This document shows, one piece after another, positions 1 to 64,000 of a stretch of 64,000 nucleotides of DNA; within the stretch, counting starts at the first letter, position 1; the number at the start of each line of letters is the position of its first letter. The stretch is taken from positions 2,976,001-3,040,000 of the forward strand of contig NZ_MVDG02000001.1 in NCBI RefSeq assembly GCF_002008315.2, in the 5' to 3' direction. The stretch comes from Arthrobacter sp. KBS0703. GTDB taxonomy: Bacteria; Actinomycetota; Actinomycetes; Actinomycetales; Micrococcaceae. The notes beneath the pieces were generated by a model. It made no database searches. It saw nothing but the letters and a program-made list of their open reading frames with translations, and was not told where the DNA came from. The translations under genes were made by a program, and so were the position numbers.

Positions 1-309
1 CTCTTCCAGGGGCTGAGCCTGATCGGGCTGCCGACGACGTTCGCCATCACCTCCTTGTACGTGTGGCTGTTCAACCGCACCGGTGGCAGCGTCCTGCTGA
101 GCCTTGTGTTCCACAACAGCCAAGGCACGTTCACGGTGGGTTCCTTCGGCTTCACCGGCGCGGACGCCGGCCGCGCCGAACTGATCTACTTCGTCATGGT
201 CCTCCTGGCCGTTCTTGCCACCGTGCTGCTCGACCGCGGGGCCTGGCGCAAGGCACCCCGCTCAGCCACCGCCGTCGGGCGTTTTTCCCTCAGGATGCGT
301 CCGATGTAA
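1..309 (+). CDS. CPBP-family intramembrane protease, C-terminal part
   Basis: The reading frame is open from the first base, so the N-terminus lies outside the window; 102 residues are visible. They contain two or three hydrophobic segments, and an LVFHNSQG stretch that resembles the last conserved His motif of CPBP (CAAX/Abi) integral membrane proteases. Family members cleave within membranes or act in bacteriocin immunity. The EExxxR motif that would confirm this is not in view. The product ends in a short basic tail (RFSLRMRPM). A multi-pass protein of another family is possible. Confidence 0.6.
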   Translation, partial: LFQGLSLIGLPTTFAITSLYVWLFNRTGGSVLLSLVFHNSQGTFTVGSFGFTGADAGRAELIYFVMVLLAVLATVLLDRGAWRKAPRSATAVGRFSLRMRPM

Positions 310-414
310 ACCGACTGCCCGCGGCAGAGCCCCCCGGACAGCACCGGCCGGCACCGCGCCAGACAGCACAGCACCCCCGCGCTCAGCCTCACCACCGATC
401 CCCAGGAGCAGAAG

Positions 415-1056
415 ATGTCCTCACCGCTCGCCTCGGCCGCCGGACCGATCGCCCTAGTGGCGGGCCTCGTCTTTGCCGCCACGGACCTCGCACGCCTGCT
501 CACTGCCGACCGCAGCCTCGACCGGATCGAGATGATGCGACAGGCACCGTTCCAGGTGACGAACGCCCTGTACTGGGTGGTGTTCATCGGGCTCGTCCTC
601 GCCCTCGTCTGCGTGTACTTCCGCACCGCCGGCCGCACCGGCAGGCTCGGCGCCGCCGGCTTCTGCTTCGCGCTTGTGGGCACCTTGGACATGGCGGGCA
701 ACATGTGGTTCGACGGATTCGCCGCACCGTGGATCGTGGACGTCGCGCCCGGCGCCGTCCTCGCCGGGGGCTCCGGCATGCTGGCGATCGGCGGCCTGTC
801 CAGCTACGTGCTGTTTGCCCTCGGCTGGATCGTCTTCGGCATTACAGGCTGGCGGGCGCGCATGTTCCCCGCGTGGGCGGGCGTGGCATTCATCGTGGCC
901 GGATTCCTGGGCTACAACGCGGGCCTGCCGCCGTACGGCATCCCGATCGGCCTGGCCATGGCCGCCCTGGGCTGGTGGATCGTCCGCACCGGAGGCAGGA
1001 CGGCGGCGCCGCCCGAACGCCCGGCTCAGGCTGAAGGCCCGCCCGGCTTAGCCTGA
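415..1056 (+). CDS. Multi-pass membrane protein, unknown function
   Basis: A 213-residue protein with about five or six hydrophobic segments and a Pro/Ala-rich C-terminal tail of about 20 residues. An AGGAG ribosome site at 404-408 fixes the ATG. I do not recognise a family; glycine-rich membrane segments such as GGSGMLAIGG give no functional clue. It follows the CPBP protein gene by 105 bp on the same strand and may share its transcript. Its stop overlaps the end of the convergent deaminase gene by a few bases. Confidence 0.75.
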   Translation: MSSPLASAAGPIALVAGLVFAATDLARLLTADRSLDRIEMMRQAPFQVTNALYWVVFIGLVLALVCVYFRTAGRTGRLGAAGFCFALVGTLDMAGNMWFDGFAAPWIVDVAPGAVLAGGSGMLAIGGLSSYVLFALGWIVFGITGWRARMFPAWAGVAFIVAGFLGYNAGLPPYGIPIGLAMAALGWWIVRTGGRTAAPPERPAQAEGPPGLA

Positions 1057-2100
1057 GAGCTCGGCCAGCAGCTCCGCCTTGCGCTCGTCCGTGGCAAAGG
1101 AGGACCCGATCGAGTTCGCGGCGAGGCGGACGCGGTCGAATTCGGACAGCGCCATCACCGATTCCAGCTGGGCGAAGTTGTCATCCACGTAGCCGCCGAA
1201 GTACGCCGGATCATCCGAATGGACACTCACGTTGAGCCCGGCCGCCAGCATCGCGGGAAGCGGATGTTCGGCCAGCATCTCCACGGCCCGGAGCCGCACG
1301 TTGGACAGCGGGCACACGGTCAACGGCACGCGGTCGGCCACCAGCCGCTCCACCAGGTCGGGATCCTCCATGCACCGGATGCCGTGGTCAATCCGCTCCA
1401 CGCCCAGCACGTCCAGGGCCTCAATAATGTACGACGGCGGGCCCTCCTCGCCGGCGTGGGCGATCTTGCGCAGGCCTGCTTCGCCGGCCCGGGCAAACAG
1501 CCGCTCGAACTTGGCCGGCGGATTGCCCACCTCGGCAGAATCCAGTCCGATGCCGACGATCGGCGCATTCATGGCAAGCAGCGCCTCAAGAACCTCCAGT
1601 GCGGATTCTTCGGACAGATCGCGCAGGAAGGCGGCGATCAGCAGCGTGGAAATCCCGAATTCCTCCTGGGACGTGGCCAGCACCGAGGCCACCCCGTTGA
1701 CGCAGGTTTCCAGCGAGACTCCGCGGGAGAGGTGCGCCTGCGGATCCATCATGATCTCCGCGTGCCGCACTCCGGCGGCCGCGGCACGCGTGAGGTAGGC
1801 CCGGGTCATGTCCGCGAAGTCCGCCTCGGTCCGCAGCACGGCCATGTTGGCGTAGTACAGGTCCAGGAACGACTGCAGGTCCGTGAACTCGTACCGCGCC
1901 CGCAGATCGTCCAGTCCCGAATACGGCAGCTCGATTCCGTTCCGCTCCGCGAGCGCAAGGATCAGTTCGGGCTCCAACGTCCCCTCAATGTGCAGGTGCA
2001 GTTCCGCCACGGGCAGGATCGGCGGTGCCGCCACAGCCACCGGTTCGTTCAGAAGTGCGGTCTGATCATTCGGTTCGGCGGCGCCGTCGTAAGTATCCAC
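1048..2100 (-). CDS. Adenosine deaminase family protein, probably adenine deaminase
   Basis: A metal-dependent amidohydrolase of the adenosine deaminase superfamily, about 350 residues from the GTG at 2100. Visible metal and catalytic motifs are HLH (35-37), HAGEE (215-219), DHG (238-240) and SDDP (295-298). The sequence after SDDP, PAYFGGYVDDNF, resembles the fungal Aah1 and bacterial adenine deaminase branch rather than true adenosine deaminases, so adenine to hypoxanthine is the likelier reaction. The frame stays open to 2214, but that start would lie inside the divergent UvrA-like gene that begins at 2149, so I prefer the GTG. Role: purine salvage in the cytosol. Confidence 0.88.
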   Translation of the reverse strand: MDTYDGAAEPNDQTALLNEPVAVAAPPILPVAELHLHIEGTLEPELILALAERNGIELPYSGLDDLRARYEFTDLQSFLDLYYANMAVLRTEADFADMTRAYLTRAAAAGVRHAEIMMDPQAHLSRGVSLETCVNGVASVLATSQEEFGISTLLIAAFLRDLSEESALEVLEALLAMNAPIVGIGLDSAEVGNPPAKFERLFARAGEAGLRKIAHAGEEGPPSYIIEALDVLGVERIDHGIRCMEDPDLVERLVADRVPLTVCPLSNVRLRAVEMLAEHPLPAMLAAGLNVSVHSDDPAYFGGYVDDNFAQLESVMALSEFDRVRLAANSIGSSFATDERKAELLAELSG

Positions 2101-2148
2101 ACCGCAAGAATAGACCCCGGCACAGACATCACCGCTAGAGTCGAATAG

Positions 2149-4908
2149 ATGCGAAGTGAACAGCCTGCTGACTATCTGCCCGAGCTGACAACCGCGCTGG
2201 CACCCGACCATCACACTGACGGCTTTGTCCGCGTCCGGGGTGCCCGCGAGAACAACCTGCGTAGCGTGGACGTGGACGTCCCCCGCGACGCAATCGTCGC
2301 CTTCACCGGCGTCTCCGGCTCAGGCAAGTCCTCGTTGGCGTTCGGCACCATCTACGCCGAGGCCCAGCGGCGATACTTCGAGTCCGTGGCGCCCTACGCC
2401 CGGCGGCTCATCCAGCAGGGGCACAACCCCAAGGTGGAAATGATCACCGGGCTGCCGCCCGCCGTCGCCCTCCAGCAGCGCCGTGGCTCACCGAGCTCGC
2501 GTTCCACCGTGGGCACGGTGACCACCCTCTCAAACTCGCTCCGCATGCTATATTCCCGAGCCGGCACCTATCCCTCCGGCGCGGCCCCGTTGGACTCCGA
2601 CGCGTTCTCCCCCAACACCGCCGCGGGCGCCTGCCCCGAATGCCATGGGCTCGGGATTGCGCACACCGTCAGTGAGGCATCGCTGGTCCCCGACACCTCG
2701 CTGAGCATCCGCGACGGTGCCATCGCGGCGTGGCCGGGTGCGTGGCAGGGCAAGAACCTGCGGGACATCCTGAGCCATCTCGGCTATGACGTGGACACCC
2801 CGTGGCGGAAGCTTCCCAAGAAGCAGCGCGACTGGATCCTCTTCACCGAGGAACAGCCCGTGGTGGAGGTGACGCCCCAGCGCGACCGCGTGGCCAAGCC
2901 CTACAAGGGCCGGTTCTGGAGCGCCAAAAGCTATGTCCTCCATACCCTGGCCGATTCCAAAAGCAGCACGATGCGCGAGCGCGTACTGAGGTTCATGGAG
3001 ACCGGGCCCTGCCCGCGCTGCGGCGGCACGGGCCTCACGCCGGAGGCCCTTGCTGTGACGTTCGCGGGCCACACCATCGCCGGCCTCAACGCCGTTCCAA
3101 TGGCCGAACTGGCGGACATCATCCGTCCCACCGCCGAGCTCACGGACGCCGGAACCGCCTCGCGCAAGCAGGCCTCGGGCGAAAGCAATGAGGTGGCGGT
3201 GGCCATCACCCGCGACCTCTTGCACCGGGTCAACGTGCTGCTGGAGCTCGGGCTGGGCTACCTGGCCCTGGGCCGCTCCACGCCCACGCTCTCCCCCGGC
3301 GAAATGCAGCGCCTCCGGATCGCCACCCAGCTGCGCTCCGGACTCTTCGGCGTGATCTACGTGCTGGACGAGCCGTCTGCAGGGCTGCACCCGGCCGACG
3401 CCGAGCCCCTCCTCGCCGTCCTGGACCAGCTCAAGTCCTCCGGCAACTCTGTGTTCGTGGTGGAGCACAACATGGACATCGTGCGCCATGCGGACTGGAT
3501 CGTCGACGTCGGTCCCCGCGCCGGTGAAGGCGGCGGCGAGGTGCTCTACAGCGGCCCCGTGGCTGGCCTCGCCGAGGTGGAGGCCTCCCTGACCCGGCCG
3601 TTCCTTTTTCCCAGCGGCGCCGACGGTTCTGCTGGTTCCAAGGGGTCCGCCGATTCGAAGGGTTCCGCTGCAAAGCGTTCCAATGCAAAGAAGAACGACG
3701 GCGGCGCCCGCGCTGCGGATTCGGACGACGCCGGTTCGGACGACACTGGCGCGCGCGGCGGCGGCGCCCGCGGCGGTCCCACTGCTGACGATGTACGGCG
3801 GGAACCCGGGGGCTGGCTGGAGCTGCGCGACATCAGCCGGCACAATCTGCGGGAGCTTGACGCCAACTTCCCCCTGGGCGTCCTCACCGCCGTCACAGGC
3901 GTCTCCGGCTCCGGCAAGTCAACGCTGGTCAGCCAGGTGCTTGCAGAGGTCGTGGGCTCCTTGCTGCACCCGGCATCCGACGGCGGCGGCGCCGACTCGG
4001 CGGACCCTGCGGACACGGCACAAGGGGCGGACTCAGCGGATCCCTTGGACACGGCTCAATCCGCGGACGCCGGTGGGCTCAGCGCGCCGATGACGGTGGG
4101 ACCCGTGTCCGGCCTGGAGCAGGTGGACCGGCTGGTGAAGGTGGACCAGAAACCGATCGGCCGCACGCCGCGATCCAACCTCGCCACATACACCGGGCTC
4201 TTCGATGCGGTCCGCAAGGAATTCGCCGCCACGGACGCAGCCAAGGCCAGGGGCTTCGGCGCAGGGCGCTTCTCCTTCAACGTGGCTGGCGGCCGGTGCG
4301 ATACCTGCCAGGGTGAGGGCTTCGTGGCCGTGGAACTGCTGTTCCTGCCCGGAAGCTACGGGCCCTGCCCTGAGTGCGGCGGTTCGCGCTACAACCCGGA
4401 AACACTCGACGTTACGTACCGCGGCAAGAACGTAGCCGAGGTCCTGGGCATGACCGTCGGCGCCGCAACCGGATTCCTCGCCGATGTCCCGGCGGCGGCC
4501 CGCAGCCTTCAGACCCTCCTCGAGGTGGGCCTGGGGTACCTCCGCCTTGGCCAGCCGGCCACCGAACTGTCCGGCGGCGAGGCCCAGCGCATCAAGCTGG
4601 CCACGGAACTCCAGCGGGCCCGACGCGGCCACACGCTTTACCTCCTCGATGAGCCCACCACCGGCCTGCATCCGGCGGACGTCCAACTCCTCATGGCACA
4701 GCTCAACCGCCTCGTCGACGCCGGCAACACCGTCATCGTCGTGGAACACGAAATGGATGTGGTGGCGGCCGCGGACTGGGTCATTGACCTCGGACCTGCC
4801 GGTGGCGACGCCGGCGGCGAGATCGTAGCCGCCGGGACGGCAGCCGCCGTCGCACTTTCACCGGACAGCCGGACGGCACCCTATCTGGCTGCGGCCCTGG
4901 CGTCGTGA
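2149..4908 (+). CDS. UvrA2-like excinuclease-type ATPase
   Basis: A 919-residue two-cassette ABC ATPase of the UvrA family. The first Walker A (VSGSGKSS) is near residue 55 and the first CPEC zinc motif already near 162. In canonical UvrA these are about 220 residues apart, so the UvrB-binding domain is absent, as in the UvrA2/DrrC class. The first signature is LSPGE, the second LSGGE; CDTC and CPEC motifs mark the second zinc module. Ser/Gly/Ala/Asp-rich linkers sit between the cassettes and after the second Walker A; the latter contains a duplicated 12-residue unit. The family is linked to DNA damage or DNA-binding drug tolerance. It is divergent from the deaminase gene, and the start has no strong ribosome site. 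Confidence 0.9.
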   Translation: MRSEQPADYLPELTTALAPDHHTDGFVRVRGARENNLRSVDVDVPRDAIVAFTGVSGSGKSSLAFGTIYAEAQRRYFESVAPYARRLIQQGHNPKVEMITGLPPAVALQQRRGSPSSRSTVGTVTTLSNSLRMLYSRAGTYPSGAAPLDSDAFSPNTAAGACPECHGLGIAHTVSEASLVPDTSLSIRDGAIAAWPGAWQGKNLRDILSHLGYDVDTPWRKLPKKQRDWILFTEEQPVVEVTPQRDRVAKPYKGRFWSAKSYVLHTLADSKSSTMRERVLRFMETGPCPRCGGTGLTPEALAVTFAGHTIAGLNAVPMAELADIIRPTAELTDAGTASRKQASGESNEVAVAITRDLLHRVNVLLELGLGYLALGRSTPTLSPGEMQRLRIATQLRSGLFGVIYVLDEPSAGLHPADAEPLLAVLDQLKSSGNSVFVVEHNMDIVRHADWIVDVGPRAGEGGGEVLYSGPVAGLAEVEASLTRPFLFPSGADGSAGSKGSADSKGSAAKRSNAKKNDGGARAADSDDAGSDDTGARGGGARGGPTADDVRREPGGWLELRDISRHNLRELDANFPLGVLTAVTGVSGSGKSTLVSQVLAEVVGSLLHPASDGGGADSADPADTAQGADSADPLDTAQSADAGGLSAPMTVGPVSGLEQVDRLVKVDQKPIGRTPRSNLATYTGLFDAVRKEFAATDAAKARGFGAGRFSFNVAGGRCDTCQGEGFVAVELLFLPGSYGPCPECGGSRYNPETLDVTYRGKNVAEVLGMTVGAATGFLADVPAAARSLQTLLEVGLGYLRLGQPATELSGGEAQRIKLATELQRARRGHTLYLLDEPTTGLHPADVQLLMAQLNRLVDAGNTVIVVEHEMDVVAAADWVIDLGPAGGDAGGEIVAAGTAAAVALSPDSRTAPYLAAALAS

Positions 4909-5024
4909 GGCGGGCCTGGAATTCCCAAGCGCGGCGTCCACTTCGGCGCCGAGGCGTCTGCCGCCCGCCGCGGTGACACGATCTCGGTGTCCAATTTGAT
5001 TTGACCGTGAAAATTGATCTCGAT

Positions 5025-5053
5025 TTGATAACGGAGCAGGACTGCTTTAGCGT
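5025..5053 (+). promoter_or_regulatory. Predicted promoter of the Rpf gene
   Basis: TTGATA at 5025-5030 and TAGCGT at 5048-5053 are separated by exactly 17 bases, a good sigma-70-type pair in locally AT-richer DNA. Transcription would begin near 5060 and leave a leader of about 160 bases before the ATG at 5220. A second TTGACC lies nearby at 5001-5006. The promoter is inferred from sequence only. Confidence 0.55.
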
Positions 5054-5063
5054 GGAATACATG

Positions 5064-5131
5064 CCCGCGCCGCGCGGGACAAGAATGCCCGGTGCTGCCT
5101 CCACCAGTTACTGCCCGGCCGGCAGACACCG
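5064..5131 (+). promoter_or_regulatory. Structured 5' leader of the Rpf gene (two hairpins)
   Basis: Between the predicted promoter and the start codon lie two hairpins. The first pairs CCCGCG (5064-5069) with CGCGGG (5073-5078). The second pairs CGGTGCTGCC (5090-5099) with GGCAG-A-CACCG (5121-5131), ten pairs with one bulged A. Actinobacterial rpf leaders often carry the c-di-AMP (ydaO-type) riboswitch, but I could not find its conserved GGGGTGAAT or GTCAGCTAAC blocks. The 311-base gap before the gene otherwise holds only the promoter and about 90 unpaired leader bases. Confidence 0.4.
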
Positions 5132-5219
5132 TAATGACCTCTATTTGTCAGGGGCGGGCGGTAGCGCGACAACGTCCGGGGACGGACCGAGCGCGGGTGG
5201 CCTCAGGAGCATCCCGACC

Positions 5220-5909
5220 ATGAAGAAATCAACTTTCAGTACTGCCGCGCGCCGCGGAGTCACTCTGGCCGCCGTTTCCGCTGCAGGCCTGGCCCTGTCC
5301 GCCACGGCAGCAAACGCAGCAGCGCCCACGGCCACCAGCGCCTCCACGTGGGACGCCCTCGCCCAGTGTGAAAGTGGCGGCAACTGGGCCACCAACACCG
5401 GCAACGGCTTCTCCGGAGGCCTCCAGTTCACCCCTCAGACTTGGGCTGCCTATGGCGGTACGGGATCCCCTGAAAGCGCCTCAGGCGCCCAGCAGATCGC
5501 CGTAGCCCAGAAGGTCCAGGCCGGTCAGGGCTGGGGCGCATGGCCCGCCTGTGCCGCGAAGCTCGGCCTGAGCGGCGGAGCTACCGCAGCCGCCCCGCAG
5601 ATCCAGCCCCAGAGCGTCCCTGTCCAGCCAGCACCTGTCCAGGCAGCACCCGTTCAGACGGCGCCGGTTCAGACCGCTCCCGTGGCCCAAGCACCGGTTG
5701 TCACCGAGGCTCCGGCCCAGGCCAGGCACGCGGCCACAGTGCCCGTGAGCGGCGAGACCTACACCGTGCAGAACGGCGACACGCTCAGCAAGATCGCCGA
5801 CAAGCTCGGCGTCCAGGGCGGATGGCAGCACCTTGCCGACGCCAACGCTGACAGCATCACCGATCCTGACCTGGTGTTCGTCGGCCAGGTTCTGCAGCTG
5901 CCTGCCTAA
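5220..5909 (+). CDS. Resuscitation-promoting factor-like transglycosylase with LysM
   Basis: A secreted peptidoglycan enzyme of 229 residues. A signal peptide with basic start [13 protein letters not shown] and ATAANA cleavage region covers about residues 1-34. The Rpf domain follows ([13 protein letters not shown], with the catalytic Glu, then [10 protein letters not shown], to about residue 115). Next comes a Pro/Val/Gln linker with repeated PVQ(T/A)AP units, and a C-terminal LysM ([17 protein letters not shown]) for cell-wall binding. Rpf proteins cleave glycan strands and help dormant cells regrow. The ATG at 5220 is chosen because the signal peptide starts there, although the frame is open upstream. 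It is followed by a strong terminator. Confidence 0.95.
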
Positions 5910-5954
5910 CTATTTAGGCTTAGCTGCCGGCAGCCACTCTGGCTGTGACCACGA

Positions 5955-5989
5955 CGCCGGGCGTCCCCTCTTACGGGGGACGCCCGGCG
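5955..5989 (+). terminator. Rho-independent terminator after the Rpf gene
   Basis: CGCCGGGCGTCCCC (5955-5968) pairs perfectly with GGGGACGCCCGGCG (5976-5989) around a TCTTACG loop, and a T-rich tail (CCGTTTGTTTA) follows. Fourteen base pairs plus the tail make a strong plus-strand terminator. Confidence 0.85.
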
Positions 5990-6085
5990 CCGTTTGTTTA
6001 ATGCCGAAGGCTCGCTGATCACGCGCTTCGCAACGCCGGCACCTGACACGCCGGCGACCACCTTAATACAGCGCTTAAAGCAGTA

Positions 6086-6126
6086 CGACGCCGGGCGGCC
6101 CCCTCTTGCGGGGACGCCCGGCGTCG
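6086..6126. terminator. Second, near-duplicate terminator hairpin
   Basis: CGACGCCGGGCG (6086-6097) pairs with CGCCCGGCGTCG (6115-6126), and an inner CCCC/GGGG stem surrounds a CTCTTGC loop. Stem and loop nearly copy the hairpin 131 bases upstream. It lies just past the stop of the convergent minus-strand gene at 6149, so it probably terminates that gene. Confidence 0.7.
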
Positions 6127-6148
6127 TCGTCTGCTGTGGAGTTTGGCC

Positions 6149-6775
6149 TTACGCCGCGGTGGGAAGCTCGCGGACGATGCGGACCTTCCAAGCGGCGTCG
6201 TCACTGGTATCCAGGAGTGCGACGGTGCCGGAGGTGATGTGCAGGGCAACGCGCTTCGCGTGCAGCAGTTCGAGGTAGAGGTGCTCGTTCATGCGCGAGG
6301 GGGTGTCGATGACGAACTTCACGGCGTCGCGCACCTTGCGGTAGTTGGCGCTGCGTTCGCGGTGCCGGTGCAGTTCAAGTTCGTGGCGCTGCTTCACGCG
6401 CGGCTCGTGGCGGTTCAGCCAGTTCACGGCGAAGTGCACTCCGATCACCAGGGACAGCGACACGGCGTAAATCCACCAACCGGTGGACATCAGGAACAGC
6501 GGCAGATTGGCGATGGCCACGATGGCGATCACAACACGGAGGGCAACCAGGCGGCGCACGGTCAATGCGACCGAGGCAAGAGCCGTGCGGAAGCGGTGCT
6601 GCTCCTTGCGGGCGGCCGCAGGATCCAGCGTAAACTCGTCGAGAACAAGGATGCCGTTCGCGTCGGGGCCGAGCATCCGGCCGTACTTGGGAACGAACAG
6701 CTGAGGCTCCTGTGACGCGTGTGATTTAGGCTCTGAAGACGCGGCTGACAGAGGAGCTGGCGAGGTAAGAGTCAT
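6149..6775 (-). CDS. Conserved membrane protein with two transmembrane segments
   Basis: A 208-residue protein of unknown function. About 60 mostly polar residues precede two adjoining hydrophobic segments (LRVVIAIVAIANLPLFLM and IYAVSLSLVIGVHFAV, about residues 80-120). A charged, His/Arg-rich cytoplasmic region follows (NRHEPRVKQRHELELHRHR) and then a globular C-terminus. A GGAAG ribosome site precedes the ATG at 6775. It is monocistronic between a duplicated terminator and the divergent glycosylase-like gene. Confidence 0.75.
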   Translation of the reverse strand: MTLTSPAPLSAASSEPKSHASQEPQLFVPKYGRMLGPDANGILVLDEFTLDPAAARKEQHRFRTALASVALTVRRLVALRVVIAIVAIANLPLFLMSTGWWIYAVSLSLVIGVHFAVNWLNRHEPRVKQRHELELHRHRERSANYRKVRDAVKFVIDTPSRMNEHLYLELLHAKRVALHITSGTVALLDTSDDAAWKVRIVRELPTAA

Positions 6776-6954
6776 GTGAGGGCTTCCGGACGCTGGGGGA
6801 GGTTTCGGCTATCTTAGTGGTTGAGGCGCAGCGCTGTATGCATCGGTCCACTATGTGAACACTGCGGGCCCTGCATGGCAGCCGGCCCGCAGGACTGCAT
6901 GTGGCCCCGGACACCGCAATTGGCACATCGGGCGCGGGGCGTCAGACTGAAGAG

Positions 6955-7878
6955 ATGCAAACCTTTCTCCCGTACTCCGATTTCCAGCAAAGTGCCGCCG
7001 CGCTGGACCCTGCCAGGCTCGGCAAGCAGCGCGTGGAGGCGCTGCAGACACTCCGTGCGCTGGTGATCCCGGAGTACGGCTGGCAGTCCCACCCCGCGAT
7101 CCGGATGTGGATGGGCTATGTTCCGGCGCTCACCATGTACGGGCTGGCCATGGTGGACGAATGGACCAAACGCGGATTCGATGACACCACCAGGGCTAAC
7201 ATCCGCGAGTTCGCCCCGCAGGCCGGCCACCCGGACTACGCCGCCAAAATTCCCATGCCGCCGTGGCTCGGGGATCCCGAGCTTCACCTGAGCCACCGCT
7301 CCAACCTCGTCCGCAAGGACCCGCGTTTCTACTCCGAGGTGTTCCCGGACACCGAGGCGGACCTCGAGTACGTCTGGCCCGAGCCGCACCATGAATTCCT
7401 GCCCCAGGATCCCGAGGGCGATGTCCTATGGATTCTGCGCGAACACGTGGGCAACATCGACCCCGAGCAGCTCGACAAGGTCGCCCTGCCCGCCGTGGGC
7501 CGTGCGGCCCAGACCGCCGGCAAGGCTTCCGGCGGGGACTCCGACGACGACTACCAGTTCGTATACGCCGACTCGGGATCGCGCCGGCCGGCCAAGGTCG
7601 CACGCAAGCTCCCGCGCAAGCTCGTCAAGAAGCCGTCGCGGAAGCGGCAGCGCCAGGAAGCGGCCTTCTCAACCCTGCCGGGCAAGTCGCCCCTGGCTAT
7701 CCCGCTAGAAAACGGCAACAAGTTCGCCCTCGGGATAGTACTGGGACGGCCCATCACGCTCGACGACGGCCGCTTCGGCCGAAACTTCAAAGTCACCGAT
7801 GTTGTGGACCGCTCAGCGTTCGACTACCCGGCCCTGCTGCAGGATCCCCGAGTCTTCTTCCCGGTCCCGGCCCCCTAA
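6955..7878 (+). CDS. MSMEG_6728-type / pyrimidine-dimer glycosylase-like protein
   Basis: The 307-residue product begins MQTFLPY, followed by a LGKQRVEALQ block and WQSHPAIRMW. These match actinobacterial proteins named after MSMEG_6728 and related to the T4 endonuclease V (Pyr_excise) fold. A role in repair of UV damage is therefore possible but unproven. The middle (about residues 190-245) is a charged, Lys/Arg-rich linker likely to be disordered, and a C-terminal domain follows. The frame is open back to a GTG at 6901; the ATG at 6955 is chosen because the family motif starts there. The next gene begins 5 bases after its stop, so the two are probably cotranslated. Confidence 0.7.
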   Translation: MQTFLPYSDFQQSAAALDPARLGKQRVEALQTLRALVIPEYGWQSHPAIRMWMGYVPALTMYGLAMVDEWTKRGFDDTTRANIREFAPQAGHPDYAAKIPMPPWLGDPELHLSHRSNLVRKDPRFYSEVFPDTEADLEYVWPEPHHEFLPQDPEGDVLWILREHVGNIDPEQLDKVALPAVGRAAQTAGKASGGDSDDDYQFVYADSGSRRPAKVARKLPRKLVKKPSRKRQRQEAAFSTLPGKSPLAIPLENGNKFALGIVLGRPITLDDGRFGRNFKVTDVVDRSAFDYPALLQDPRVFFPVPAP

Positions 7879-7883
7879 GCCGG

Positions 7884-8744
7884 ATGACCATACTCCTCGC
7901 CGGCTGCGGCGACCTTGGCACCGAGGCGGGGCTGCGGTTCGCCGCGGCAGGACATCGAGTCGTGGGATGGCGGCGTTCGCCGGAGAAACTCCCGGCCGCA
8001 ATCGAAGGCGCCGCGACTGACCTGAGCACCGCTGAACTGCCGCCGGTCCCGGCGGACACGGCCGCCGTCGTCGTCGCTATTGCTGCCAATTCCCCTACCG
8101 AGGCGGCCTACCGGGCCGCCTATGTCGACGGGTTGTCGCATGTGCTGGACGTACTTGAGCGCGACGGCGTGACGCCACGCCGCATCCTCTTCGTCTCCTC
8201 CACCGCGGTGTACGGCGACGCCGGCGGAGGCTGGGTGGATGAGAGCACGACGCCGGCACCCGGCGGATTCTCCGGCCGCATCCTCTGCGAGGCGGAGGAA
8301 CTGCTGGCGAACCGTTTGCGCGGGACGCTGACGGCACCCGTGATACTCCGTCTGGGCGGCATCTACGGGCCTGGCCGCACGCGTCTCATTGACCAGGTCC
8401 GAGACGGGACAGCAGTCCTCCCCGACGACCCGAGGTACACCAACCGCATTCACCGCGACGACGCCGCTGCCGCGATCGTGCATTTGTGCACGATGGCGGA
8501 GGAACCGGCACCCGTGTATGTAGGAGTCGACGACGATCCCGCCGAACTGGGCGACGTCCTCCGCTTCCTGGCCTCGGAGCTGGGACTGGACGCCCCGCCG
8601 TCGGGCAATGCTGGCGACGCACGCGGCGGCAACAAACGCTGCAGCAACGCGTTGCTCCGCGGCACAGGATATTCGTTCAAATACCCCACATTCCGCGAAG
8701 GGTATCGGGACATTCTGGCGGGCGTTGGGGTACGGCATCCTTAG
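7884..8744 (+). CDS. NAD-dependent epimerase/dehydratase-like (YeeZ-type) protein
   Basis: An extended-SDR Rossmann protein of 286 residues. The N-terminus MTILLAGCGDLGTEAG shows the dinucleotide-binding glycine motif at residues 7-12. VVVAIAANSPTEAAYRAAY, LFVSSTAVYGDAGG and LRLGGIYGPGR are typical of the YeeZ-like branch of NAD(P)-binding epimerases. Substrate unknown. The ATG lies 5 bases after the stop of the preceding gene, so translation is probably coupled. The C-terminus (NKRCSNALLRGTGYSFKYPTFREGY) matches the end of this family. Confidence 0.85.
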   Translation: MTILLAGCGDLGTEAGLRFAAAGHRVVGWRRSPEKLPAAIEGAATDLSTAELPPVPADTAAVVVAIAANSPTEAAYRAAYVDGLSHVLDVLERDGVTPRRILFVSSTAVYGDAGGGWVDESTTPAPGGFSGRILCEAEELLANRLRGTLTAPVILRLGGIYGPGRTRLIDQVRDGTAVLPDDPRYTNRIHRDDAAAAIVHLCTMAEEPAPVYVGVDDDPAELGDVLRFLASELGLDAPPSGNAGDARGGNKRCSNALLRGTGYSFKYPTFREGYRDILAGVGVRHP

Positions 8745-8851
8745 GCGTTCGCTGCCTCTGGACCTGCTTCAGGCAGGTTCAGGCAGTCTGATTCAACCCG
8801 CCTGATTCAGCCAGAGCGGAACAAAACTTAGACCGGAAGTATGGGGGCGTG

Positions 8852-9265
8852 ATGGATTTTCAGCACATCATTGAATCAATCGGCAGGTTCATGGACTTCG
8901 CGGGCGTGGCGGTGATGGTGATCGGCGCCTTGGTCTCGATCCCCATGGCGCTGCGCGGCTACCAGCCGAGGCGTTTGCCTGCGGATGCCGCGCGAATGTC
9001 AGTTTACCGGTCGTACCGCCAACTGCTGGGGCGCTCCATTCTGCTGGGGCTGGAGCTGCTCGTGGCGGCCGACATCATCCGCACCGTGGCCGTCACGCCG
9101 ACGTTTGAAAGCGTGGGCGTGCTGGCAATCATCGTGCTGATCCGTACTTTCCTGAGCTTCTCGCTGGAGCTGGAGATCACCGGCCGGTGGCCCTGGCAGA
9201 AGGAGCCGGCCGCGGGCGGGTCAGGCGGATCACGGCAGCGGGAATCCGCGGTTTCCGAGACGTAG
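8852..9265 (+). CDS. DUF1622 family membrane protein
   Basis: A 137-residue inner-membrane protein with three hydrophobic segments. The stretch LLGRSILLGLELLVAADIIRTVAV, then VLIRTFLSFSLELEITGRWPW, is the DUF1622 signature. Function unknown. A GGGGG ribosome site at 8843-8847 favours the ATG at 8852 over the adjacent GTG at 8849. The C-terminal 20 residues are Gly/Ser-rich and polar. Confidence 0.88.
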   Translation: MDFQHIIESIGRFMDFAGVAVMVIGALVSIPMALRGYQPRRLPADAARMSVYRSYRQLLGRSILLGLELLVAADIIRTVAVTPTFESVGVLAIIVLIRTFLSFSLELEITGRWPWQKEPAAGGSGGSRQRESAVSET

Positions 9266-9345
9266 CCCGGCCCGCGACGGGCATGCTTTCCGCCTGACTT
9301 CCCCGGCGCGGCTTAATTGTCTGACCCCTCTGGGAGAGTTTCCCT

Positions 9346-11204
9346 ATGGAAGCCATTGGGGAATGCGCAGCGGGTCACGCCGCGGGGCGGGCGGTCACGC
9401 CGGGCCTTGGCGCGGTTGCCCTGCTGCGGGGCCGCCGGCTGCGCAGCGTTCCTGCTTCTGCCTTCCGCACGGATTGCGTGGCGTCCGACGGCGGTGCTGC
9501 CGCCGGCTTTGGTGCCGCCGGTTTTGGCGCGGCAAGCGACCGCCTGCAACTGTGCCTGGCGGTTCTGGAAGCCGCTGTCGAGTCCGCGCCGGACGAGCTG
9601 GCCCTGGCCGGTTTCGCGGAGGCCGCGGATTTCGCCGGGCTCGCCGAGGAGATCGCCCGCCGGGCCGAATACCTGCAGGTACTCAGTGCGGGGGCCGTGG
9701 ACCGGACCCGCACCGAAGCGATCAACCCCGCCGGACCCGCAAGCAAAGCCGCCGGCTGGACCACCGGCTGGGGCCACGACGAGGCTGACGACGGCGAAGC
9801 CGCTGGTGCCGGCGGCGCGGCCGCGGCCGCTTCTCCAGACTCTGTTGCCGTTCCCACTTCACCTTCCGGCTCCGCCGCCACAAACTCCGCTGGCTCTGTC
9901 CCGGCGGTGTCGCCGGCCGATGACGGGTGCCGGAACACCGCGGAGTTCCTGCGGGTCCGGCTGCGGATCGGGGCGGGGAAGCCCGCCGCCGGCTCGCCCT
10001 GGCCTCCGCCGTCCTCCCCCGCACCGGCATCACCGGCCAGCCCCTGCCCCCGGCCTGCGAAGAAACCGCCGCCGCCCTCGCCACCGGCACCATCGCCTCC
10101 CGCGCCGGCACCATCATCACCACCGCCCTGGACCGCGTCCGCCACATCGCCGCACCCGAGGACCTCGCCCGGATGGAACACGTCCTGACCCGCACCGCGA
10201 CCACCAACGACCAGGACTTCCTCACCCGCATCACCCAGCGCTGGACCGACGCCATCGACCAGGACGGCACCGAACCCAGCGAAGAAGACCTCCGCCACCG
10301 CCAAGGCACCTTCCTCCGCCGCCCCCGCCGCGGACTCCACCACCTCGAAATCTTCGCCACCGCCGACCAATACGAACACCTCCTCACCGTCATGAACACC
10401 GCCACCAACCCCGCACCCCACCCACCACCGGCCCCGGAACCGGCACAGACAGCACAAGCGGCGCGGCAGGAAACAGCGACGCGAGCACGAACACTTCGAC
10501 GGCGGCAGCCCACGCCGGGCCGGGATTCGGCGCCGCAGCCGAGGCCGCCGCCGACACCGCCCACCTGGAACGCCGCACCCGGCCCCAACAACTCCTCGAC
10601 GGCCTCATCGGCGCCTGCAAAACCGCCCTCGCCACCGCAACCCTGCCCGCCACCGGCGGCCTCCGGCCCCAGGTCATGGTCACCATCAGCTACCAGGACC
10701 TCCTCAACCGCCTCGAGACCACCGCCACCAACGGACCCCGCTACAACACCCCCGCGGGCGGGCCACCCGGCACCGCGACCGGGACCGGAACGTTCACCTA
10801 CACCGGGCCCGTCACCCCCGCCACCATCCGCAAAATCGCCTGCGACGCCGACATCATCCCCATCCTCCTCGGCAGCGAAGGCCGCATCCTCGACATCGGC
10901 CGCACCACCCGCATCTTCCCGCCCCACATCCGCAAAGCCATCACCGCCCGCGACCAAGGCTGCACCTTCCCCAACTGCACCATCCCCGCCCCTGGTGCGA
11001 AGCCCACCACACCACCTACTGGTCACACGGCGGACCCACCAACACCGACAACGGCACACTCCTCTGCACCCACCACCACCACCTCATCCACAAGGAACAA
11101 TGGACCATCCACATGCAAACCGGCATCCCCTGGTTCATCCCCCCCCCCCACCCCACATCGACCCCAAACAAACACCCCGCCGCAACCACCAACACCACAA
11201 CTAA
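9346..11204 (+). pseudogene. DUF222/13E12-type HNH endonuclease gene, frame broken four times
   Basis: The first part encodes a DUF222-like N-terminus in one frame (9346 to about 9980). Recognisable sequence then continues in a second frame (EARRRLALASAVLPRTG to about 10420) and a third (TAHLERRTRPQQLLDGLIGAC to about 10990). It returns to the first frame from 10993 (PWCEAHHTTYWSHGG, the HNH motif, then GTLLCTHHHHLIH), and ends in the second frame after an 11-C run at 11139-11149 (PHIDPKQTPRRN, stop at 11204). The breaks fall in GC- or C-rich tracts, so they may be sequencing indels or real decay. A ribosome site (GGGAG) precedes the ATG. DUF222/HNH genes are multi-copy and of unknown role in Arthrobacter. 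Confidence 0.85.
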
Positions 11205-11531
11205 ACCCACCGGGGAACGCAAGCTGGGAAACCCTCTGCCCAGGCAATCGGACACGGGGAAGCCGAGATGTGAGGGCGCGACGCGAAGAAGCCACCCGCA
11301 CGCCGGGAAGTGCCTAAATGATCGCGCTGGGGAGTGCCTGAATAATGCTGGAACTCCCAGACCAAGTCGCGGGAGCCGTGGGGCCCGCGAAGGCCGGTTC
11401 GGGTGACAGAGTCCGCGCACTAATCAACGCAGCGCCCGGTCCCGTTCAGGGCGTCCGGGCGCTGCAGTAGCTTCTCAATTCGCGGGGGCAGTTCACCGCG
11501 TCAACTCATCGTCTGAATTCAGTGCGACGCC
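11205..11531. other. 327-base gap with one hairpin
   Basis: No convincing gene is seen. The only structure is a perfect 11-bp inverted repeat, GCAGCGCCCGG (11429-11439) with CCGGGCGCTGC (11455-11465), with a 15-base loop. It lies between convergent genes and may terminate transcription, though its T-tract is weak. Confidence 0.5.
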
Positions 11532-11852
11532 CTAGGCGTCCTGCCAGCCGCTGCCTTCCGCGAATGTGGCCACAACGTTTCCGACGCCGGCCTGCAGGGA
11601 GTTGGAGGGATCCTCATACAAAGTCGCCTCCGTGGCGCGGCTGTGCAGGATCAGCTGTTCGGCTTCAAGCTTCGCCTCAGAAACCGTGGCCCCAATAATG
11701 CCCGTGCGGGCCGGCAGTTCGGGCGTGTGGACTATTTCAGCGTCCATTTCCGACAGCGGGATGGTAGTCCCGGTCTGGATTTCATCGTGCGGAAACTCGA
11801 ATTCGGCGTTGTCGGGCGCAGTGGGGACCGTGTATTCCAAGAAATAAGTCAT
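11532..11852 (-). CDS. Small hypothetical protein
   Basis: A 106-residue acidic, soluble-looking protein (start MTYFLEYTVPTAPDNAEFEF) with no membrane segment and no motif I recognise. An AAGGGTGGC ribosome-site-like stretch lies a few bases before the ATG at 11852. Codon use is normal for the window, which supports a real gene. It lies just downstream of ggt on the same strand, 107 bases after its stop. Confidence 0.65.
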   Translation of the reverse strand: MTYFLEYTVPTAPDNAEFEFPHDEIQTGTTIPLSEMDAEIVHTPELPARTGIIGATVSEAKLEAEQLILHSRATEATLYEDPSNSLQAGVGNVVATFAEGSGWQDA

Positions 11853-11959
11853 GCTGCCACCCTTGCAGAACGGCCCCCATGGCCGAAACCCCGCCGCGCC
11901 TGCGAGGCAGATGAATCGCTCGAGCCAGCGTCCACCTGCACGCGTTTATCTCCCGGCCG

Positions 11960-13871
11960 CTATCTCCCTGCCGCGTATCCCTGAGCCCCGCGCGGATTGG
12001 CGGCGGCCTGGAGCACGCCCGTTGCCGGATCACGGCCGACGGCAGAGAGCCGGCCCAGCGCCCAGTCACCCGCCCGCGTGATTCTGTGCCCCCTGCGCTC
12101 GAGGCCCGCTATCACGTCGTCGCCCAGCCGGTCCTCGACGACGGCGCCACCCGGCTCCCACGTGCGGGGCCAGAACGAGCCGGGCATCGACGTCGTATGG
12201 AACGCTGGGGCGTCGATCGCCTGCTGCGGCGAATATCCGCCAACGATCGTCCGGAGCAGATACAGGAGCTGCCATTGATCCTGCTGGTCTCCGCCCGGTG
12301 AGCCAAGGGCAGTCACGGCAACGCCGTCGCGCAGCACCAGTGTTGGCGTCAGCGTGGTCCGGGGCCGCTTGCCCGGCGTGAGAGTGGACGGCGTCCCCTC
12401 TTCGAGCCATGTCATCTGCAGCCTGGTCCCGAGGCAAAAGCCCAGCTCCGGTATGGCAGGCGAGGACTGGAGCCAGCCGCCGGACGGAGTGGCCGAGACC
12501 ATGTTGCCCCAGCGGTCCACGACGTCGATGTGGCACGTATCGCCGCGAGTCTCCCCCGTCGCCTCCACGGTGGGTTCGCCGAGCGTCGGCTCGCCAACGC
12601 CGGCGAAACCAACGCCGGCACCGCCGGTAAGGCTGTCTCTTATACACATCTACGCCGTCGGCGCGGGGACCGCCGTCGTCACCCGCGAGCGCCCGCGGCA
12701 CGTACTCGGTGCGCAGCGCGGGCATGAACGGCTCCCGGCCGGGCACGCTGCCAGGGCGGAAGTCGTGGGAGGCGTTGTCCGTGATCAGCTCGCGGCGCGA
12801 AGCGGCGTATTCGTACGACAGCAGGTAGTCCAGCGGAACGTCCGTGTCGCCGTAGTAGGCCTCGCGGTCAGCGAGCGCCAGCTTCTGCGCCTCAAGGATG
12901 GTGTGCGCGCCGAGTTCCGTGGAAGGGTCGAGGCGGTCGTCGTCGAAACCGTTCAGTATGGCCAGCGTCTGCAACAGGGCCGGCCCCTGCCCCCACGGCC
13001 CCGTCTTGGCGATGGTGTGGCCGCGGAATTCCAGCGTGGCCGCGTCTTCATAGGACGCGCGGAATCCGGCCAGGTCCGCCATGGCCAGGACGCCGCGGTG
13101 GTCCGTCCCCGACGAGTGGCGGTGCGGTGCCTGCACCGCCTTGGCCACGGCGCGCGCAACGAATCCCTCACTCCACTCCCGCCGAGCTGCGTCAATGCGC
13201 GCTTCACGCGTGTGCGACGCAGTCGTGACAGCCTCGCCGAGGCCGGCCCCCGCCTGCACCAGCTTCTGCAGGGTTCGGGCGTGGGCCGGATTCCGGATCA
13301 ATTCGCCCTCCTCCGGAATCCGTCCGCCGGGCATCCACAACTCAGCGGACGTGGGCCAGTGCTCCCGGAACAGCCCGGCCACCGCGGCAATGGTGCTCCC
13401 TACCCGCGCCAGCACCGGGTGCCCGTCCCGCGCATACCTGATCGCGAAGTCCAACACTTCCGCCAGTTCCCACGACCCGTGGTCCCGCAACAGCAAAAGC
13501 CAGGCGTCGACGGCGCCGGGTACTGCAGCGGCAAGCGCACCGGAGCCGGGAACCAAGTCCAGTCCTTCGTCCAGGAAGTGCTGAACAGTGGCGCCGGCAG
13601 GCGCCGGGCCCTGCCCCATCAGGATGACGGGTTTTCCCGGTTCCGCCGCTGTGCTGAACACTCCGGTCATGTCACCGCCCGGCCCGTTGAGGTGCGGCTC
13701 CACGACGTGCAGGACGAACGCGGCCGCGGTGGCGGCGTCGAAAGCATTGCCGCCCCGCTCCAGCACGGCCTGGGCGGTAGCCGTGGCAAGCCAGTGCGTG
13801 GAGGCAGCCATGCCGAACGTTCCCCGCAGGGTGGGACGGGTGGTGAATTGGTCCGGCCGCGTGAAACTCAT
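11960..13871 (-). CDS. ggt: Gamma-glutamyltransferase, interrupted by adapter
   Basis: An Ntn-hydrolase precursor that transfers or hydrolyses gamma-glutamyl groups, as in glutathione turnover. The frame breaks at a 19-base Nextera mosaic end (12633-12651). Removing exactly those bases gives one open frame of 630 residues from the ATG at 13871. The N-terminal half shows GMAASTHWLATATAQAVLE and GGNAFDAATAAAFVL. The catalytic nucleophile should be Thr439 in the restored protein (GDTCHIDVVDRWGNMVSATP), which starts the small subunit after self-cleavage. GSPGGDQQDQW near the end is also typical. No signal peptide is evident, so it is probably cytosolic. Confidence 0.9.
12633..12651. other. Nextera mosaic-end adapter (artefact) inside ggt
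   Basis: CTGTCTCTTATACACATCT is the 19-base Tn5 mosaic end used in Nextera libraries. It stands alone here, with no transposase gene and no 9-bp target duplication, and it breaks the ggt frame by exactly its own length. Confidence 0.97.
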
Positions 13872-14038
13872 GGGGCTACTGTAGCCACGCCCTCCCGCAC
13901 AGCCCGGGACCCCGCGCAGGGGAGAGTCTGACGGGAAACTCGGTAACAATTCAGCCGTTGACCGTTATGGCAAGGCTTTCGAGTCCAAATTCACCCCATA
14001 AGCTCGATTTCGCGTCGGCTACCGGTCAGGATGAACTA

Positions 14039-16351
14039 ATGAAACGCGGAGCTCCTGTCGATGACATCAATGAAGATGACCTGCTGGTCGGAAAACCCAA
14101 GAAATCAGCCGCCGGGCTAAAGGCGGTCGAAGTCGCCCTCGAACGCGGGATCGCCCAGGCGGGCGTGACGCGGACTATGCAGTCCCTGCTGCGCCTGAAC
14201 CAACGCGACGGCACGGACTGTCCGGGCTGTGCCTGGCCGGAGTCGCAAGGAACCCGGAAGCCGGCGGAGTTCTGCGAGAACGGCGCCAAGGCCGTCGCGG
14301 AGGAAAACACACTCCGCACCGTGACCCCGGAGTTCTGGGCGGAGCATTCCATCGCGGAACTGGCCACCAAAACGGAGTACTGGCTCGGAAACCAAGGGCG
14401 CATCACCCATCCGATGGTGATCCGCCCCGGTGACACCCACTACTCCCCCATCGCGTGGCAGGAAGCCTTCGACCTGATCGGCGAGCATGTTCGCGCCACC
14501 ACCCCGGAGCGCACGGTCTTCTACACCTCCGGCCGGACCGCCAACGAAACAGCGTTCATGTACCAGCTGTTCGCCCGTTCCATCGGCACCAACAACCTGC
14601 CGGACTGCTCCAACATGTGCCACGAATCCTCGGGCAGCGCCCTGAACCCGACCATCGGGATCGGCAAGGGGACCGTGTCCCTGGAAGACATCCACAACGC
14701 CGAACTGATTTTCGTTGTCGGGCAGAACCCCGGAACCAACCACCCGAGGATGCTTTCCGCGCTTGCTGACTGCAAGAGCAACGGCGGCAAGATCGTGGCC
14801 GTGAACCCGCTGCCGGAAGCCGGCCTCTTCAATTTCAAGGACCCGCAGTCGATCTCCGGCGTCATTGGCAACGGTTCGTCCCTGGCCGACGAGTTCCTGC
14901 CCATCAAGGTGGGCGGCGACCTTGCCCTGTTCCAGGCGCTCGGGCACCTCCTGCTTGAAGAGGAGGAGCGTGTCCCTGGCTCCGTCGTCGACCACGAGTT
15001 CGTCACGGCCAACACCGAGGGCTTCGACGCCTACCGCGCAGCCCGCAAGGATTTGGACTGGGCGGAAATCGAAATTGCCACCGGGCTGTCCCGGCTGCAG
15101 ATTTCCACGATTGCCCAGATGCTGGTCAAGTCCAAGGCCACCATCATCTGCTGGGCCCTGGGCCTCACCCAGCAGCCGCACTCGGTGGACACGATCAAGG
15201 AGATCATCAACCTCCTGCTGCTGCAGGGGAACTTCGGCAAGCCCGGCGCGGGCGCCTGCCCCGTCCGCGGCCACTCCAACGTCCAGGGCGACCGCACCAT
15301 GGGCATCTGGGAGAAGCCCAAGGAATGGCTCCTCGCCGCCCTCGACCAGGAATTCGGGATCGTTTCGCCGCGCGAGCACGGCCTGGATTCCGTGGAGACT
15401 GTTGAGGCTTTCGAGAACGACGACGTCGACGTCTTCGTTTCGATGGGCGGCAACTTCGCGCTGGCGTGCTCGGACACCGAAGTCCTGGAAGCCTCGATGA
15501 AGCGCGTCGGGCTGACGGTCCACATTTCCACGAAGCCCAACCGTTCGCACGTGATGCACGGCCAGACCTCGCTCATCCTGCCGACGCTCGGCCGGACCGA
15601 CACCGACGACAAGCATCCCGGCGGCCGCCAGATCCTCTCGGTCGAGGATTCGATGTCCTGCGTGCACTCCACCCAAGGCCGGCTGACCCCCGTGTCCGAG
15701 CACCTGCTGGCCGAACCCGTGATTGTGGCCCGCATGGCCGCAGCCACGCTGGGCCCGGACCATGCCGTGGACTGGAAGGCGATGGCGGATGACTACGACG
15801 TGATCCGCGACCACATCTCCCGCGTACTCCCGGGCTTCGAGGACTTCAACAAGCGGCTCAGGACGAAGAACGGCTTCATCCTGCCGAACCCGCCGCGGGA
15901 CACCCGCAGCTTCGCCACCGACATCGGCCAGGCGCGGTTTACCGTCAGCCCGCTGGAATACCTGAAGGCCCCCGAAGGGCACCTGATCCTCCAGACCGTC
16001 CGCAGCCACGACCAGTACAACACCACGTTCTACGGCCAGGACGACCGCTACCGCGGCATTTCCAACGGCCGCCGGGTCGTCCTCATCAACAAGGACGACG
16101 CCGCCGAGCTCGGCTTCCAGGACCGCGATCTTGTTGACGTCGTCAGCACCTTCCAGGGCCAGGAGCGCCGGGCGGACAAGTTCCGGCTGGTGTTCTACCC
16201 CACTCCCCGCGGGTGCGCAGCGGCCTATTTCCCGGAGGCGAACGCCCTGGTCCACCGCGAGCTCGTGGCCCGCGAGTCGAACACCCCCGGCTACAAGGCC
16301 ATGACGGTGCGGTTCCTTCCGCATGAGGAGCAGGTCCGGCAACTGAGCTGA
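14039..16351 (+). CDS. FdhF/YdeP-family molybdopterin oxidoreductase
   Basis: A formate-dehydrogenase-like Mo/W-bis-MGD enzyme of 770 residues. Near the N-terminus it carries DCPGCAWP and ENGAKAVAEE, the YdeP-branch signature. SGRTANETAFMYQLFARS, NMCHESSGSAL, GACPVRGHSNVQGDRTMG and a C-terminal molydopterin dinucleotide-binding domain (TVRSHDQYNTTFYGQDDRYRG) follow. The N-terminus lacks the four-cysteine 4Fe-4S motif of true formate dehydrogenases. The natural substrate of this group is unknown; YdeP of E. coli is linked to acid resistance. The ATG at 14039 has an AGGA site eight bases upstream; an ATG at 13967 in the same frame has none. Confidence 0.9.
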   Translation: MKRGAPVDDINEDDLLVGKPKKSAAGLKAVEVALERGIAQAGVTRTMQSLLRLNQRDGTDCPGCAWPESQGTRKPAEFCENGAKAVAEENTLRTVTPEFWAEHSIAELATKTEYWLGNQGRITHPMVIRPGDTHYSPIAWQEAFDLIGEHVRATTPERTVFYTSGRTANETAFMYQLFARSIGTNNLPDCSNMCHESSGSALNPTIGIGKGTVSLEDIHNAELIFVVGQNPGTNHPRMLSALADCKSNGGKIVAVNPLPEAGLFNFKDPQSISGVIGNGSSLADEFLPIKVGGDLALFQALGHLLLEEEERVPGSVVDHEFVTANTEGFDAYRAARKDLDWAEIEIATGLSRLQISTIAQMLVKSKATIICWALGLTQQPHSVDTIKEIINLLLLQGNFGKPGAGACPVRGHSNVQGDRTMGIWEKPKEWLLAALDQEFGIVSPREHGLDSVETVEAFENDDVDVFVSMGGNFALACSDTEVLEASMKRVGLTVHISTKPNRSHVMHGQTSLILPTLGRTDTDDKHPGGRQILSVEDSMSCVHSTQGRLTPVSEHLLAEPVIVARMAAATLGPDHAVDWKAMADDYDVIRDHISRVLPGFEDFNKRLRTKNGFILPNPPRDTRSFATDIGQARFTVSPLEYLKAPEGHLILQTVRSHDQYNTTFYGQDDRYRGISNGRRVVLINKDDAAELGFQDRDLVDVVSTFQGQERRADKFRLVFYPTPRGCAAAYFPEANALVHRELVARESNTPGYKAMTVRFLPHEEQVRQLS

Positions 16352-16379
16352 CCTCAACACACAGACCTCAACACACAAC

Positions 16380-16415
16380 TGAAGCGGCCGGCGGTAAATA
16401 CCGCCGGCCGCTTCA
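16380..16415. terminator. Bidirectional terminator
   Basis: TGAAGCGGCCGGCGG (16380-16394) pairs perfectly with CCGCCGGCCGCTTCA (16401-16415) across a TAAATA loop, a 15-bp stem between two convergent genes. T-rich bases follow on both sides. Confidence 0.85.
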
Positions 16416-16440
16416 GTTGTTTGGCCTGCTTGTGTGGCCG

Positions 16441-19032
16441 CTACTTCGCGAGGCCGGCCTTCCGCAGCGCTTCCGCCATGGCCGTGTTCGCCTGGCTCGG
16501 TGCCTGTTGAGGAGACGCCTTCCGCGGGGCTGCCGTCTCTTGACGGCTGCCTCCGGCTTGGCGGTTGCTTCCCGCCTGACGGTCCCCGGAACGTGCCCGG
16601 TCCCCGCCCGCCTGACGGCCCCCGCTCTTCTGACGTTCTCCTGAAGGTGCGCTTCCTCCGGAGGGCGCCGGTTCGTCGTCGAGCCTCAGCGTGAGGGAGA
16701 TGCGCTTACGCTCGGGGTCCGCCTCGAGCACCTTCACCTTCACCACCTGGCCGGATTTCACCACCTCGCGCGGATCCGACACGAAGCGGTTGGCGAGTGC
16801 CGACACGTGGACCAACCCGTCCTGGTGCACGCCGACGTCGACAAACGCCCCGAACGCGGCAACGTTGGTGACGGTTCCCTCGAGCACCATGCCGGGCCTG
16901 AGGTCGGAGATCTTCTCGATGCCCTCGGAGAAGGTGGCCGCCTTGAACGCCGGCCGCGGATCCCGTCCCGGCTTCTCCAGCTCGGCGATGATGTCGCGGA
17001 CCGTGGGCAAGCCGAACGTGCCGTCCACGAAGTCCTCCGGATTCAGGGAACTGGCCGCGGCCGCCCCCGCCGGCAGAAGCCCAGCATGGACCGGCCCACC
17101 TGCGTTGCCGGATGCAGCCCCTGACCGAGCACCCGCCGCGGCTAGGATCTTCCGCGCCACCGAGTACGCCTCCGGGTGCACACTGGAGGCATCGAGCGGC
17201 TCGGCTCCCCCGGTGATCCGCAGGAACCCGGCGCACTGCTCAAAGGCCTTGGCGCCCAGCCGCGGCACCTTCTTCAGCTCGCTGCGCTTGGCGAAGGGCC
17301 CGTGCTCGTTCCGGTAGGCCACAATGTTTTCGCTCAGCAGCGGTCCGACGCCGGCCACTCGGCTCAGCAGCGCGGGCGATGCCGTATTCACGTCCACCCC
17401 CACCGCGTTCACGCAGTCCTCCACTACGGCGTCCAGGCTGCGGTCCAGCTTGGCTGCGGTCACGTCATGCTGGTACTGCCCGACGCCGATCGACTTCGGA
17501 TCGATCTTCACGAGTTCCGCCAGCGGGTCCTGCAGCCGCCGCGCAATGGAGACGGCGCCCCGCAGGGACACGTCCATGCCCGGCAGTTCGGCCGCGGCCA
17601 GCGCTGACGCCGAGTACACGGACGCGCCGGCCTCGGACACCACGAGCTTCTGCGGCTTCACAGCCCCGCTGGCAGCCGCCCCAGTCCCGGCAGCCGCCTC
17701 TGTTCCTGCGGCCGCCTCCGCGGACAGCCTCTTGAGCAGTTCGGCCGCGAGCTTGTCCGTCTCGCGCGACGCCGTCCCGTTGCCGATCGCCACGAGCTCG
17801 ACGGCGTGCCTCCGCGCCAGCCGTACGAGCGCGGCCAGCGCCTCGTCCCACTTGCGCGCCGGGGCGTGCGGATAGACGGTGTCCGTGGCCACCACCTTGC
17901 CCGTCCCGTCCACCACAGCCACCTTCACGCCGGTGCGCAGCCCGGGATCCAGGCCCAGGGTGGCGCGGTTTCCGGCGGGGGCGGCCAGCAGCACATCCCG
18001 CAGGTTGGCGGCGAAGACACGGACGGCCTCGTCCTCCGCGGCGGCGAACATCCGCCCGCGCAGGTCAGCCGTCAGCCGCGCCAGCACCCGGGAGCGCCAC
18101 GCCACCTGTGCAGTCTGCAGCAGCCAAGCGTCGGCAGGCCGGCCGCGGTCGGCCACCCCGAGGAACCTGGCCACCGCTGATTCGTAACGGGCGCGCGCGG
18201 CGGCGAGGGCGTCGTCGTCGGCCGGGTCCGCCTCGGCAAGGTCGAGCTCCAGGACGCCGTCCTTCTCGCCGCGCAGCAGCGCCAGCACCCGGTGCGACGG
18301 CATGCCCGACGGTGCCTGCGAGAAGTCAAAGTAGTCGGCGAACTTCTGGCCGTCGGACTCCTTGCCCTTCTTCACGCGCGACGCCATCCGCCCCTGCGTC
18401 CACAGCCTCTCCCGCAGCGTCTCGGCGAGGTCGGGATCCTGCGCCACGCGCTCCACGATGATGGCCCGCGCGCCGGCGAGCGCGGAAGCCGGGTCCTCGA
18501 TAGCGTGCTCGGAGTTCAGGTACTTCGCGGCCTCCTGCTCCGGATCCAGCTCGGGCCGTTTGAGCAGCGCATCCGCGAGCGGCTCCAGCCCGGCCTCGCG
18601 GGCGATCTGCGCCTTGGTGCGGCGCTTGGATTTGAAGGGCAGGTAAATGTCCTCCAGCCTGGATTTTGTGTCGGCGCCGACGACGGCGGCCTGCAGTTCC
18701 GGCGTCAGCTTCCCCTGCGCGGCGATCGCTTCAAGGACGGCACGACGGCGGTCCTCCAGTTCGCGGAGGTACCGCAGGCGCTCGTCGAGCTCGCGGAGCT
18801 GGGTATCGTCCAGCGTCCCGGTGGCTTCCTTGCGGTACCGGGCGATGAAGGGAACGGTGGATCCGCCGTCGAGCAGGTCCACGGCGGCCTTCACCTGCCA
18901 GGTCTTCACGCCGAGCTCGTCGGCGATCTGGGCCGCGATGGAGGCGGCGCCTTGGTCGGCAGCACGCTCAGCGGTGGGCGTGGGTACTGTTGCTGGCGCG
19001 GGCACGGAACGGGGCTGCGGGATTTGGGTCAC
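16441..19032 (-). CDS. tex: Tex-family S1 RNA-binding protein
   Basis: A 863-residue homologue of Tex/YhgF, a transcription accessory protein that binds nucleic acid. Visible blocks are the N-terminal helical region (VPFIARYRKEATGTLDD), the YqgF-like RNase H fold (LGLDPGLRTGVKVAVVD), the helix-hairpin-helix region (GVDVNTASPALLSRVAGVG) and an S1 domain near the C-terminus (LRPGMVLEGTVTNVAAFGAF). About 60 residues after S1 form a Gly/Ser/Gln/Arg tail with repeated DRQAG/NRQAG units. GTG at 19032 is preferred because a TGAGG site lies upstream; the frame is open to 19152. Confidence 0.92.
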   Translation of the reverse strand: MTQIPQPRSVPAPATVPTPTAERAADQGAASIAAQIADELGVKTWQVKAAVDLLDGGSTVPFIARYRKEATGTLDDTQLRELDERLRYLRELEDRRRAVLEAIAAQGKLTPELQAAVVGADTKSRLEDIYLPFKSKRRTKAQIAREAGLEPLADALLKRPELDPEQEAAKYLNSEHAIEDPASALAGARAIIVERVAQDPDLAETLRERLWTQGRMASRVKKGKESDGQKFADYFDFSQAPSGMPSHRVLALLRGEKDGVLELDLAEADPADDDALAAARARYESAVARFLGVADRGRPADAWLLQTAQVAWRSRVLARLTADLRGRMFAAAEDEAVRVFAANLRDVLLAAPAGNRATLGLDPGLRTGVKVAVVDGTGKVVATDTVYPHAPARKWDEALAALVRLARRHAVELVAIGNGTASRETDKLAAELLKRLSAEAAAGTEAAAGTGAAASGAVKPQKLVVSEAGASVYSASALAAAELPGMDVSLRGAVSIARRLQDPLAELVKIDPKSIGVGQYQHDVTAAKLDRSLDAVVEDCVNAVGVDVNTASPALLSRVAGVGPLLSENIVAYRNEHGPFAKRSELKKVPRLGAKAFEQCAGFLRITGGAEPLDASSVHPEAYSVARKILAAAGARSGAASGNAGGPVHAGLLPAGAAAASSLNPEDFVDGTFGLPTVRDIIAELEKPGRDPRPAFKAATFSEGIEKISDLRPGMVLEGTVTNVAAFGAFVDVGVHQDGLVHVSALANRFVSDPREVVKSGQVVKVKVLEADPERKRISLTLRLDDEPAPSGGSAPSGERQKSGGRQAGGDRARSGDRQAGSNRQAGGSRQETAAPRKASPQQAPSQANTAMAEALRKAGLAK

Positions 19033-19228
19033 CCGTACATTTTGCCTCACTTGGCCCCGCACGGCGGGAAAACAGCCCATCCGGGAGGGACCCCGGCCGG
19101 AAGACGGGGGCACACGGCGGGCACGTCCAGCAGGCCGGCCCGGGCCAACCAACGCACTCTACCCACGGCAGGGCTTAAGTGGTGTAGTGACTGTAGGCAG
19201 CGAAAGTCCTCGGCATAGGCGGCGCATC

Positions 19229-19525
19229 ATGCAGGAATTGCTGATCATTCTTCAGGACGGCTTCAACGGGGACGAAGTCGCCATCACGGTCAACGGCAAG
19301 GAGGCCCGGTACGACCGCGATGTCACTACCCGGGCGCTCCTGGGAATGGCCGAGGAAGTGTCCGTGGAACTGCCCGCAAAAGGCGCCACGGTGGGCGTGG
19401 AAGTCACCAGCCGCAACCTCAGCGCCGAAAAGAAGCTCCACGGCAGGCCCCGCAGCCTCCTCGTGTCCATCGAGGACGGCGAGCTGGTGCTCAGCGAAGG
19501 GACCGGGCGCGAGGCGTTCCTCTGA
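19229..19525 (+). CDS. Small conserved hypothetical protein
   Basis: A 98-residue acidic soluble protein (MQELLIILQDGFNGDEVAIT) with a probable beta-rich fold; no catalytic motif recognised. An AGGCGG site lies six bases before the ATG. The gene is divergent from tex, with about 195 bases between starts, and convergent with the triose-phosphate-isomerase homologue (21-base gap). Confidence 0.7.
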   Translation: MQELLIILQDGFNGDEVAITVNGKEARYDRDVTTRALLGMAEEVSVELPAKGATVGVEVTSRNLSAEKKLHGRPRSLLVSIEDGELVLSEGTGREAFL

Positions 19526-19546
19526 AGCGCCTTGCCGCTGAAGACC

Positions 19547-20392
19547 CTACTGTCCTTGGGTCTCCGCCAACGACAGCGCCTCGTCCAGCACCTTGCCGAA
19601 GTTCGCGGCGTCGTGCGCGAACCGGCCCAGGAAGAGGCCCGACACACCCTTGAGGTCGGGCAGCAGCCCGGGCTTCGCGGAGCCGCCGTAGATGACCGGC
19701 AGCTCCCGCAGACTGCGGCCGCCGTGCGAACCGCCCTCATTGGACCGGTGGGCGTCCAACATGTCCCGCAAGGAACGGACGACGGCGGACACGTATGCCG
19801 CGCTGGCCGGCTCGGCAGCGCCGATGGCCCAGACGGGCTCATAGGCGATGACCAGCCGTGACGCGAGGTCCCAGTCGCCCCGGATCGCGGCCTCGATCTG
19901 TCCGTACACAAAAGCGGCTGCTGCCCCGGCGCCGTCGGCTGGATCGGCGTCCGCCGCCGGAGTGGTTTCCTCCCCGACGCACAGCAGCGGGGTGACGCCG
20001 GCGCCGTCGGCCGCCTTGACCTTGAGCGCAACCATGGCGTCGTCCTCGCCGAAGTGGCGGCGGCGTTCGGCGTGGCCGATTTCGACCAGCCGGACGCCCA
20101 GCTCAGCGAGGAGCGACGGCGACACTTCCCCGGTCCACGGGCCGTCGGCCCAGCCGCAGTTCTGTGCACCAAGGACCAGCGGCGAGCCGGCAATGATCTC
20201 GCCAGCGGCTGGCAGCACGGGGAAGGACGGGATGACAAACGGGACCACCCGCCCGGCCGCGAGGGCCGGACGGGCGTCCACTTCATTGCGCAGCTCGCCC
20301 AGCCAGCGCAGGCTGTCCCGGTAGCCGAGGTACATCTTGGTGCTGACTCCGACGTACACGGTGCCGGTGCTGACCGGGTTGAGCTGCGTCAA
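19547..20392 (-). CDS. Triose-phosphate-isomerase homologue, likely tetrulose-phosphate isomerase
   Basis: A TIM-fold isomerase of 281 residues that keeps the triad: Lys19 (STKMYLG), His107 (EIGHAERR) and Glu185 (AYEPVWAIG), plus the YGGS phosphate loop. It diverges from housekeeping TpiA, with an Ala/Asp insert (TTPAADADPADGAGAAAA) in the middle. It is the last gene of a catabolic unit that also holds a DhaK-type kinase and an RpiB-type isomerase. In mycobacterial tetritol catabolism such a homologue (LerI) converts L-erythrulose 1-phosphate to D-erythrulose 4-phosphate, and I infer the same role here. A second glycolytic-type TpiA is the alternative. Confidence 0.85.
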   Translation of the reverse strand: MTQLNPVSTGTVYVGVSTKMYLGYRDSLRWLGELRNEVDARPALAAGRVVPFVIPSFPVLPAAGEIIAGSPLVLGAQNCGWADGPWTGEVSPSLLAELGVRLVEIGHAERRRHFGEDDAMVALKVKAADGAGVTPLLCVGEETTPAADADPADGAGAAAAFVYGQIEAAIRGDWDLASRLVIAYEPVWAIGAAEPASAAYVSAVVRSLRDMLDAHRSNEGGSHGGRSLRELPVIYGGSAKPGLLPDLKGVSGLFLGRFAHDAANFGKVLDEALSLAETQGQ

Positions 20393-20494
20393 TGTGTTTC
20401 CTGCCGTTTCGTTCCGGGACTGGCATTCCTCGACTTGCGAAGGCGCCTGATCAATACGAGGTTCGATCGGGCACCAGCCAGCCTCTTTCAGTGC

Positions 20495-21847
20495 CTACTT
20501 TTCCAGGAGTTCGTCTGCCTTGTTCTGGAACTTCCTGGTACCAAACATCATGGCTGCTGCGAGGAACGGCAGCACACCGAGCGCGTAGACACCCATGGTG
20601 CCGGTGTCCGATGCGGTGACCTGGTTGACGGTGGTCCGCAGGATCGGGGCTACGAAGCCGCCCAGGTTACCGAGCGAGTTGATGAGTCCGATGCCGGCCG
20701 CGGCAGCGGTTCCGGTGAGGAACGCCGTCGGGTAGGACCAGGCAATGGGACCGATCGAGAGGAAGCTGCAGACCGCCAGCGAAATGAAGACGATGCCCAG
20801 TGCCGGAACGTGGTTGGCGCCGGCCCAGGCCGAGCCGAAGATGCAGAGGCCCGTGGAGATGAACAGCCCGGTACCCCAGACACGGCGGCGGACCACCGTG
20901 TTGGCCGCCTTGCCGATGAAGTAGCAGGCGAAGATGCCGAAGAACCACGGGATGGCTGCCATGAGCCCGACGGCGAGGCCAACTTTCTGGCCGGTCAGCT
21001 GGGCCACCTGCTGCGGGAGGTAGAACGTCACGCCGTAAACCGCGATCTGGAGGCAGAAGTAGATCACCGTGAAGTACCAGACCTTGCCGTTCTTCATGGC
21101 CGCGAGCACGCCACGGGGACCGGATTCTTCCTTGACGGTGTCCTCGAGGGCCATGACGTCAAGGAGGGCCTTCTTCTCGTCCTTGGCCAGGAACTTGGCG
21201 TCCTGCGGGCTGTTGATGAGGAAGAAGAAGGCGGCGACGCCGGCGAGCACCGCGAGTATGCCCTCGACGAAGAACATGACCTGCCAGCCCTGGACGCCGG
21301 GGACCTGGTCGCCGATGTTGATGAGCCAGCCGGACAGCGGTGCGCCCATCATCTGGGAGAACGGCTGGGCCAGGTAGAAGATGGCGAACATCTTGACGCG
21401 GACCTTGTTCGGGAACCAGGCCGCCAGGAACATGATGACGCCCGGGAACAGCCCGGCTTCGGTCACACCCAGCAGGAACCGCAGGATGATGAAGGAGGTC
21501 TCGCCCTGGACGAAGGCGAAGCAGGCCGAAACGATGCCCCAGGTGATGGCGATACGGGCCAGCCACACCTTGGCGCCGAACTTGGTCAGCAGCAGGTTGG
21601 ACGGGATCTCGAACAGGGCGTAGCCGATGAAGAAGATGCCCGCGCCAAGGGCGTACGCACCGGCCGTGATGCCTTTGTCCACGCCGAGGGCGGCCTCGGC
21701 GAAGCCCACGTTGGTGCGGTCCAGGAAGGCCACGACGTAAAGGATGACGAGCATCGGCATGAGCCGGAAGGACGCCTTGGAGATCGCCGATTTGAGAACC
21801 GGCGAGTCCAGCAATTCCTTGGTAGTGCTCGGCGTTGTGACAGTCAT
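20495..21847 (-). CDS. MFS transporter, anion:cation symporter (ACS) type
   Basis: A 450-residue permease with 12 predicted membrane segments. The start RLMPMLVILYVVAFLDRTNVGFAEAAL, then LLGVTEAGLFPGVIMFLAAWFP, is the usual ACS-family pattern, which transports sugar acids and organic anions. The cytoplasmic loop between segments 6 and 7 is at residues 205-240. It lies inside the erythrulose-type operon, so it probably imports the pathway substrate. About 100 bases separate it from each neighbour. The ATG at 21847 has an AGGAG site. Confidence 0.88.
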   Translation of the reverse strand: MTVTTPSTTKELLDSPVLKSAISKASFRLMPMLVILYVVAFLDRTNVGFAEAALGVDKGITAGAYALGAGIFFIGYALFEIPSNLLLTKFGAKVWLARIAITWGIVSACFAFVQGETSFIILRFLLGVTEAGLFPGVIMFLAAWFPNKVRVKMFAIFYLAQPFSQMMGAPLSGWLINIGDQVPGVQGWQVMFFVEGILAVLAGVAAFFFLINSPQDAKFLAKDEKKALLDVMALEDTVKEESGPRGVLAAMKNGKVWYFTVIYFCLQIAVYGVTFYLPQQVAQLTGQKVGLAVGLMAAIPWFFGIFACYFIGKAANTVVRRRVWGTGLFISTGLCIFGSAWAGANHVPALGIVFISLAVCSFLSIGPIAWSYPTAFLTGTAAAAGIGLINSLGNLGGFVAPILRTTVNQVTASDTGTMGVYALGVLPFLAAAMMFGTRKFQNKADELLEK

Positions 21848-21958
21848 TCAAACTCCTCGTTGAGCAGGTAAGTGAGCAAATCAGAAAGGCAAATCGATGA
21901 GACCGATTCGACGGGAACCAGTCAGGTAATTCGGTGGGCGCCTAAGTCAGCGGAGCAC

Positions 21959-22123
21959 TCAGAACGAGAACGCGATGAGCAGTACGCCTACCAGGCTTGC
22001 GAGGACGCCGACGGCCAGGTAAATCTTGCGTTCCCTGGTCCACGAGCTGAATCCGGCGGTAAGTGCCTGGGCGCTTGCCGGCCGTGTGCTCGCCGGGCCG
22101 GCGCGGTGGTTGTTCTGGGCCAT
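21959..22123 (-). CDS. 54-residue single-pass membrane peptide
   Basis: A short gene starting MAQNNHRAGPAST, with a Ser/Thr/Ala-rich N-terminus of about 30 residues, a basic segment (TRERK) and one hydrophobic helix to the C-terminus (IYLAVGVLASLVGVLLIAFSF). A strong ribosome site (GGAAGGA) precedes the ATG at 22123. It starts 11 bases after the SDR stop and lies 111 bases before the MFS gene, in the same operon. Function unknown; a transporter accessory peptide is possible. Confidence 0.6.
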   Translation of the reverse strand: MAQNNHRAGPASTRPASAQALTAGFSSWTRERKIYLAVGVLASLVGVLLIAFSF

Positions 22124-22134
22124 GGTGGTCCTTC

Positions 22135-22902
22135 CTAGTGCATGTAGAGGCCGCCATCCACATTCAGCGTCTGGCCGGAGATGTATCCGGCGTCCTCGCT
22201 GATGAGGAAGGCGATGGCTGCTGCGATGTCGCGGGTGGATCCGACGCGGTTGACCACGAGGTCCTTGGTGAGCTCGTCCTTGCGTTCCTGGCTCAGCGTT
22301 CCTCCCATGATGTCGGTGTCGATGGGGCCCGGCGAGATGGCGTTGACGGTGATGTCGTACTCGCCCAGTTCGCGGGCGGTGGCGCGGGTCAGGCCGATGA
22401 CGCCGGCCTTCGCCACGGAGTACGGGGTCTTGGAGAAGGTTCCGCCGCCGCGCTGGGCGGAGACGGAGGAGATGTTCACGATGCGTCCGATCCGGTTCTT
22501 GACCATGGACTCTGCGACGCGGCGCGTGGCGTAGTGGACGCCGTTGAGGTTGATGTTCAGCACGCGGTCCCACTCGGCGGCGTCGAGCTCCAGGTACGGA
22601 ACTGGCGAGCTGACGCCTGCCACGTTGGCGAGCGCGACGATCTGCGGAAGTTCGGCCTCGATCGAGTCGATCGCGGCACGCACCGACGCCTCATCGGCCA
22701 CATTGGCGCCGGCGCCGTGCGCCTTCACACCGTATTGTTCCGCAATTTCCTTGGCCGTGGCCCGGCAAAGGGCGTCGTCGAGGTCGATGATGCCGATGTT
22801 CCAGCCCTGCTCGGCGAGGTAGTTGGCCGTGGCCCGGCCGATCCCGCGCTCGGAGACGGCTCCGGTAACGATTGCGGTGCGTTCTGACGGAAAAATGCTC
22901 AT
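22135..22902 (-). CDS. Short-chain dehydrogenase/reductase
   Basis: A classical SDR of 255 residues. The NAD(P) motif (TGAVSERGIGRA) is at 13-24. The catalytic Ser is at about 145 (NISSVSAQRG), with Tyr161 and Lys165 (YSVAKAG). ISPGPIDTDIMGGTLSQERK and GQTLNVDGGLYMH follow. An AGGAG site fixes the ATG at 22902. Given its neighbours, it may oxidise a tetritol or hydroxy acid to a keto compound; D-threitol dehydrogenase of mycobacteria is also an SDR. The truncated SDR at the right edge of the window shares many motifs with it. Confidence 0.88.
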   Translation of the reverse strand: MSIFPSERTAIVTGAVSERGIGRATANYLAEQGWNIGIIDLDDALCRATAKEIAEQYGVKAHGAGANVADEASVRAAIDSIEAELPQIVALANVAGVSSPVPYLELDAAEWDRVLNINLNGVHYATRRVAESMVKNRIGRIVNISSVSAQRGGGTFSKTPYSVAKAGVIGLTRATARELGEYDITVNAISPGPIDTDIMGGTLSQERKDELTKDLVVNRVGSTRDIAAAIAFLISEDAGYISGQTLNVDGGLYMH

Positions 22903-22940
22903 GAATAGGCTCCTGGGGTGTGGCGAAGGGCAGGCAGCAA

Positions 22941-22974
22941 CAGTCACTGCCCGGCAAGGACCGGGCAGTGACTG
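22941..22974. other. Intercistronic 14-bp hairpin
   Basis: CAGTCACTGCCCGG (22941-22954) pairs perfectly with CCGGGCAGTGACTG (22961-22974). It lies in the 149-base gap between two genes of one operon. There is no T-tract on the minus strand, so RNA processing or stabilisation is likelier than termination. Confidence 0.6.
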
Positions 22975-23051
22975 ACGCTTTCTTGCGGTCCGGACCAGAA
23001 GGCCCGGACCAGTGGGTCGTTAGTGGATCAGCGCGTAGTTAATGGGCGCTG

Positions 23052-24020
23052 TTAGTTGATCGGCGCGGGGCCGAGGTCTTCGATGAGCTTCTGCATCGCA
23101 ACGTAGGCCTTGTTGCGGTAGGCGATCAGCTCGGGCGTGCGCTCGGCCGGGACGTTCAGGAAGCCTGCGCCGGTCTTGGTGCCCAGCTTGCCCGCCTCAA
23201 CGAGGTCCGTGAGGATCTTGGGCGTGGCGAAGCGCTCGGGGAAGTCGGTCTGCAGGGACTTGTAGCAGAAGTTGTAGACGTCCAGGCCGGCCATGTCGGC
23301 GATGGCGAACGGGCCGAAGAACGGGAGCCGGAAGCCGAAGGTGGTGCGGACCAGGGTGTCAACGTCTTCCGCCGTCGCAATGCCCTGTTCCACCAGCTGC
23401 GCGGCCTCGTGGAACAGCGCGTACTGCAGGCGGTTGAGCACGAATCCGGTGACGTCCTTGACCACGGCGGTCTGCTTGTTGGCGGCGTGGACGAGGTCCC
23501 GGACGGCGCCCACGGTCTCGGCCGAAGTGCCTGCGTGAGGGATGATCTCCACACCCGGGATGAACGGCGAGGGGTTGGAAAAGTGCACGCCCAGGAAGCG
23601 TTCCGGGTTGCTGACCGGTTCGGACAGGTCCGCGATGGAGATGGTGGAGGTGTTGGAACCGATGATCGCGTCCGGACGGGCGGCCGCGCTGATGCGGGCC
23701 AGCGTCTGGTGCTTGATCTCGATGACCTCGGGCACGGCCTCCTCGATGAAGTCGGCGTCCGCGACGGCCTCCTCGATGTCCTTGGCAGCCCAGAGGTTCT
23801 GCTTCAGGATCTCGGTGGCTCCTGCTGGGAACAGGCCGTCGGCCACGAACTGGTCGGATTCGGTGAGGAGCCGCTCGTAGTTCTTCTGGGCAACCTCGGC
23901 GGACACGTCAGCCAAGGCAACGCGTGCGCCGCCAAGGGCCAGGACCTGCGCGATGCCGCCGCCCATGTATCCCGAGCCGACGACGGCAATCTTGCGCGAG
24001 CTGTTGGGTGTTTCTGTCAT
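23052..24020 (-). CDS. 3-hydroxyacyl-CoA dehydrogenase family oxidoreductase
   Basis: A 322-residue NAD-dependent dehydrogenase. The dinucleotide motif is VVGSGYMGGGIAQ (13-25), and the family active-site region is VHFSNPSPFIPGVEIIPH, with the His replacing HFFNP. VTGFVLNRLQYALFHEAAQLVEQG follows, from the C-terminal domain. Relatives without CoA substrates oxidise sugar acids (L-gulonate, apionate-type compounds). In this operon a hydroxy-acid sugar substrate is more likely than fatty acids. Two bases separate it from the rpiB-type gene upstream. Confidence 0.85.
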   Translation of the reverse strand: MTETPNSSRKIAVVGSGYMGGGIAQVLALGGARVALADVSAEVAQKNYERLLTESDQFVADGLFPAGATEILKQNLWAAKDIEEAVADADFIEEAVPEVIEIKHQTLARISAAARPDAIIGSNTSTISIADLSEPVSNPERFLGVHFSNPSPFIPGVEIIPHAGTSAETVGAVRDLVHAANKQTAVVKDVTGFVLNRLQYALFHEAAQLVEQGIATAEDVDTLVRTTFGFRLPFFGPFAIADMAGLDVYNFCYKSLQTDFPERFATPKILTDLVEAGKLGTKTGAGFLNVPAERTPELIAYRNKAYVAMQKLIEDLGPAPIN

Positions 24021-24022
24021 GG

Positions 24023-24505
24023 TCAGTCAGCCTTCGTGTAGTCGGGTTCGTAGGAGCAGATGGCCTCCACCTTGGCGGCCGAGGACGAGTTCTCATCGAA
24101 GCGGTGCGCGAGCCATTCGCCCACGAGCTTCTTGGCGAGCTCGAGGCCGATCACGCGCTGGCCCATGGTGAGGACCTGGGCGTTGTTGCTCAGGACGGAG
24201 CGCTCAACGGAGTAGCTGTCGTGTGCGGTTACGGCACGGATTCCAGGTACCTTGTTGGCCGCGATGGCCACGCCGAGCCCGGTGCCGCAGATCAGCAGCG
24301 CCCGGTCGGCTTCGCCCGCGGCTACTTTGCGGGCGGCGTTGACGGCGACGTGCGGGTAGGCAGTGGAATCGTTGGCGCCCACGCCGATGTCCAGCACCGA
24401 TGCCACGCGGCTGTCTGCCTCGAGCAGGGCCTTCAGGGCTTCCTTGTATTCGACGCCGGCCTCATCGTTGCCGATGACAATGCGCCAGCCTGCGGTGTCA
24501 GTCAT
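24023..24505 (-). CDS. RpiB/LacAB-family sugar-phosphate isomerase
   Basis: A 160-residue aldose-ketose isomerase with [14 protein letters not shown] at the N-terminus, [17 protein letters not shown] (the conserved Cys and glycine loop), and [22 protein letters not shown]. RpiB enzymes interconvert ribose and ribulose 5-phosphates. In tetritol pathways the homologue (DerI) turns D-erythrulose 4-phosphate into D-erythrose 4-phosphate, which fits this operon. The ATG at 24505 overlaps the kinase gene end by eight bases and has a GGAG site six bases upstream; an ATG four codons earlier is possible. Confidence 0.88.
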
Positions 24506-26276
24506 TTTTTGCTCCATTTCCGGCCGCTGCGGCCAGCTTTGAATTGTCGGCGCCCGAAGTCCCGGCGCCGGATTCGATGTACGTGGCGATCCGCTCGGTG
24601 ATCAGTCCGAAGGAGACTGCGCCCGGATCGGGGTGGCCGAGGCTCTTTTCAGCCAAGGGGCGGGCCCGACCCTTGAGGGGGCGAAGGTCCGCGGTCTGCC
24701 GGGCGGCTTCCGTTGCCGCGGCAGCGGCTTCGGCGAGGGCGCTGCCCAAGGAGGCACCGCCGTCGGACGCTTTCAGGAAGGCGTCCCGGAACGGCAGCAG
24801 GGCGTCAACCATGGTCTTGTCCCCCGGTTCTGCCTTGCCCAGTTCGGTGATGGCGTCCGTGAAGGCGGTGACGGCGGCTGCCGCGTCTGCGGCCCGGTAC
24901 GACTCGCGGTTGCCCAGGGCCAGGCCCGCTGCGATCACGGCCGATCCCCACAGCGCCCCGGAGGTTCCGCCGGCGCGCTCGCTCCACGCTTCTCCGGCCT
25001 CGGTGAGGACGTGCTGTACCGAGGCTCCGGCCGCCGCGTTCTGCTCGCCGGCGGCCGTTGCGGCGTCCACACCGCGGCGCATGCCGATACCGTGGTCGCC
25101 GTCGCCGGCAATGGCGTCCAGGTTGCCCAGTTCCTCTTCATGTTCGACGACGACGTCCCGCACCTGGGCGAGCACGGCGGCTGCCAGCCGGCCCAGGTCC
25201 GCGGACGCCGCAGTGGCCTTCTCGGTCTCTTCCGCAGCGACGGCTTCGGGTCCGGCCATTTCGCGGCGGGCACGCGGCGCGAGGTTGCCTTTGCGGTACG
25301 CCGGGGTGTCGGCCGGGGCCGCCCAGAACTGCTCGAGTTCGTCGTCGAGCCACAGGAGGGTGAGCGAGAGTCCGGACATGTCCAGGCTCGTGACCAACTC
25401 GCCGCACTCCGGTTCCACCACTGTCAGGCCGGCCTTGCTGAGGAGCTTTTCGACCTTGCCGAAGAGGAGGAACAGTTCGTCGTACTTGACCGTGCCTAGG
25501 CCGTTGACGATTGCCACCACCCGGTCACCGGAGTCTGCCGGCTTATCCTCCAGGAGGCGGGAGACCAGTAGCTCGGCCAGTTCGGAGGCGGTGGGCATGG
25601 GGTGTTCGGAGATGCCGGGCTCGCCGTGGATGCCCAGGCCCAGCGACATCTGGCCGGCCGGCACCTGGAAGAGCGGCTCGGAGGCGCCGGGCAGGGTGCA
25701 GCCGCTGAAGGCCACGCCCAGTGAGCGGGTGCGGTGGTTCGTTTTGATGGCCAGCCGTTCCACCTCATCGAGGCCCAGGCCGGCCTCGGCTGCGGCGCCT
25801 GCGATCTTGAAGACGGTGAGGTCGCCGGCGATGCCGCGGCGCTTTTCGATCTGGTCCAGCGGGGCGCTGGCGATGTCGTCGGTGACCAGGACGGTGCGGG
25901 TCTCGATGCCCTCGGCGTTGAGCCGCAGCTGGGCCTGGCCGAAGTGCAGGACGTCGCCGGCGTAGTTGCCGTAGCTGAGGAGCACGCCGCCGCCGGCGTT
26001 GGCTGCCTTGGCCACGCGGTAGACCTGCCCGGCCGCGGGGGACGCGAACATGTTGCCGCAGGCGGAGGCTGCGGCAAGCCCCGGGCCGACGAGCCCGGCG
26101 AAGGCCGGGTAGTGTCCCGAGCCGCCGCCAATTACGAGTGCCACCTGGCCGGAGGTCATTTCGGTGGAGCGGACGACGCCGCCGTCCACGCGGGCGACGT
26201 AGCCGCGGTTGGCAGCCACGAAGCCGTCCAGCGCCTCATCCGCGAAATCAGCGGGATTGTCGAAGATCTGAGTCAT
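24498..26276 (-). CDS. DhaK-DhaL fused dihydroxyacetone/erythrulose kinase
   Basis: A single-chain ATP-dependent kinase of 592 residues. The DhaK domain shows IGGGSGHYP near 49-57 and the covalent substrate-binding His217 (GIHGEPG). The DhaL ATP domain begins near 360, with the Mg-binding DGDHG at 392-396 and [13 protein letters not shown]. Enzymes of this fusion type phosphorylate dihydroxyacetone or erythrulose. With the TIM and RpiB homologues downstream I infer an L- or D-erythrulose kinase. GAGGAA precedes the ATG. Dihydroxyacetone kinase is the alternative. Confidence 0.92.
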
Positions 26277-26316
26277 GGTTCCTCATTGAATCCGAGTTGG
26301 GTTGATCAGTTCTGGC

Positions 26317-26351
26317 GGGCACCGGCCGGAGTCGTACTCCGGCCGGTGCCC
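26317..26351. other. Intercistronic 16-bp hairpin
   Basis: GGGCACCGGCCGGAGT (26317-26332) pairs perfectly with ACTCCGGCCGGTGCCC (26336-26351) around a three-base loop. It is in the 153-base gap upstream of the kinase gene and has no T-tract on the minus strand. Confidence 0.65.
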
Positions 26352-26391
26352 CGGGATGACTGCCGTCCGAGCACTGCCGGCGGCCGCCGTC

Positions 26392-26423
26392 GGAAGTCAG
26401 GCTCCGGTGGGAACCTGACTTCC
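26392..26423. other. Second hairpin in the same gap
   Basis: GGAAGTCAGG (26392-26401) pairs with CCTGACTTCC (26414-26423), a ten-pair stem with a 12-base loop, just after the stop of the TIM-barrel gene. Confidence 0.6.
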
Positions 26424-26429
26424 GGGAGA

Positions 26430-27434
26430 CTAGGAGCTGGCGAGTCCGACGGCGGCCGGCTGCTGCCGTCCCTGTGCCACGAGGCTCTTGCCGAGCGCGT
26501 AGCCGTCCTTCTTGGGCAGGACGTGGCGGCGCAGGTATTCCTGGTTGCTGGCCGTCACGGAGAGGCCGTCTCCGCCGTAGTGCTCGGTGCAGATGATCCC
26601 CTGGTAGCCGGCGGCGATGGCCACCTTGAATGCCTCGCGGTAGTTGATCAGGCCGCTTTCCATGGGGGCGGGCATGGCCACGTAGCTGTCGCGGGCCACG
26701 TCCTCGTCACGGATGTAGTTCTTCATGTGCCAGTAGTTGGAGTACGGCATGGTCTTGGCGACCATTTCGCGCCAGTCCTCGATGGGCCGGTGCAGGCGGA
26801 TCAGGTTTCCGATGTCCGGGTTGAGGCCCACATTGGCGAGTCCGATGTCCTGGACCAGCTGCACGGACGAGTCCGCGGTGCCGAGGTAGGTGTCCTCATA
26901 CATTTCGAGCGAGAGCAGGACCCCCACCTCTGCGGCGTGACGGCCCAGTTCGCGGAAGCGGGTGACGGCCTTGTTCCAGGCATCCTTGTCCCCGACCGGA
27001 TCCTTGTAGCCTTCGACGGTCCAGAACCACAGCTGCTTCTGCTGCTCAGGGGTGATCGCCTGGTGCAGTCCGAACGAGACAACTTCGCAGCCGAGCTCGG
27101 CGGCGGCCTCGATGGTGCGGTGGCTGTATTCGAGGTTGGCTTCCCAGTTGCCTTCCTCGATCACGCTACGCCGGATGGCCGAGATGACGGGGATGCCGAC
27201 GCCCACGTTCTGGGCGGTCTGCTTGAATTCCGCGAGGCGCTCCTTGCTGAGGTCGCCGGGGCGGACCCAGCTGTCCGTGAGGTCGGCGTTGCTGAAGCCG
27301 GCTTCCTTGACCTCGGTCAGGACCTCGGCCCAGGCGGACGCGTCGGCATCGTTGATGTGGTTGCCCTGCGCGTCGGTGCCGGGAAACTGCAGCAGTGCTG
27401 CGGTGATGGGCCAGTTATCAGCTGTGTAAACCAC
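26430..27434 (-). CDS. Sugar-phosphate isomerase/epimerase-type TIM-barrel protein
   Basis: A xylose-isomerase-like (AP_endonuc_2) TIM-barrel protein of about 334 residues, beginning VVYTADNWPITAALLQF. Likely metal-binding residues occur in LLSLEMYEDTYLG (Glu), VGLNPDIGNLIRLHRP (Asp), YWHMKNYIRD (His) and IICTEHYGGDG (Glu). The exact reaction is not known: isomerisation, epimerisation or, as in one apionate route, decarboxylation of a keto sugar acid. It is the first gene of the long unit and lies just downstream of an operator. GTG at 27434 is preferred (AAGGAG 11 bases upstream); another GTG at 27446 abuts the ribosome site. Confidence 0.8.
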   Translation of the reverse strand: MVYTADNWPITAALLQFPGTDAQGNHINDADASAWAEVLTEVKEAGFSNADLTDSWVRPGDLSKERLAEFKQTAQNVGVGIPVISAIRRSVIEEGNWEANLEYSHRTIEAAAELGCEVVSFGLHQAITPEQQKQLWFWTVEGYKDPVGDKDAWNKAVTRFRELGRHAAEVGVLLSLEMYEDTYLGTADSSVQLVQDIGLANVGLNPDIGNLIRLHRPIEDWREMVAKTMPYSNYWHMKNYIRDEDVARDSYVAMPAPMESGLINYREAFKVAIAAGYQGIICTEHYGGDGLSVTASNQEYLRRHVLPKKDGYALGKSLVAQGRQQPAAVGLASS

Positions 27435-27466
27435 GTTGTTGTTCACTCCTTTGTGGGAATCCTCTT

Positions 27467-27476
27467 TCCTATAGGA
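27467..27476. promoter_or_regulatory. GntR-type operator, copy 1 (perfect palindrome)
   Basis: TCCTATAGGA is a perfect 10-base palindrome about 33 bases upstream of the TIM-barrel gene start. On the minus strand TATAGG could itself serve as a -10 element. Two more copies precede the MFS and gntR genes. Confidence 0.7.
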
Positions 27477-27517
27477 TTCATCATCGAGTGGGGTGTTGTC
27501 AAGGTCACACGGCAAGC

Positions 27518-28645
27518 TTAGTGTCCTTTCGCGGCGAAAGCGGCGGTGTCGAAGACCTCAGGGTTGAGGACATTCCGGGGCCGCTCCCCCGCCGCGACTG
27601 CGAGGATCGAGGCGAGGGCTCCGTCCGCGACGTCCCGGGTGAAATCGGCCGTCCAGCACAGCGAATGAGGCGACAGCACCACATTCTCCAAGGTCAGCAG
27701 CGCGTCATCGGGAAGCAACGGTTCCGGCTCGAAGACGTCCAAGCCGGCGCCGGCAATGCGACCGGACTGCAGGGCGTCTCGCAGGGCGTCCGTATCCACA
27801 AGCTTCCCCCGGCCGATATTGATGAGGTAGGCGCTCGACTTCATCCGGGCCAGGACGTCTGCATCAATCAGCTTTTCTGTGGCCGGGGTGAGCGCGGCAC
27901 AGAGCACCACGTAGTCCGAGCGCTCGAGCAGTTCGTTCAGGCCGAGCAGTTCCACACCAAGCTCGGCGGCCTCCGGATGGCGGCCGCTTCGGTTGTTGCC
28001 GACGACCTTCATTCCCAGCGGCGCCAGCAGCCTGGCGAGCTCTGCGCCCACGCTCCCGAAGCCCACAATGCCCACTGTCTGGCCGACGAGGGGCGCACCG
28101 CGATACTGTTCGCGGGAGGCCCAGTCGGACGTGCGGGTCAGCCGGTCTTTGGCCAACAGGTTGTGCGAGAGCGCCAGCAGCAGGGTGAGTCCCGCGACCG
28201 CGAGCGGCCGCCGGATGGCATCCGGGGTGTTCGTGACGACGACGCCGGCGCGCGTGCAGGCGTCGAGGTCGATGGTCTCGTAGCCGGCCCCGAAGCGGGC
28301 AACCAGCTTCAGTTCTGGCGCGTGGTCCAGCGTGCGCGAATCGAAGGCGATGTGGCCCAGTGACAGAACCGCGTGGACGCCGGCAAGGTCCGCTGGCGGG
28401 ATCGGGTCCGTGTAACTGGGCAAGACGCTCCAGCTGATGCCGTTCTCGGTTAGTCTCCGGAGTCCAAGGTCTCCATGGATGGAGCTTCCGTCGGGCCGCG
28501 CGGCGTCGGCCGTGACGGCTACGGTGAACGGCGGGCGGGCGGTTCCCGCAGTAGTGGTTCCCTCCGCCAGCGTGGTTCCCGCCGCCGGGGCGGCCGCCGA
28601 GGTGGCGACCGCCGTCGTCGTCAATGCATTTGTTGCTGTGCTCAT
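27518..28645 (-). CDS. D-2-hydroxyacid dehydrogenase
   Basis: A 375-residue NAD(P)-dependent dehydrogenase of the D-isomer-specific family. It shows the Rossmann motif VGIVGFGSVGAELARLL, the catalytic Arg (INIGRGKLVD), Glu (LDVFEPEPLL) and His (LSPHSLCWT). Likely substrates are glyoxylate, hydroxypyruvate or related 2-keto acids. The first 38 or so residues are an Ala/Thr-rich low-complexity extension not usual for the family, so translation may begin later. The start overlaps the region right after the MFS stop (8-base gap), so both are one transcript. Confidence 0.9.
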   Translation of the reverse strand: MSTATNALTTTAVATSAAAPAAGTTLAEGTTTAGTARPPFTVAVTADAARPDGSSIHGDLGLRRLTENGISWSVLPSYTDPIPPADLAGVHAVLSLGHIAFDSRTLDHAPELKLVARFGAGYETIDLDACTRAGVVVTNTPDAIRRPLAVAGLTLLLALSHNLLAKDRLTRTSDWASREQYRGAPLVGQTVGIVGFGSVGAELARLLAPLGMKVVGNNRSGRHPEAAELGVELLGLNELLERSDYVVLCAALTPATEKLIDADVLARMKSSAYLINIGRGKLVDTDALRDALQSGRIAGAGLDVFEPEPLLPDDALLTLENVVLSPHSLCWTADFTRDVADGALASILAVAAGERPRNVLNPEVFDTAAFAAKGH

Positions 28646-28653
28646 GCGTCGGT

Positions 28654-29982
28654 TCAGCTTTCTGTCTGCAGTACTGCGGTCTTGTCCTTGATGGGTTCGC
28701 GGACCAGCACGGTGTATGCCACGGCGGCGAGGGCGGCGATGATGCCGCCGATCACGAACGACGGCGCGTAGGAGCCCGTGGCGTCCGCGATCACGCCGGT
28801 CAGCAGCGGGGCGAAAGCGCCGCCGAAGTAGCCGCCGAAGTTCTGGATGGCACCGACGGATGCCACCTGGGAGTTGTCCACGATGTCACCGGGCATGGCC
28901 CAGGCAGCCGCCTGCATGGTGGCGACGAAGCCCAGCGCCACGGTCATCACGGCGATGGCGAGCGGGAGGGAATCCACGAACGGAATGAGGCAGATCAGGA
29001 TGCCGGCAGCAATGGCAGCCACGGACATGACGTGGCGCTTGGCCAGCAGCGGATCGCGGCCGGCCTTCTTGGAATAGCGCGTCATGACCCAGCCGCCGGT
29101 GATGCCCAGGATGGCCGCACCGAGGTACGGTACCGCAGCCAGCCAGCCGGAGTTGGCGATGCTCGCTCCGCGCTCTTCCTGCAGGTAGAGCGGGAGGAAG
29201 ACGATGAAGATGTTCCAGATCCAGATGACGCAGAAGAAGCCTGCCATCATTCCCCAGATCTGGCGGTGCTTGAACAGGCCCAGCCAGGAGACCTTCTTGG
29301 CGGAGAGCTGCTGGGCGGTGCGTTCGGCTTCGATGTAGGCGAGTTCCTCGTCGCTGATGCGCTTGTGGTCCTCGGGGGTCCGGTAGTAGAGGAAGAAAGC
29401 GACGGCCAGAATCAGGCCGGCAATGCCGAGGAAGATGAAGATGGCCTGCCAGCCGAAGGCGAGCATGATGGCGGTCAGGATGGGCGGGGCAATGGCGGGC
29501 CCCCACTTAGAGCCGCTGTCCCAGATGGCGGTGGCCTGGCCACGCTCGGCCCGGGGGAACCAGTCGGCGGTCAGCTTGGCGGACGCCGGTCCATTGGGGG
29601 CTTCGGCCACGCCCAGCAGGAAGCGGAAGGTAAGAAACTGCCACATCTTGCCTCCGACGGCCATCAGCGCCGTGGCGATACTCCAGCCGGCGATGGCCAG
29701 GAAGTACATGCGGCGGGCGCCCAGCTTGTCCACCAGCCAGCCGGCCGGGAGCTGGCTGAAGGCATAGGTCCAGGAAAACACGGTGCCTAGCAGACCGATG
29801 TCCGTCCGGGTCATGCCGAAGTCTTTGATGAGCTGTGGCGCAGCGATGGAGATGGCGCTGCGGTCCATGTAGTTGACGATGCCCGCGAGCAGGGCCCAGC
29901 CGAGGATCCCCCATCGCAGATTCTTGATAGTGCGGCGTGTTGCTGAGTCCCTGGGCTTGGCGGCCACTGTGTCTGTCTGCAT
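28654..29982 (-). CDS. MFS transporter (sugar acid / ACS type)
   Basis: A 442-residue permease with 12 membrane segments. WALLAGIVNYMDRSAISIAAPQ near the start and FRFLLGVAEAPNGPASAKLTADWFP in segments 4-5 are typical of hexuronate/glucarate-type ACS transporters. AAGGGAG precedes the ATG at 29982. A GntR-type operator lies 52 bases upstream. It is the second MFS gene of this regulon, so the organism may import two related substrates. Confidence 0.9.
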   Translation of the reverse strand: MQTDTVAAKPRDSATRRTIKNLRWGILGWALLAGIVNYMDRSAISIAAPQLIKDFGMTRTDIGLLGTVFSWTYAFSQLPAGWLVDKLGARRMYFLAIAGWSIATALMAVGGKMWQFLTFRFLLGVAEAPNGPASAKLTADWFPRAERGQATAIWDSGSKWGPAIAPPILTAIMLAFGWQAIFIFLGIAGLILAVAFFLYYRTPEDHKRISDEELAYIEAERTAQQLSAKKVSWLGLFKHRQIWGMMAGFFCVIWIWNIFIVFLPLYLQEERGASIANSGWLAAVPYLGAAILGITGGWVMTRYSKKAGRDPLLAKRHVMSVAAIAAGILICLIPFVDSLPLAIAVMTVALGFVATMQAAAWAMPGDIVDNSQVASVGAIQNFGGYFGGAFAPLLTGVIADATGSYAPSFVIGGIIAALAAVAYTVLVREPIKDKTAVLQTES

Positions 29983-30033
29983 TTTCACTCCCTTGTGATC
30001 GCGGTGTCGGCAGCATTGCCGGCACAATCAAAG

Positions 30034-30044
30034 ATCCTATAGGG
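30034..30044. promoter_or_regulatory. GntR-type operator, copy 2
   Basis: ATCCTATAGGG at 30034-30044 differs from the perfect palindrome by one base. It lies 52 bases upstream of the MFS gene, at the head of the first transcription unit. Confidence 0.65.
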
Positions 30045-30185
30045 ACATCGGACAGGCTGTGAGGATCGTCACACAGTTGTTACCAACCGCGCGTCGTTTT
30101 CCGGGGTAAGCTCACGCGGCCGCCCTCGGCCGCTTTTCAGGCGGTCCTGTGGACCCTCTGGTCAGGCTGCCCCGCGACCTTCAGG

Positions 30186-30917
30186 CTAGTCAACCGGAGC
30201 ATCGGCCATGGCCCGCTCGCGGACTCTTTGGACGTGATCCGCCATGGCGGCCGCGGCTTTTTCGGGATCGCCGGTGGAAAGTGCGTCGAGCACCGACTGG
30301 TGCTCCGCGATGGCGTTCTCGGCGTCCGTGATGCCCACGCCGCCGAACAGCCGGAAGCGCTGGACCTGTCCGCCCAGAGCGGCGTACGCGGAAACCATGA
30401 ACTGGTTCCCGGTTTGCTGGGCGATCAGCTGGTGGAAGCGTTCGTCGGCTTCGAGGTAGTCCTTGTACTCGGAGAAGGACGGGCCGCGTGGTGCCGATTT
30501 CAGGTCCTCGACCGCCTGTTCCAGCTCGGCGAACCGCTGCGGTGTCAGGCGCGCGCAGGCGAGCCGCGCGTTGACGGGCTCGATCGCGAGGCGCGCTTCC
30601 ATGAGCTCGGCGAAGTCCTCCCGGGTGAAGACCGGGGCCACTCTGTAGCCTTTCAGCGCCACCCGCCGGACCATGCCGGTGTGCTCCAGCCGCGCCAAGG
30701 CCTCACGGACCGGAGTGGGCGAAACGTCGAGTTCGCGGGCGGTTCCGTCGATGCTGACTGCGGCGCCGGGCTCCAGCCGTCCGTCCATCAGGGACGCCAG
30801 GAGTTCCTCGTAGACATGGTCTGCCAGGACCTGGCGGCTGACGGTGCGGCCGCCCCTGCGGTCAGCCTGCACGGCGGGCTGGCTGCCGGGTCGGGGGCCA
30901 TTGGACGCTTTCTGCAT
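30186..30917 (-). CDS. GntR-family (FCD) transcriptional regulator
   Basis: A 243-residue regulator. The winged-helix domain (VYEELLASLMDGRLEPGAAVS, then ELDVSPTPVREALARLEHTGMV) spans about 33-95. An all-helical FCD effector domain follows (EARLAIEPVNARLACARL, DERFHQLIA, EHQSVLDAL). FCD members usually repress catabolic genes until a hydroxy acid or sugar acid binds. An operator copy lies 8 bases before the ATG at 30917, so autoregulation is likely; if TATAGG within it is the -10 element, the mRNA would be nearly leaderless. Confidence 0.92.
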   Translation of the reverse strand: MQKASNGPRPGSQPAVQADRRGGRTVSRQVLADHVYEELLASLMDGRLEPGAAVSIDGTARELDVSPTPVREALARLEHTGMVRRVALKGYRVAPVFTREDFAELMEARLAIEPVNARLACARLTPQRFAELEQAVEDLKSAPRGPSFSEYKDYLEADERFHQLIAQQTGNQFMVSAYAALGGQVQRFRLFGGVGITDAENAIAEHQSVLDALSTGDPEKAAAAMADHVQRVRERAMADAPVD

Positions 30918-30922
30918 GGTCA

Positions 30923-30935
30923 AATCCTATAGGGG
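30923..30935. promoter_or_regulatory. GntR-type operator, copy 3 (autoregulatory)
   Basis: AATCCTATAGGGG lies immediately upstream of the regulator's own ATG, where it would overlap the core promoter or translation start region. Confidence 0.65.
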
Positions 30936-30974
30936 CCGGCCTTGGGCTGACCCCACGGCCTGATCAGCGGGAAG

Positions 30975-31451
30975 CTATGGACCACACTTCACCTTTCCAC
31001 CGGTTTGAATGATGGTGAAGCTCCATTCCGCGGTCGATTTCTGCAGGTCCGCGAATGCCGCAGTCACGCGGACAGTCAAGGGGGTGACGCCGGGGTTCGC
31101 TAGGACGATGGGAGATCCCTCACTGATGGCGATCGGCCCCGTTCCGGAGCCGGCGGGGTATTCGGTGGCCAGGGGACTGTACGTGCCATCCGCCTGGCGG
31201 GCAGCGATGGTGAGCGTGACGGGGCTCTGCGCCGACGAGACTGTCAGGGTTGCCGTCTTTTCATTGGTGCTGTTGGCGCAGGTCAGTGTGATCGGGGAAC
31301 CCCAGTTGACACCTGCCGAGACGGACATAGTCGCGGTGGCTGACTGCTGCCAGAGCGCGACGGCGGCAGTGCCGCCAATGCCGAGGAGCACCGTCAGCAT
31401 AAATGCGAATAGCGCCAGCATGGCGCCGGGTATCTTGGCCTGGGGGGTCAT
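30975..31451 (-). CDS. SipW-linked exported or membrane-anchored protein
   Basis: A 158-residue protein with an N-terminal hydrophobic helix (MLALFAFMLTVLLGIGGTAAVALW), then a Thr/Ser/Val-rich beta-type domain with two Cys (TLTCANST and KVKCGP). The helix ends in A-L-W, like the other two exported proteins of this cluster. The ATG overlaps the stop of the signal peptidase gene by four bases (ATGA), so it is translated with it. It is probably processed by that peptidase. No family recognised. Confidence 0.75.
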   Translation of the reverse strand: MTPQAKIPGAMLALFAFMLTVLLGIGGTAAVALWQQSATATMSVSAGVNWGSPITLTCANSTNEKTATLTVSSAQSPVTLTIAARQADGTYSPLATEYPAGSGTGPIAISEGSPIVLANPGVTPLTVRVTAAFADLQKSTAEWSFTIIQTGGKVKCGP

Positions 31452-32092
31452 GCCGCCTCTCCTGATTCCAGGCGCCGGCTGCGGATGTGCCGGACGATAA
31501 GCAGAAGGCCGTAGCCAATGAGACCGGCAGCGCCCGCCGTCACCCAGAGGCCACGATCCGCATTGCCGAGTGCATTGGCAGCGTAACCTACAAGCGGGAC
31601 GGCGTAGAACAATTTCCCTTTGACCTGGAGTTCACGGACCGGGTTGGCGTCGTTGATGTCGTTGTTGTCACCCTTGGTGATCAGGGTTCTTTCCCCGGTC
31701 TGCGTGGCACCGAAACCGACAATCCGGTGCGTCTCCACTGCCGGCTTGCCCGATTCCAGCTGGAACGTGACGATGTCGCCGTATTTGAGTTCGCTGAATG
31801 CGGCGGGCTTGACCACCAGGAATGTGCCCGGCGAGTACTTCGGAGCCATGGAGTTGGTCAGCACCGAGTAGGTCTGGGAACCGGTGGCCTTGGGTACGAG
31901 GATCAGCACCAGTGCGGCGAAAACTGCGACCGTCAGCAGCACGACGGTGGCGACGCGGCCCGCGCCAGCCAGCCGGCGGCGGGCCGGCTTTGTTGCCTGG
32001 TCGGTGCTTGCGGCCTGTTCACCGGCAACCTTCGTGCCGCTCTTTGAAGCGGACATTCTGCCGCTGGCCGGGAAGGTATCAAGCGCAGCCAC
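31448..32092 (-). CDS. sipW: SipW-type signal peptidase I
   Basis: A 214-residue membrane peptidase. About 45 polar N-terminal residues precede the anchor helix (VATVVLLTVAVFAALVLILV). The catalytic Ser81 lies in SVLTNSMAPKYSPG, and the conserved GDIVTF and THRIVGF (His122) show the Ser-His dyad of the SipW/archaeal type instead of Ser-Lys. A second helix (GLWVTAGAAGLIGYGLLLIV) is near the C-terminus. In B. subtilis, SipW matures TasA and TapA fibre proteins. The GTG start overlaps the upstream exported protein gene by 14 bases. Confidence 0.9.
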   Translation of the reverse strand: MAALDTFPASGRMSASKSGTKVAGEQAASTDQATKPARRRLAGAGRVATVVLLTVAVFAALVLILVPKATGSQTYSVLTNSMAPKYSPGTFLVVKPAAFSELKYGDIVTFQLESGKPAVETHRIVGFGATQTGERTLITKGDNNDINDANPVRELQVKGKLFYAVPLVGYAANALGNADRGLWVTAGAAGLIGYGLLLIVRHIRSRRLESGEAA

Positions 32093-32702
32093 TGGGCACC
32101 CCGCAGAGCTGCGTAGCGGTGAGGGGGATCGAGATGCTCACGGCTTGTCCTTTCACAGTGGCTGGAGCGGTGGAGGAGAGCTTGACTTCGAAACAGATGA
32201 TGGTGGTTGCGCCCTTGGGGACTGCCGCCGTGGTGAGGCCGGCCGGGGAGAGCTGGGTATAGCCCGTGGTGGTGCTGCATTCGGCGGTCGTCGCCACGTT
32301 CTTGGCGCTAACGGTCAGGTATTGCGCCAGCGATCCCCCGCCCACGTTAGTGACTGTTGGGGCGCCGGCGGTGACGCTGATGCTGAACTGCCCACCGGCG
32401 TCGGAATTATTGGTGGCCGAAACGCTGGAGTGGACCGCGGCGCCCGGCGTCAGGGGCGCTAGGGGCGTGCCCGAGGTGGTCAGTGCAAGGGTGGCCGCCC
32501 CTCCGCCGGCCAGCGTCATGTTGGTGACCTGGCCGGAGGGCAGCCCCGTGAGGCTGACGTTGAATGATGCGGCGGATACGGATCCGGGAGCAGCGGAGGC
32601 ATTGGCCGCCCACAGGGCGTACGAGCCCTGCACGGTCAGGAGTCCCAGGAGCACCGCCGCGGCGATCAACGCGGCGGCCCGCAAACTGCGCGGGATGCCC
32701 AT
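32079..32702 (-). CDS. Exported protein of the SipW cluster (TasA/camelysin-like)
   Basis: A 207-residue secreted protein. The long hydrophobic start (ALIAAAVLLGLLTVQGSYALWAANASAAPG) is an alternate-type signal with the Y-A-L-W pattern. The mature part is Gly/Thr/Ser/Val-rich, with four cysteines in the second half (ECSTT, IICFEV, LCGVPSGC) and a likely beta-sandwich fold. Role is probably surface or fibre structure, inferred from cluster context. AGGAGG before the ATG at 32702 fixes the start. Confidence 0.78.
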   Translation of the reverse strand: MGIPRSLRAAALIAAAVLLGLLTVQGSYALWAANASAAPGSVSAASFNVSLTGLPSGQVTNMTLAGGGAATLALTTSGTPLAPLTPGAAVHSSVSATNNSDAGGQFSISVTAGAPTVTNVGGGSLAQYLTVSAKNVATTAECSTTTGYTQLSPAGLTTAAVPKGATTIICFEVKLSSTAPATVKGQAVSISIPLTATQLCGVPSGCA

Positions 32703-32791
32703 GGTTCCTCCTCCTGACCCTCTTCTGGTTATTGCCTCGGTGCGGATGCCGGCCACCCGCGAAGTAAAGTCCGCGGGTGGCCGGCAGTTCG

Positions 32792-33322
32792 CTAGGACAG
32801 GCCGGTCTGGGTGATCTGCTGCAGGGTGAACGCGACGTTGCCGAAGTTGTATGTCGCGCTGACGTCGGCGCGGCCCGTGGTGGTGGAGAGGAACTCGAAG
32901 GTGATGGTGGCTGTGACCGTCTTGGAGGTCGTCAGCGGGTTGGCAACGGTCACGCCGCCGACGGTCAGCACGGGGCCGGAGACAACGACGTTGGCCGGGG
33001 TGAATCCGTTGGCCGTGCCGGTGCCGGTGGCAGTGATGTCGGCAGCCATCTTGTTCCCCGTGAGGGTCACGTCCAGGACCTGGGTGTAGGTGAGCTTGTC
33101 ACCCGGAACAACTTTGTAGGTTGCGATGTCGATCGTGGTGCCGGCGCGGTCTTTCCACACGCCGGCCGCGGACTTGGCGACGTTCAGGTCGCCGGCGATG
33201 ACGGTGCCGGGCGCCGCGTTGTCCGATGCGTTCCAGGAGGCCAGCGTGCCGCCGCCGCCCAGCAGCAGTGCAGCGCCTACGGCGATGGCGGCGGTTCCCT
33301 TGATCAGTGCGCTGTTCTTCAT
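32792..33322 (-). CDS. Alternate-type signal peptide exported protein
   Basis: A 176-residue secreted protein starting MKNSALIKGTAAIAVGAALLLGGGGTLASW, the pattern of the SipW-exported 'alternate signal' family. The mature region (DNAAPGTVIAGDLNVAKSA, then YKVVPGDKLTYTQVLDVTLTG) resembles TasA/CalY-type beta-sandwich proteins and lacks cysteine. It is the first gene of the four-gene cluster and probably the main structural subunit. AAGGGT precedes the ATG at 33322. Confidence 0.85.
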   Translation of the reverse strand: MKNSALIKGTAAIAVGAALLLGGGGTLASWNASDNAAPGTVIAGDLNVAKSAAGVWKDRAGTTIDIATYKVVPGDKLTYTQVLDVTLTGNKMAADITATGTGTANGFTPANVVVSGPVLTVGGVTVANPLTTSKTVTATITFEFLSTTTGRADVSATYNFGNVAFTLQQITQTGLS

Positions 33323-33457
33323 GATGAGACCCTTCAAATTTTGTGGTGGCAGTTGTCTTGCTACCCAGAACAATGCCGCGCCTGGCTCAGGACTCGATGC
33401 CACAAAAGGTCAAGATTCACTCAAGAAAATATTGCCCCGAAAACAAGGTCAAACAAA

Positions 33458-33486
33458 GGGAACCGCCCGGTGTCCGGACGGTTCCC
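33458..33486 (-). terminator. Terminator of the Old Yellow Enzyme gene
   Basis: GGGAACCG (33458-33465) pairs with CGGTTCCC (33479-33486), with a CCGG/CCGG inner pairing. The minus strand continues TTTGTTTGACCTTGTTTT, a T-rich tail suited to termination. Confidence 0.75.
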
Positions 33487-33510
33487 CTGGTTGGGTGATT
33501 CTGAGGCTGG

Positions 33511-34584
33511 CTAGGCCGTCTCGTACACCGGGTAGTCGGTGTATCCCTTCGCGCCTTCGCCGTAGAACGTGGCCTGGTCGGGCTCGTTCAGGGGCAGGCC
33601 TTCGCGCCAGCGGCGGGCGAGGTCGGGATTGGCGATGGCCGGCCGGCCCACCACCACGGCGTCCGCGTGACCGTCTGCCACCAGCGCGACTGCCTCCTCG
33701 CGGGTGGTGACGAGCCCGAACCCGGTGTTGACCAGGAACGTGCCGTTGAAGCGGGCACGCAGATCCTGGACGAGTTCACCCGAGGGGTCGCTGTGCAGAA
33801 TGCTCAGGTAGGCAAGGTTCAACGGAGCGATCGAGTTCACCAGCACTTCGTAGGTTGCCCGGACATCCGCAGGATCATTCTCGTCGATGCCTTGAACATT
33901 GTGCTCCGGTGAAATGCGGATGCCGACGCGGTTGGCTCCGAGCGCTTCGACGACCGCATTGACGGTCTCGATGACAAAGCGCGCGCGGTTTTCGGGCGAG
34001 CCGCCGTAGCTGTCCGTGCGCACGTTGGCGTTCGGCGCCAGGAATTCATGCAGGAGGTAGCCGTTGGCCGAGTGCAGTTCGACGCCGTCGAACCCCGCTT
34101 CAATGGCATTGCGCGACGCCGTGACGATTTCCTGGAGGACTACCGGGAGTTCATCCGTTGAGAGCTCGTGCGGCACCGGGTATGCCTGCTTGCCGGTGTA
34201 CGTCCGGGTTTCGCCCTCGACGGCGATGGCGCTCGGCGCAACGATGCGGTGGCCGCCCGTGATGTCCTCGTGGGAGACACGGCCGCCGTGCATGATCTGC
34301 GCGAAAATCCGTCCGCCCTCTGCGTGGACTGCGTCCGTGACGTTCTTCCAGCCGGCGATCTGCTCAGGGGTGACAATGCCGGGCTGTCCCGGGTAGGAGC
34401 GGCCTGCGGGGCTGGGGTACGTGCCCTCACTGACAATGAGGCCGAGGGTGGCCCGCTGGCGGTAGTGCTCTGCCACGAGCGGTCCCGGTACGCCTTCCCT
34501 GCCCGAGCGGAGGCGGGTGAGCGGTGCCATGACAAGGCGGTTGGGCAGTTCGAGCTCACCGAGGGACAGCGGAGAAAACAGCAT
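33511..34584 (-). CDS. Old Yellow Enzyme family alkene reductase
   Basis: An FMN-dependent NAD(P)H oxidoreductase of 357 residues. The TIM-barrel start LFSPLSLGELELPNRLVMAPLTR, IFAQIMHGGRVSH, the catalytic HSANGYLLHEFLAP (His/Asn pair, then Tyr) and VNTGF, VVGRPAIANPDL phosphate loop are all present. Such enzymes reduce activated alkenes, nitro compounds and nitrate esters in the cytosol. AAAGGAA precedes the ATG, and it has its own terminator. The 225-base gap upstream holds no gene I can support. Confidence 0.93.
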   Translation of the reverse strand: MLFSPLSLGELELPNRLVMAPLTRLRSGREGVPGPLVAEHYRQRATLGLIVSEGTYPSPAGRSYPGQPGIVTPEQIAGWKNVTDAVHAEGGRIFAQIMHGGRVSHEDITGGHRIVAPSAIAVEGETRTYTGKQAYPVPHELSTDELPVVLQEIVTASRNAIEAGFDGVELHSANGYLLHEFLAPNANVRTDSYGGSPENRARFVIETVNAVVEALGANRVGIRISPEHNVQGIDENDPADVRATYEVLVNSIAPLNLAYLSILHSDPSGELVQDLRARFNGTFLVNTGFGLVTTREEAVALVADGHADAVVVGRPAIANPDLARRWREGLPLNEPDQATFYGEGAKGYTDYPVYETA

Positions 34585-34809
34585 GCGTGGTTCCTTTCAG
34601 AATGCATTGGGTCCAGTCGGTGCAACTGCCGCGCGCGTGCAAGTATTCCGGGTGTGACGCAGGTCATGGGATTACGGCGTCCAAAGCACTCCGAGCACAG
34701 CGACGGCGGCGCCCAAGGGGGTACCGCCGTCGTCGTCCGCTTCGTAGGTCCGCTGCTTCAGTGCCCTATCCGCATCTGGTTCTTGGTTTTTTGGTGTGGT
34801 TCGGGTCGT

Positions 34810-35733
34810 TTACCTGTTGCCCGGGCCAGCTCCCGGACACCCTTGGCCGCGGGGGTTGGCGATGCAGTCGTCCGCATAGTTCCGCGTGACGGAACGCCAC
34901 ACACTTACCGTATGTGGAGCCGAACTGAACTGGCCTTGGTTGGGGATGGGAAGGGCTGGCCCGCCGTTCACTGAATATGTGCCCTGGAAGTACGTGGTGA
35001 GCACAACGCTGAAGTCACCTGTCGCAGCGTAGGCGTGGCTGGTGCGCGTCGTCTCACCCCAGCGATCCTGAGTAAGGGGCCCACCCATGGTGGTTGTCGG
35101 GCCCAGCGAGGCGCCGTCGCCGTAGTCCCAGCGGTACTGGACTGGCTTGGCCACAATTCCGACGCTTTGGCCCAGCATGTTCACACTGAAGGATTGTTCC
35201 GAGGCCTCCGCGTAGAAGTTCGTCTCAGCACCGCGAAGAGTATGCGGGCTTGGCTGCACGCCGGCAGTTCCCGCTTTAACGGGTAGCTGCTCGAACTTTG
35301 ACTGAATCTGCGCCGCAATCCTCCCCAAGACGTCGCTCGGGTCTTCCGTGTAGACGCAGCGATCAGGACGAATCTGGCTCCAGACTGGCGGCCGAAAAGC
35401 CTTCAAGGAGGAATACCAACGAACGGGACGGCCATTTTTCCCGTCCGTGCATTCTACCGCCGCATTCAGGCAGCCGACATCGAAATTATTCCGGCCGTCA
35501 TCCAGACAGAGGTACTCAAATTTGTAGGCGTTGGGGTCTTCTTCCAATGCCCCAGGAGAATCGACCCAAACGTGGTGATCCGAGTCGAAGTGCCAGATAC
35601 CCACGCCATCGTCTGTCCAAGAAACATCTGTGTCAGCTGCAAATGATTGTTCCGGCACTATTCCGACAATAGTTCCGACCAACACAAGCGAAAATAAGAC
35701 TCTGAACCAATTGCGTTTACCCCGGGCGCGCAT
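34810..35733 (-). CDS. Secreted PKD-like domain protein
   Basis: A 307-residue protein with a basic start and hydrophobic helix (WFRVLFSLVLVGTIVGIVPEQSFA), a likely signal peptide. A cysteine-containing N-terminal region follows (YLCLDDGRNNFDVGC, AVEC, DRCVY) and then a PKD-like segment (QYRWDYGDG, HAYAATGDFSVVLTTYFQG). Extracellular and of unknown function. Its ATG at 35733 is five bases downstream of the lipoprotein stop, so the pair is translationally coupled and probably works together. Confidence 0.8.
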   Translation of the reverse strand: MRARGKRNWFRVLFSLVLVGTIVGIVPEQSFAADTDVSWTDDGVGIWHFDSDHHVWVDSPGALEEDPNAYKFEYLCLDDGRNNFDVGCLNAAVECTDGKNGRPVRWYSSLKAFRPPVWSQIRPDRCVYTEDPSDVLGRIAAQIQSKFEQLPVKAGTAGVQPSPHTLRGAETNFYAEASEQSFSVNMLGQSVGIVAKPVQYRWDYGDGASLGPTTTMGGPLTQDRWGETTRTSHAYAATGDFSVVLTTYFQGTYSVNGGPALPIPNQGQFSSAPHTVSVWRSVTRNYADDCIANPRGQGCPGAGPGNR

Positions 35734-35737
35734 GATT

Positions 35738-36400
35738 TCAGCCGCCAAGCCTGTCGACGTTGTTTGCCTTCCAACGACCGTCCACGTATTTCGCAATCAT
35801 GAGGTCCCCCAGCATGGGCGACTCGGTTACGGTCTGACCCACTGTTCCGTCAGCCTGCCTTAAGGAACCGGCAGACTGCTGCGACTGCATCGCCACTTGA
35901 TATTCACCCGAACTTGTTCTCACAAACGCCGACTGAACTGCACGAACTTGGATACCAGCACCTACAATCCATTTGCCATCCTTGTTCCACTTCTCAATCC
36001 CCGGGAAAATCTTGCTACAGAGGGCGCATGACGGCCCAGTTATGCCCCTGACTGGCTTCAGATTTCCCGTCTCAAGAGCGTAATTGAGCAGCGCGTACCA
36101 GTACTTCGCGAACGCTTCCACGCCCTCTTTCGAATTCTTGTCCGCCAACGCTGGCTTCACTGGAACCGGCACGTTCTGCGCCTTGCCCTTAGCATCTGCG
36201 GGCTTATACACGGGCCTCGGGGTGGGAGTAGGAGTGGCGCTCGGCGTGGGTGTAGCCGAGGCCGAGGGCGTGGTCCCGCCGCTCGAACCATTTTTAGGGT
36301 CTTCACCATTGCTGCAACTGCTGAGCGCCAGAACGGAAGCGGCGAGGACGGATATCGCGGAGAGGCGCAGACGCCCGGAACTGAAGGTACGAGAAGTCAT
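35738..36400 (-). CDS. DUF6318 family lipoprotein
   Basis: A 220-residue lipoprotein. The signal ends in the lipobox LALSSC, then a Ser/Thr/Pro-rich tether (TPSASATPTPSATPTPTPRP). The DUF6318 domain follows (EAFAKYWYALLNYALETGNLKPV, PSCALCSKIFPGIEKW) with its CxxC-type pair. It is anchored outside the membrane; function unknown. GGGGGGAT precedes the ATG. The 36401-36597 gap upstream contains no gene I recognise. Confidence 0.88.
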   Translation of the reverse strand: MTSRTFSSGRLRLSAISVLAASVLALSSCSNGEDPKNGSSGGTTPSASATPTPSATPTPTPRPVYKPADAKGKAQNVPVPVKPALADKNSKEGVEAFAKYWYALLNYALETGNLKPVRGITGPSCALCSKIFPGIEKWNKDGKWIVGAGIQVRAVQSAFVRTSSGEYQVAMQSQQSAGSLRQADGTVGQTVTESPMLGDLMIAKYVDGRWKANNVDRLGG

Positions 36401-36597
36401 GCGCTAATCCCCCCGGATAGGTTTCAAGACATCTGTTTCCGAACAATGGTTAAAGGGTAGCCGAGGCTACACTTTCGAGCTCAAAGTTATCCACAGCCAG
36501 CAAACCCTTTCGTTCTACCACCTGCCGGCCAGCGCCGAAAGTCAAAGCCGCCGCTCCGAGCGAGAAAAACTCCGCAAGGCACCGTGAGAACACCGCA

Positions 36598-36635
36598 CAA
36601 AAAAACGGGCCCGATGCACTTTGCCACCGGACCCG
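36598..36635 (-). terminator. Terminator of the NCS1 permease gene
   Basis: On the minus strand ACGGGTCCGG and CGGGCCCGT form a stem (36605-36635, one mismatch), followed by a run of seven or eight T (complement of 36598-36605). A clear Rho-independent terminator. Confidence 0.85.
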
Positions 36636-36674
36636 TCAATACCGCAGAGGCCAACAAAACAGGCCCCGTATTCC

Positions 36675-38405
36675 TTAGCGCTGAGCCGGCAGCACCAGCT
36701 CCCCCGACTTATCGGCCGACAAGGCGAGCGAAGAAACATACTGGGGTTCGCCGTCGGGTCCGTCCTGGGCGGAGCGGATCATGTCCGGACGTTCGAATTC
36801 GATTCCACTCACGTGGCAGAGGAGCTTGGCGTCGCTCGGGTTGCCGTCGGCGTCGAACATCGGCAGGTCAATCCCGTCGTCGGTGCGCCGAAGGTAGTAG
36901 CGCCCCTTGGTCAGGACAGCCAGCACCGGAGGCAACACCAAGGCAAGCCCCACAGCGAAGATCGGCGAATAGGGCTGGATGCCCGCTCCGAACGCCCCGA
37001 AGAACACGGCAATCGAAATCCCTGCGGATACCAGCATGGAGACGAAGCCCACCGGGTTCACGGCATACAGCATGCCGCGCCGGAACTCGGGGGTCTTCGG
37101 CGAGATCTTCAGCAGGTACTTGTTGATCGCGATGTCCGACGCAACGGTGACCACCCAGGCCATGGCGCAGTTGGCGTAGAAGCCCAGAATAGTGTTGAGG
37201 AAGCTGAACATGTTTGCTTCCATCAGGACCAGCGCAATCAGCAGGTTAACCACCACGAAGACCATGCGGCCCGGGTAGGTCTTGGTGACCCTGGTGAAGC
37301 TGTTGGTCCATGCCAGCGAGCCGGAGTAGGCATTGGTTACGTTGATCTTGATCTGGGAAATGACCACCAGCACCACCGCCAACGTCATGGCCAGCCATCC
37401 CGGCATCATTTCCTGATAAACGCCGAGGAACTGGTGCACGGGTTCGTTGGCCGTCGCGGAGGCGGCCGGATCAAGCTTGGCGATCAGGTAGACGGCGATG
37501 AACATGCCGACGATCTGCTTCACTGCTCCGAACATGACCCATCCCGGCCCGGCGAGGATCACGGCCCTCCACCACGCGCCCTTGTTCTCGGCGGTCTTGG
37601 GCGGCATGAAGCGCAGATAGTCAATCTGTTCGGCAATCTGCGCCATCAAGGACAGGCAGACGCCAGCCGCCAGCATCACGGACGCCAGGCTGGTGCCCTC
37701 GGCGCCGGAATCTCCCGTGAACGCGAAGAAGTCATCGATGCTGCCGGGGTGGGACACCAGCAGGTATCCCACCGGCACCACCATGAGAAGCAGCCACAGC
37801 GGAGTGGTCCACACCTGCAGCTTGGCCAGGGTGTTCATCCCGTAGATCACGAGCGGGATGATGATGACCGTGGAGGCGGCATATCCCAGCCACTGCGGGA
37901 CGCCGAGTCCCAGCTCCAGCCCCTGGGCCATGATGGACCCTTCCAGGGCAAAGAAAATGAAGGTGAACGTCGCGAAGATGACGTTGGTGACCACGGATCC
38001 GTAGTAACCGAAGCCCGAGCCTCGCGTGATGAGGTCAAGGTCGATGTTGTACCGCGCAGCGTAGTAAGCCAGCGGAAAGCCCGTGGCGAAAATAATCACG
38101 GCGGCCACAAGAATGCCGAAGATCGCGTTCACCGTGCCATAGGCGATCCCGATATTCGCCCCGATCGAGAAATCGGCCAGGTAGGCGATGCCGCCCAGTG
38201 CACTGGTTGCCACCACCCCGGCGCTCCACTTGCGGTAGGAGCGCGGGGCGAACCTCAGCGTGTAGTCCTCCAGGCTTTCCTTGGTGGCGCTCAAAGCATC
38301 GGCGTTGCCCGCCGTCGAGCTGCCGGTCGGACCGCGTCCGACGGCGGTGTCGCCGCCCGCCGTCGGCTCCAGCAGTTCGGTGTCCTTCAGATCATTGGTC
38401 ATCAT
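36675..38405 (-). CDS. NCS1-family purine/cytosine permease
   Basis: A 576-residue symporter with about 12 membrane segments. After about 50 polar residues comes SLEDYTLRFAPRSYRKWS, typical of NCS1 proteins, then FSIGANIGIAYGTVNAIFG and RGSGFGYYGSVVTNV. NVTNAYSGSLAWTNSF in the middle is another family block. A cytosolic C-terminal domain of about 70 residues (RYYLRRTDDGIDLPMFDADG) is longer than in CodB. Substrate could be cytosine, purines, allantoin or hydantoin. It is monocistronic, and the ribosome site is weak. Confidence 0.88.
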   Translation of the reverse strand: MMTNDLKDTELLEPTAGGDTAVGRGPTGSSTAGNADALSATKESLEDYTLRFAPRSYRKWSAGVVATSALGGIAYLADFSIGANIGIAYGTVNAIFGILVAAVIIFATGFPLAYYAARYNIDLDLITRGSGFGYYGSVVTNVIFATFTFIFFALEGSIMAQGLELGLGVPQWLGYAASTVIIIPLVIYGMNTLAKLQVWTTPLWLLLMVVPVGYLLVSHPGSIDDFFAFTGDSGAEGTSLASVMLAAGVCLSLMAQIAEQIDYLRFMPPKTAENKGAWWRAVILAGPGWVMFGAVKQIVGMFIAVYLIAKLDPAASATANEPVHQFLGVYQEMMPGWLAMTLAVVLVVISQIKINVTNAYSGSLAWTNSFTRVTKTYPGRMVFVVVNLLIALVLMEANMFSFLNTILGFYANCAMAWVVTVASDIAINKYLLKISPKTPEFRRGMLYAVNPVGFVSMLVSAGISIAVFFGAFGAGIQPYSPIFAVGLALVLPPVLAVLTKGRYYLRRTDDGIDLPMFDADGNPSDAKLLCHVSGIEFERPDMIRSAQDGPDGEPQYVSSLALSADKSGELVLPAQR

Positions 38406-38599
38406 TCATCGCTTTCGTCGCCAGTTGGTCCTTGCTGACGCTAGTCACCGCGTGAGACGGACCCGTCACGGGGCCATTACAAAGGTGTTAAAGATCCAAG
38501 GCTTTCCTCCGCGGGCTCCGCCGGCGGGGTATCCCAAACTCAGGACGGTGGCGGATTCACGTCCACGGCTGGGAAAATTTCCTCATATCCCTATCGTTT

Positions 38600-38616
38600 T
38601 TCTACAAGACGTAGAA
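38600..38616. promoter_or_regulatory. Inverted repeat before the PPOX-fold gene
   Basis: TTCTAC (38600-38605) and GTAGAA (38611-38616) form a six-base inverted repeat with a five-base spacer, ending just before the ribosome site. A regulator could bind here; none is identified. Confidence 0.35.
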
Positions 38617-38629
38617 GAATGGAGCCATG

Positions 38630-39061
38630 ATGTTCAACCACGCAGACGGCGACCCCATCCTGATCCTCGACGACGAACAATGCTGGCAGCTGCTGGAGGG
38701 CACCAAGCACGGCCGCCTCGTGGTCACTGTTGCGGGTGAACCCGATATTTTCCCGGTCAACTATGTGACGAGCCGCCGGAAGCTGTACTTCCGCACTGCG
38801 CCCGGCAACAAGCTGGCCCAAGTGACCATCAACGACCACGTCCTCTTCGAAACGGACGGCATCATGTCAGACCAGGCGTGGTCCGTGGTCCTCCGCGGCA
38901 CGGCACGGGTTCTGAGCAAGTCCGCAGAAATTGCGGAGGCGGAGGCCCTCGGACTCGCGTCATGGGTCCCCACGCTCAAGGACTTCTACGTGGAGATCGA
39001 TCCAGGATCGGTCAGCGGCCGGCACTTCGAATTTGGGGAACAGCCCGAACGGGAAATCTAG
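38630..39061 (+). CDS. Pyridoxamine 5'-phosphate oxidase-fold protein
   Basis: A 143-residue split-barrel flavin-binding protein. WQLLEGTKHGRLVVTVAGEPDIFPVNYVTSRRKLYFRTAPGNKLAQV is the usual N-terminal pattern of the Pyridox_ox_2 group (nitroimidazole-resistance-like and F420/heme binders). FMN, F420 or heme cannot be told apart here. The second of two adjacent ATGs (38630) has the better spacing to GGAG. It ends 28 bases before vsr. Confidence 0.85.
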   Translation: MFNHADGDPILILDDEQCWQLLEGTKHGRLVVTVAGEPDIFPVNYVTSRRKLYFRTAPGNKLAQVTINDHVLFETDGIMSDQAWSVVLRGTARVLSKSAEIAEAEALGLASWVPTLKDFYVEIDPGSVSGRHFEFGEQPEREI

Positions 39062-39089
39062 CAAGCCGCAGCAAGCCTAGACTTGAAGC

Positions 39090-39515
39090 ATGGCGGACCG
39101 GCTGACACCTGAGCAGCGCAGCTGGAACATGTCCCGGATCAGGGGCAAGAACACCAAGCCCGAATTACTGGTGCGCAGCCTCCTGCATGCCAAAGGCTAC
39201 CGCTACCGCCTGCACGGTGCCTCCCGCGGCACCAAGTTGCCGGGGAACCCCGATCTTGTCTTCGCCGCCAGGCGCAAGGTCATCTTCGTCAACGGCTGCT
39301 TCTGGCACTTCCACGACTGCAAGGCCGGCCAGCACTCCCCCAAAGCCAACGCGGAATTCTGGGAGGCGAAGCGGACAAAGACCAGGAACCGCGACGCCGA
39401 TCAGCGCCGTCAGCTCGAAAGCGCCGGTTGGGAGGTGCTCACCGTGTGGGAGTGCGAACTGCGGGACGCATCAGCCCTGGAGCGGCAACTCGAGCAATTC
39501 CTCGCTAGCGACTGA
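39090..39515 (+). CDS. vsr: Very short patch repair endonuclease
   Basis: A 141-residue Vsr-type mismatch endonuclease. RSWNMSRIRGKNTKPELLVR, LPGNPDLVFAARRKVIFVNGCFWHFHDC and WEVLTVWECEL match the family. Asp54 is the expected catalytic Asp, and His73 follows in CFWH. Vsr nicks T:G mismatches made by deamination of 5-methylcytosine. No cytosine methyltransferase gene lies in the window, so the source of methylation is not seen; McrBC, which cuts methylated DNA, lies 4 kb away. Confidence 0.9.
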   Translation: MADRLTPEQRSWNMSRIRGKNTKPELLVRSLLHAKGYRYRLHGASRGTKLPGNPDLVFAARRKVIFVNGCFWHFHDCKAGQHSPKANAEFWEAKRTKTRNRDADQRRQLESAGWEVLTVWECELRDASALERQLEQFLASD

Positions 39516-39535
39516 ACGCACCGAGGCCGGCGTGG

Positions 39536-40291
39536 TCAGTGTTCAGCGGGGGCGAGCCTGTAGCCGACGCCGCGGACGGTCTGGAGCCAACGCGGGCTCT
39601 GCGCGGAGTCACCGAGTTTCTTGCGCAGGTTGCCCATGTGCACTTCGACGGATCGTTCGTCGGCCTCGCTGATGTAGCTTCCGACGTCGTACGGTTCGTC
39701 CCGCAGGCGGCGCACCAGGTCCGCTTTGGTACGGACCATGCGGCCGGCCTCCAGGAGGGCATGCAGCAGGTCGAACTCGGTGCGCGTCAGGCTAAGCTCC
39801 TTGCCATCCACGGTCACGGTGCGGGAGTCGTAGCTCAGGTCCAGCCCGTTGTGGCTGAAGAGGCTCTCATCACTGGCCGCAGCGGAGGGTGCGCCGGTCT
39901 CTTCGGCGAGATCCGGCGTCGAACGCGGGCGTCGCATCATGGCCGCGACGCGGGCGCGCAGCTCCCGGGGACGGAAGGGTTTGGTGAGGTAGTCGTCCGC
40001 GCCGGACTCGAGACCGATCAGGGTATCCAGTTCCTCCGCGCGGGCGGTGAGCATGACGATGTACGCGTCGGAGAACTGACGGATCTGCCGTGCCACCTCG
40101 AACCCGTCAATGTCGGGCAGGCCGAGGTCCAGCGTGATGACCGCGGGGTCCAGCTCCTTGGCGGCCAGAACGCCTTCGGCTCCGCTGCTCGCAGCGGTCA
40201 CGTCAAAACCGGCTTGCGTCAGTACAACGCGCACCAGTTCGCGAATATCGTGATCATCTTCAATGACCAGTCCCACGCGTGCATCACCCAT
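39536..40291 (-). CDS. OmpR-family response regulator
   Basis: A 251-residue two-component regulator. The receiver domain has the acidic pocket (IEDDHD), phospho-acceptor Asp55 (ITLDLGLPD) and Lys104 (LTKPF). A Ser/Ala/Asp-rich linker follows, then a winged-helix domain from about residue 148 (LSLTRTEFDLLHALLEAG, VEVHMGNLRKKLGD, LQTVRGVGYRL). GAGGGGG precedes the ATG. It is divergent from the histidine kinase (101 bases between starts), its probable partner. Confidence 0.93.
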   Translation of the reverse strand: MGDARVGLVIEDDHDIRELVRVVLTQAGFDVTAASSGAEGVLAAKELDPAVITLDLGLPDIDGFEVARQIRQFSDAYIVMLTARAEELDTLIGLESGADDYLTKPFRPRELRARVAAMMRRPRSTPDLAEETGAPSAAASDESLFSHNGLDLSYDSRTVTVDGKELSLTRTEFDLLHALLEAGRMVRTKADLVRRLRDEPYDVGSYISEADERSVEVHMGNLRKKLGDSAQSPRWLQTVRGVGYRLAPAEH

Positions 40292-40392
40292 CGCAGCCCC
40301 CTCAGCCCGCTACATCCCGTCTGCAGTATAGCTCCCGCCCAGTATCCTGCAGGTATGCGTTTCTTCGGCCCCGCCCTATCGGACAAGCACCC

Positions 40393-42057
40393 ATGAGCAG
40401 TCCAACGTGGAAGGACGCTTCCGGCAGAATCCTTCTCTTCCGGCGGCCGTTCCATAAGTACTCCCTGCGGGGCCGCGTAACGCTAAGCCAGATGCCGCTC
40501 TCGGTAACGGCTGGTATCACCGCGTTCCTGATTTTGGCTTTCTTCCCAGAGACGCTCATGAATCCGTTATTCATCAGCTTCTTGTTGTCGCAGGGGATCA
40601 TTCTGCTGCTTTGTTACGCCGTGCCGTGGGACAAGCTGCCGTACCCGGCGTTCCTGGTGCTTCCGATCCTGGACCTGGTCTCGATCGCGCTCGGCAGGGA
40701 GGGCGGCCAGGACAGCCTGACCGGAATCAGCCTCATGGCTGTCTTCCCGGTGATCTGGCTATGCGCCTCAGGGGTATTTCCCAAAACCGCGGTGGGGATT
40801 TCCTTTTTCGGCCCATTGGCCATCATTTGGGTGCCGCTGATGATCCGTGGGGATGTGACGGGACAGGACCTGGCCAGGTCCTTCCTCCTTCCGGTCATGA
40901 TGCTGGGGATCGGCGTTTCGGTGACGGTGATGACCCTCAGCATGGTCCGGCAGCAGCGCGATCTGGAGGAAAAGGACGCCCAGCTGCGCGGGGTGCTCGA
41001 TGACAGCAAGGGCCAGGAGCGGCTGCTTAACACCGTGCTGGATACAGTGCACCTGGGCGTGCTCGCCGTGGATGCCGACGGCAATGACATCCTGATGAAC
41101 CGAAAGCAGCGTGCCCATCACAAGCTGGCGACTCCAGCCGGCAACGCCGATCCCAATGAATCCGAGCTTCTGGTCTTCGCGGCCGACCGCAGCACGCTTG
41201 TTCCCGTGGAGCAGCGGCCCGTCCGGCGTGCCATCCTGGGCGAGGAGTTCACCGATTACCTCGTCTGGCTCGGCCACGGCAGCGAGCAGCGAGCCATCAC
41301 GACGAGCGCCAGGCCCATGAGGGACCAGGACGGGAACTTCGCGGGTTCGGTCATCGTGTTCAGCGACGTCACCGAACTCGTGAATGCCCTGGCGGCCAAG
41401 GACGACTTCGTCTCCAACGTCTCCCACGAATTCCGGACCCCGCTGACCTCGATCCTGGGCTACGTGGAACTCATGCTGGATGACGACGACGACCTGACGG
41501 AGTACCAGCGCGGGCCGCTCGAGATCATCCACCGGAACTCGGAGCGGCTCCTCACCCTGGTTTCGGATCTCCTGTCCAGCAGGAACGGACAGTTGATCGT
41601 CAGCCCCCTGGCCGTGAACGTGGCGGACCTGGTCCGGGCCAGCGTCACAGCCGCACTGCCGCGGGCCGCCGTTTCGGGCATCCGGCTGATGGCGGACGCC
41701 CCCGACAGGGTGGCCGCCCACGTCGATCCAGCCCGTATTTCCCAGGTGCTGGATAACCTGGTGTCGAATGCCATCAAGTACTCGCCGGACGGCGGTGACG
41801 TGATGGTTTCGCTGAGGTCCGAGGACGGGCACGTGGTCTGCAGCGTCAGCGACACCGGGATGGGGATGAGTGAACACGACCAGGAGGAGGTCTTCGCCAA
41901 ATTCTTCCGCTCGGCCGCTGTCCGCAATTCCGCGATTCCCGGGGTGGGGTTGGGACTGTCCATCAGCAAGGCCATCGTGGAAGCCCACGGCGGCAGCGTT
42001 TCGCTCCACAGCGAAGTAGGGGAAGGCACCACTTTCACTTTTGCGGTGCCGGCCTAG
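40393..42057 (+). CDS. Membrane sensor histidine kinase with PAS domain
   Basis: A 554-residue sensor kinase. Four or five membrane segments (about 34-185) precede a PAS-like domain (LLNTVLDTVHLGVLAVDADG to about 330). HisKA carries phospho-acceptor His345 (SNVSHEFRTPLTSILGY), and the HATPase domain shows DNLVSNAIKYSPDGG, SDTGMGM and GVGLGLSISKAIVEAHGG. Signal unknown. The frame is open back to 40279 but the ATG at 40393 gives the usual N-terminus. Short GCGGTGCCG-type repeats overlap its stop. Confidence 0.92.
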   Translation: MSSPTWKDASGRILLFRRPFHKYSLRGRVTLSQMPLSVTAGITAFLILAFFPETLMNPLFISFLLSQGIILLLCYAVPWDKLPYPAFLVLPILDLVSIALGREGGQDSLTGISLMAVFPVIWLCASGVFPKTAVGISFFGPLAIIWVPLMIRGDVTGQDLARSFLLPVMMLGIGVSVTVMTLSMVRQQRDLEEKDAQLRGVLDDSKGQERLLNTVLDTVHLGVLAVDADGNDILMNRKQRAHHKLATPAGNADPNESELLVFAADRSTLVPVEQRPVRRAILGEEFTDYLVWLGHGSEQRAITTSARPMRDQDGNFAGSVIVFSDVTELVNALAAKDDFVSNVSHEFRTPLTSILGYVELMLDDDDDLTEYQRGPLEIIHRNSERLLTLVSDLLSSRNGQLIVSPLAVNVADLVRASVTAALPRAAVSGIRLMADAPDRVAAHVDPARISQVLDNLVSNAIKYSPDGGDVMVSLRSEDGHVVCSVSDTGMGMSEHDQEEVFAKFFRSAAVRNSAIPGVGLGLSISKAIVEAHGGSVSLHSEVGEGTTFTFAVPA

Positions 42058-42104
42058 CGGTGCCGACTGAACCAGTGGTGCCGACCTGAACCAGCGGTGC
42101 CGGC
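42043..42104. repeat. Short imperfect tandem repeat at a gene end
   Basis: Four units beginning (G)(C/T)GGTGCCG(G/A)C lie at 42043-42056, 42057-42074, 42075-42093 and 42094-42104. The two middle units share CTGAACCA at their ends. The array includes the kinase stop codon. Confidence 0.55.
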
Positions 42105-42117
42105 GGGCTGCCTTCGG

Positions 42118-42861
42118 TCAGGCCCGGTGGTGCTCGATCAGCCATCCGGCGAGCTGGCGCGCCCGCATGGCTGCCTCAAGGTCACCTTCGGCGGCGGAGA
42201 TGATGGAGCCCTTCATCAGGATGTGCCATGACCGGGAGAAATCCTCGGTGCGCTCGAGACCGGCCTCGTCCGCAAGCTGCTTCACGTGGCCGCGGATCTT
42301 TGCGAGGTAATCGATGCTCGCCCGGCCCAGCGGATGCGTGGAGCCCATTTCCAGGAGCACGTTGATAAAGGAGCACGCCTCGAAGTCGGTGCGGCGGAAC
42401 CAATCGGAGAAAACATCGAAGATCGAAAGCAATTGCTGCTCGGGCGTGTCCGCCCGGCGCCGCGCTTCGCCCACAATTGCATTGACCGTCCACACGCGGT
42501 CGCGCTGCTCGAGGAAAGCCAGCACCAACTCGTCCTTGGAGGCGAAGTGGCGGTAGAAGGTGGCCTTGGCGACGCCTGAACGACTGATGAGTTCATTGAT
42601 GCCGACGTCGCGGACGCCTCGGCGCGCAAAGAGATCATAGGCCGCGTTGACGATCCGTTCCCGCATCCCGGCTGCACCGGCCGTGGCCGCACCGGGCGCA
42701 TCGGAACCCGAGACCGTGGGAACCAAAGCCGGGGCATCTATGCCTGCGGCATCCAATCCAGCGGCACCGGCCAGGGAAGCGTCGGTTTCCGGGCCGGACT
42801 GTAGCCCGCCGGAAGGAAAAATTCCGGCGCGCGGTGATCCTGAACTGTATGAATCGGCCAT
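42118..42861 (-). CDS. TetR-family regulator with long N-terminal tail
   Basis: A 247-residue regulator. The first 65 residues are Gly/Ala/Ser/Pro-rich and probably disordered. The HTH follows at about 67-113 (RIVNAAYDLFARRG, INELISRSGVAKATFYRHFASKDEL). A ligand domain with EACSFINVLLEMGSTHPLG completes it. The ATG at 42861 has an AGGA site eight bases upstream. A 16-base perfect operator lies 25 bases before the start, so it probably represses itself and perhaps the divergent small gene. Confidence 0.9.
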   Translation of the reverse strand: MADSYSSGSPRAGIFPSGGLQSGPETDASLAGAAGLDAAGIDAPALVPTVSGSDAPGAATAGAAGMRERIVNAAYDLFARRGVRDVGINELISRSGVAKATFYRHFASKDELVLAFLEQRDRVWTVNAIVGEARRRADTPEQQLLSIFDVFSDWFRRTDFEACSFINVLLEMGSTHPLGRASIDYLAKIRGHVKQLADEAGLERTEDFSRSWHILMKGSIISAAEGDLEAAMRARQLAGWLIEHHRA

Positions 42862-42886
42862 TGCTAATATCCTATCGCAAAAGCGA

Positions 42887-42902
42887 GACAGACTTGTCTG
42901 TC
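42887..42902. promoter_or_regulatory. TetR-type operator
   Basis: GACAGACTTGTCTGTC is a pair of seven-base arms (GACAGAC and GTCTGTC) around TT. It sits between the TetR gene and the divergent small gene, where TetR operators usually lie. Confidence 0.75.
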
Positions 42903-43058
42903 CTGCGATATGGTTTTCAAAGGTCATCTGTCCTTTTTGGACCCTCGAATTTGGCGGGCCGCGAAGTCGACGCATCGAGAACTGAATTATCAAGAACGTG
43001 ACGCACCGCTTATGCGGAATAAGCCGCACGTGAATTGCCAGACGTCCGGGAGAATGAC

Positions 43059-43343
43059 ATGTCGCAGGAACTGATTCCGGTGGAACTGCGGTACTTCTCG
43101 GACTTGCCGGCGATGCCCCCGACGGTCTGCGCGGCACAGGACCCGGACCTGGTCCCGCTCCGGCGGCAGGTCATGGGAATCATTTGGTCGATTCTCGGCG
43201 ATCCCGCCCCGGAAGGCGCCTGCATCCGAAGCCGGCTGCGTGAGTGCCTCGCCCAAAACGCCGGCCGCCCCGAGAAAGCCCTCCTGGATCACCTGCTGTC
43301 CCTGCACGGCCGGCCCGAGGACGATCAAGCAGAATTCCCCTAG
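43059..43343 (+). CDS. Small hypothetical protein next to mcrC
   Basis: A 94-residue soluble protein starting MSQELIPVELRYFSDLPAMPP. GGGAG lies eight bases before the ATG. No domain recognised; it has mixed helices and two cysteines. It is divergent from the TetR gene across the operator and converges on mcrC, and the two stops share the bases CTAG (43340-43343). It may be the TetR target. Confidence 0.6.
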   Translation: MSQELIPVELRYFSDLPAMPPTVCAAQDPDLVPLRRQVMGIIWSILGDPAPEGACIRSRLRECLAQNAGRPEKALLDHLLSLHGRPEDDQAEFP

Positions 43344-44596
43344 CGCGTGATGCTCGCCTGCCGCACCACTTCTCCCCAGGACTGCTCAGCCAAATCAGTT
43401 ATTGCGGCCAGAATCTCCGACGGCGGCAGGGACAGGTCCAGCGGAAACTCCACGATGTCGATATCCGTGTTGAGGATCCGCCTTAGCTTTATTTCCCCGG
43501 CCCCGGCATAAATCAGCCAGGCTGTGGGCACGCGAAGTGCGGTGCAGTAGGCCAGCATCTGGAAATGGTCCGCCGACAGCGATGCGCCATGGTCCGAACG
43601 GGCCCTGTACTGCGCATCGTACACCACCACGGGCCGGCCGCCCAGCAGGTGCACAGCATCGGGCCGCACCGTCAGCCGGTCCGAATCCCGGACGGCCTCG
43701 TTCAGCATGGCGTCGAACTGCAGCCTCATTTCACCCGGAAAGGCCGTCATGGCCTGCCGCAGCGCCGCACCGACGAAGTCCTCGAAGACCTTGCCCATGT
43801 CCACCACGAAGGATGCTGTCTGGTGCCGGCCCTCCCCTGCCTCGGCGGAAGAGTTGCGGAGGATCACCTCGGCCAGCCGGAGCGCCGCGTGGTACCGGGT
43901 GTTCATTCTGCTGGGCCGCCACGGCGGCAGTGGAGCGCCGGACTGAAGCCGGGTGGCGGCGTCGAGCTTTCCCTTGAGCTGCCGCAGCCGGCTGAGCACG
44001 TCGGGCCGTACCCCGGGGACACGGGACATGCGTTCCAGGCCGGCACGCAGGATCCGGTTCTCCGCGATGTCCTCGGTGAATTCGTCGTAGGACACCTCCA
44101 ACGGCACCAGCATGCCTGGCCGCCGCGAAATCTGGTCCGAGATGCGGATCCGGCCCTTCACCGTCCTCAGGGATTCGTCCACGGTGAGGTAGCCCTGCAG
44201 CACGCCGCGCTGCAGGGCACGCTCGGCGAGCTGCGCGAGGGATGACGCCAGCGCGCTCCACAGCTCGGTGTCCTCGGCGGCGGCGACGGGATCGTCGCGG
44301 AACCCCTGGTCGCCGGCGAAGCTGAGGAGGAAGAGCAGCCTGCTGAGCCCCAGCCTCCCCTTGGGCCGCACATCGAGCTGCACCAGCGGCGTCCGCACGG
44401 ATCCCACCATGCCCACCGGCTCGATACGATAGAGGCCCATGCCCATGGGCGAGGCCTTCGCCAGTCCGCTCGCGTTCAGGAACGCCGCGCTGGCAGCATC
44501 CAGCTTTTCCACCACGCCGCCGGACAGCTCGTCCACCACGATGTGCCGCGGCGCGGTTGCCTGGCCGCGGCCGGCTGCGGGACTAGCGATCCGCAA
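43340..44596 (-). CDS. mcrC: McrC-type restriction component
   Basis: A 418-residue McrC-like protein, the nuclease partner of the McrB GTPase in type IV restriction of methylated DNA. SYDEFTEDIAENRILRAGLERM and SFVVDMGKVFEDFVGAALR are the family blocks. In the C-terminal PD-(D/E)xK region the aspartates are Asp313 (RPDAV) and Asp327 (YDAQYR), but the expected lysine of D-x-K is Gln329. The start is TTG at 44596, overlapping the mcrB end by 14 bases, so they are translationally coupled. Confidence 0.85.
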   Translation of the reverse strand: MRIASPAAGRGQATAPRHIVVDELSGGVVEKLDAASAAFLNASGLAKASPMGMGLYRIEPVGMVGSVRTPLVQLDVRPKGRLGLSRLLFLLSFAGDQGFRDDPVAAAEDTELWSALASSLAQLAERALQRGVLQGYLTVDESLRTVKGRIRISDQISRRPGMLVPLEVSYDEFTEDIAENRILRAGLERMSRVPGVRPDVLSRLRQLKGKLDAATRLQSGAPLPPWRPSRMNTRYHAALRLAEVILRNSSAEAGEGRHQTASFVVDMGKVFEDFVGAALRQAMTAFPGEMRLQFDAMLNEAVRDSDRLTVRPDAVHLLGGRPVVVYDAQYRARSDHGASLSADHFQMLAYCTALRVPTAWLIYAGAGEIKLRRILNTDIDIVEFPLDLSLPPSEILAAITDLAEQSWGEVVRQASITR

Positions 44597-46834
44597 GGCG
44601 TCCCAGCAGCTGGTCCAGCCCGAAGCGTTCTTCCAGCTGCGCGCGGTTCAGCTGCCCGTGATAGTGCTCCTCGAGCAGCGGCATGAGCTCGTACTTCCAG
44701 ATCCGGCGCAGCCCTGCAGGGGTCTGGGCGGCCTTCTTCATGAAGTAGGACGGCCCGATCATGAGGTCGCGGTCCCACTCGTCGATCGCATCGTTGAGAG
44801 CGTCCAGCAGCAGGGCCGGGGTGGTGTCCAGCTGCCGTGCCTCCAGGAACCTCAGCAGCGACCCCTTCACCGGCTCGGTCTTGGGATGCAGCTCAATGAA
44901 CGCGAAGCGGCGGCGGATGGCGGCGTCCATCATGGCGATGGAGCGATCTGCGGTGTTCATGGTGCCGATGATGTACAGGTTGTCCGGGAGCGTAAACGGC
45001 TCGTTGGGGCTGTACTGCAGGTAGATGCGGTCGTCGCGGTATTCCAGCAGGAAGTACAGTTCGCCGAACACCTTGGCCAGGTTGGCGCGGTTCATCTCGT
45101 CGATGATGAGGAAGAACGGCTTGGACTCGTTGCCGGGCTTCGCAGCTTCCTCGGCCAGCCGGCGCAGCGGCCCGGCAACCAGTTTGAACGACACCTGGCC
45201 CTCATCGGTTTTGTCCGGCCGGTAGCCTTCGAAAAAGTCCTCGTACGCGTAGGAGGGGTGGAACTGCACCAGTTTCACGCGCTCGTCGGTGCTGTCCTGG
45301 GCGAGCTCGGCCGCCAGGTGCTTGGCGAGGTAGGTCTTGCCGGTTCCCGGCGGGCCGTAGAGGACCAGCTGGCGGTTTTCCTCCAGCAGTTCGGCGATCT
45401 CCTGCAGCGGGTCCAGGTCCATGTGGAGCGAGTCCGCGAACTCTTGCGTCAGCGGACGGAACCCGTCCTGGACGGAAAGGGCGACGGCGGCCGGCTCGGT
45501 GCCGCCGTCGGGCTCCGTTTCCGCCCTGTCTCTTATACACATCTAGATGTGTATAAGAGACAGCGCCTGCACCACGCGGGTCACTGTCTCTTATACACAT
45601 CTCCGGCGGTGGCGAGCTGGCGCTGGACGTGGCGCGGCAGGTCGGCGGTGGCGTGGGCCTCGTCGAACCAGCGGACCTTGCGGCGCATCCGGCGGTTGTC
45701 CTCGTTGTGGTCCGGCTCGCCCAGGACGACGCCGATCCGGACTGCCCCTGAGCTCTGGTAGAGCGCCAGGTCGCCCGGCTTCATGACGGTCAGGAAAGCG
45801 AAGACCGCCGTCTTCGTGTCCTCCCGCTCCACGTAGCCGAGGTGCTTGTAGTCCTCGTCCACCGCGTGCTGGACCAGCCCAGCGGTGACGCCGGCGTCCA
45901 GCAGGCGGAGGTGTTCGACGCCGAGGGTGACCTTCTCCTCGTCCTGCCAGGCGGTGAGGAGTTCGGCGTTGTCGTGATGGGTGCGCAGCAGCCAGGCCCG
46001 GCGGCCCGGGTCCCCCACCTTCCGCCACTGGCTCACCAGCTGCCGGGAGTACCAGTCGATGCGCTGGCCTGCCTGCTCATCCAGGTGCAGGCGGATGCGG
46101 CGGATGTCGGCCGTGACTTCTTCGTCGCTGTCTCCCTTGGCACCGCCCACGAGGGAGGCGAAGGCGTCCCGGATCTCCTGGCGTTCGACGTCAGCCACCA
46201 CGGGTTCGAAGTAGCTGGGCCACGCCAGGTATTCGACGCTCCGCCGGATGGCCGGCTGGTCCTCCGGCGTGCCCGCGGCCAGCACATGGAAGGCCAGCGG
46301 ATCCTTGAGCGCCTTGTTGATGGCAGGGGCGGGCTGCTGGTCCACGTGCTGCACAAACCGGCACAGCCACTTCAGGTGGTCCCAGATGGTCCAGTTGAAC
46401 TCGGCCGTCCGGTCCCGGATAACGCCGTGGTCGGTCATGCCCTGGTAGAGCTCGTCCGGAAGCTTGAGCGCGGGCTCCAGCCAGGACGCGGCTTCGGCAA
46501 CCCTGGCCCGCTTGACCTTGAGCGATTTCACCTCGTGCGCCAGCGGCAGCGACTGCAGGAACAACAGTTCCACGGCCAGCAGCTTCGCCGCGCGGGAGGC
46601 GTCCTCAAGGTTGTGCCGCAGGTTGGTCATCATGGGCGCCTTGGCGTCGGCCACTCCCCGCTGCAGCCGTTCCAGGACCTCCGCGGCGGCGTCCGACGTC
46701 CACGTCTGCGTGCGCCCGTCCATGGCCGAGGGCTTGCCCTGGAGCCCGGCCCCGAGCACGAACCATGCTGCGTCTTCGATTTCTTTGGAGATTCCGAGGG
46801 CACGGGGCAGGGGAGGCTTCGTGGCGGGGGTCAT
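44583..46834 (-). CDS. mcrB: McrB-type AAA+ GTPase, interrupted by adapter
   Basis: The motor subunit of a McrBC-type restriction system. Adapter plus a 20-base insert (45526-45602) breaks it; dropping all 77 bases restores one frame of 724 residues. The N-terminal 350 residues are unassigned. Residues about 352-411 (KPGDLALYQSSGAVRIGVVLGE, then RRKVRWF) resemble an EVE/PUA-like domain that could read modified bases. The AAA+ domain follows: Walker A GPPGTGKT (468-475), Walker B FFLIIDEMNRANLAKVFGEL and MNTADRS (about 600-606), the GTP-specificity motif of McrB. ATG at 46834. Confidence 0.88.
45526..45602. other. Nextera adapter block with 20-base insert (artefact)
   Basis: Mosaic ends at 45526-45544, 45545-45563 (reverse orientation, back to back, a mate-pair junction) and 45584-45602, with CGCCTGCACCACGCGGGTCA between them. 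The 20 bases are a tiny library insert or a fragment of the gene. Confidence 0.97.
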
Positions 46835-46888
46835 GCCTCCAAATTTACAGGCTTAAGCTGAACGCCAGCACCACGCCGGCCGGGAAAG

Positions 46889-47131
46889 CTACCTCCGGGT
46901 AGCCTCTGGCAGGGGCTTCCGGCCGAACGCGAAGTAGCTGCCGGGGCCGATGAAGTTGATCAGCGTGACCATCCGCCAGACGGCTTTCGAGCCGCGGATC
47001 TGTTCCGCGGGCCGGCGTGAGATGTCCCGCTGGGCGGCCGCGAGGAATGCCAGCTGCAGCACGCCCACAATCACCGTCCCAATGCGCGCGGCCGGAGGCA
47101 TGTCCTTCCAGGATGTCTTCTTCTTTTTCAC
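46889..47131 (-). CDS. Small membrane protein of PLDc_N type
   Basis: An 80-residue protein with two hydrophobic segments (IGTVIVGVLQLAFLAAA and LINFIGPGSYFAFG). AQRDISRRPAEQIRGSKAVWR matches the N-terminal (PLDc_N) domain often found in short actinobacterial membrane proteins. Function unknown. The start is GTG at 47131 with GGGAG about nine bases upstream. Confidence 0.8.
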   Translation of the reverse strand: MKKKKTSWKDMPPAARIGTVIVGVLQLAFLAAAQRDISRRPAEQIRGSKAVWRMVTLINFIGPGSYFAFGRKPLPEATRR

Positions 47132-47153
47132 AGCTGCGGCTCCCTTTCCACGG

Positions 47154-47594
47154 TTAAGGCTCCCTGCGTTCGGTGAAGGGCTCCAGCCGCTGCTTCTGCT
47201 CCGGCGTCAGCCTCAGGACCCTTCCGCTGGCTTCATCAACGAAGGCGAGATGACTTGAGGCCTTCACACAATCGTCGCGAGTTACGGGGTCCTGCACAAG
47301 GTAGTGAATGTCGAAACTGGCACCCTTGACGGCACCGATCCACACCTGGACCACCGCGGGGACGTTCCGGTACTCAAGCGTCTTCACGTACCGGATGCGG
47401 TGGTCCACGATGAGCGCCATGGTGCCCGCGGGAACATCGTTGAATAGGGAGACGTGCGGTTCAACGCCGGGCAGTCCGGCGCCGCGCGGCGGACCGAAGG
47501 CGCCGATGCGGGCTTCCTCCAGCATGCGGACAATCTGCACGTTGTTGATGTGCCCGTAGGCGTCCATGTCGCCCCAGCGCATCGGGACGAGCAC
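47154..47594 (-). CDS. Acyl-CoA thioesterase (4-hydroxybenzoyl-CoA type)
   Basis: A hotdog-fold thioesterase of about 146 residues. MRWGDMDAYGHINNVQIVRMLEEAR carries the catalytic Asp of the family, and SFDIHYLVQD, LAFVDEASGRV are also typical. The GTG at 47594 gives a short N-terminus; the frame is open about 15 codons further, to just past the exporter stop, so the true start may be upstream. It follows the ABC exporter gene closely on the same strand. Confidence 0.85.
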   Translation of the reverse strand: MLVPMRWGDMDAYGHINNVQIVRMLEEARIGAFGPPRGAGLPGVEPHVSLFNDVPAGTMALIVDHRIRYVKTLEYRNVPAVVQVWIGAVKGASFDIHYLVQDPVTRDDCVKASSHLAFVDEASGRVLRLTPEQKQRLEPFTERREP

Positions 47595-47635
47595 CTCGAT
47601 GCGCCGGGGGTCGGGGCTTCCGGATCCGGCCGCGC

Positions 47636-49699
47636 TCAGCTGTGCACCGCCGTCGAGTCGTCCACGGGCGTTTCCTCAGCATCCGCGCCGGCGAACTGGG
47701 ACATGTACAGCCGGTAGTAGGCGCCTTCGGACGCCAGGAGGGCCTGGTGGTTGCCCTGCTCCACGATCTTGCCGTTCTCCATCACCAGGATGGTGTCGGC
47801 ATCGCGGATGGTGGAGAGCCGGTGGGCGATGACAAAGCTGGTCCGGTCGGTGCGCAGCGCCGCCATGGCCTTTTGCACCAGGAGTTCGGTGCGGGTGTCC
47901 ACGGAGCTCGTTGCCTCGTCCAGGATCAGCAGTGACGGGTTGGCCACGAAGGCCCGGGCGATGGTGATGAGCTGCTTTTCGCCGGCACTGACGTTGTTGC
48001 CCTCTTCGTCGATGACGGTGTCGTAGCCGTCCGGAAGCGCCCGGACGAAGCGGTCCACGAACGTGGCCCTGGCCGCCGCCATGATCTGGTCCTCGGTGGC
48101 GTCGAGCTTGCCGTACCGGATGTTGTCGTAGATGGAGCCGCCGAACAGCCATGCATCCTGCAGCACCATGCCCACCTTCGAACGGAGCTCGGCCCTGCTC
48201 AGGTGTGTGACGTCCACGCCGTCCAGCGTGATGGAACCGGAGTTGAGCTCGTAGAAGCGCATGACGAGGTTCACCAGGGTGGTCTTGCCGGCGCCCGTGG
48301 GCCCGACGATGGCCACGGTGTGCCCGGGCTCGGCCGTGAAGGACAGGTGCTCGATGAGCGGCTTGTCCTCGGTGTAGCTGAAGGTGACGTTCCGGAATTC
48401 CACGTGCCCGTCGGTCTTGGCCGGCAGGTGCTCGGTGGCGGTCTCGGGGTCCTGCTCGTCCGCGTCCAGGAACTCGAACACGCGCTCGGCCGAGGCCACG
48501 CCGGACTGCAGCATGTTGGCCATGCCCGCCATCTGGCCCAGCGGCTGGGTGAACTCGCGCGAGTACTGGATGAACGCCGTGGCGTCGCCCAGGCTCATGC
48601 TGCCGGAGGCAACGCGCAGGCCGCCCACCACGGCGATGCCGACGTAGCTCAGGTAGGAAACGAACTGCATGACCGGGAAGATGATGCCGGAGACGAACTG
48701 GGCGCCGAAGCTGGCCTTGTACAGGGCCTCGTTCCGCTCCTCGAAGCGCTCCAGCATGTCGGCGTCGCGGCCGAAGACCCGCACCAGGTCGTGGCCCGAG
48801 AAGGACTCCTCGATCTGGCCGTTGAGCTCGCCCGTGTTCTTCCATTGCGCGGCGAACAGCTTCTGGCTGCGCGCGCCGATCATGCCGGCGGCCACGCCGG
48901 ACAGCGGCAGTGCGATCAGGGCGATAAGGGCCAACTGCCACGAGACGATGAACATCATGATGACAATGCCTAGGACCGTGAGCACCGAGCTGATCAGCTG
49001 GGCGAAAGCCTGCTGCAGCGCCTGCTGGACGTTGTCGACGTCGTTCGTGACCCTGGACAGGACATCGCCGCGCTGGCGGGTGTCGAAGTAGTTCAGCGGA
49101 AGCCGGTTGAGCTTCTTTTCGGTGTCGTCGCGGAGCTGGCGGATGACCTTCATGACAATCCGGTTCAGCACGTAACCCTGTAGCCACAGGAAGATGTTGG
49201 CCACGAAGTACATGAGCAGCACTGCGGAAATCAGGACGGTCAGCTTCTGGAAGTCGATTCCGGTGCCAGGGACGAGCTCCATCCGGGAGATCATGTCGGC
49301 GAAGTTGTCCTGGCCCTGCGCCCGCAGGCCCTCGACGAACTGCTCCTTGCTGGCTCCGCCGGGGAGCTGCTTGCCTACGACGCCGCCGAAGATGACGTCC
49401 ATGGCCTGGCCGAGCACCTTGGGCGCGATGACGTTAAGAACCACGGACACGATGACCATGGCCACCACGACGTAGATGCCCGCGGCCTCGGGCTTCAGCA
49501 GCCTCAGGAGCCGCTTGGCGGAGGGCCAGAAGTTCTGGGCCTTCTTCGCCGGCATCGCGCCGAACATGCCGCCGTCCGCCTCGGAAGGCTTGTACTCCTC
49601 CTCGACGAAGTCGTCGTCCTCCAGCTCCGTGGCGTCCGTGGCCGGCTGCTCCGCGAGTGATGCTTTATCCAGGCGTGCGCCCTTCTTGTCGGCCGTCAT
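47636..49699 (-). CDS. ABC exporter subunit 2 (fused permease-ATPase)
   Basis: A 687-residue half-transporter. A 60-residue acidic cytosolic extension precedes six membrane segments. The ATPase has Walker A VGPTGAGKTTLVN, signature VSAGEKQLITIARA and Walker B LLILDEATSSVD with catalytic Glu. Its start overlaps the stop of the next gene upstream by four bases. The pair should form a heterodimeric exporter of drugs, lipids or peptides in the inner membrane, with this subunit supplying the catalytic Glu. Confidence 0.93.
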   Translation of the reverse strand: MTADKKGARLDKASLAEQPATDATELEDDDFVEEEYKPSEADGGMFGAMPAKKAQNFWPSAKRLLRLLKPEAAGIYVVVAMVIVSVVLNVIAPKVLGQAMDVIFGGVVGKQLPGGASKEQFVEGLRAQGQDNFADMISRMELVPGTGIDFQKLTVLISAVLLMYFVANIFLWLQGYVLNRIVMKVIRQLRDDTEKKLNRLPLNYFDTRQRGDVLSRVTNDVDNVQQALQQAFAQLISSVLTVLGIVIMMFIVSWQLALIALIALPLSGVAAGMIGARSQKLFAAQWKNTGELNGQIEESFSGHDLVRVFGRDADMLERFEERNEALYKASFGAQFVSGIIFPVMQFVSYLSYVGIAVVGGLRVASGSMSLGDATAFIQYSREFTQPLGQMAGMANMLQSGVASAERVFEFLDADEQDPETATEHLPAKTDGHVEFRNVTFSYTEDKPLIEHLSFTAEPGHTVAIVGPTGAGKTTLVNLVMRFYELNSGSITLDGVDVTHLSRAELRSKVGMVLQDAWLFGGSIYDNIRYGKLDATEDQIMAAARATFVDRFVRALPDGYDTVIDEEGNNVSAGEKQLITIARAFVANPSLLILDEATSSVDTRTELLVQKAMAALRTDRTSFVIAHRLSTIRDADTILVMENGKIVEQGNHQALLASEGAYYRLYMSQFAGADAEETPVDDSTAVHS

Positions 49700-51435
49700 G
49701 CCACTTCCTCCACGCTCAGCTGGGACTCAACAATTTCCTGGTAGGTGGGCGATGTTTCCAGCAGTTCATCGTGCGTGCCGCGGTCCACGATCCTGCCGTT
49801 GTCCAGGACCAGGATCTGGTCCGCGTCAGTAATGGTGGAAATCCGCTGCGCCACGATGATCACCGTGGCGTCGGCCGTGGTGGGCTTCAGGGCTGCGCGG
49901 AGCCGGGCGTCGGTGGCGACGTCCAGGGCCGAGAATGAGTCGTCGAAGAGGTAGACCCTGGGTTTTGTCACCAGAGCCCGGGCGATGCACAGGCGCTGGC
50001 GCTGTCCGCCGGAGACGTTGGTGCCGCCCTGGGCGATCCGGGACGCGAGGCCGTTTTTCTTGTCCCGGACGAATCCGTCGCCCTGCGCCACGTGCAGGGC
50101 GTCCCAGAGTTCCTCGTCGGTTGCCTCGGTTTTGCCGAAGCGCAGGTTGTGCTCGATGGTTCCGGAGAAAAGGTAGGGCCGCTGCGGTACGAGGGCCACG
50201 CGTCTGGTGATCTCGGCCCGGTCCAGCTTGCTGACGGAGACGCCGTCGAGCAGCACCTCGCCTTCGGCGATGTCGTACAGCCGGGGCAGCAGGGACAGCA
50301 GCGAGGATTTTCCCGCGCCCGTGGAGCCGATAATCGCCACGGTCTCCCCCGGGCGGGCGGTGAAGCTGATGTTGCTCAGGACGGGGGCTTCCGCCCCGGG
50401 ATAGGCGAACGTGACGTTCCGGTATTCCACGACGCCTTCCAGTGCCGCGGGCGTCTCCGGGTGTGCGGGGTCATGGATGGAGGGCTCGACGTCGAGCACC
50501 TCGCCGATGCGGTCCGCGCACACCGACGCGCGGGGAATCATCATGGCCATGAACGTGCCCATCATGACGGCCATGAGGATCTGGAGCAGGTACTGCAGGA
50601 AGGCCGTCAGGGAGCCGACCTGCATGTCGCCGGAGTCCACCCGCTGGCCACCGAACCACAGCACGGCTGCCGTGGAGAGGTGGAGGATCATGCCGATGGC
50701 CGGGAACATGAGGACGAACAGCGCTCCGATCTTCAGGGAGACGTCCGTCAGTTCCTTGTTGGCCTCGCCGAAACGCTCGGTTTCGTAGGGCTCCCGGACG
50801 AAGGCCCGGACCACGCGGATGCCGATGATCTGCTCGCGCAGGACCTCGTTGATGCGGTCGATCTTCTTCTGCATGGACCGGAACAGCGGCATCAGGCGGA
50901 CCACGATGTAGCCGACGACGACGATGAGCACCGGCACCGAGACCCACACCAGCCAGGACAGGCTGATGTCCTCCCGGAGGGCCATGATGATGCCGCCGAT
51001 GCACATGATGGGGGTGGAGACCATGAAGTTCAGACCCATGAGCACCAGCATCTGCACCTGCTGGACGTCGTTGGTGCCGCGGGTGATCAGCGTGGGTGCA
51101 CCGAACGTGTTGACGTCCTTGGCGGAGAAGCTGGTCACCTTGCGGAAAACGCCGCGGCGCAGGTCGCGCCCCACGGCCATGGCCGTCTTGGAGCCGAAGT
51201 ACACACCAGCGATGGCGGCGCCCACCTGGATGAACGCCACCACGAGCATGACGCCGCCCGTCCGCCAGATAAAGTCGGTATCGCCGCGGGAAACGCCTTC
51301 GTCAATGATTTGGGCATTAAGGCTTGGCAGGTAGAGGGCCGCGATGGTGGACGCCAATTGAAAAACAATAACGGCCAATATGTACGGCATATACGGTTTG
51401 GAATAGCGCCGTATGAGGGTGACGAGCATGCTCAC
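49696..51435 (-). CDS. ABC exporter subunit 1 (fused permease-ATPase)
   Basis: A 579-residue half-transporter with six membrane segments and an ATPase: Walker A IGSTGAGKSSLLS, signature VSGGQRQRLCIARA, Walker B VYLFDDSFSALD. The catalytic Glu after Walker B is Asp here, which is typical of the degenerate site in heterodimeric exporters such as TM287/288 and LmrCD. The 160-base gap before it holds a probable promoter only. ATG at 51435. Confidence 0.93.
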   Translation of the reverse strand: MSMLVTLIRRYSKPYMPYILAVIVFQLASTIAALYLPSLNAQIIDEGVSRGDTDFIWRTGGVMLVVAFIQVGAAIAGVYFGSKTAMAVGRDLRRGVFRKVTSFSAKDVNTFGAPTLITRGTNDVQQVQMLVLMGLNFMVSTPIMCIGGIIMALREDISLSWLVWVSVPVLIVVVGYIVVRLMPLFRSMQKKIDRINEVLREQIIGIRVVRAFVREPYETERFGEANKELTDVSLKIGALFVLMFPAIGMILHLSTAAVLWFGGQRVDSGDMQVGSLTAFLQYLLQILMAVMMGTFMAMMIPRASVCADRIGEVLDVEPSIHDPAHPETPAALEGVVEYRNVTFAYPGAEAPVLSNISFTARPGETVAIIGSTGAGKSSLLSLLPRLYDIAEGEVLLDGVSVSKLDRAEITRRVALVPQRPYLFSGTIEHNLRFGKTEATDEELWDALHVAQGDGFVRDKKNGLASRIAQGGTNVSGGQRQRLCIARALVTKPRVYLFDDSFSALDVATDARLRAALKPTTADATVIIVAQRISTITDADQILVLDNGRIVDRGTHDELLETSPTYQEIVESQLSVEEVA

Positions 51436-51595
51436 GGATCCTTTGGGAGAGAGCGCGAATTGGTACTGGAAGTAATATCAGCCCGGTCTGACATCCTAGG
51501 CCTTCCCACTCTACGAAATCCGTTGCCCGTGCGAAACATCGGCAGGCGAAGATCATCCCCACGGAGTACGCTCGGGGCGCGCAGCAGGCTGCGGG

Positions 51596-53254
51596 TCAGT
51601 TGCGCGCTGAGGTGAGTTCCGCCGTCGGGCTTTCCTGCCGTGCTTCACGCGGCTGTACTTCACGCTCCGCCGCCTCACCGGTGCCGGCCGGACCCTGCGC
51701 GGCATCTGCGGCGTGGGTGGCGGGCTGGATGTCCACTGTGCGGCGCAGCGGGCGCTCCGTGATGAGCAGGACGGCGATGAGCGCCACCACGGCAATAACG
51801 CCTGCGATCAGGAAGATCTCGGCCGTTGCGTCGCCGTAAGCTGCCCGCATGATGTCCCGCACGGGGGCAGGCATGTCGGCGAGGTCGAGCGTAGCCCCTG
51901 CCGATCCGCCGCCCACGGGGATGCCGGCCGCTGCGAATCCCTGGGCGGCGAGTTCCTTGACGCGGTTTCCGAGGACGGCGCCCAGGACCGAGACGCCGAT
52001 CGCGCCGCCCACGGACCGGAAGAAGGCCACGGATGCGCTGGCGGTGCCGATGTCGCGTGCGCTGACGGTGTTCTGGACGGCCAGGACGAGGTTTTGCATC
52101 AGCATGCCGAGCCCCAGGCCCAGGATGGCCATGAAGATGCCGGCCTGCCAGAGTTCGGTGGTGTGGTCCATGGTGCCGCCGAGACCCAGTCCGCCAATGA
52201 GGAGAATGGAGCCCACAACCAGGTAGCGCTTCCATTTGCCGGTGCGGCTGATGAGGAGTCCTGAAACCACAGAGCCGATCAGGTTGCCGGCGATCATGGG
52301 CAGGGTCAGCAGGCCGGCCTCGGTTGGCGTGGCGCCGCGTGCAACCTGGAAGTACTGGCCGAGGAAGGTGGAAGAGCCGAACATGGCCACTCCGACTGCG
52401 ACGGAGGCGACGATGGCCAGTGCTGTGGTGCGCTCGGAAATGATCTTCAGCGGGATGATGGGCTGGGCCACCTTGGACTCCACGAACACCAGCAGCGCGA
52501 GCAGGAGCACGCCGCCGCCCACCATCAGGGCCGACTGCCAGGACCACCAGTCGTAGTAGTCAGGGTTACCCGCGAACGAAACCCAGATCAGCAGGAGGCT
52601 GACGCCGGACGTGAGCAGGATGGAACCGAGCCAGTCGATCTTGGCGGGACGCTTGATGTGCGGGATCTTCAAGGTGATCTGGAGCAGAACCAGGGCGACG
52701 ACGGCGAGCGGCACGCAGACGAAGAATGTCCAGCGCCAGCCCAGCGGGCTGTCGACGATGAAACCGCCGAGCAAGGGTCCGCCGGCAGTGCCGACGGCCA
52801 TGACGGCGCCCATGTAGCCGGAATACTTGCCGCGGTCGCGCGGCGGAATCATGGATCCGATGATCGCCTGTGCCAGCGCCGTCAGCCCGCCCATGGCCAC
52901 GCCCTGGATAACGCGTGCAGTCAGTAGCAGGGGGATGGTTGCGGACAGGCCGGCCATGACCGATCCGGCGACGAAAATCACGATGCTGAGCTGGACCAGG
53001 ACCTTCTTGCTGAAGAGGTCGGCGAGCTTGCCCCAGATGGGCGTGGTGGCCGCGTTGGCCAGCAGCGCTGCGGTGATGACCCAGGCGAAGTCGGTCTGCG
53101 TGCCCTTCAGCTCAGACATGATGGTGGGCAGCGCATTGGCCACGATGGTGCTGCTGAGGATGGCGGTGAAAAATGCGGCCAGGAGGCCGGTGAGGGCTTC
53201 CATGATCTGGCGATGGGTCATCGCCGCGGGCGGCGCAGATGTCTGGATCGACAC
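51596..53254 (-). CDS. DHA2-family multidrug MFS transporter
   Basis: A 552-residue efflux pump with 14 predicted membrane segments. ILSSTIVANALPTIMSEL and VITAALLANAATTPIWGKLADLF are motif A-type blocks, and GAVMAVGTAGGPLLGGFIVD is motif C of drug antiporters. The C-terminal 40 residues are polar. GTG at 53254 with AGGAG six bases upstream; 8 bases separate it from the MarR stop, so regulator and pump share a transcript. Confidence 0.92.
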   Translation of the reverse strand: MSIQTSAPPAAMTHRQIMEALTGLLAAFFTAILSSTIVANALPTIMSELKGTQTDFAWVITAALLANAATTPIWGKLADLFSKKVLVQLSIVIFVAGSVMAGLSATIPLLLTARVIQGVAMGGLTALAQAIIGSMIPPRDRGKYSGYMGAVMAVGTAGGPLLGGFIVDSPLGWRWTFFVCVPLAVVALVLLQITLKIPHIKRPAKIDWLGSILLTSGVSLLLIWVSFAGNPDYYDWWSWQSALMVGGGVLLLALLVFVESKVAQPIIPLKIISERTTALAIVASVAVGVAMFGSSTFLGQYFQVARGATPTEAGLLTLPMIAGNLIGSVVSGLLISRTGKWKRYLVVGSILLIGGLGLGGTMDHTTELWQAGIFMAILGLGLGMLMQNLVLAVQNTVSARDIGTASASVAFFRSVGGAIGVSVLGAVLGNRVKELAAQGFAAAGIPVGGGSAGATLDLADMPAPVRDIMRAAYGDATAEIFLIAGVIAVVALIAVLLITERPLRRTVDIQPATHAADAAQGPAGTGEAAEREVQPREARQESPTAELTSARN

Positions 53255-53262
53255 TGAATCTC

Positions 53263-53742
53263 CTAGAAAGTGGGGTTCGTTGTGATGGGTCCGGCCGTCT
53301 TTGCCCGGGCGGAGTCCCTGAGGGATCCCGCGAGATTGCGGAGAACTCGCGCCGTCTCCTCGGCGTCCTGCTGGCTCCATCCCTGCAGGTAACCCTGCAG
53401 GGTGGCGGTGCGGTGCTCCTCGATTTCGACCAGCCTGGCCCGCCCCGCCTCGGTGAGGGCGACGAGCTGCGCCCGCCCGTCCTCGGGGTCGGGCCTGCGG
53501 TGGACCAGCCCCAGCTCTTCGAGTTCGGCGATGTGCCGGCTGAGGACGGGTGCGCTGACTCCCAGCCGCGCGGCCAGGTGTGTTGCGCGGGACTCCTTCT
53601 CCCCCACGAACCGCAGGACCCCCTGCAGCGCCACCCCGGTGTCCAGGCCGCGCGCATTGGCGACAGCAACGCACCGGACTGCCCGCTGAAGGTCGAAAAT
53701 CTGGTGGACTAGTTCTGCCGCGGTGTTTGGCTCGACTGCCAT
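53263..53742 (-). CDS. MarR-family regulator
   Basis: A 159-residue winged-helix repressor. The recognition region ATHLAARLGVSAPVLSRHIAELEELGLVHRRPDPEDGRAQLVALTEAG is typical. It probably represses itself and the MFS pump behind it, released by a toxic compound. AGGAG nine bases before the ATG at 53742. Two copies of a TTGCCTTAGGCAA-type palindrome lie directly upstream. Confidence 0.92.
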   Translation of the reverse strand: MAVEPNTAAELVHQIFDLQRAVRCVAVANARGLDTGVALQGVLRFVGEKESRATHLAARLGVSAPVLSRHIAELEELGLVHRRPDPEDGRAQLVALTEAGRARLVEIEEHRTATLQGYLQGWSQQDAEETARVLRNLAGSLRDSARAKTAGPITTNPTF

Positions 53743-53762
53743 GACGGACTGCTCCTAATCGC

Positions 53763-53804
53763 TTGCCTTAGGCAACTATACCCTTAAATGGTTGCTTTAG
53801 GAAA
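53763..53804. promoter_or_regulatory. marR promoter with two operator sites
   Basis: TTGCCTTAGGCAA (53763-53775, perfect palindrome) and TTGCTTTAGGAAA (53792-53804) repeat with 29-base spacing. On the minus strand TATAGT (53780 to 53775) is a good -10, and TTCCTA 17 bases upstream a weak -35, so one site covers the -35 and the other the -10 to +1. Confidence 0.75.
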
Positions 53805-53845
53805 CTAACTGCTCTGCCGGCCGGTAAACCTGCCCTTAAACACGA

Positions 53846-53910
53846 AGCGCGAACCGGCAGCTAATGACCTCAAATTCGTGCTGAGAGGTCATTAGCTGCC
53901 AGTTCGCGCT
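53846..53910. repeat. Long intergenic palindrome (26-bp arms)
   Basis: The arm at 53846-53871 (AGCGCGAACCGGCAGC...) pairs with 53885-53910 over 26 positions with a single C-A mismatch and a 13-base loop. It lies upstream of the marR promoter and downstream of the decarboxylase gene. It could be a REP/MITE-like element or a terminator. Confidence 0.75.
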
Positions 53911-53943
53911 GAGTTGTTCGCGCTTAGGAGGTTGCTGGTGCGG

Positions 53944-55647
53944 CTACGGGGCCAGGTGCGTGGGGGCGAACATCTGGAGCAGGGTTTCGACGACGACGAC
54001 GTTCGGGCCGTCCGCGGCGAAGCCCGCCTTGAGCGCGTCCCCCACGTCCTCCGGCGCCACCCGGGTGGCCGGCACGCCGAACGCCTCGGCGAGCTTCACG
54101 AAGTCGGGCCGGGCCAGTTCGGTGGCCGTGGCCTTGCCGAACGCCCCCACCATGTACTCGCGCAGGATGCCGTAGCCGCCGTCGTCCACGATCAGCCACG
54201 TGACCGGCACGTTGTGCTGCTTGGCCGTGGCCAGTTCCGAGATGGAGTACATGGCCGAGCCGTCTCCGGACACGGCCAGCACGCGCGCCGAGGCGCCGGA
54301 CTTGCCCACCGTCTCCAGCCCCACGGCGCCGCCGATGGCCGCCGGGAAGCCGTAGCCCAGGCCGCCGGCGCCCTGGGCCGAGTGGAACTGCCCCTCGCGG
54401 GCGTCCCAGCAGCTCCAGCCCCAGTAGGCAGAGATGGTCATGTCCCAGAACGTCTGCATCTCCGGGGGCACGGCTTCACGGATATCGGCCATGAATTTGA
54501 GCTCTTTGCCGAGGTCCTGGGATTCAAGCCGTTCCCTGACCTTGGCCACCGATTCCCGGACCAGGTCCTCGGGCGGTGTGCCATGCCAGTTGGCGCGTTC
54601 CCCGTGCGGCTCGATCAGTGCCGCGTCCAGCGCCGCGAGGGCCTGGCCGGCGTCGGCGCGGATGCCCAGGCCGGGCCTGTTGGACTCCAGGACGCGCGGT
54701 TCGGCGTCGATCTGGATGATCCTGCCGCGCGGTTCGAAGGTGAAGTAGTTCGACGTTACTTCACCCAGCGACGAGCCGACAACGATCAGGACGTCGGCGT
54801 CCTCGAGCAGGTCCGTCATGTGGCGGTCCTCGATCCAGGACTGCAGCGACAGCTCGTGGTTCCATGGGAAGGCGCCGTTGCCGCCGGGGGTGCAGATGAC
54901 CGGGGCGCGCAGCTTCTCCGCGATGGAGAGGAGTGACTTTTCCGCCCGGCCGCGGCGCGTTCCGCCGCCGGCGATGATGGCGGGACGTTCCGCCGTCGAC
55001 AGCCATTTGACCGCTTCGCGGACCAGCTCGACGCGCGGCGGGTTGTCCGCCGCTTCCGCGAGCGCATCCTCGACGGGCGGCACCATGATGGGGTCCAGCA
55101 GCACGTTCTGCGGGATTTCGAGCCAGACAGGGCCTTGCGGTGACGAGATCGCCTCGGTCCAGGCATCCTGGATGGCCGACGGGATGCCGGAGGCGTGCTG
55201 GATCAGCCGCTGGCTCTTGGTGACGTTCGCGGCCGAGGCCTTCTGGTCATCGAGCTGGTGCAGCATGCCCTTGCGGCGCGCGCCGAGGCCCTCGAGCGGG
55301 ATCTGGCTGGCGATGACCACCATGGGCACGCCGGTTGCATAGGCCTCCTGCAGCCCGGCGAGCGAGGTCAGCGCGCCCGGGCCGGTGGACAGGAACAGCA
55401 CGCCGACTTCGCCCGTGGCACGGGAGTAGCCGTCCGCCGCGAAGGCACTGTTGTTCTCCACGCGTGAGGATACGAAGTGGAGGTTTCCGCGCCCCATGGC
55501 GTCAAAAAGGCCCAGGGCGTGCTGGCCGGGAATGCCAAAGACAGTCTTCGCGCCCAGGGCTTCAAGGGTTTCGACGACGAGATCCCCGCCGTTGCGGACG
55601 TCCGTCCCCTTGGTGGGGGCTGCCGTCCCGGGGTCGAAGTCGATCAC
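53944..55647 (-). CDS. ThDP-dependent decarboxylase (acetolactate synthase-like)
   Basis: A 567-residue thiamine diphosphate enzyme. The N-terminal Pyr domain has catalytic Glu64 ([14 protein letters not shown]). The C-terminal PP domain carries [17 protein letters not shown] and [12 protein letters not shown], the ThDP/Mg motif. The start is GTG at 55647 in a GTGA overlap with the agmatinase gene. With a ureohydrolase and an amino-acid/polyamine-type transporter beside it, a 2-ketoarginine decarboxylase (AruI-like) is a fair guess; benzoylformate- or oxalyl-CoA-type reactions are alternatives. Confidence 0.85.
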
Positions 55648-56759
55648 TTGACGGCCCCCGCTGCCTCGGAGATCTCGATGCGTTCGGCGGCCCGGTTCGG
55701 CGCTCCCGGGGCGGCGAACCCGGCCGGGCGCCGCGCTTCCTGTCCCAGGGACTGGGCGGCGTAGCCGGTGTCGGCACCAAACCGGTCCCCTGCGACGGTG
55801 TTGTCCGCCATCAGGGTCACCAGTTCGTAGGCCACGTGGCTGGCGGCGACGCCCGTGATTTCCGCATGGTCGTACGCGGGGGCGACTTCCACGACATCGG
55901 CACCCACCAGGTTCATGCCGCGGAAGCCGCGGATGATCTCGAGCAGCTCACGGCTGGTGATGCCGCCGGCCTCGGGGGTGCCGGTGCCCGGGGCGTGGGC
56001 GGGGTCAAGGACGTCGATGTCAACGGAGATGTACAGCGGGCGGTTGCCGATCCGGTCCCGGACCTTGGCCACGGTCTCGAGGACACCCTGGTAGTAGACG
56101 TCGGCCGAGGTGACGATGCCGAAGCCGAAGCGGTGATCGTCGTCGAGGTCCTTCTTGCCGTACAGCGGGCCGCGGGTGCCGATGTGGCTGATGGCCTCGG
56201 TGTCCAGGATGCCCTCCTCCACCGCACGGCGGAACGGGGTGCCGTGCGTGTATTCGGCCCCGAAGTAGGTGTCCCAGGTGTCCAGGTGCGCATCGAAGTG
56301 CAGCATGGCCACAGGCTCCCCGGCGCGCTCGGCGGCGGCACGGAGGAGCGGCAGGGCGATCGTGTGGTCCCCGCCCAGGGTGACCAGCTTGCTGCCGGCG
56401 GCGGTGAGGTCCAGGGCGTTCTGCTGGATGGTCTCAATGGCCTCGTTGATGTTGAACGGGTTGACGGCCATGTCGCCGGCGTCGGCCACCTGGCAGTTTT
56501 CGAACGGGCTGACGTCCCAGGCCGGGTTGTACGGGCGGAGCAGCCGGCTGGCTTCGCGGACGTGGTTGGCGCCGAAACGCGCGCCCGGGCGGTAGGAAAC
56601 ACCGGAGTCGAACGGCACGCCGACCACCGTAATGTCCGCCTTGGACACCTGGTCCAGGCGGGGCAGGCGGGCATACGTGGCCGCCCCGGCGTAGCGGGGA
56701 ATACGGGATGAATCGATGGGGCCAAGGTTGCCGTTGGCTTCGATGCGCAGCTCTTCCAA
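55644..56759 (-). CDS. Agmatinase-family ureohydrolase (agmatinase/guanidinobutyrase)
   Basis: A 371-residue Mn-dependent ureohydrolase. Metal ligands are visible in LGGDHTIA (His), FDAHLDTWD (Asp, His, Asp) and SVDIDVLDP (Asp, Asp). It splits a guanidino compound into urea and an amine; agmatine and 4-guanidinobutyrate are both possible. The TTG start has AGGAG about 11 bases upstream. It is in one operon with the ThDP enzyme, and lies 207 bases downstream of the XRE-cupin gene on the same strand. Confidence 0.9.
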
Positions 56760-56966
56760 AGGAACGCCTCTCCTTCGAGGATGAAAGGTTGGGTGTGACA
56801 GCCATCATACACTCAAAGTTTCCTAATGCGCATCATCTGTTTACAAACATCTCCGACGGCGGGGTATGCGGCACTGCGGGGCATGAACGCGCGGCGGACG
56901 GCCCGGTCCGCTTCCACAGCGGCCGGCTCAGCTCAAGGGAGAACTCAGTTCAGGGGAGAAAGGGGG

Positions 56967-57542
56967 CTACCGGCTCGCTGCGGGCACCAGGACCCACAGC
57001 ACCTCAACCGATTCATCCGTCGGGTTCACCCAGGTGTGGGGTTCCCGCCCCGGGAAGGTGACGGTGTCGCCGGAATTGAGCACATACTCCTCATTGGTGA
57101 GGATGAGCTTGATGGTGCCCTTGATGACGTGCAGCACATCGACGTCGCAGTCAACGGCATAAAGCTCCGATTCGCCGCGGCCCATCGGGGCAATGACGGC
57201 CTGGATGATCTGGACGCGCCGCTCGGAGCGCGCCGTCAGCAGCCGCTCCACGATCCCTTCGCCGCCCAGCGAGATGCGCGGGCCGGCGTCGCGCTTTGTC
57301 AGGTGGGTTTCCGGGGCGGCGAACAGGTCGCCGATGGAGATCGAAAGCACCTGACACAGCGTGACCAGCGACGCGACGGACGGCGACGTCAGATCGCGCT
57401 CGACCCGGCTGAGGAAGCCCTTGGTCAGGCCGGTGGCATCGGCAACCTGTTCAATGGTGAGCCGCTGCGACTGGCGTGCGGCACGGATTCTTGAACCGAT
57501 GGCAACCGGAACATTGCTCGGCTCAACTGGTAGTGCCTTCAT
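56967..57542 (-). CDS. XRE-family regulator with cupin domain
   Basis: A 191-residue regulator. The HTH spans about 13-70 (IGSRIRAARQSQRLTIEQVADATGLTKGFLSRVERDLTSPS), the cupin about 115-185 (DVLHVIKGTIKLILTNEEYVLNSGDTVTFPGREPHTW). This PuuR-like architecture usually senses a small metabolite of the controlled pathway. AAAGG precedes the ATG. Located between the ureohydrolase operon and the divergent SSS transporter, it probably controls both. Confidence 0.92.
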   Translation of the reverse strand: MKALPVEPSNVPVAIGSRIRAARQSQRLTIEQVADATGLTKGFLSRVERDLTSPSVASLVTLCQVLSISIGDLFAAPETHLTKRDAGPRISLGGEGIVERLLTARSERRVQIIQAVIAPMGRGESELYAVDCDVDVLHVIKGTIKLILTNEEYVLNSGDTVTFPGREPHTWVNPTDESVEVLWVLVPAASR

Positions 57543-57681
57543 TTACGAACCTTTCACGGCCGGCCGCTCGGCCCCATCTTTGGAGCCATACTAGCGGCCC
57601 GCCCCCGATCCGACGCGGCGGGAATCGCGTCACAGGAGATTGCGTCTTGACTGTTACTCCGATCACAGCCTACGCTTTTGT

Positions 57682-57706
57682 GCAACAAGTGTTGCTTATC
57701 AAGCAA
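57682..57706. promoter_or_regulatory. Overlapping palindromes before the SSS transporter
   Basis: GCAACA-AG-TGTTGC (57682-57695) overlaps TTGCTT-ATC-AAGCAA (57692-57706). The pair lies in the region between the divergent XRE-cupin and transporter genes, where that regulator would be expected to bind. Confidence 0.6.
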
Positions 57707-57822
57707 CCGAAGGTGAATCCTTCACACTTCCACTCCCAGAGCAGCGGAATCCTTGCACCACCAACGGCACTCCCCCGGATTCCAGCACAAGCTGCCAGAG
57801 CTCCAAGGAGCCCCAAAAAATC

Positions 57823-59364
57823 ATGGACGCAAACTTCGTCAATATCGCCATCGTGGTGACCTATCTGGTCGCCATGCTAGCCTTCGGCTGGTGGGGCAAG
57901 TCCCGCACCAAGAACAACAGCGACTTCCTCGTGGCCGGCCGCCGCCTTGGTCCCCTGCTTTACACCGGCACCATGGCCGCCGTCGTCCTGGGCGGCGCGT
58001 CCACCGTGGGCGGCGTCGGCCTGGGCTACAAGTTCGGCATCTCCGGCATGTGGCTGGTAGTCGCCATCGGTTCGGGCGTTCTCCTGCTGAGCCTGCTTTT
58101 CGCCGGCACCATCCAGCGGCTGAAGATCTACACGGTCTCCCAGATGCTGAGCCTGCGCTACGGCCAGCGCGCCACCCAGACCTCCGGCATCGTCATGCTG
58201 GCCTATACGCTGATGCTCTGCGCCACCTCCACGGGCGCCTACGCCACCATCTTCGTGGTCCTGTTCGACTGGGAGCGCTGGCTCGCCATCGCCGTCGGCG
58301 GCGCCATCGTGCTGGTCTACTCCACGATCGGCGGCATGTGGTCCATCACCCTCGCCGACCAAGTGCAGTTCATCATCAAGACGGTCGGCATCTTCTTCCT
58401 CATGCTCCCGTTCGTCCTCAACGCCGCGGGCGGCCTGGACGGCATCCGTGCCCGCGTTGACGCGAGCTTCTTCCAGCTCGACGGCATCGGCGTGCAGACC
58501 ATCATCACGTACTTCGTGGTGTACACACTTGGACTGCTGATCGGACAGGACATCTGGCAGCGCGTCTTCACCGCCAAGACCCCCACCGTGGCCCGCTGGG
58601 GCGGCGCCACCGCCGGCGTCTACTGCATCCTGTACGGCGTCGCCGGCGCCTTGATCGGCCTGGCCGCCCGCGTGGCCCTGCCCGACATCGACGTCAAGGC
58701 CCTTGGCAAGGACGTTGTCTACGCCGAGGTCGCGACCCACATCCTGCCGATCGGCATCGGCGGCCTGGTCATGGCCGCCGCCGTCGCCGCCATGATGTCC
58801 ACGGCCTCCGGCGCCCTCATCGCCGCTGCAACGGTTGCCCGCGCCGACGTGGTCCCGTTCGTAGCCAGCTGGTTCGGCAAGACGATCAACACCGACGACA
58901 CCGAAAACCCCGAACACGACGTCAGGGCCAACCGCTACTGGGTCCTCGGCCTGGGCATCGTGGCCGTGTTGATTTCCATGGCGGCGCAGGACGTCGTGGT
59001 GGCCCTGACCATCGCCTACGACATCCTGGTGGGCGGCCTGCTGGTTGCCATCCTGGGCGGCCTGGTCTGGAAGCGTGGCACGGGCATCGCTGCGGCCTGG
59101 TCCATGGCCGTCGGCTCGGTCCTGACCTTGGCTCTGCTGATCGCCTACGCAACAGGGATTATCCCGAGCGAAGACGGCGTCTACGCCAACGATCCCATTT
59201 ACTGGGGCCTCGGGGCATCGCTGCTCGTCTACGTCGTGGTCTCCTACCTCACCCCTCCCACGGAGCCCGAGGTCCGCGAGGCCTGGGACCGTCGCGTTGC
59301 CGGAGCGGTCTCCGAAGAACTCCCGCTGGAAGCCCACCCGGTGGCCAGCCACGCGGCTCCCTGA
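57823..59364 (+). CDS. Sodium:solute symporter (SSS family)
   Basis: A 513-residue symporter with about 13 membrane segments. YLVAMLAFGWWGKSRTKNNSDFLVAGRRLG is the usual start, and GGASTVGGVGLGYKFGISGMW and AAVAAMMSTASGALIAAATVARAD (the sodium-site region) are family blocks. With the ureohydrolase cluster beside it, it may import arginine, agmatine, putrescine or a guanidino acid. The ATG has AAGGAG 12 bases upstream, a rather long spacing. A 19-bp bidirectional terminator follows. Confidence 0.9.
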   Translation: MDANFVNIAIVVTYLVAMLAFGWWGKSRTKNNSDFLVAGRRLGPLLYTGTMAAVVLGGASTVGGVGLGYKFGISGMWLVVAIGSGVLLLSLLFAGTIQRLKIYTVSQMLSLRYGQRATQTSGIVMLAYTLMLCATSTGAYATIFVVLFDWERWLAIAVGGAIVLVYSTIGGMWSITLADQVQFIIKTVGIFFLMLPFVLNAAGGLDGIRARVDASFFQLDGIGVQTIITYFVVYTLGLLIGQDIWQRVFTAKTPTVARWGGATAGVYCILYGVAGALIGLAARVALPDIDVKALGKDVVYAEVATHILPIGIGGLVMAAAVAAMMSTASGALIAAATVARADVVPFVASWFGKTINTDDTENPEHDVRANRYWVLGLGIVAVLISMAAQDVVVALTIAYDILVGGLLVAILGGLVWKRGTGIAAAWSMAVGSVLTLALLIAYATGIIPSEDGVYANDPIYWGLGASLLVYVVVSYLTPPTEPEVREAWDRRVAGAVSEELPLEAHPVASHAAP

Positions 59365-59381
59365 GCCTCACCGAATTAATC

Positions 59382-59425
59382 ACGACGGCGGTGCCTTCCC
59401 TTCGCGGGGAAGGCACCGCCGTCGT
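59382..59425. terminator. Strong bidirectional terminator
   Basis: ACGACGGCGGTGCCTTCCC (59382-59400) pairs perfectly with GGGAAGGCACCGCCGTCGT (59407-59425) around TTCGCG. It lies between convergent genes. Confidence 0.88.
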
Positions 59426-59448
59426 CGTTCACAGCAAGGTGGTGGCGC

Positions 59449-59688
59449 TTACTCGTTTTCCTCGGACTCCAGGAACTCGTCTCCGTCCAATGGCGGCGGC
59501 ACGATGGGCTGGTCCTCGCCGCGGAAGTCGTCCACGTCCAGCGGAACCACGCGCTCGGCTTCGTCGAACAACTCCTCCTCCTCCGTCTCGTCATCGCTAA
59601 CGGGGGCGTCCTCGGCGTAGTCGTAGGCGGGATCGGACTCCAGGGAGTTCCGGACGGGCGGGATGGGGAGTTTGCCGTTGGTGTTCAT
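59449..59688 (-). CDS. Small acidic protein
   Basis: A 79-residue protein very rich in Glu and Asp (ESDPAYDYAEDAPVSDDETEEEELFDEAE, ending ESEENE) with no membrane segment; probably disordered. GGAGG precedes the ATG. Function unknown. Confidence 0.75.
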   Translation of the reverse strand: MNTNGKLPIPPVRNSLESDPAYDYAEDAPVSDDETEEEELFDEAERVVPLDVDDFRGEDQPIVPPPLDGDEFLESEENE

Positions 59689-59991
59689 GGTGAAACCTCC
59701 GTGCGCTAGGGCTGACGGCAGCCGAATCGAACCACGCCTTCAGCCTGGCCTGAACCCGAATCGGCCGGGGGCGGGCCTGCCGGCGAACCCGCCCTGGGTT
59801 TCATTCGAACACCACGGGCGCGGGCGGTCAAGGGCAGCGCGGAAGGCCACGGAAAACCCCGCAAGGGACCGCATTTTTAAGGGCTCCCTAAACTCTTGCC
59901 TGAGGACCACCGGCCGAAAATCCGCGGAATTGCGGGGTAAGCTGGGCATGCAATGGGGCCGAACCATGCCTCATCTAGCCCAGGAGCTCAC

Positions 59992-61194
59992 GTGTCTCAG
60001 CACGCCAAATCTGACCGCCACCCCGACGCCGCCACGGCGCCCGCCGGGCTCGGCCCCGCATCCACCGCCGCAGCCCCGAAGAACCCAGCCCCAAACACCG
60101 CCGCACCGAACAGCGTTCCCACTGCAGCGGACATCAAGCGCTGGCGCCAGTACCTGGCCGACGAACGCGCCGAGGCCGCCGTGTACCGGGACCTGGCCCA
60201 GAGCCGGTCCGGCGAGGAGCGCGCCATCCTCCTGGCCCTCGCCGAAGCCGAAGGCCGTCATGAGGCCCATTGGCTCAAGCTGCTCGGCGGTCACGCCGGC
60301 AAGCCCCGCCACGCCTCGCTCCGCAGCCGGCTGCTCGGCTTCCTGGCACGGCACTTCGGCTCCGTCTTCGTGCTCGCGCTGGCGCAGCGCGCCGAAGGAC
60401 GCTCCCCGTACACCAAGGAACCGTCCGCCACCCCCGCCATGGCGGCCGACGAACAGATCCACGAAGAAGTGGTGCGGGGCCTGGCCACCCGCGGCCGCAA
60501 CCGGCTCGCGGGCACGTTCCGGGCGGCGGTCTTCGGCGCGAACGACGGCCTGGTCAGCAACCTGTCACTGGTCATGGGCATGGCGGCCACGGGCGTGGGC
60601 AGTGCCGTGGTCCTGCTGAGCGGAATTGCCGGGCTGCTCGCCGGCGCGTTTTCCATGGGCGCGGGTGAGTTCGTGTCCGTGCGTTCGCAGCGGGAACTGC
60701 TGGCCGCAACCCTTCCCACCCAGGTCACGCTCGCCGCGGCTCCCCAGCTGGACATCGAACACAACGAGCTCCTGCTGGTGTACCTCGCCCGCGGCATGTC
60801 CCGTGAGGCCGCCGAGCACAGGGTGGCCGAGCGCATGGGCCTCTTCGCCTGCGACTGCGATCCGAGCCTTTCACTCCGGCCCGAGCTGCCGAAAACCGAG
60901 GATGAGCACGAGGCTGTGGGCACGGCATGGGGTGCGGCGCTCTCCAGCTTCTGCTTCTTCGCGTCGGGCGCCATCGTCCCCATCATTCCGTTCATTTTCG
61001 GCATGACGGGACTCGGCGCGCTCGTGGTGGCCGCAGCCCTGGTGGGCATCGCGCTGCTGGCAACCGGCGGCGTCGTCGGCCTGTTGTCCGGCACTTCTCC
61101 CCTGACCCGTGGCCTCCGGCAGCTGGCCATCGGCCTGGGCGCGGCCGGCGTCACCTATCTGCTGGGGATGGCCTTCGGCGCCGTGATCGCCTAG
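59992..61194 (+). CDS. VIT1/CCC1-type transporter with ferritin-like domain
   Basis: A 400-residue protein. After a 45-residue Ala/Pro-rich stretch, a rubrerythrin/ferritin-like helical region (RWRQYLADERAEAAVYRDLAQ, EAEGRHEAHWLKLL, about 47-165) precedes the VIT1 domain (FGANDGLVSNLSLVMGMAATGVG, GLLAGAFSMGAGEFVSVRSQ, and four or five membrane segments). Relatives move iron or manganese out of the cytosol. The GTG at 59992 has an AGGAG six bases upstream; an ATG at 59953 has none. Confidence 0.9.
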   Translation: MSQHAKSDRHPDAATAPAGLGPASTAAAPKNPAPNTAAPNSVPTAADIKRWRQYLADERAEAAVYRDLAQSRSGEERAILLALAEAEGRHEAHWLKLLGGHAGKPRHASLRSRLLGFLARHFGSVFVLALAQRAEGRSPYTKEPSATPAMAADEQIHEEVVRGLATRGRNRLAGTFRAAVFGANDGLVSNLSLVMGMAATGVGSAVVLLSGIAGLLAGAFSMGAGEFVSVRSQRELLAATLPTQVTLAAAPQLDIEHNELLLVYLARGMSREAAEHRVAERMGLFACDCDPSLSLRPELPKTEDEHEAVGTAWGAALSSFCFFASGAIVPIIPFIFGMTGLGALVVAAALVGIALLATGGVVGLLSGTSPLTRGLRQLAIGLGAAGVTYLLGMAFGAVIA

Positions 61195-61234
61195 TGGGAA
61201 CGGCCGGCGCCCGGCACCTTACCGGGGCGCTTTA

Positions 61235-62236
61235 GTGGACGGTCCGGTCGAACAGGGCGAAGGGGCCCAGCACCCTGGCGGCGGACTCCGGCGCAGGAAG
61301 CATGCGCGGCATTCGGCACCAGCGGGGGCGGCCAGGTTTGTCCGCAAACTTGTCCTCATCGCCGTCTTCGGGTGTGTGGCTTTCCTGGCGGCAGGACTCA
61401 GATGTGTATAAGAGACAGCGCCTTGTTGGGCTGCTGGATTTCCGCGCCGGCGGCGGCCAGCCCGCGGGCCGGGCGGCCGGGCCCGGGGAGGCCTGTCTCT
61501 TATACACATCTAGATGTGTATAAGAGACAGGCCAGGTATCCAGCCCGGTGGGGCAGGCCGCGCCGCGGACGCGCCGCCGCCTGGCCTCGAGGAGTCGGAT
61601 TCGCCGCTGGGGACGCCGGTGCCTCCGGCGGAGCGCAGCGACTCGTACAAGTTCCTCGCCGTGAATGCCGACGGCACCCCGGTTGGCTACTCGCCGTGCC
61701 GTCCGCTTCACTACGTCGTGAACGCAGATCTGGCACCGGAGGGAGCGGCCGGGTTGGTCAGCGAGGCGATCAAGACCGTGTCCCGCGCCACGGGCATCCG
61801 GTTCATCAACGACGGCGCCACGGACGAACAGCCCTCGGAACACCGCGCCCCGTACCAGCCAGGGACGTACGGCGACAGGTGGGCGCCGCTGCTGGTCGCC
61901 TGGACCAACCCGGACGTGGCGCCGAAACTCAAGGGCCAGATCATCGGCACCGGCGGCAGCACGCACTACAGCTACGGCGACGGACCCAAGACGTTTGTCA
62001 CCGGCAGCCTCGAGCTGGACGCCCCGCAGATTGCGGAGGAACTGGACCGCCCGGACGGCGCCGCGTACGCCACCGCGGTCATCCTGCACGAGCTGGGCCA
62101 CGTGATGGGGCTCGAGCACGTTGATGACCCCGTCCAGCTGATGTACCCGGAGATCGGCGCTCCGGACGGACTGGCTTCCGGAGACCTCAACGGCCTGCAG
62201 GCGCTGGGCAAGGCGCCCTGCCGCAAGGACCTCTAG
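61235..62236 (+). CDS. Secreted matrixin-like metalloprotease, interrupted by adapter
   Basis: Removing the adapters at 61400-61418 and 61493-61530 and keeping the 74 bases between them gives one frame of 314 residues from the GTG at 61235. A basic N-terminus and one hydrophobic helix (VRKLVLIAVFGCVAFLAAGL) mark export or anchoring. A Gly/Pro/Ala linker leads to the protease domain with HELGHVMGLEH (zinc ligands His266, His270, His276; Glu267 catalytic) and the Met-containing turn QLMYPEIG. Substrate unknown. Confidence 0.85.
61400..61530. other. Nextera adapter block (artefact) in the metalloprotease gene
   Basis: Mosaic ends at 61400-61418, 61493-61511 and 61512-61530 (the last two back to back, a mate-pair junction). 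The 74 bases between them (61419-61492) read through in frame with both flanks once the adapter is cut out. Confidence 0.97.
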
Positions 62237-62278
62237 GCCGCAGCGTCCTCCAGCCGCGGTTCCAGCGGGCACGTGCCC

Positions 62279-63412
62279 TCAGGCGTCCAGGACGGCGAGC
62301 GCCTCCTCCACGCTGTCCACCAGGAAGATCCGCTGCTCCATCCTCCTGCCCTGGGCGAGGCTCCGGAGCATGGGCCACGCGGGGAACCGGCGTTCCCAGT
62401 GGTCTCGCCCCACGAGCACCATGGGGGTCACTGTCTCCGGGGCGCCGTAGTAGTTTTCGCACGCATCCTGGAAGATTTCCTGGACGGTTCCGGCGGCGCC
62501 GGGAAGGAAGACAATCCCGCCGTTGCAGAGCTCCAGGAGCACGGCCTCGCGGACCGAATTCGCGAAGTACTTGGCAATGTGGGTGGCGAAGTAGTTGGGT
62601 GGTTCGTGTCCGTAGAACCACGTGGGGATGCCCAGGGATGCGGTTCCGCCCGGAAAGCGCTCGACGACGGCTTCCGCGGCCCGCGCCCACGCGGACACCG
62701 AGGGGCGGAAGCCGGGGACGGAGGACAGTTCACCGAGGACGCCGTGAAATTCCGTTCCGGGCACCGCACTCAGGTAGGCGCCCAGATTCGCGGCTTCCAT
62801 GGCGCCCGGCCCGCCGCCGGTGGCCACCATTCGCCCGCCGCGGGCGAGAAGCCGGCCCAGCATGGCGGCGTCGGCGAAGTCCTTGGTTCCGCGCTGCGAT
62901 GCGTGGCCCCCCATCACGCCGACGATGGTGCGTCCCTCGCTCCGGGCCGAGCCCGCGAGTGCCTCGAGGGCGTCGCCGATGGCGTGGTCGTGCAGGGCGG
63001 CCGCCAGGGTGGAATCCAGGCGGCGGCGCTGGCCCGGCCGGATGCTCCACTGGTACACGAGAGCGTCCGGGGTTGCCTCATACGGCGCGTGCCGGATGCC
63101 GGCGTACAGCTCCTGCGGTGTGTACAGCTCACCGCGGTAGGGGTCGAACGGCACGCCGCCGAGCCGCGGGAAAATCAGGGCACCGCGCCGGCGCAGTGAG
63201 TCCTCCACGCCGGGATCGAACGTGCAGCCCAGGAAAATGGCGCCTTCCGCGTCCAAGGCGGCCAGCGCGGCCGACCTCCCGCGGAGGTCAAGCGACTGCG
63301 CGTGCCAGCCGTGCATGGCCTTGGCGCCGGCGCGAACCAGCTGGTCGAAACCGGCCACGCTGTCCACCTCAAGTGTCCGAGGACTGGGAGTCAGGCTGCC
63401 GGAGGGGTTCAT
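62279..63412 (-). CDS. LOG family protein
   Basis: A 377-residue Rossmann-type protein. MVATGGGPGAMEAANLGAYL and VFLPGAAGTVQEIFQD correspond to the nucleotide-binding motifs of the LOG/lysine-decarboxylase-like fold; the second has PGAAGT where PGGxGT is usual. LOG enzymes cleave cytokinin nucleotides or bind nucleotides, but long bacterial members like this are uncharacterised. No clear link to its neighbours. Confidence 0.82.
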   Translation of the reverse strand: MNPSGSLTPSPRTLEVDSVAGFDQLVRAGAKAMHGWHAQSLDLRGRSAALAALDAEGAIFLGCTFDPGVEDSLRRRGALIFPRLGGVPFDPYRGELYTPQELYAGIRHAPYEATPDALVYQWSIRPGQRRRLDSTLAAALHDHAIGDALEALAGSARSEGRTIVGVMGGHASQRGTKDFADAAMLGRLLARGGRMVATGGGPGAMEAANLGAYLSAVPGTEFHGVLGELSSVPGFRPSVSAWARAAEAVVERFPGGTASLGIPTWFYGHEPPNYFATHIAKYFANSVREAVLLELCNGGIVFLPGAAGTVQEIFQDACENYYGAPETVTPMVLVGRDHWERRFPAWPMLRSLAQGRRMEQRIFLVDSVEEALAVLDA

Positions 63413-63453
63413 GGGTGCCAGCCTAGCGAGTGGTGCCAGGCGCGGGGGCCAGG

Positions 63454-63489
63454 CTGTCTCTTATACACATCTAGATGTGTATAAGAGAC
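63454..63489. other. Nextera mate-pair junction adapter, truncated (artefact)
   Basis: A full mosaic end at 63454-63472 is followed at once by its reverse complement, which stops after 17 of 19 bases (63473-63489). It lies in the gap between two minus-strand genes, so contiguity here cannot be checked with a frame. Confidence 0.95.
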
Positions 63490-63528
63490 GCCGCCATGCG
63501 CGGGTGCGGCGGGCCGGGCACCAAAACG

Positions 63529-63561
63529 GAAGCGCCCGCAGCGTGGGCCGCGGGGCGCTTC
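63529..63561 (-). terminator. Terminator of the SDR gene at the window edge
   Basis: GAAGCGCCC-GC (63529-63539) pairs with GCGGGGCGCTTC (63550-63561), one bulge. The minus strand continues CGTTTTGG, a short T-tract. Confidence 0.7.
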
Positions 63562-63584
63562 AGTCGTGTCTTGCCGGAACCAGG

Positions 63585-64000
63585 TCAGGAGACCTGGAGA
63601 CCGCCGTTGATGTCGTACGTGGCGGCCGTGATGTAGCCCGAGTCCTCGCCCAACAGGAAGGAGATCAGTGCGGCCACTTCCTCGCGGGTGCCGACGCGGC
63701 CCATCATGATGCCTTCCGACATCTGCGCCTTGCGCTCCTCGGACAGCGTGCCACCCATGATGTCCGTGTCGATGGGGCCCGGTGCAATGGAGTTGACGGT
63801 GACGCCGAACTGGCCCACTTCGCGGGCCAGTGCACGGGTGAACCCGATGATGCCGGCCTTGGATGCGCTGTAGGCAACCTTGGAGTAGGTGCCGCCGCCG
63901 CGCTGGGCGGAGATGGAGGAGATGCTCACGATGCGCCCGAGCTTGCGCTCGATCATGCCCTTGAGCACACGCTGGGAGACGACGAAGGTTCCGCGCATGT
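63585..64000 (-). CDS. Short-chain dehydrogenase, C-terminal part
   Basis: The gene runs off the right edge; about 138 residues are seen. VSISSISAQRG (catalytic Ser), YSASKAG (Tyr/Lys), NSIAPGPIDTDIMGGTLSEERK and the C-terminus NGGLQVS match classical SDRs. Many of these motifs also occur in the SDR of the erythrulose-type operon (22135-22902). It is followed by its own terminator. Confidence 0.85.
   Translation of the reverse strand, partial: MRGTFVVSQRVLKGMIERKLGRIVSISSISAQRGGGTYSKVAYSASKAGIIGFTRALAREVGQFGVTVNSIAPGPIDTDIMGGTLSEERKAQMSEGIMMGRVGTREEVAALISFLLGEDSGYITAATYDINGGLQVS

Follow-up and report, generated by a model that had tools for sequence, protein, structure and literature searches.

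A putative sugar-acid operon of Arthrobacter sp. KBS0703 with a predicted erythrulose kinase-isomerase tail and a conserved palindrome predicted to bind its GntR regulator

The window analyzed here is a 64,000-nucleotide stretch of the genome of Arthrobacter sp. KBS0703, a bacterium from soil (contig NZ_MVDG02000001.1). ORF and family scans located ten genes on its minus strand, at 19547-30923, that form one operon, and every gene named in an earlier sequence-only reading of this DNA was found among them. In the direction of transcription these are a GntR/FCD regulator (30186-30923; PF00392 and PF07729), the accessory D-galactonate-transporter-like MFS transporter 1 (28654-30027; PF07690, with 299.1 bits for TIGR00893, below its cut-off of 395), an accessory D-2-hydroxyacid dehydrogenase, 2HADH (27518-28645; PF02826/PF00389), the xylose-isomerase-like TIM-barrel protein AP2, a proposed beta-keto sugar acid decarboxylase (26430-27434; PF01261), a fused DhaK-DhaL kinase, proposed to be a LerK-like L-erythrulose kinase (24498-26276; PF02733 and PF02734, and tree placement), an RpiB homologue (24023-24517; PF02502), the 3-hydroxyacyl-CoA-dehydrogenase-type protein HCDH, a proposed sugar-acid 3-dehydrogenase (23052-24020), an accessory SDR that is possibly a polyol or sugar dehydrogenase (22135-22947; PF13561/PF00106), MFS transporter 2 (20495-21847; PF07690, with 263.9 bits for TIGR00893, again below 395), and a TIM homologue (19547-20392; PF00121). 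The whole-genome PF00121 search placed the TIM match at G000:C1:2995583-2996353, which is 19583-20353 of the window. The flanking genes, Tex-like below the operon and for small secreted proteins above it, appear unrelated on reading of the sequence. Because the order AP2-DhaKL-RpiB-HCDH-SDR-MFS-TIM recurs in relatives, the grouping is more than chance. In the comparison set, 80 stretches around AP2 relatives, the kinase was found in 70 loci, an SDR homologue in 34 and a 2HADH homologue in 7. Three Mycobacterium loci carry a minimal set that consists of a GntP-type permease, HCDH, AP2, GntR, DhaKL, RpiB and TIM, and the SDR was not found in these three.

HCDH belongs to the 3-hydroxyacyl-CoA dehydrogenase superfamily, as it passes the cut-offs of both PF02737 and PF00725. 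Among the 80 AP2 loci, HCDH (counted at 45% identity or more) is present in 40 and PdxA in 25, while no locus has both and 15 have neither; on the AP2 tree the two were exchanged at least four times. HCDH and PdxA are unrelated families whose characterized members oxidize a beta-hydroxyl group. Judged by this distribution, the two dehydrogenases substitute for each other across the AP2 loci, which favors an oxidation of the substrate at C3.

The palindrome ATCCTATAGGAT is present in three copies, preceding GntR, MFS transporter 1 and AP2. The palindromic sites, which are entered without a strand, read CCCTATAGGA on the operon strand before gntR (30925..30934, the likely GntR operator) and before MFS transporter 1 (30035..30044), and TCCTATAGGA at 27467..27476, 32 bases ahead of the likely AP2 start codon; the exact TCCTATAGGA occurs only at this position in the whole assembly. 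The core palindrome was found in all 39 actinobacterial loci that encode a GntR at least 40% identical, in both the HCDH and the PdxA versions. The form CCTATAGG was found in 44 of 64 actinobacterial loci, whereas three palindromes used as controls turned up in 8, 5 and 5; it was present in 27 of 40 actinobacterial HCDH loci and 10 of 14 PdxA loci, and 72 of its 73 sites are close to the start of a core-gene match. It was absent from the apionate stretches, including the ApnO/OiaC operon of the same genome. The HCDH and PdxA loci thus share one predicted GntR switch palindrome, and GntR is likely to be a ligand-responsive repressor of the operon. The three copies of a conserved palindrome also bear out the earlier description of this locus as a regulon.

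To place the kinase and the isomerases, trees, motifs and family models were compared. In the TIM tree, the window TIM fell into a set of 23 rows (SH-aLRT 99) that also contains the three TIMs of apionate operons, and it was parted from five housekeeping TpiAs by a branch of 98; this was a quick tree for which the program warned that long branches meet. The window TIM and the three apionate-operon TIMs also have GHAERR and an [AP].EP-type loop motif, and the TpiAs have GHSERR and TG.., so that by quick tree and motifs the window TIM is of the LerI rather than the TpiA kind. In the kinase tree, which is a quick, midpoint-rooted tree in which the AP2-locus kinases fall on both sides, the window DhaKL stood beside two apionate-operon kinases, separated by a branch of 98 from three tetritol-type kinases; the fused kinase is therefore near kinases of the apionate-operon type. 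The RpiB homologue scored 199.9 bits for TIGR02133 (cut-off 168.2), and it fell under the D-erythrulose-4-phosphate isomerase (DerI) model NF051858, at 158.7 bits against a cut-off of 240. Judging by its short name, NF051858 is a rhizobial model. The three proteins fit LerK, LerI and DerI in their predicted activities, and the tree positions of the TIM and the kinase agree with the tail proposed in the sequence-only reading.

From the gene content, the protein kinships, the HCDH/PdxA exchange and the palindrome, we infer a pathway with its substrate, reactions and repression, and we favor it with moderate confidence. A C5 sugar acid would be imported by the MFS transporters, and HCDH would oxidize its C3 hydroxyl to give a 3-keto acid. 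AP2, acting in the manner of OiaC, would then decarboxylate the keto acid to L-erythrulose, DhaKL would phosphorylate this to L-erythrulose 1-phosphate, and the TIM homologue followed by the RpiB homologue would yield D-erythrose 4-phosphate. GntR is predicted to hold the operon off from the three palindromic sites until it is bound by an intermediate.

AP2 is 334 amino acids long from a GTG start, which was placed by 334-residue relatives and an AGGAG before the GTG. Its structure model is confident, and the top PDB match in a fold search was 5tnv, whose title, 'AP endonuclease, family protein 2', names no function; a search of the papers available found no mention of '5TNV'. By profile and fold AP2 is as near to sugar epimerases as to OiaC, with profile comparisons of 1.9e-9 for OiaC, 2e-10 for epimerase-like, 1.2e-6 for IolE-like and 6.3e-4 for hydroxypyruvate-isomerase-like proteins. 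AP2 could be a tetrulose 3-epimerase, or a 2-keto/3-keto acid isomerase, with the tetrulose coming from the dehydrogenase step (PdxA) or from spontaneous loss of CO2. We regard this as rather unlikely. Where 22 of the 36 control proteins have the histidine of the D-x-x-H motif, all 34 AP2 and all 13 OiaC proteins have an asparagine, so AP2 lacks the combination of fold and D-x-x-H that marks the ketose 3-epimerase family. Three more signatures are common to AP2 and OiaC only, which makes four with D-x-x-N: E-x-Y-E, D-x-x-N, HxK[ND][YF] and EH[YW] occur in 32, 34, 33 and 32 of the 34 AP2 proteins, respectively, all four in 13 of 13 OiaC proteins, and in none of the 36 controls (11 ketose-epimerase-like, 10 hydroxypyruvate-isomerase-like, 9 IolE-like and 6 others). 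These patterns were picked after inspection of both families, and the controls are therefore the actual test; a looser pattern, HxK[DNS], was also found in 5 of the 9 IolE-like controls. Searched from the OiaC side, AP2 was the top profile match (3e-10), followed by two single PF01261 proteins (4.5e-7 and 4.7e-7) and the epimerase-like proteins (2.7e-4). The name 3-oxoisoapionate decarboxylase is carried by 5 OiaC relatives among the 120 matches listed. The fold search could not have revealed a likeness to OiaC, because a sequence search found no solved OiaC structure. These results argue for decarboxylation of a keto sugar acid to erythrulose, which had been suggested from the sequence earlier.

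In terms of the substrate, an acid agrees with the GntP permease and the gluconate- or galactonate-type carriers found at AP2 loci, and it is probably an unbranched L-pentonate, namely L-arabinonate, L-xylonate, L-lyxonate or L-ribonate. Another candidate is a branched C5 acid, for instance isoapionate (2-C-hydroxymethyl tetronate), which HCDH would convert to 3-oxo-isoapionate, the OiaC substrate. It would account for the OiaC signatures in AP2 and the same tail downstream, and its secondary C3 alcohol would suit HCDH or PdxA. We consider it improbable, however: the kinship of AP2 to OiaC is distant, with 19% identity when their profiles are aligned, which suggests different substrates, and we know of no natural source of such an acid.

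Two further readings dispense with a C5 acid. A literal fit to the protein families would be a C4 acid, a tetronate oxidized at C3 and decarboxylated to dihydroxyacetone, with DhaKL a true dihydroxyacetone kinase and TIM a true triose-phosphate isomerase; L-threonate-dehydrogenase-like and DUF1537 genes do adjoin some AP2 relatives (L035, L058 and L093). This is quite improbable given that the window TIM lies outside the TpiA clade, that the genome has a TpiA elsewhere and another, unfused DhaK and DhaL beside an apparent glycerol facilitator (L139), and that RpiB would be left without a role. Plain use of erythritol or threitol with the SDR as the polyol dehydrogenase is more doubtful still. 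Tetritol-type operons (L210 and L211) also contain an SDR, the kinase and RpiB, but no AP2 or HCDH is labelled there and ribose-type ABC genes are present by the look of the sequence, whereas the window combines these genes with the acid module of AP2 and HCDH; moreover, the SDR is far less constant at AP2 loci than the kinase. Finally, D-apionate, the substrate suggested in the sequence-only reading, shares the tail and the keto-acid decarboxylation to L-erythrulose, but is almost certainly not degraded by this operon, which has HCDH in place of ApnO (PF16896), since ApnO and OiaC are encoded in a second operon of the same genome at ~4.33 Mb (L138), which includes a separate kinase and separate isomerase genes but no CCTATAGG site, and each was found in 0 of the 80 AP2 loci.

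Returning to the L-pentonates, we propose only tentatively that the operon represents a widespread, undescribed route in which C3 oxidation and decarboxylation lead to L-erythrulose and HCDH and PdxA are exchanged under one conserved GntR-operator pair. Its natural role may be to use compounds formed when vitamin C breaks down, or else L-arabinose released from plant glycans. A GH127 gene, which bears on the latter, adjoins two AP2 relatives. As to the former, 2-oxo-L-threo-pentonate is a breakdown product of vitamin C in vitro (PMC6225978), the 2HADH of the operon could reduce it, and some AP2 relatives have threonate-type genes next to them. If true, the proposal would provide a new entry of sugar acids into the pentose phosphate pathway, a testable function for the enzyme family of 5tnv, a solved structure of unnamed function, a case of one step served interchangeably by two unrelated dehydrogenases, and, for work in Arthrobacter and related bacteria, a promoter-operator pair that can be induced.

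The proposed HCDH and AP2 steps have a counterpart in L-gulonate metabolism, where a 3HCDH-type L-gulonate 3-dehydrogenase forms a beta-keto sugar acid and 3-keto-L-gulonate decarboxylase yields a ketose one carbon shorter. The likeness lies in the 3HCDH-type oxidation, the loss of CO2 and the shortened ketose, but the window route would lead from C5 to C4 rather than from C6 to C5, with a decarboxylase of PF01261. Tetritol catabolism in Mycobacterium smegmatis involves EltD, LerK, LerI and DerI (PMC10733421). Its LerK/LerI/DerI-type tail to D-erythrose 4-phosphate is similar to that of the window, where the likely entry is an acid instead of a polyol and the head consists of AP2 and HCDH or PdxA. 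The third comparison is the route from D-apionate to L-erythrulose with ApnO, OiaC, LerK, LerI and DerI, reportedly described by Carter and colleagues in 2018, which is also present in this genome. Both have the kinase-isomerase tail, a GntR and an MFS transporter, and their TIM-barrel proteins belong to one superfamily and share their active-site signatures. They differ in that HCDH, or PdxA in other loci, takes the place of ApnO, in the distance between AP2 and OiaC, and in the palindrome, which the apionate stretches lack. The window operon parallels the route for apiose, a plant sugar, closely, with a front end that is different and apparently undescribed.

Domain scans of the window bore out the coordinates and gene list of the sequence-only reading, with ten minus-strand genes running from GntR at 30923 to the TIM homologue at 19547 in an assembly of 4.86 Mb. 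The xylose-isomerase-like TIM-barrel protein (AP2) most likely starts at the GTG at 27434, giving 334 amino acids, because its relatives are also 334 amino acids long and AGGAG lies just before this codon; its nearest relatives by search and tree are Arthrobacter proteins. In the proposed route, the starting substrate would be a C5 acid, since a C4 product and CO2 would be formed, with the L configuration suggested by the LerI-like homologue (TIM), and we judge it to be linear, not branched. The 3-hydroxyacyl-CoA-dehydrogenase-type protein (HCDH) would oxidize this acid at C3, AP2 would decarboxylate it to L-erythrulose, and the fused DhaK-DhaL kinase (DhaKL), then TIM, then the DerI-like RpiB would yield D-erythrose 4-phosphate. 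The final three steps match those of the tetritol pathway (PMC10733421), and the proposed route is provisionally considered novel.

When 59 related genomes were searched with AP2, 36 had a match at E <= 0.001, weak matches included. Across 15 stretches from matching genomes, the order GntR-AP2-DhaKL-RpiB-HCDH-SDR-MFS-TIM was kept within the genus and retained in parts in other families; the first MFS transporter (MFS1) and the D-2-hydroxyacid dehydrogenase, found together in one stretch, are accessories. One genome holds two AP2-DhaKL-RpiB-HCDH sets, the second (G010:C1:24000-43000) accompanied by a different MFS and SDR; no TIM was found within that stretch. An AP2 profile scan of named genomes gave 80 loci, the best 80 of 460, on which the locus counts below rest. 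Their hosts are Actinomycetota and Pseudomonadota, 70 of the 80 contain DhaKL, and transporters vary between GntP (Pfam), TctABC (by sequence inspection), MFS and sugar ABC (by inspection), the last accompanied by GH127 at two loci or GH39 at four. Three Mycobacterium loci hold a minimal set, in which an SDR was sought and none found. At L026:12828-16391, AP2 clusters with ABC genes (by inspection), a 2-hydroxyacid dehydrogenase, a perhaps lactonase-like amidohydrolase and an aldo-keto reductase, a possible aldose-lactone-acid head. A DUF1537 kinase and an L-threonate-dehydrogenase-like gene adjoin AP2 clusters at L035:10597-12956, L058:330-2730 and in L093, a hint that C4 and C5 acids may be used together. 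In a record titled Vibrio cholerae strain 35D, AP2 branches amid Arthrobacter proteins, and a naming error or contamination is the probable reason.

The palindrome CCTATAGG occurs in the 64-kb window at 27468, 30036 and 30926, with no further copy. With at most one mismatch, TCCTATAGGA was found at 16 places in the assembly, three of them in the window operon, and the backwards pattern at 99. CCTATAGG is present in 44 of the 64 actinobacterial loci (73 sites, 72 of which lie from 60 bases inside to 320 bases upstream of a core-gene match start), compared to 8, 5 and 5 of 64 for three control palindromes, and in 1 of 16 proteobacterial loci. All 39 loci with a GntR at least 40% identical carry it, against 5 of the other 25 (p = 2.7e-12, overstated since the loci are kin). 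Within the genus, two genome searches read together placed WTCCTATAGGRW in 27 of 29 genomes with a full AP2 and 1 of 8 without (37 genomes); the reversed control pattern occurred in 4 of 59 genomes.

HCDH at 45% identity or more accompanied AP2 at 40 of the 80 loci, PdxA at 25, both at none and neither at 15 (42, 25 and 13 for HCDH, PdxA and neither without the identity limit). The strongest rival explanation is that PdxA itself decarboxylates, and AP2 would then have another role. The PdxA-type protein tested matched Pfam PF04166 and scored below the curated PdxA cut-off (247.5 vs 290.35 bits). On a quick AP2 tree with many weak forks, the HCDH/PdxA labels needed at least four switches, compared to 19.8 on average when shuffled 200 times; they are therefore clustered by descent, yet swapped several times. 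CCTATAGG is common to the HCDH (27/40) and PdxA (10/14) versions, which argues for a single inducer and a single pathway. As for the predicted HCDH oxidation, S125, H146, E158 and N196, which we take to be the catalytic Ser-His-Glu-Asn, were unchanged in six sequences.

The window TIM bears the motifs of apionate-operon TIMs, is 44-48% identical to three of these vs 32-35% to five TpiAs, and clusters with the former, away from the latter, in a quick tree that carries a long-branch warning. TIMs of the AP2 loci are of two kinds, GHAERR (34/63) and GHSERR (29/63), the latter sharing a clade with a rhizobial EryH-type TIM. In a quick tree, the window kinase groups with two kinases of apionate operons and is separated from three of the tetritol type; kinases of the AP2 loci fall on both sides of this split. 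The window RpiB scored below the cut-off of the DerI model. Two operons of a relative (L210, L211) contain kinase, RpiB and SDR without a labelled TIM; TIM is thus no fixed companion of these genes, and its presence in the window operon points to L-erythrulose as an intermediate. L209:8114-12017 holds a further kinase-RpiB-SDR operon, whose PF01261 protein differs from AP2. CCTATAGG is absent from L208, L209 and L211, and its one copy in L210, at 16104, is distant from the kinase genes.

Apionate, which had been suggested as a source of erythrulose for the window operon, was not upheld as its substrate: ApnO and the 3-oxoisoapionate decarboxylase OiaC sit instead in another operon of the same genome (L138), ordered GntR-MFS-DhaKL-RpiB-TIM-OiaC-ApnO, with the ApnO gene (PF16896, which we take to be the ApnO family) last. 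Because they occur there with the same kind of tail (kinase, TIM and RpiB), the organism carries two such operons in parallel, the window operon having neither ApnO nor OiaC. L212 has an operon of the L138 type as well, and so does L143, though with no RpiB labelled there; all three apionate stretches lack CCTATAGG. Among 120 listed relatives of the L138 OiaC, 5 carry the source annotation 3-oxoisoapionate decarboxylase. Exact matches to the Nextera mosaic-end adapter are present in the assembly, in the window at 12633, 45526-45584, 61400-61512 and 63454 (none within the window operon), and in L138, L140 and L141; in L138 the adapter falls where the apionate-operon kinase splits into two frames, and contig C13 (L141) duplicates part of that operon. 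PF16896 is present in 15 of the 19 genomes searched, including the window's own, and in L142, L144 and L145 it lies beside DUF1537-like and RuBisCO-like proteins (labeled by sequence reading). This gene company resembles that of the apiose clusters already known; PMC11747546 gives the enzyme set of a cluster of this kind.
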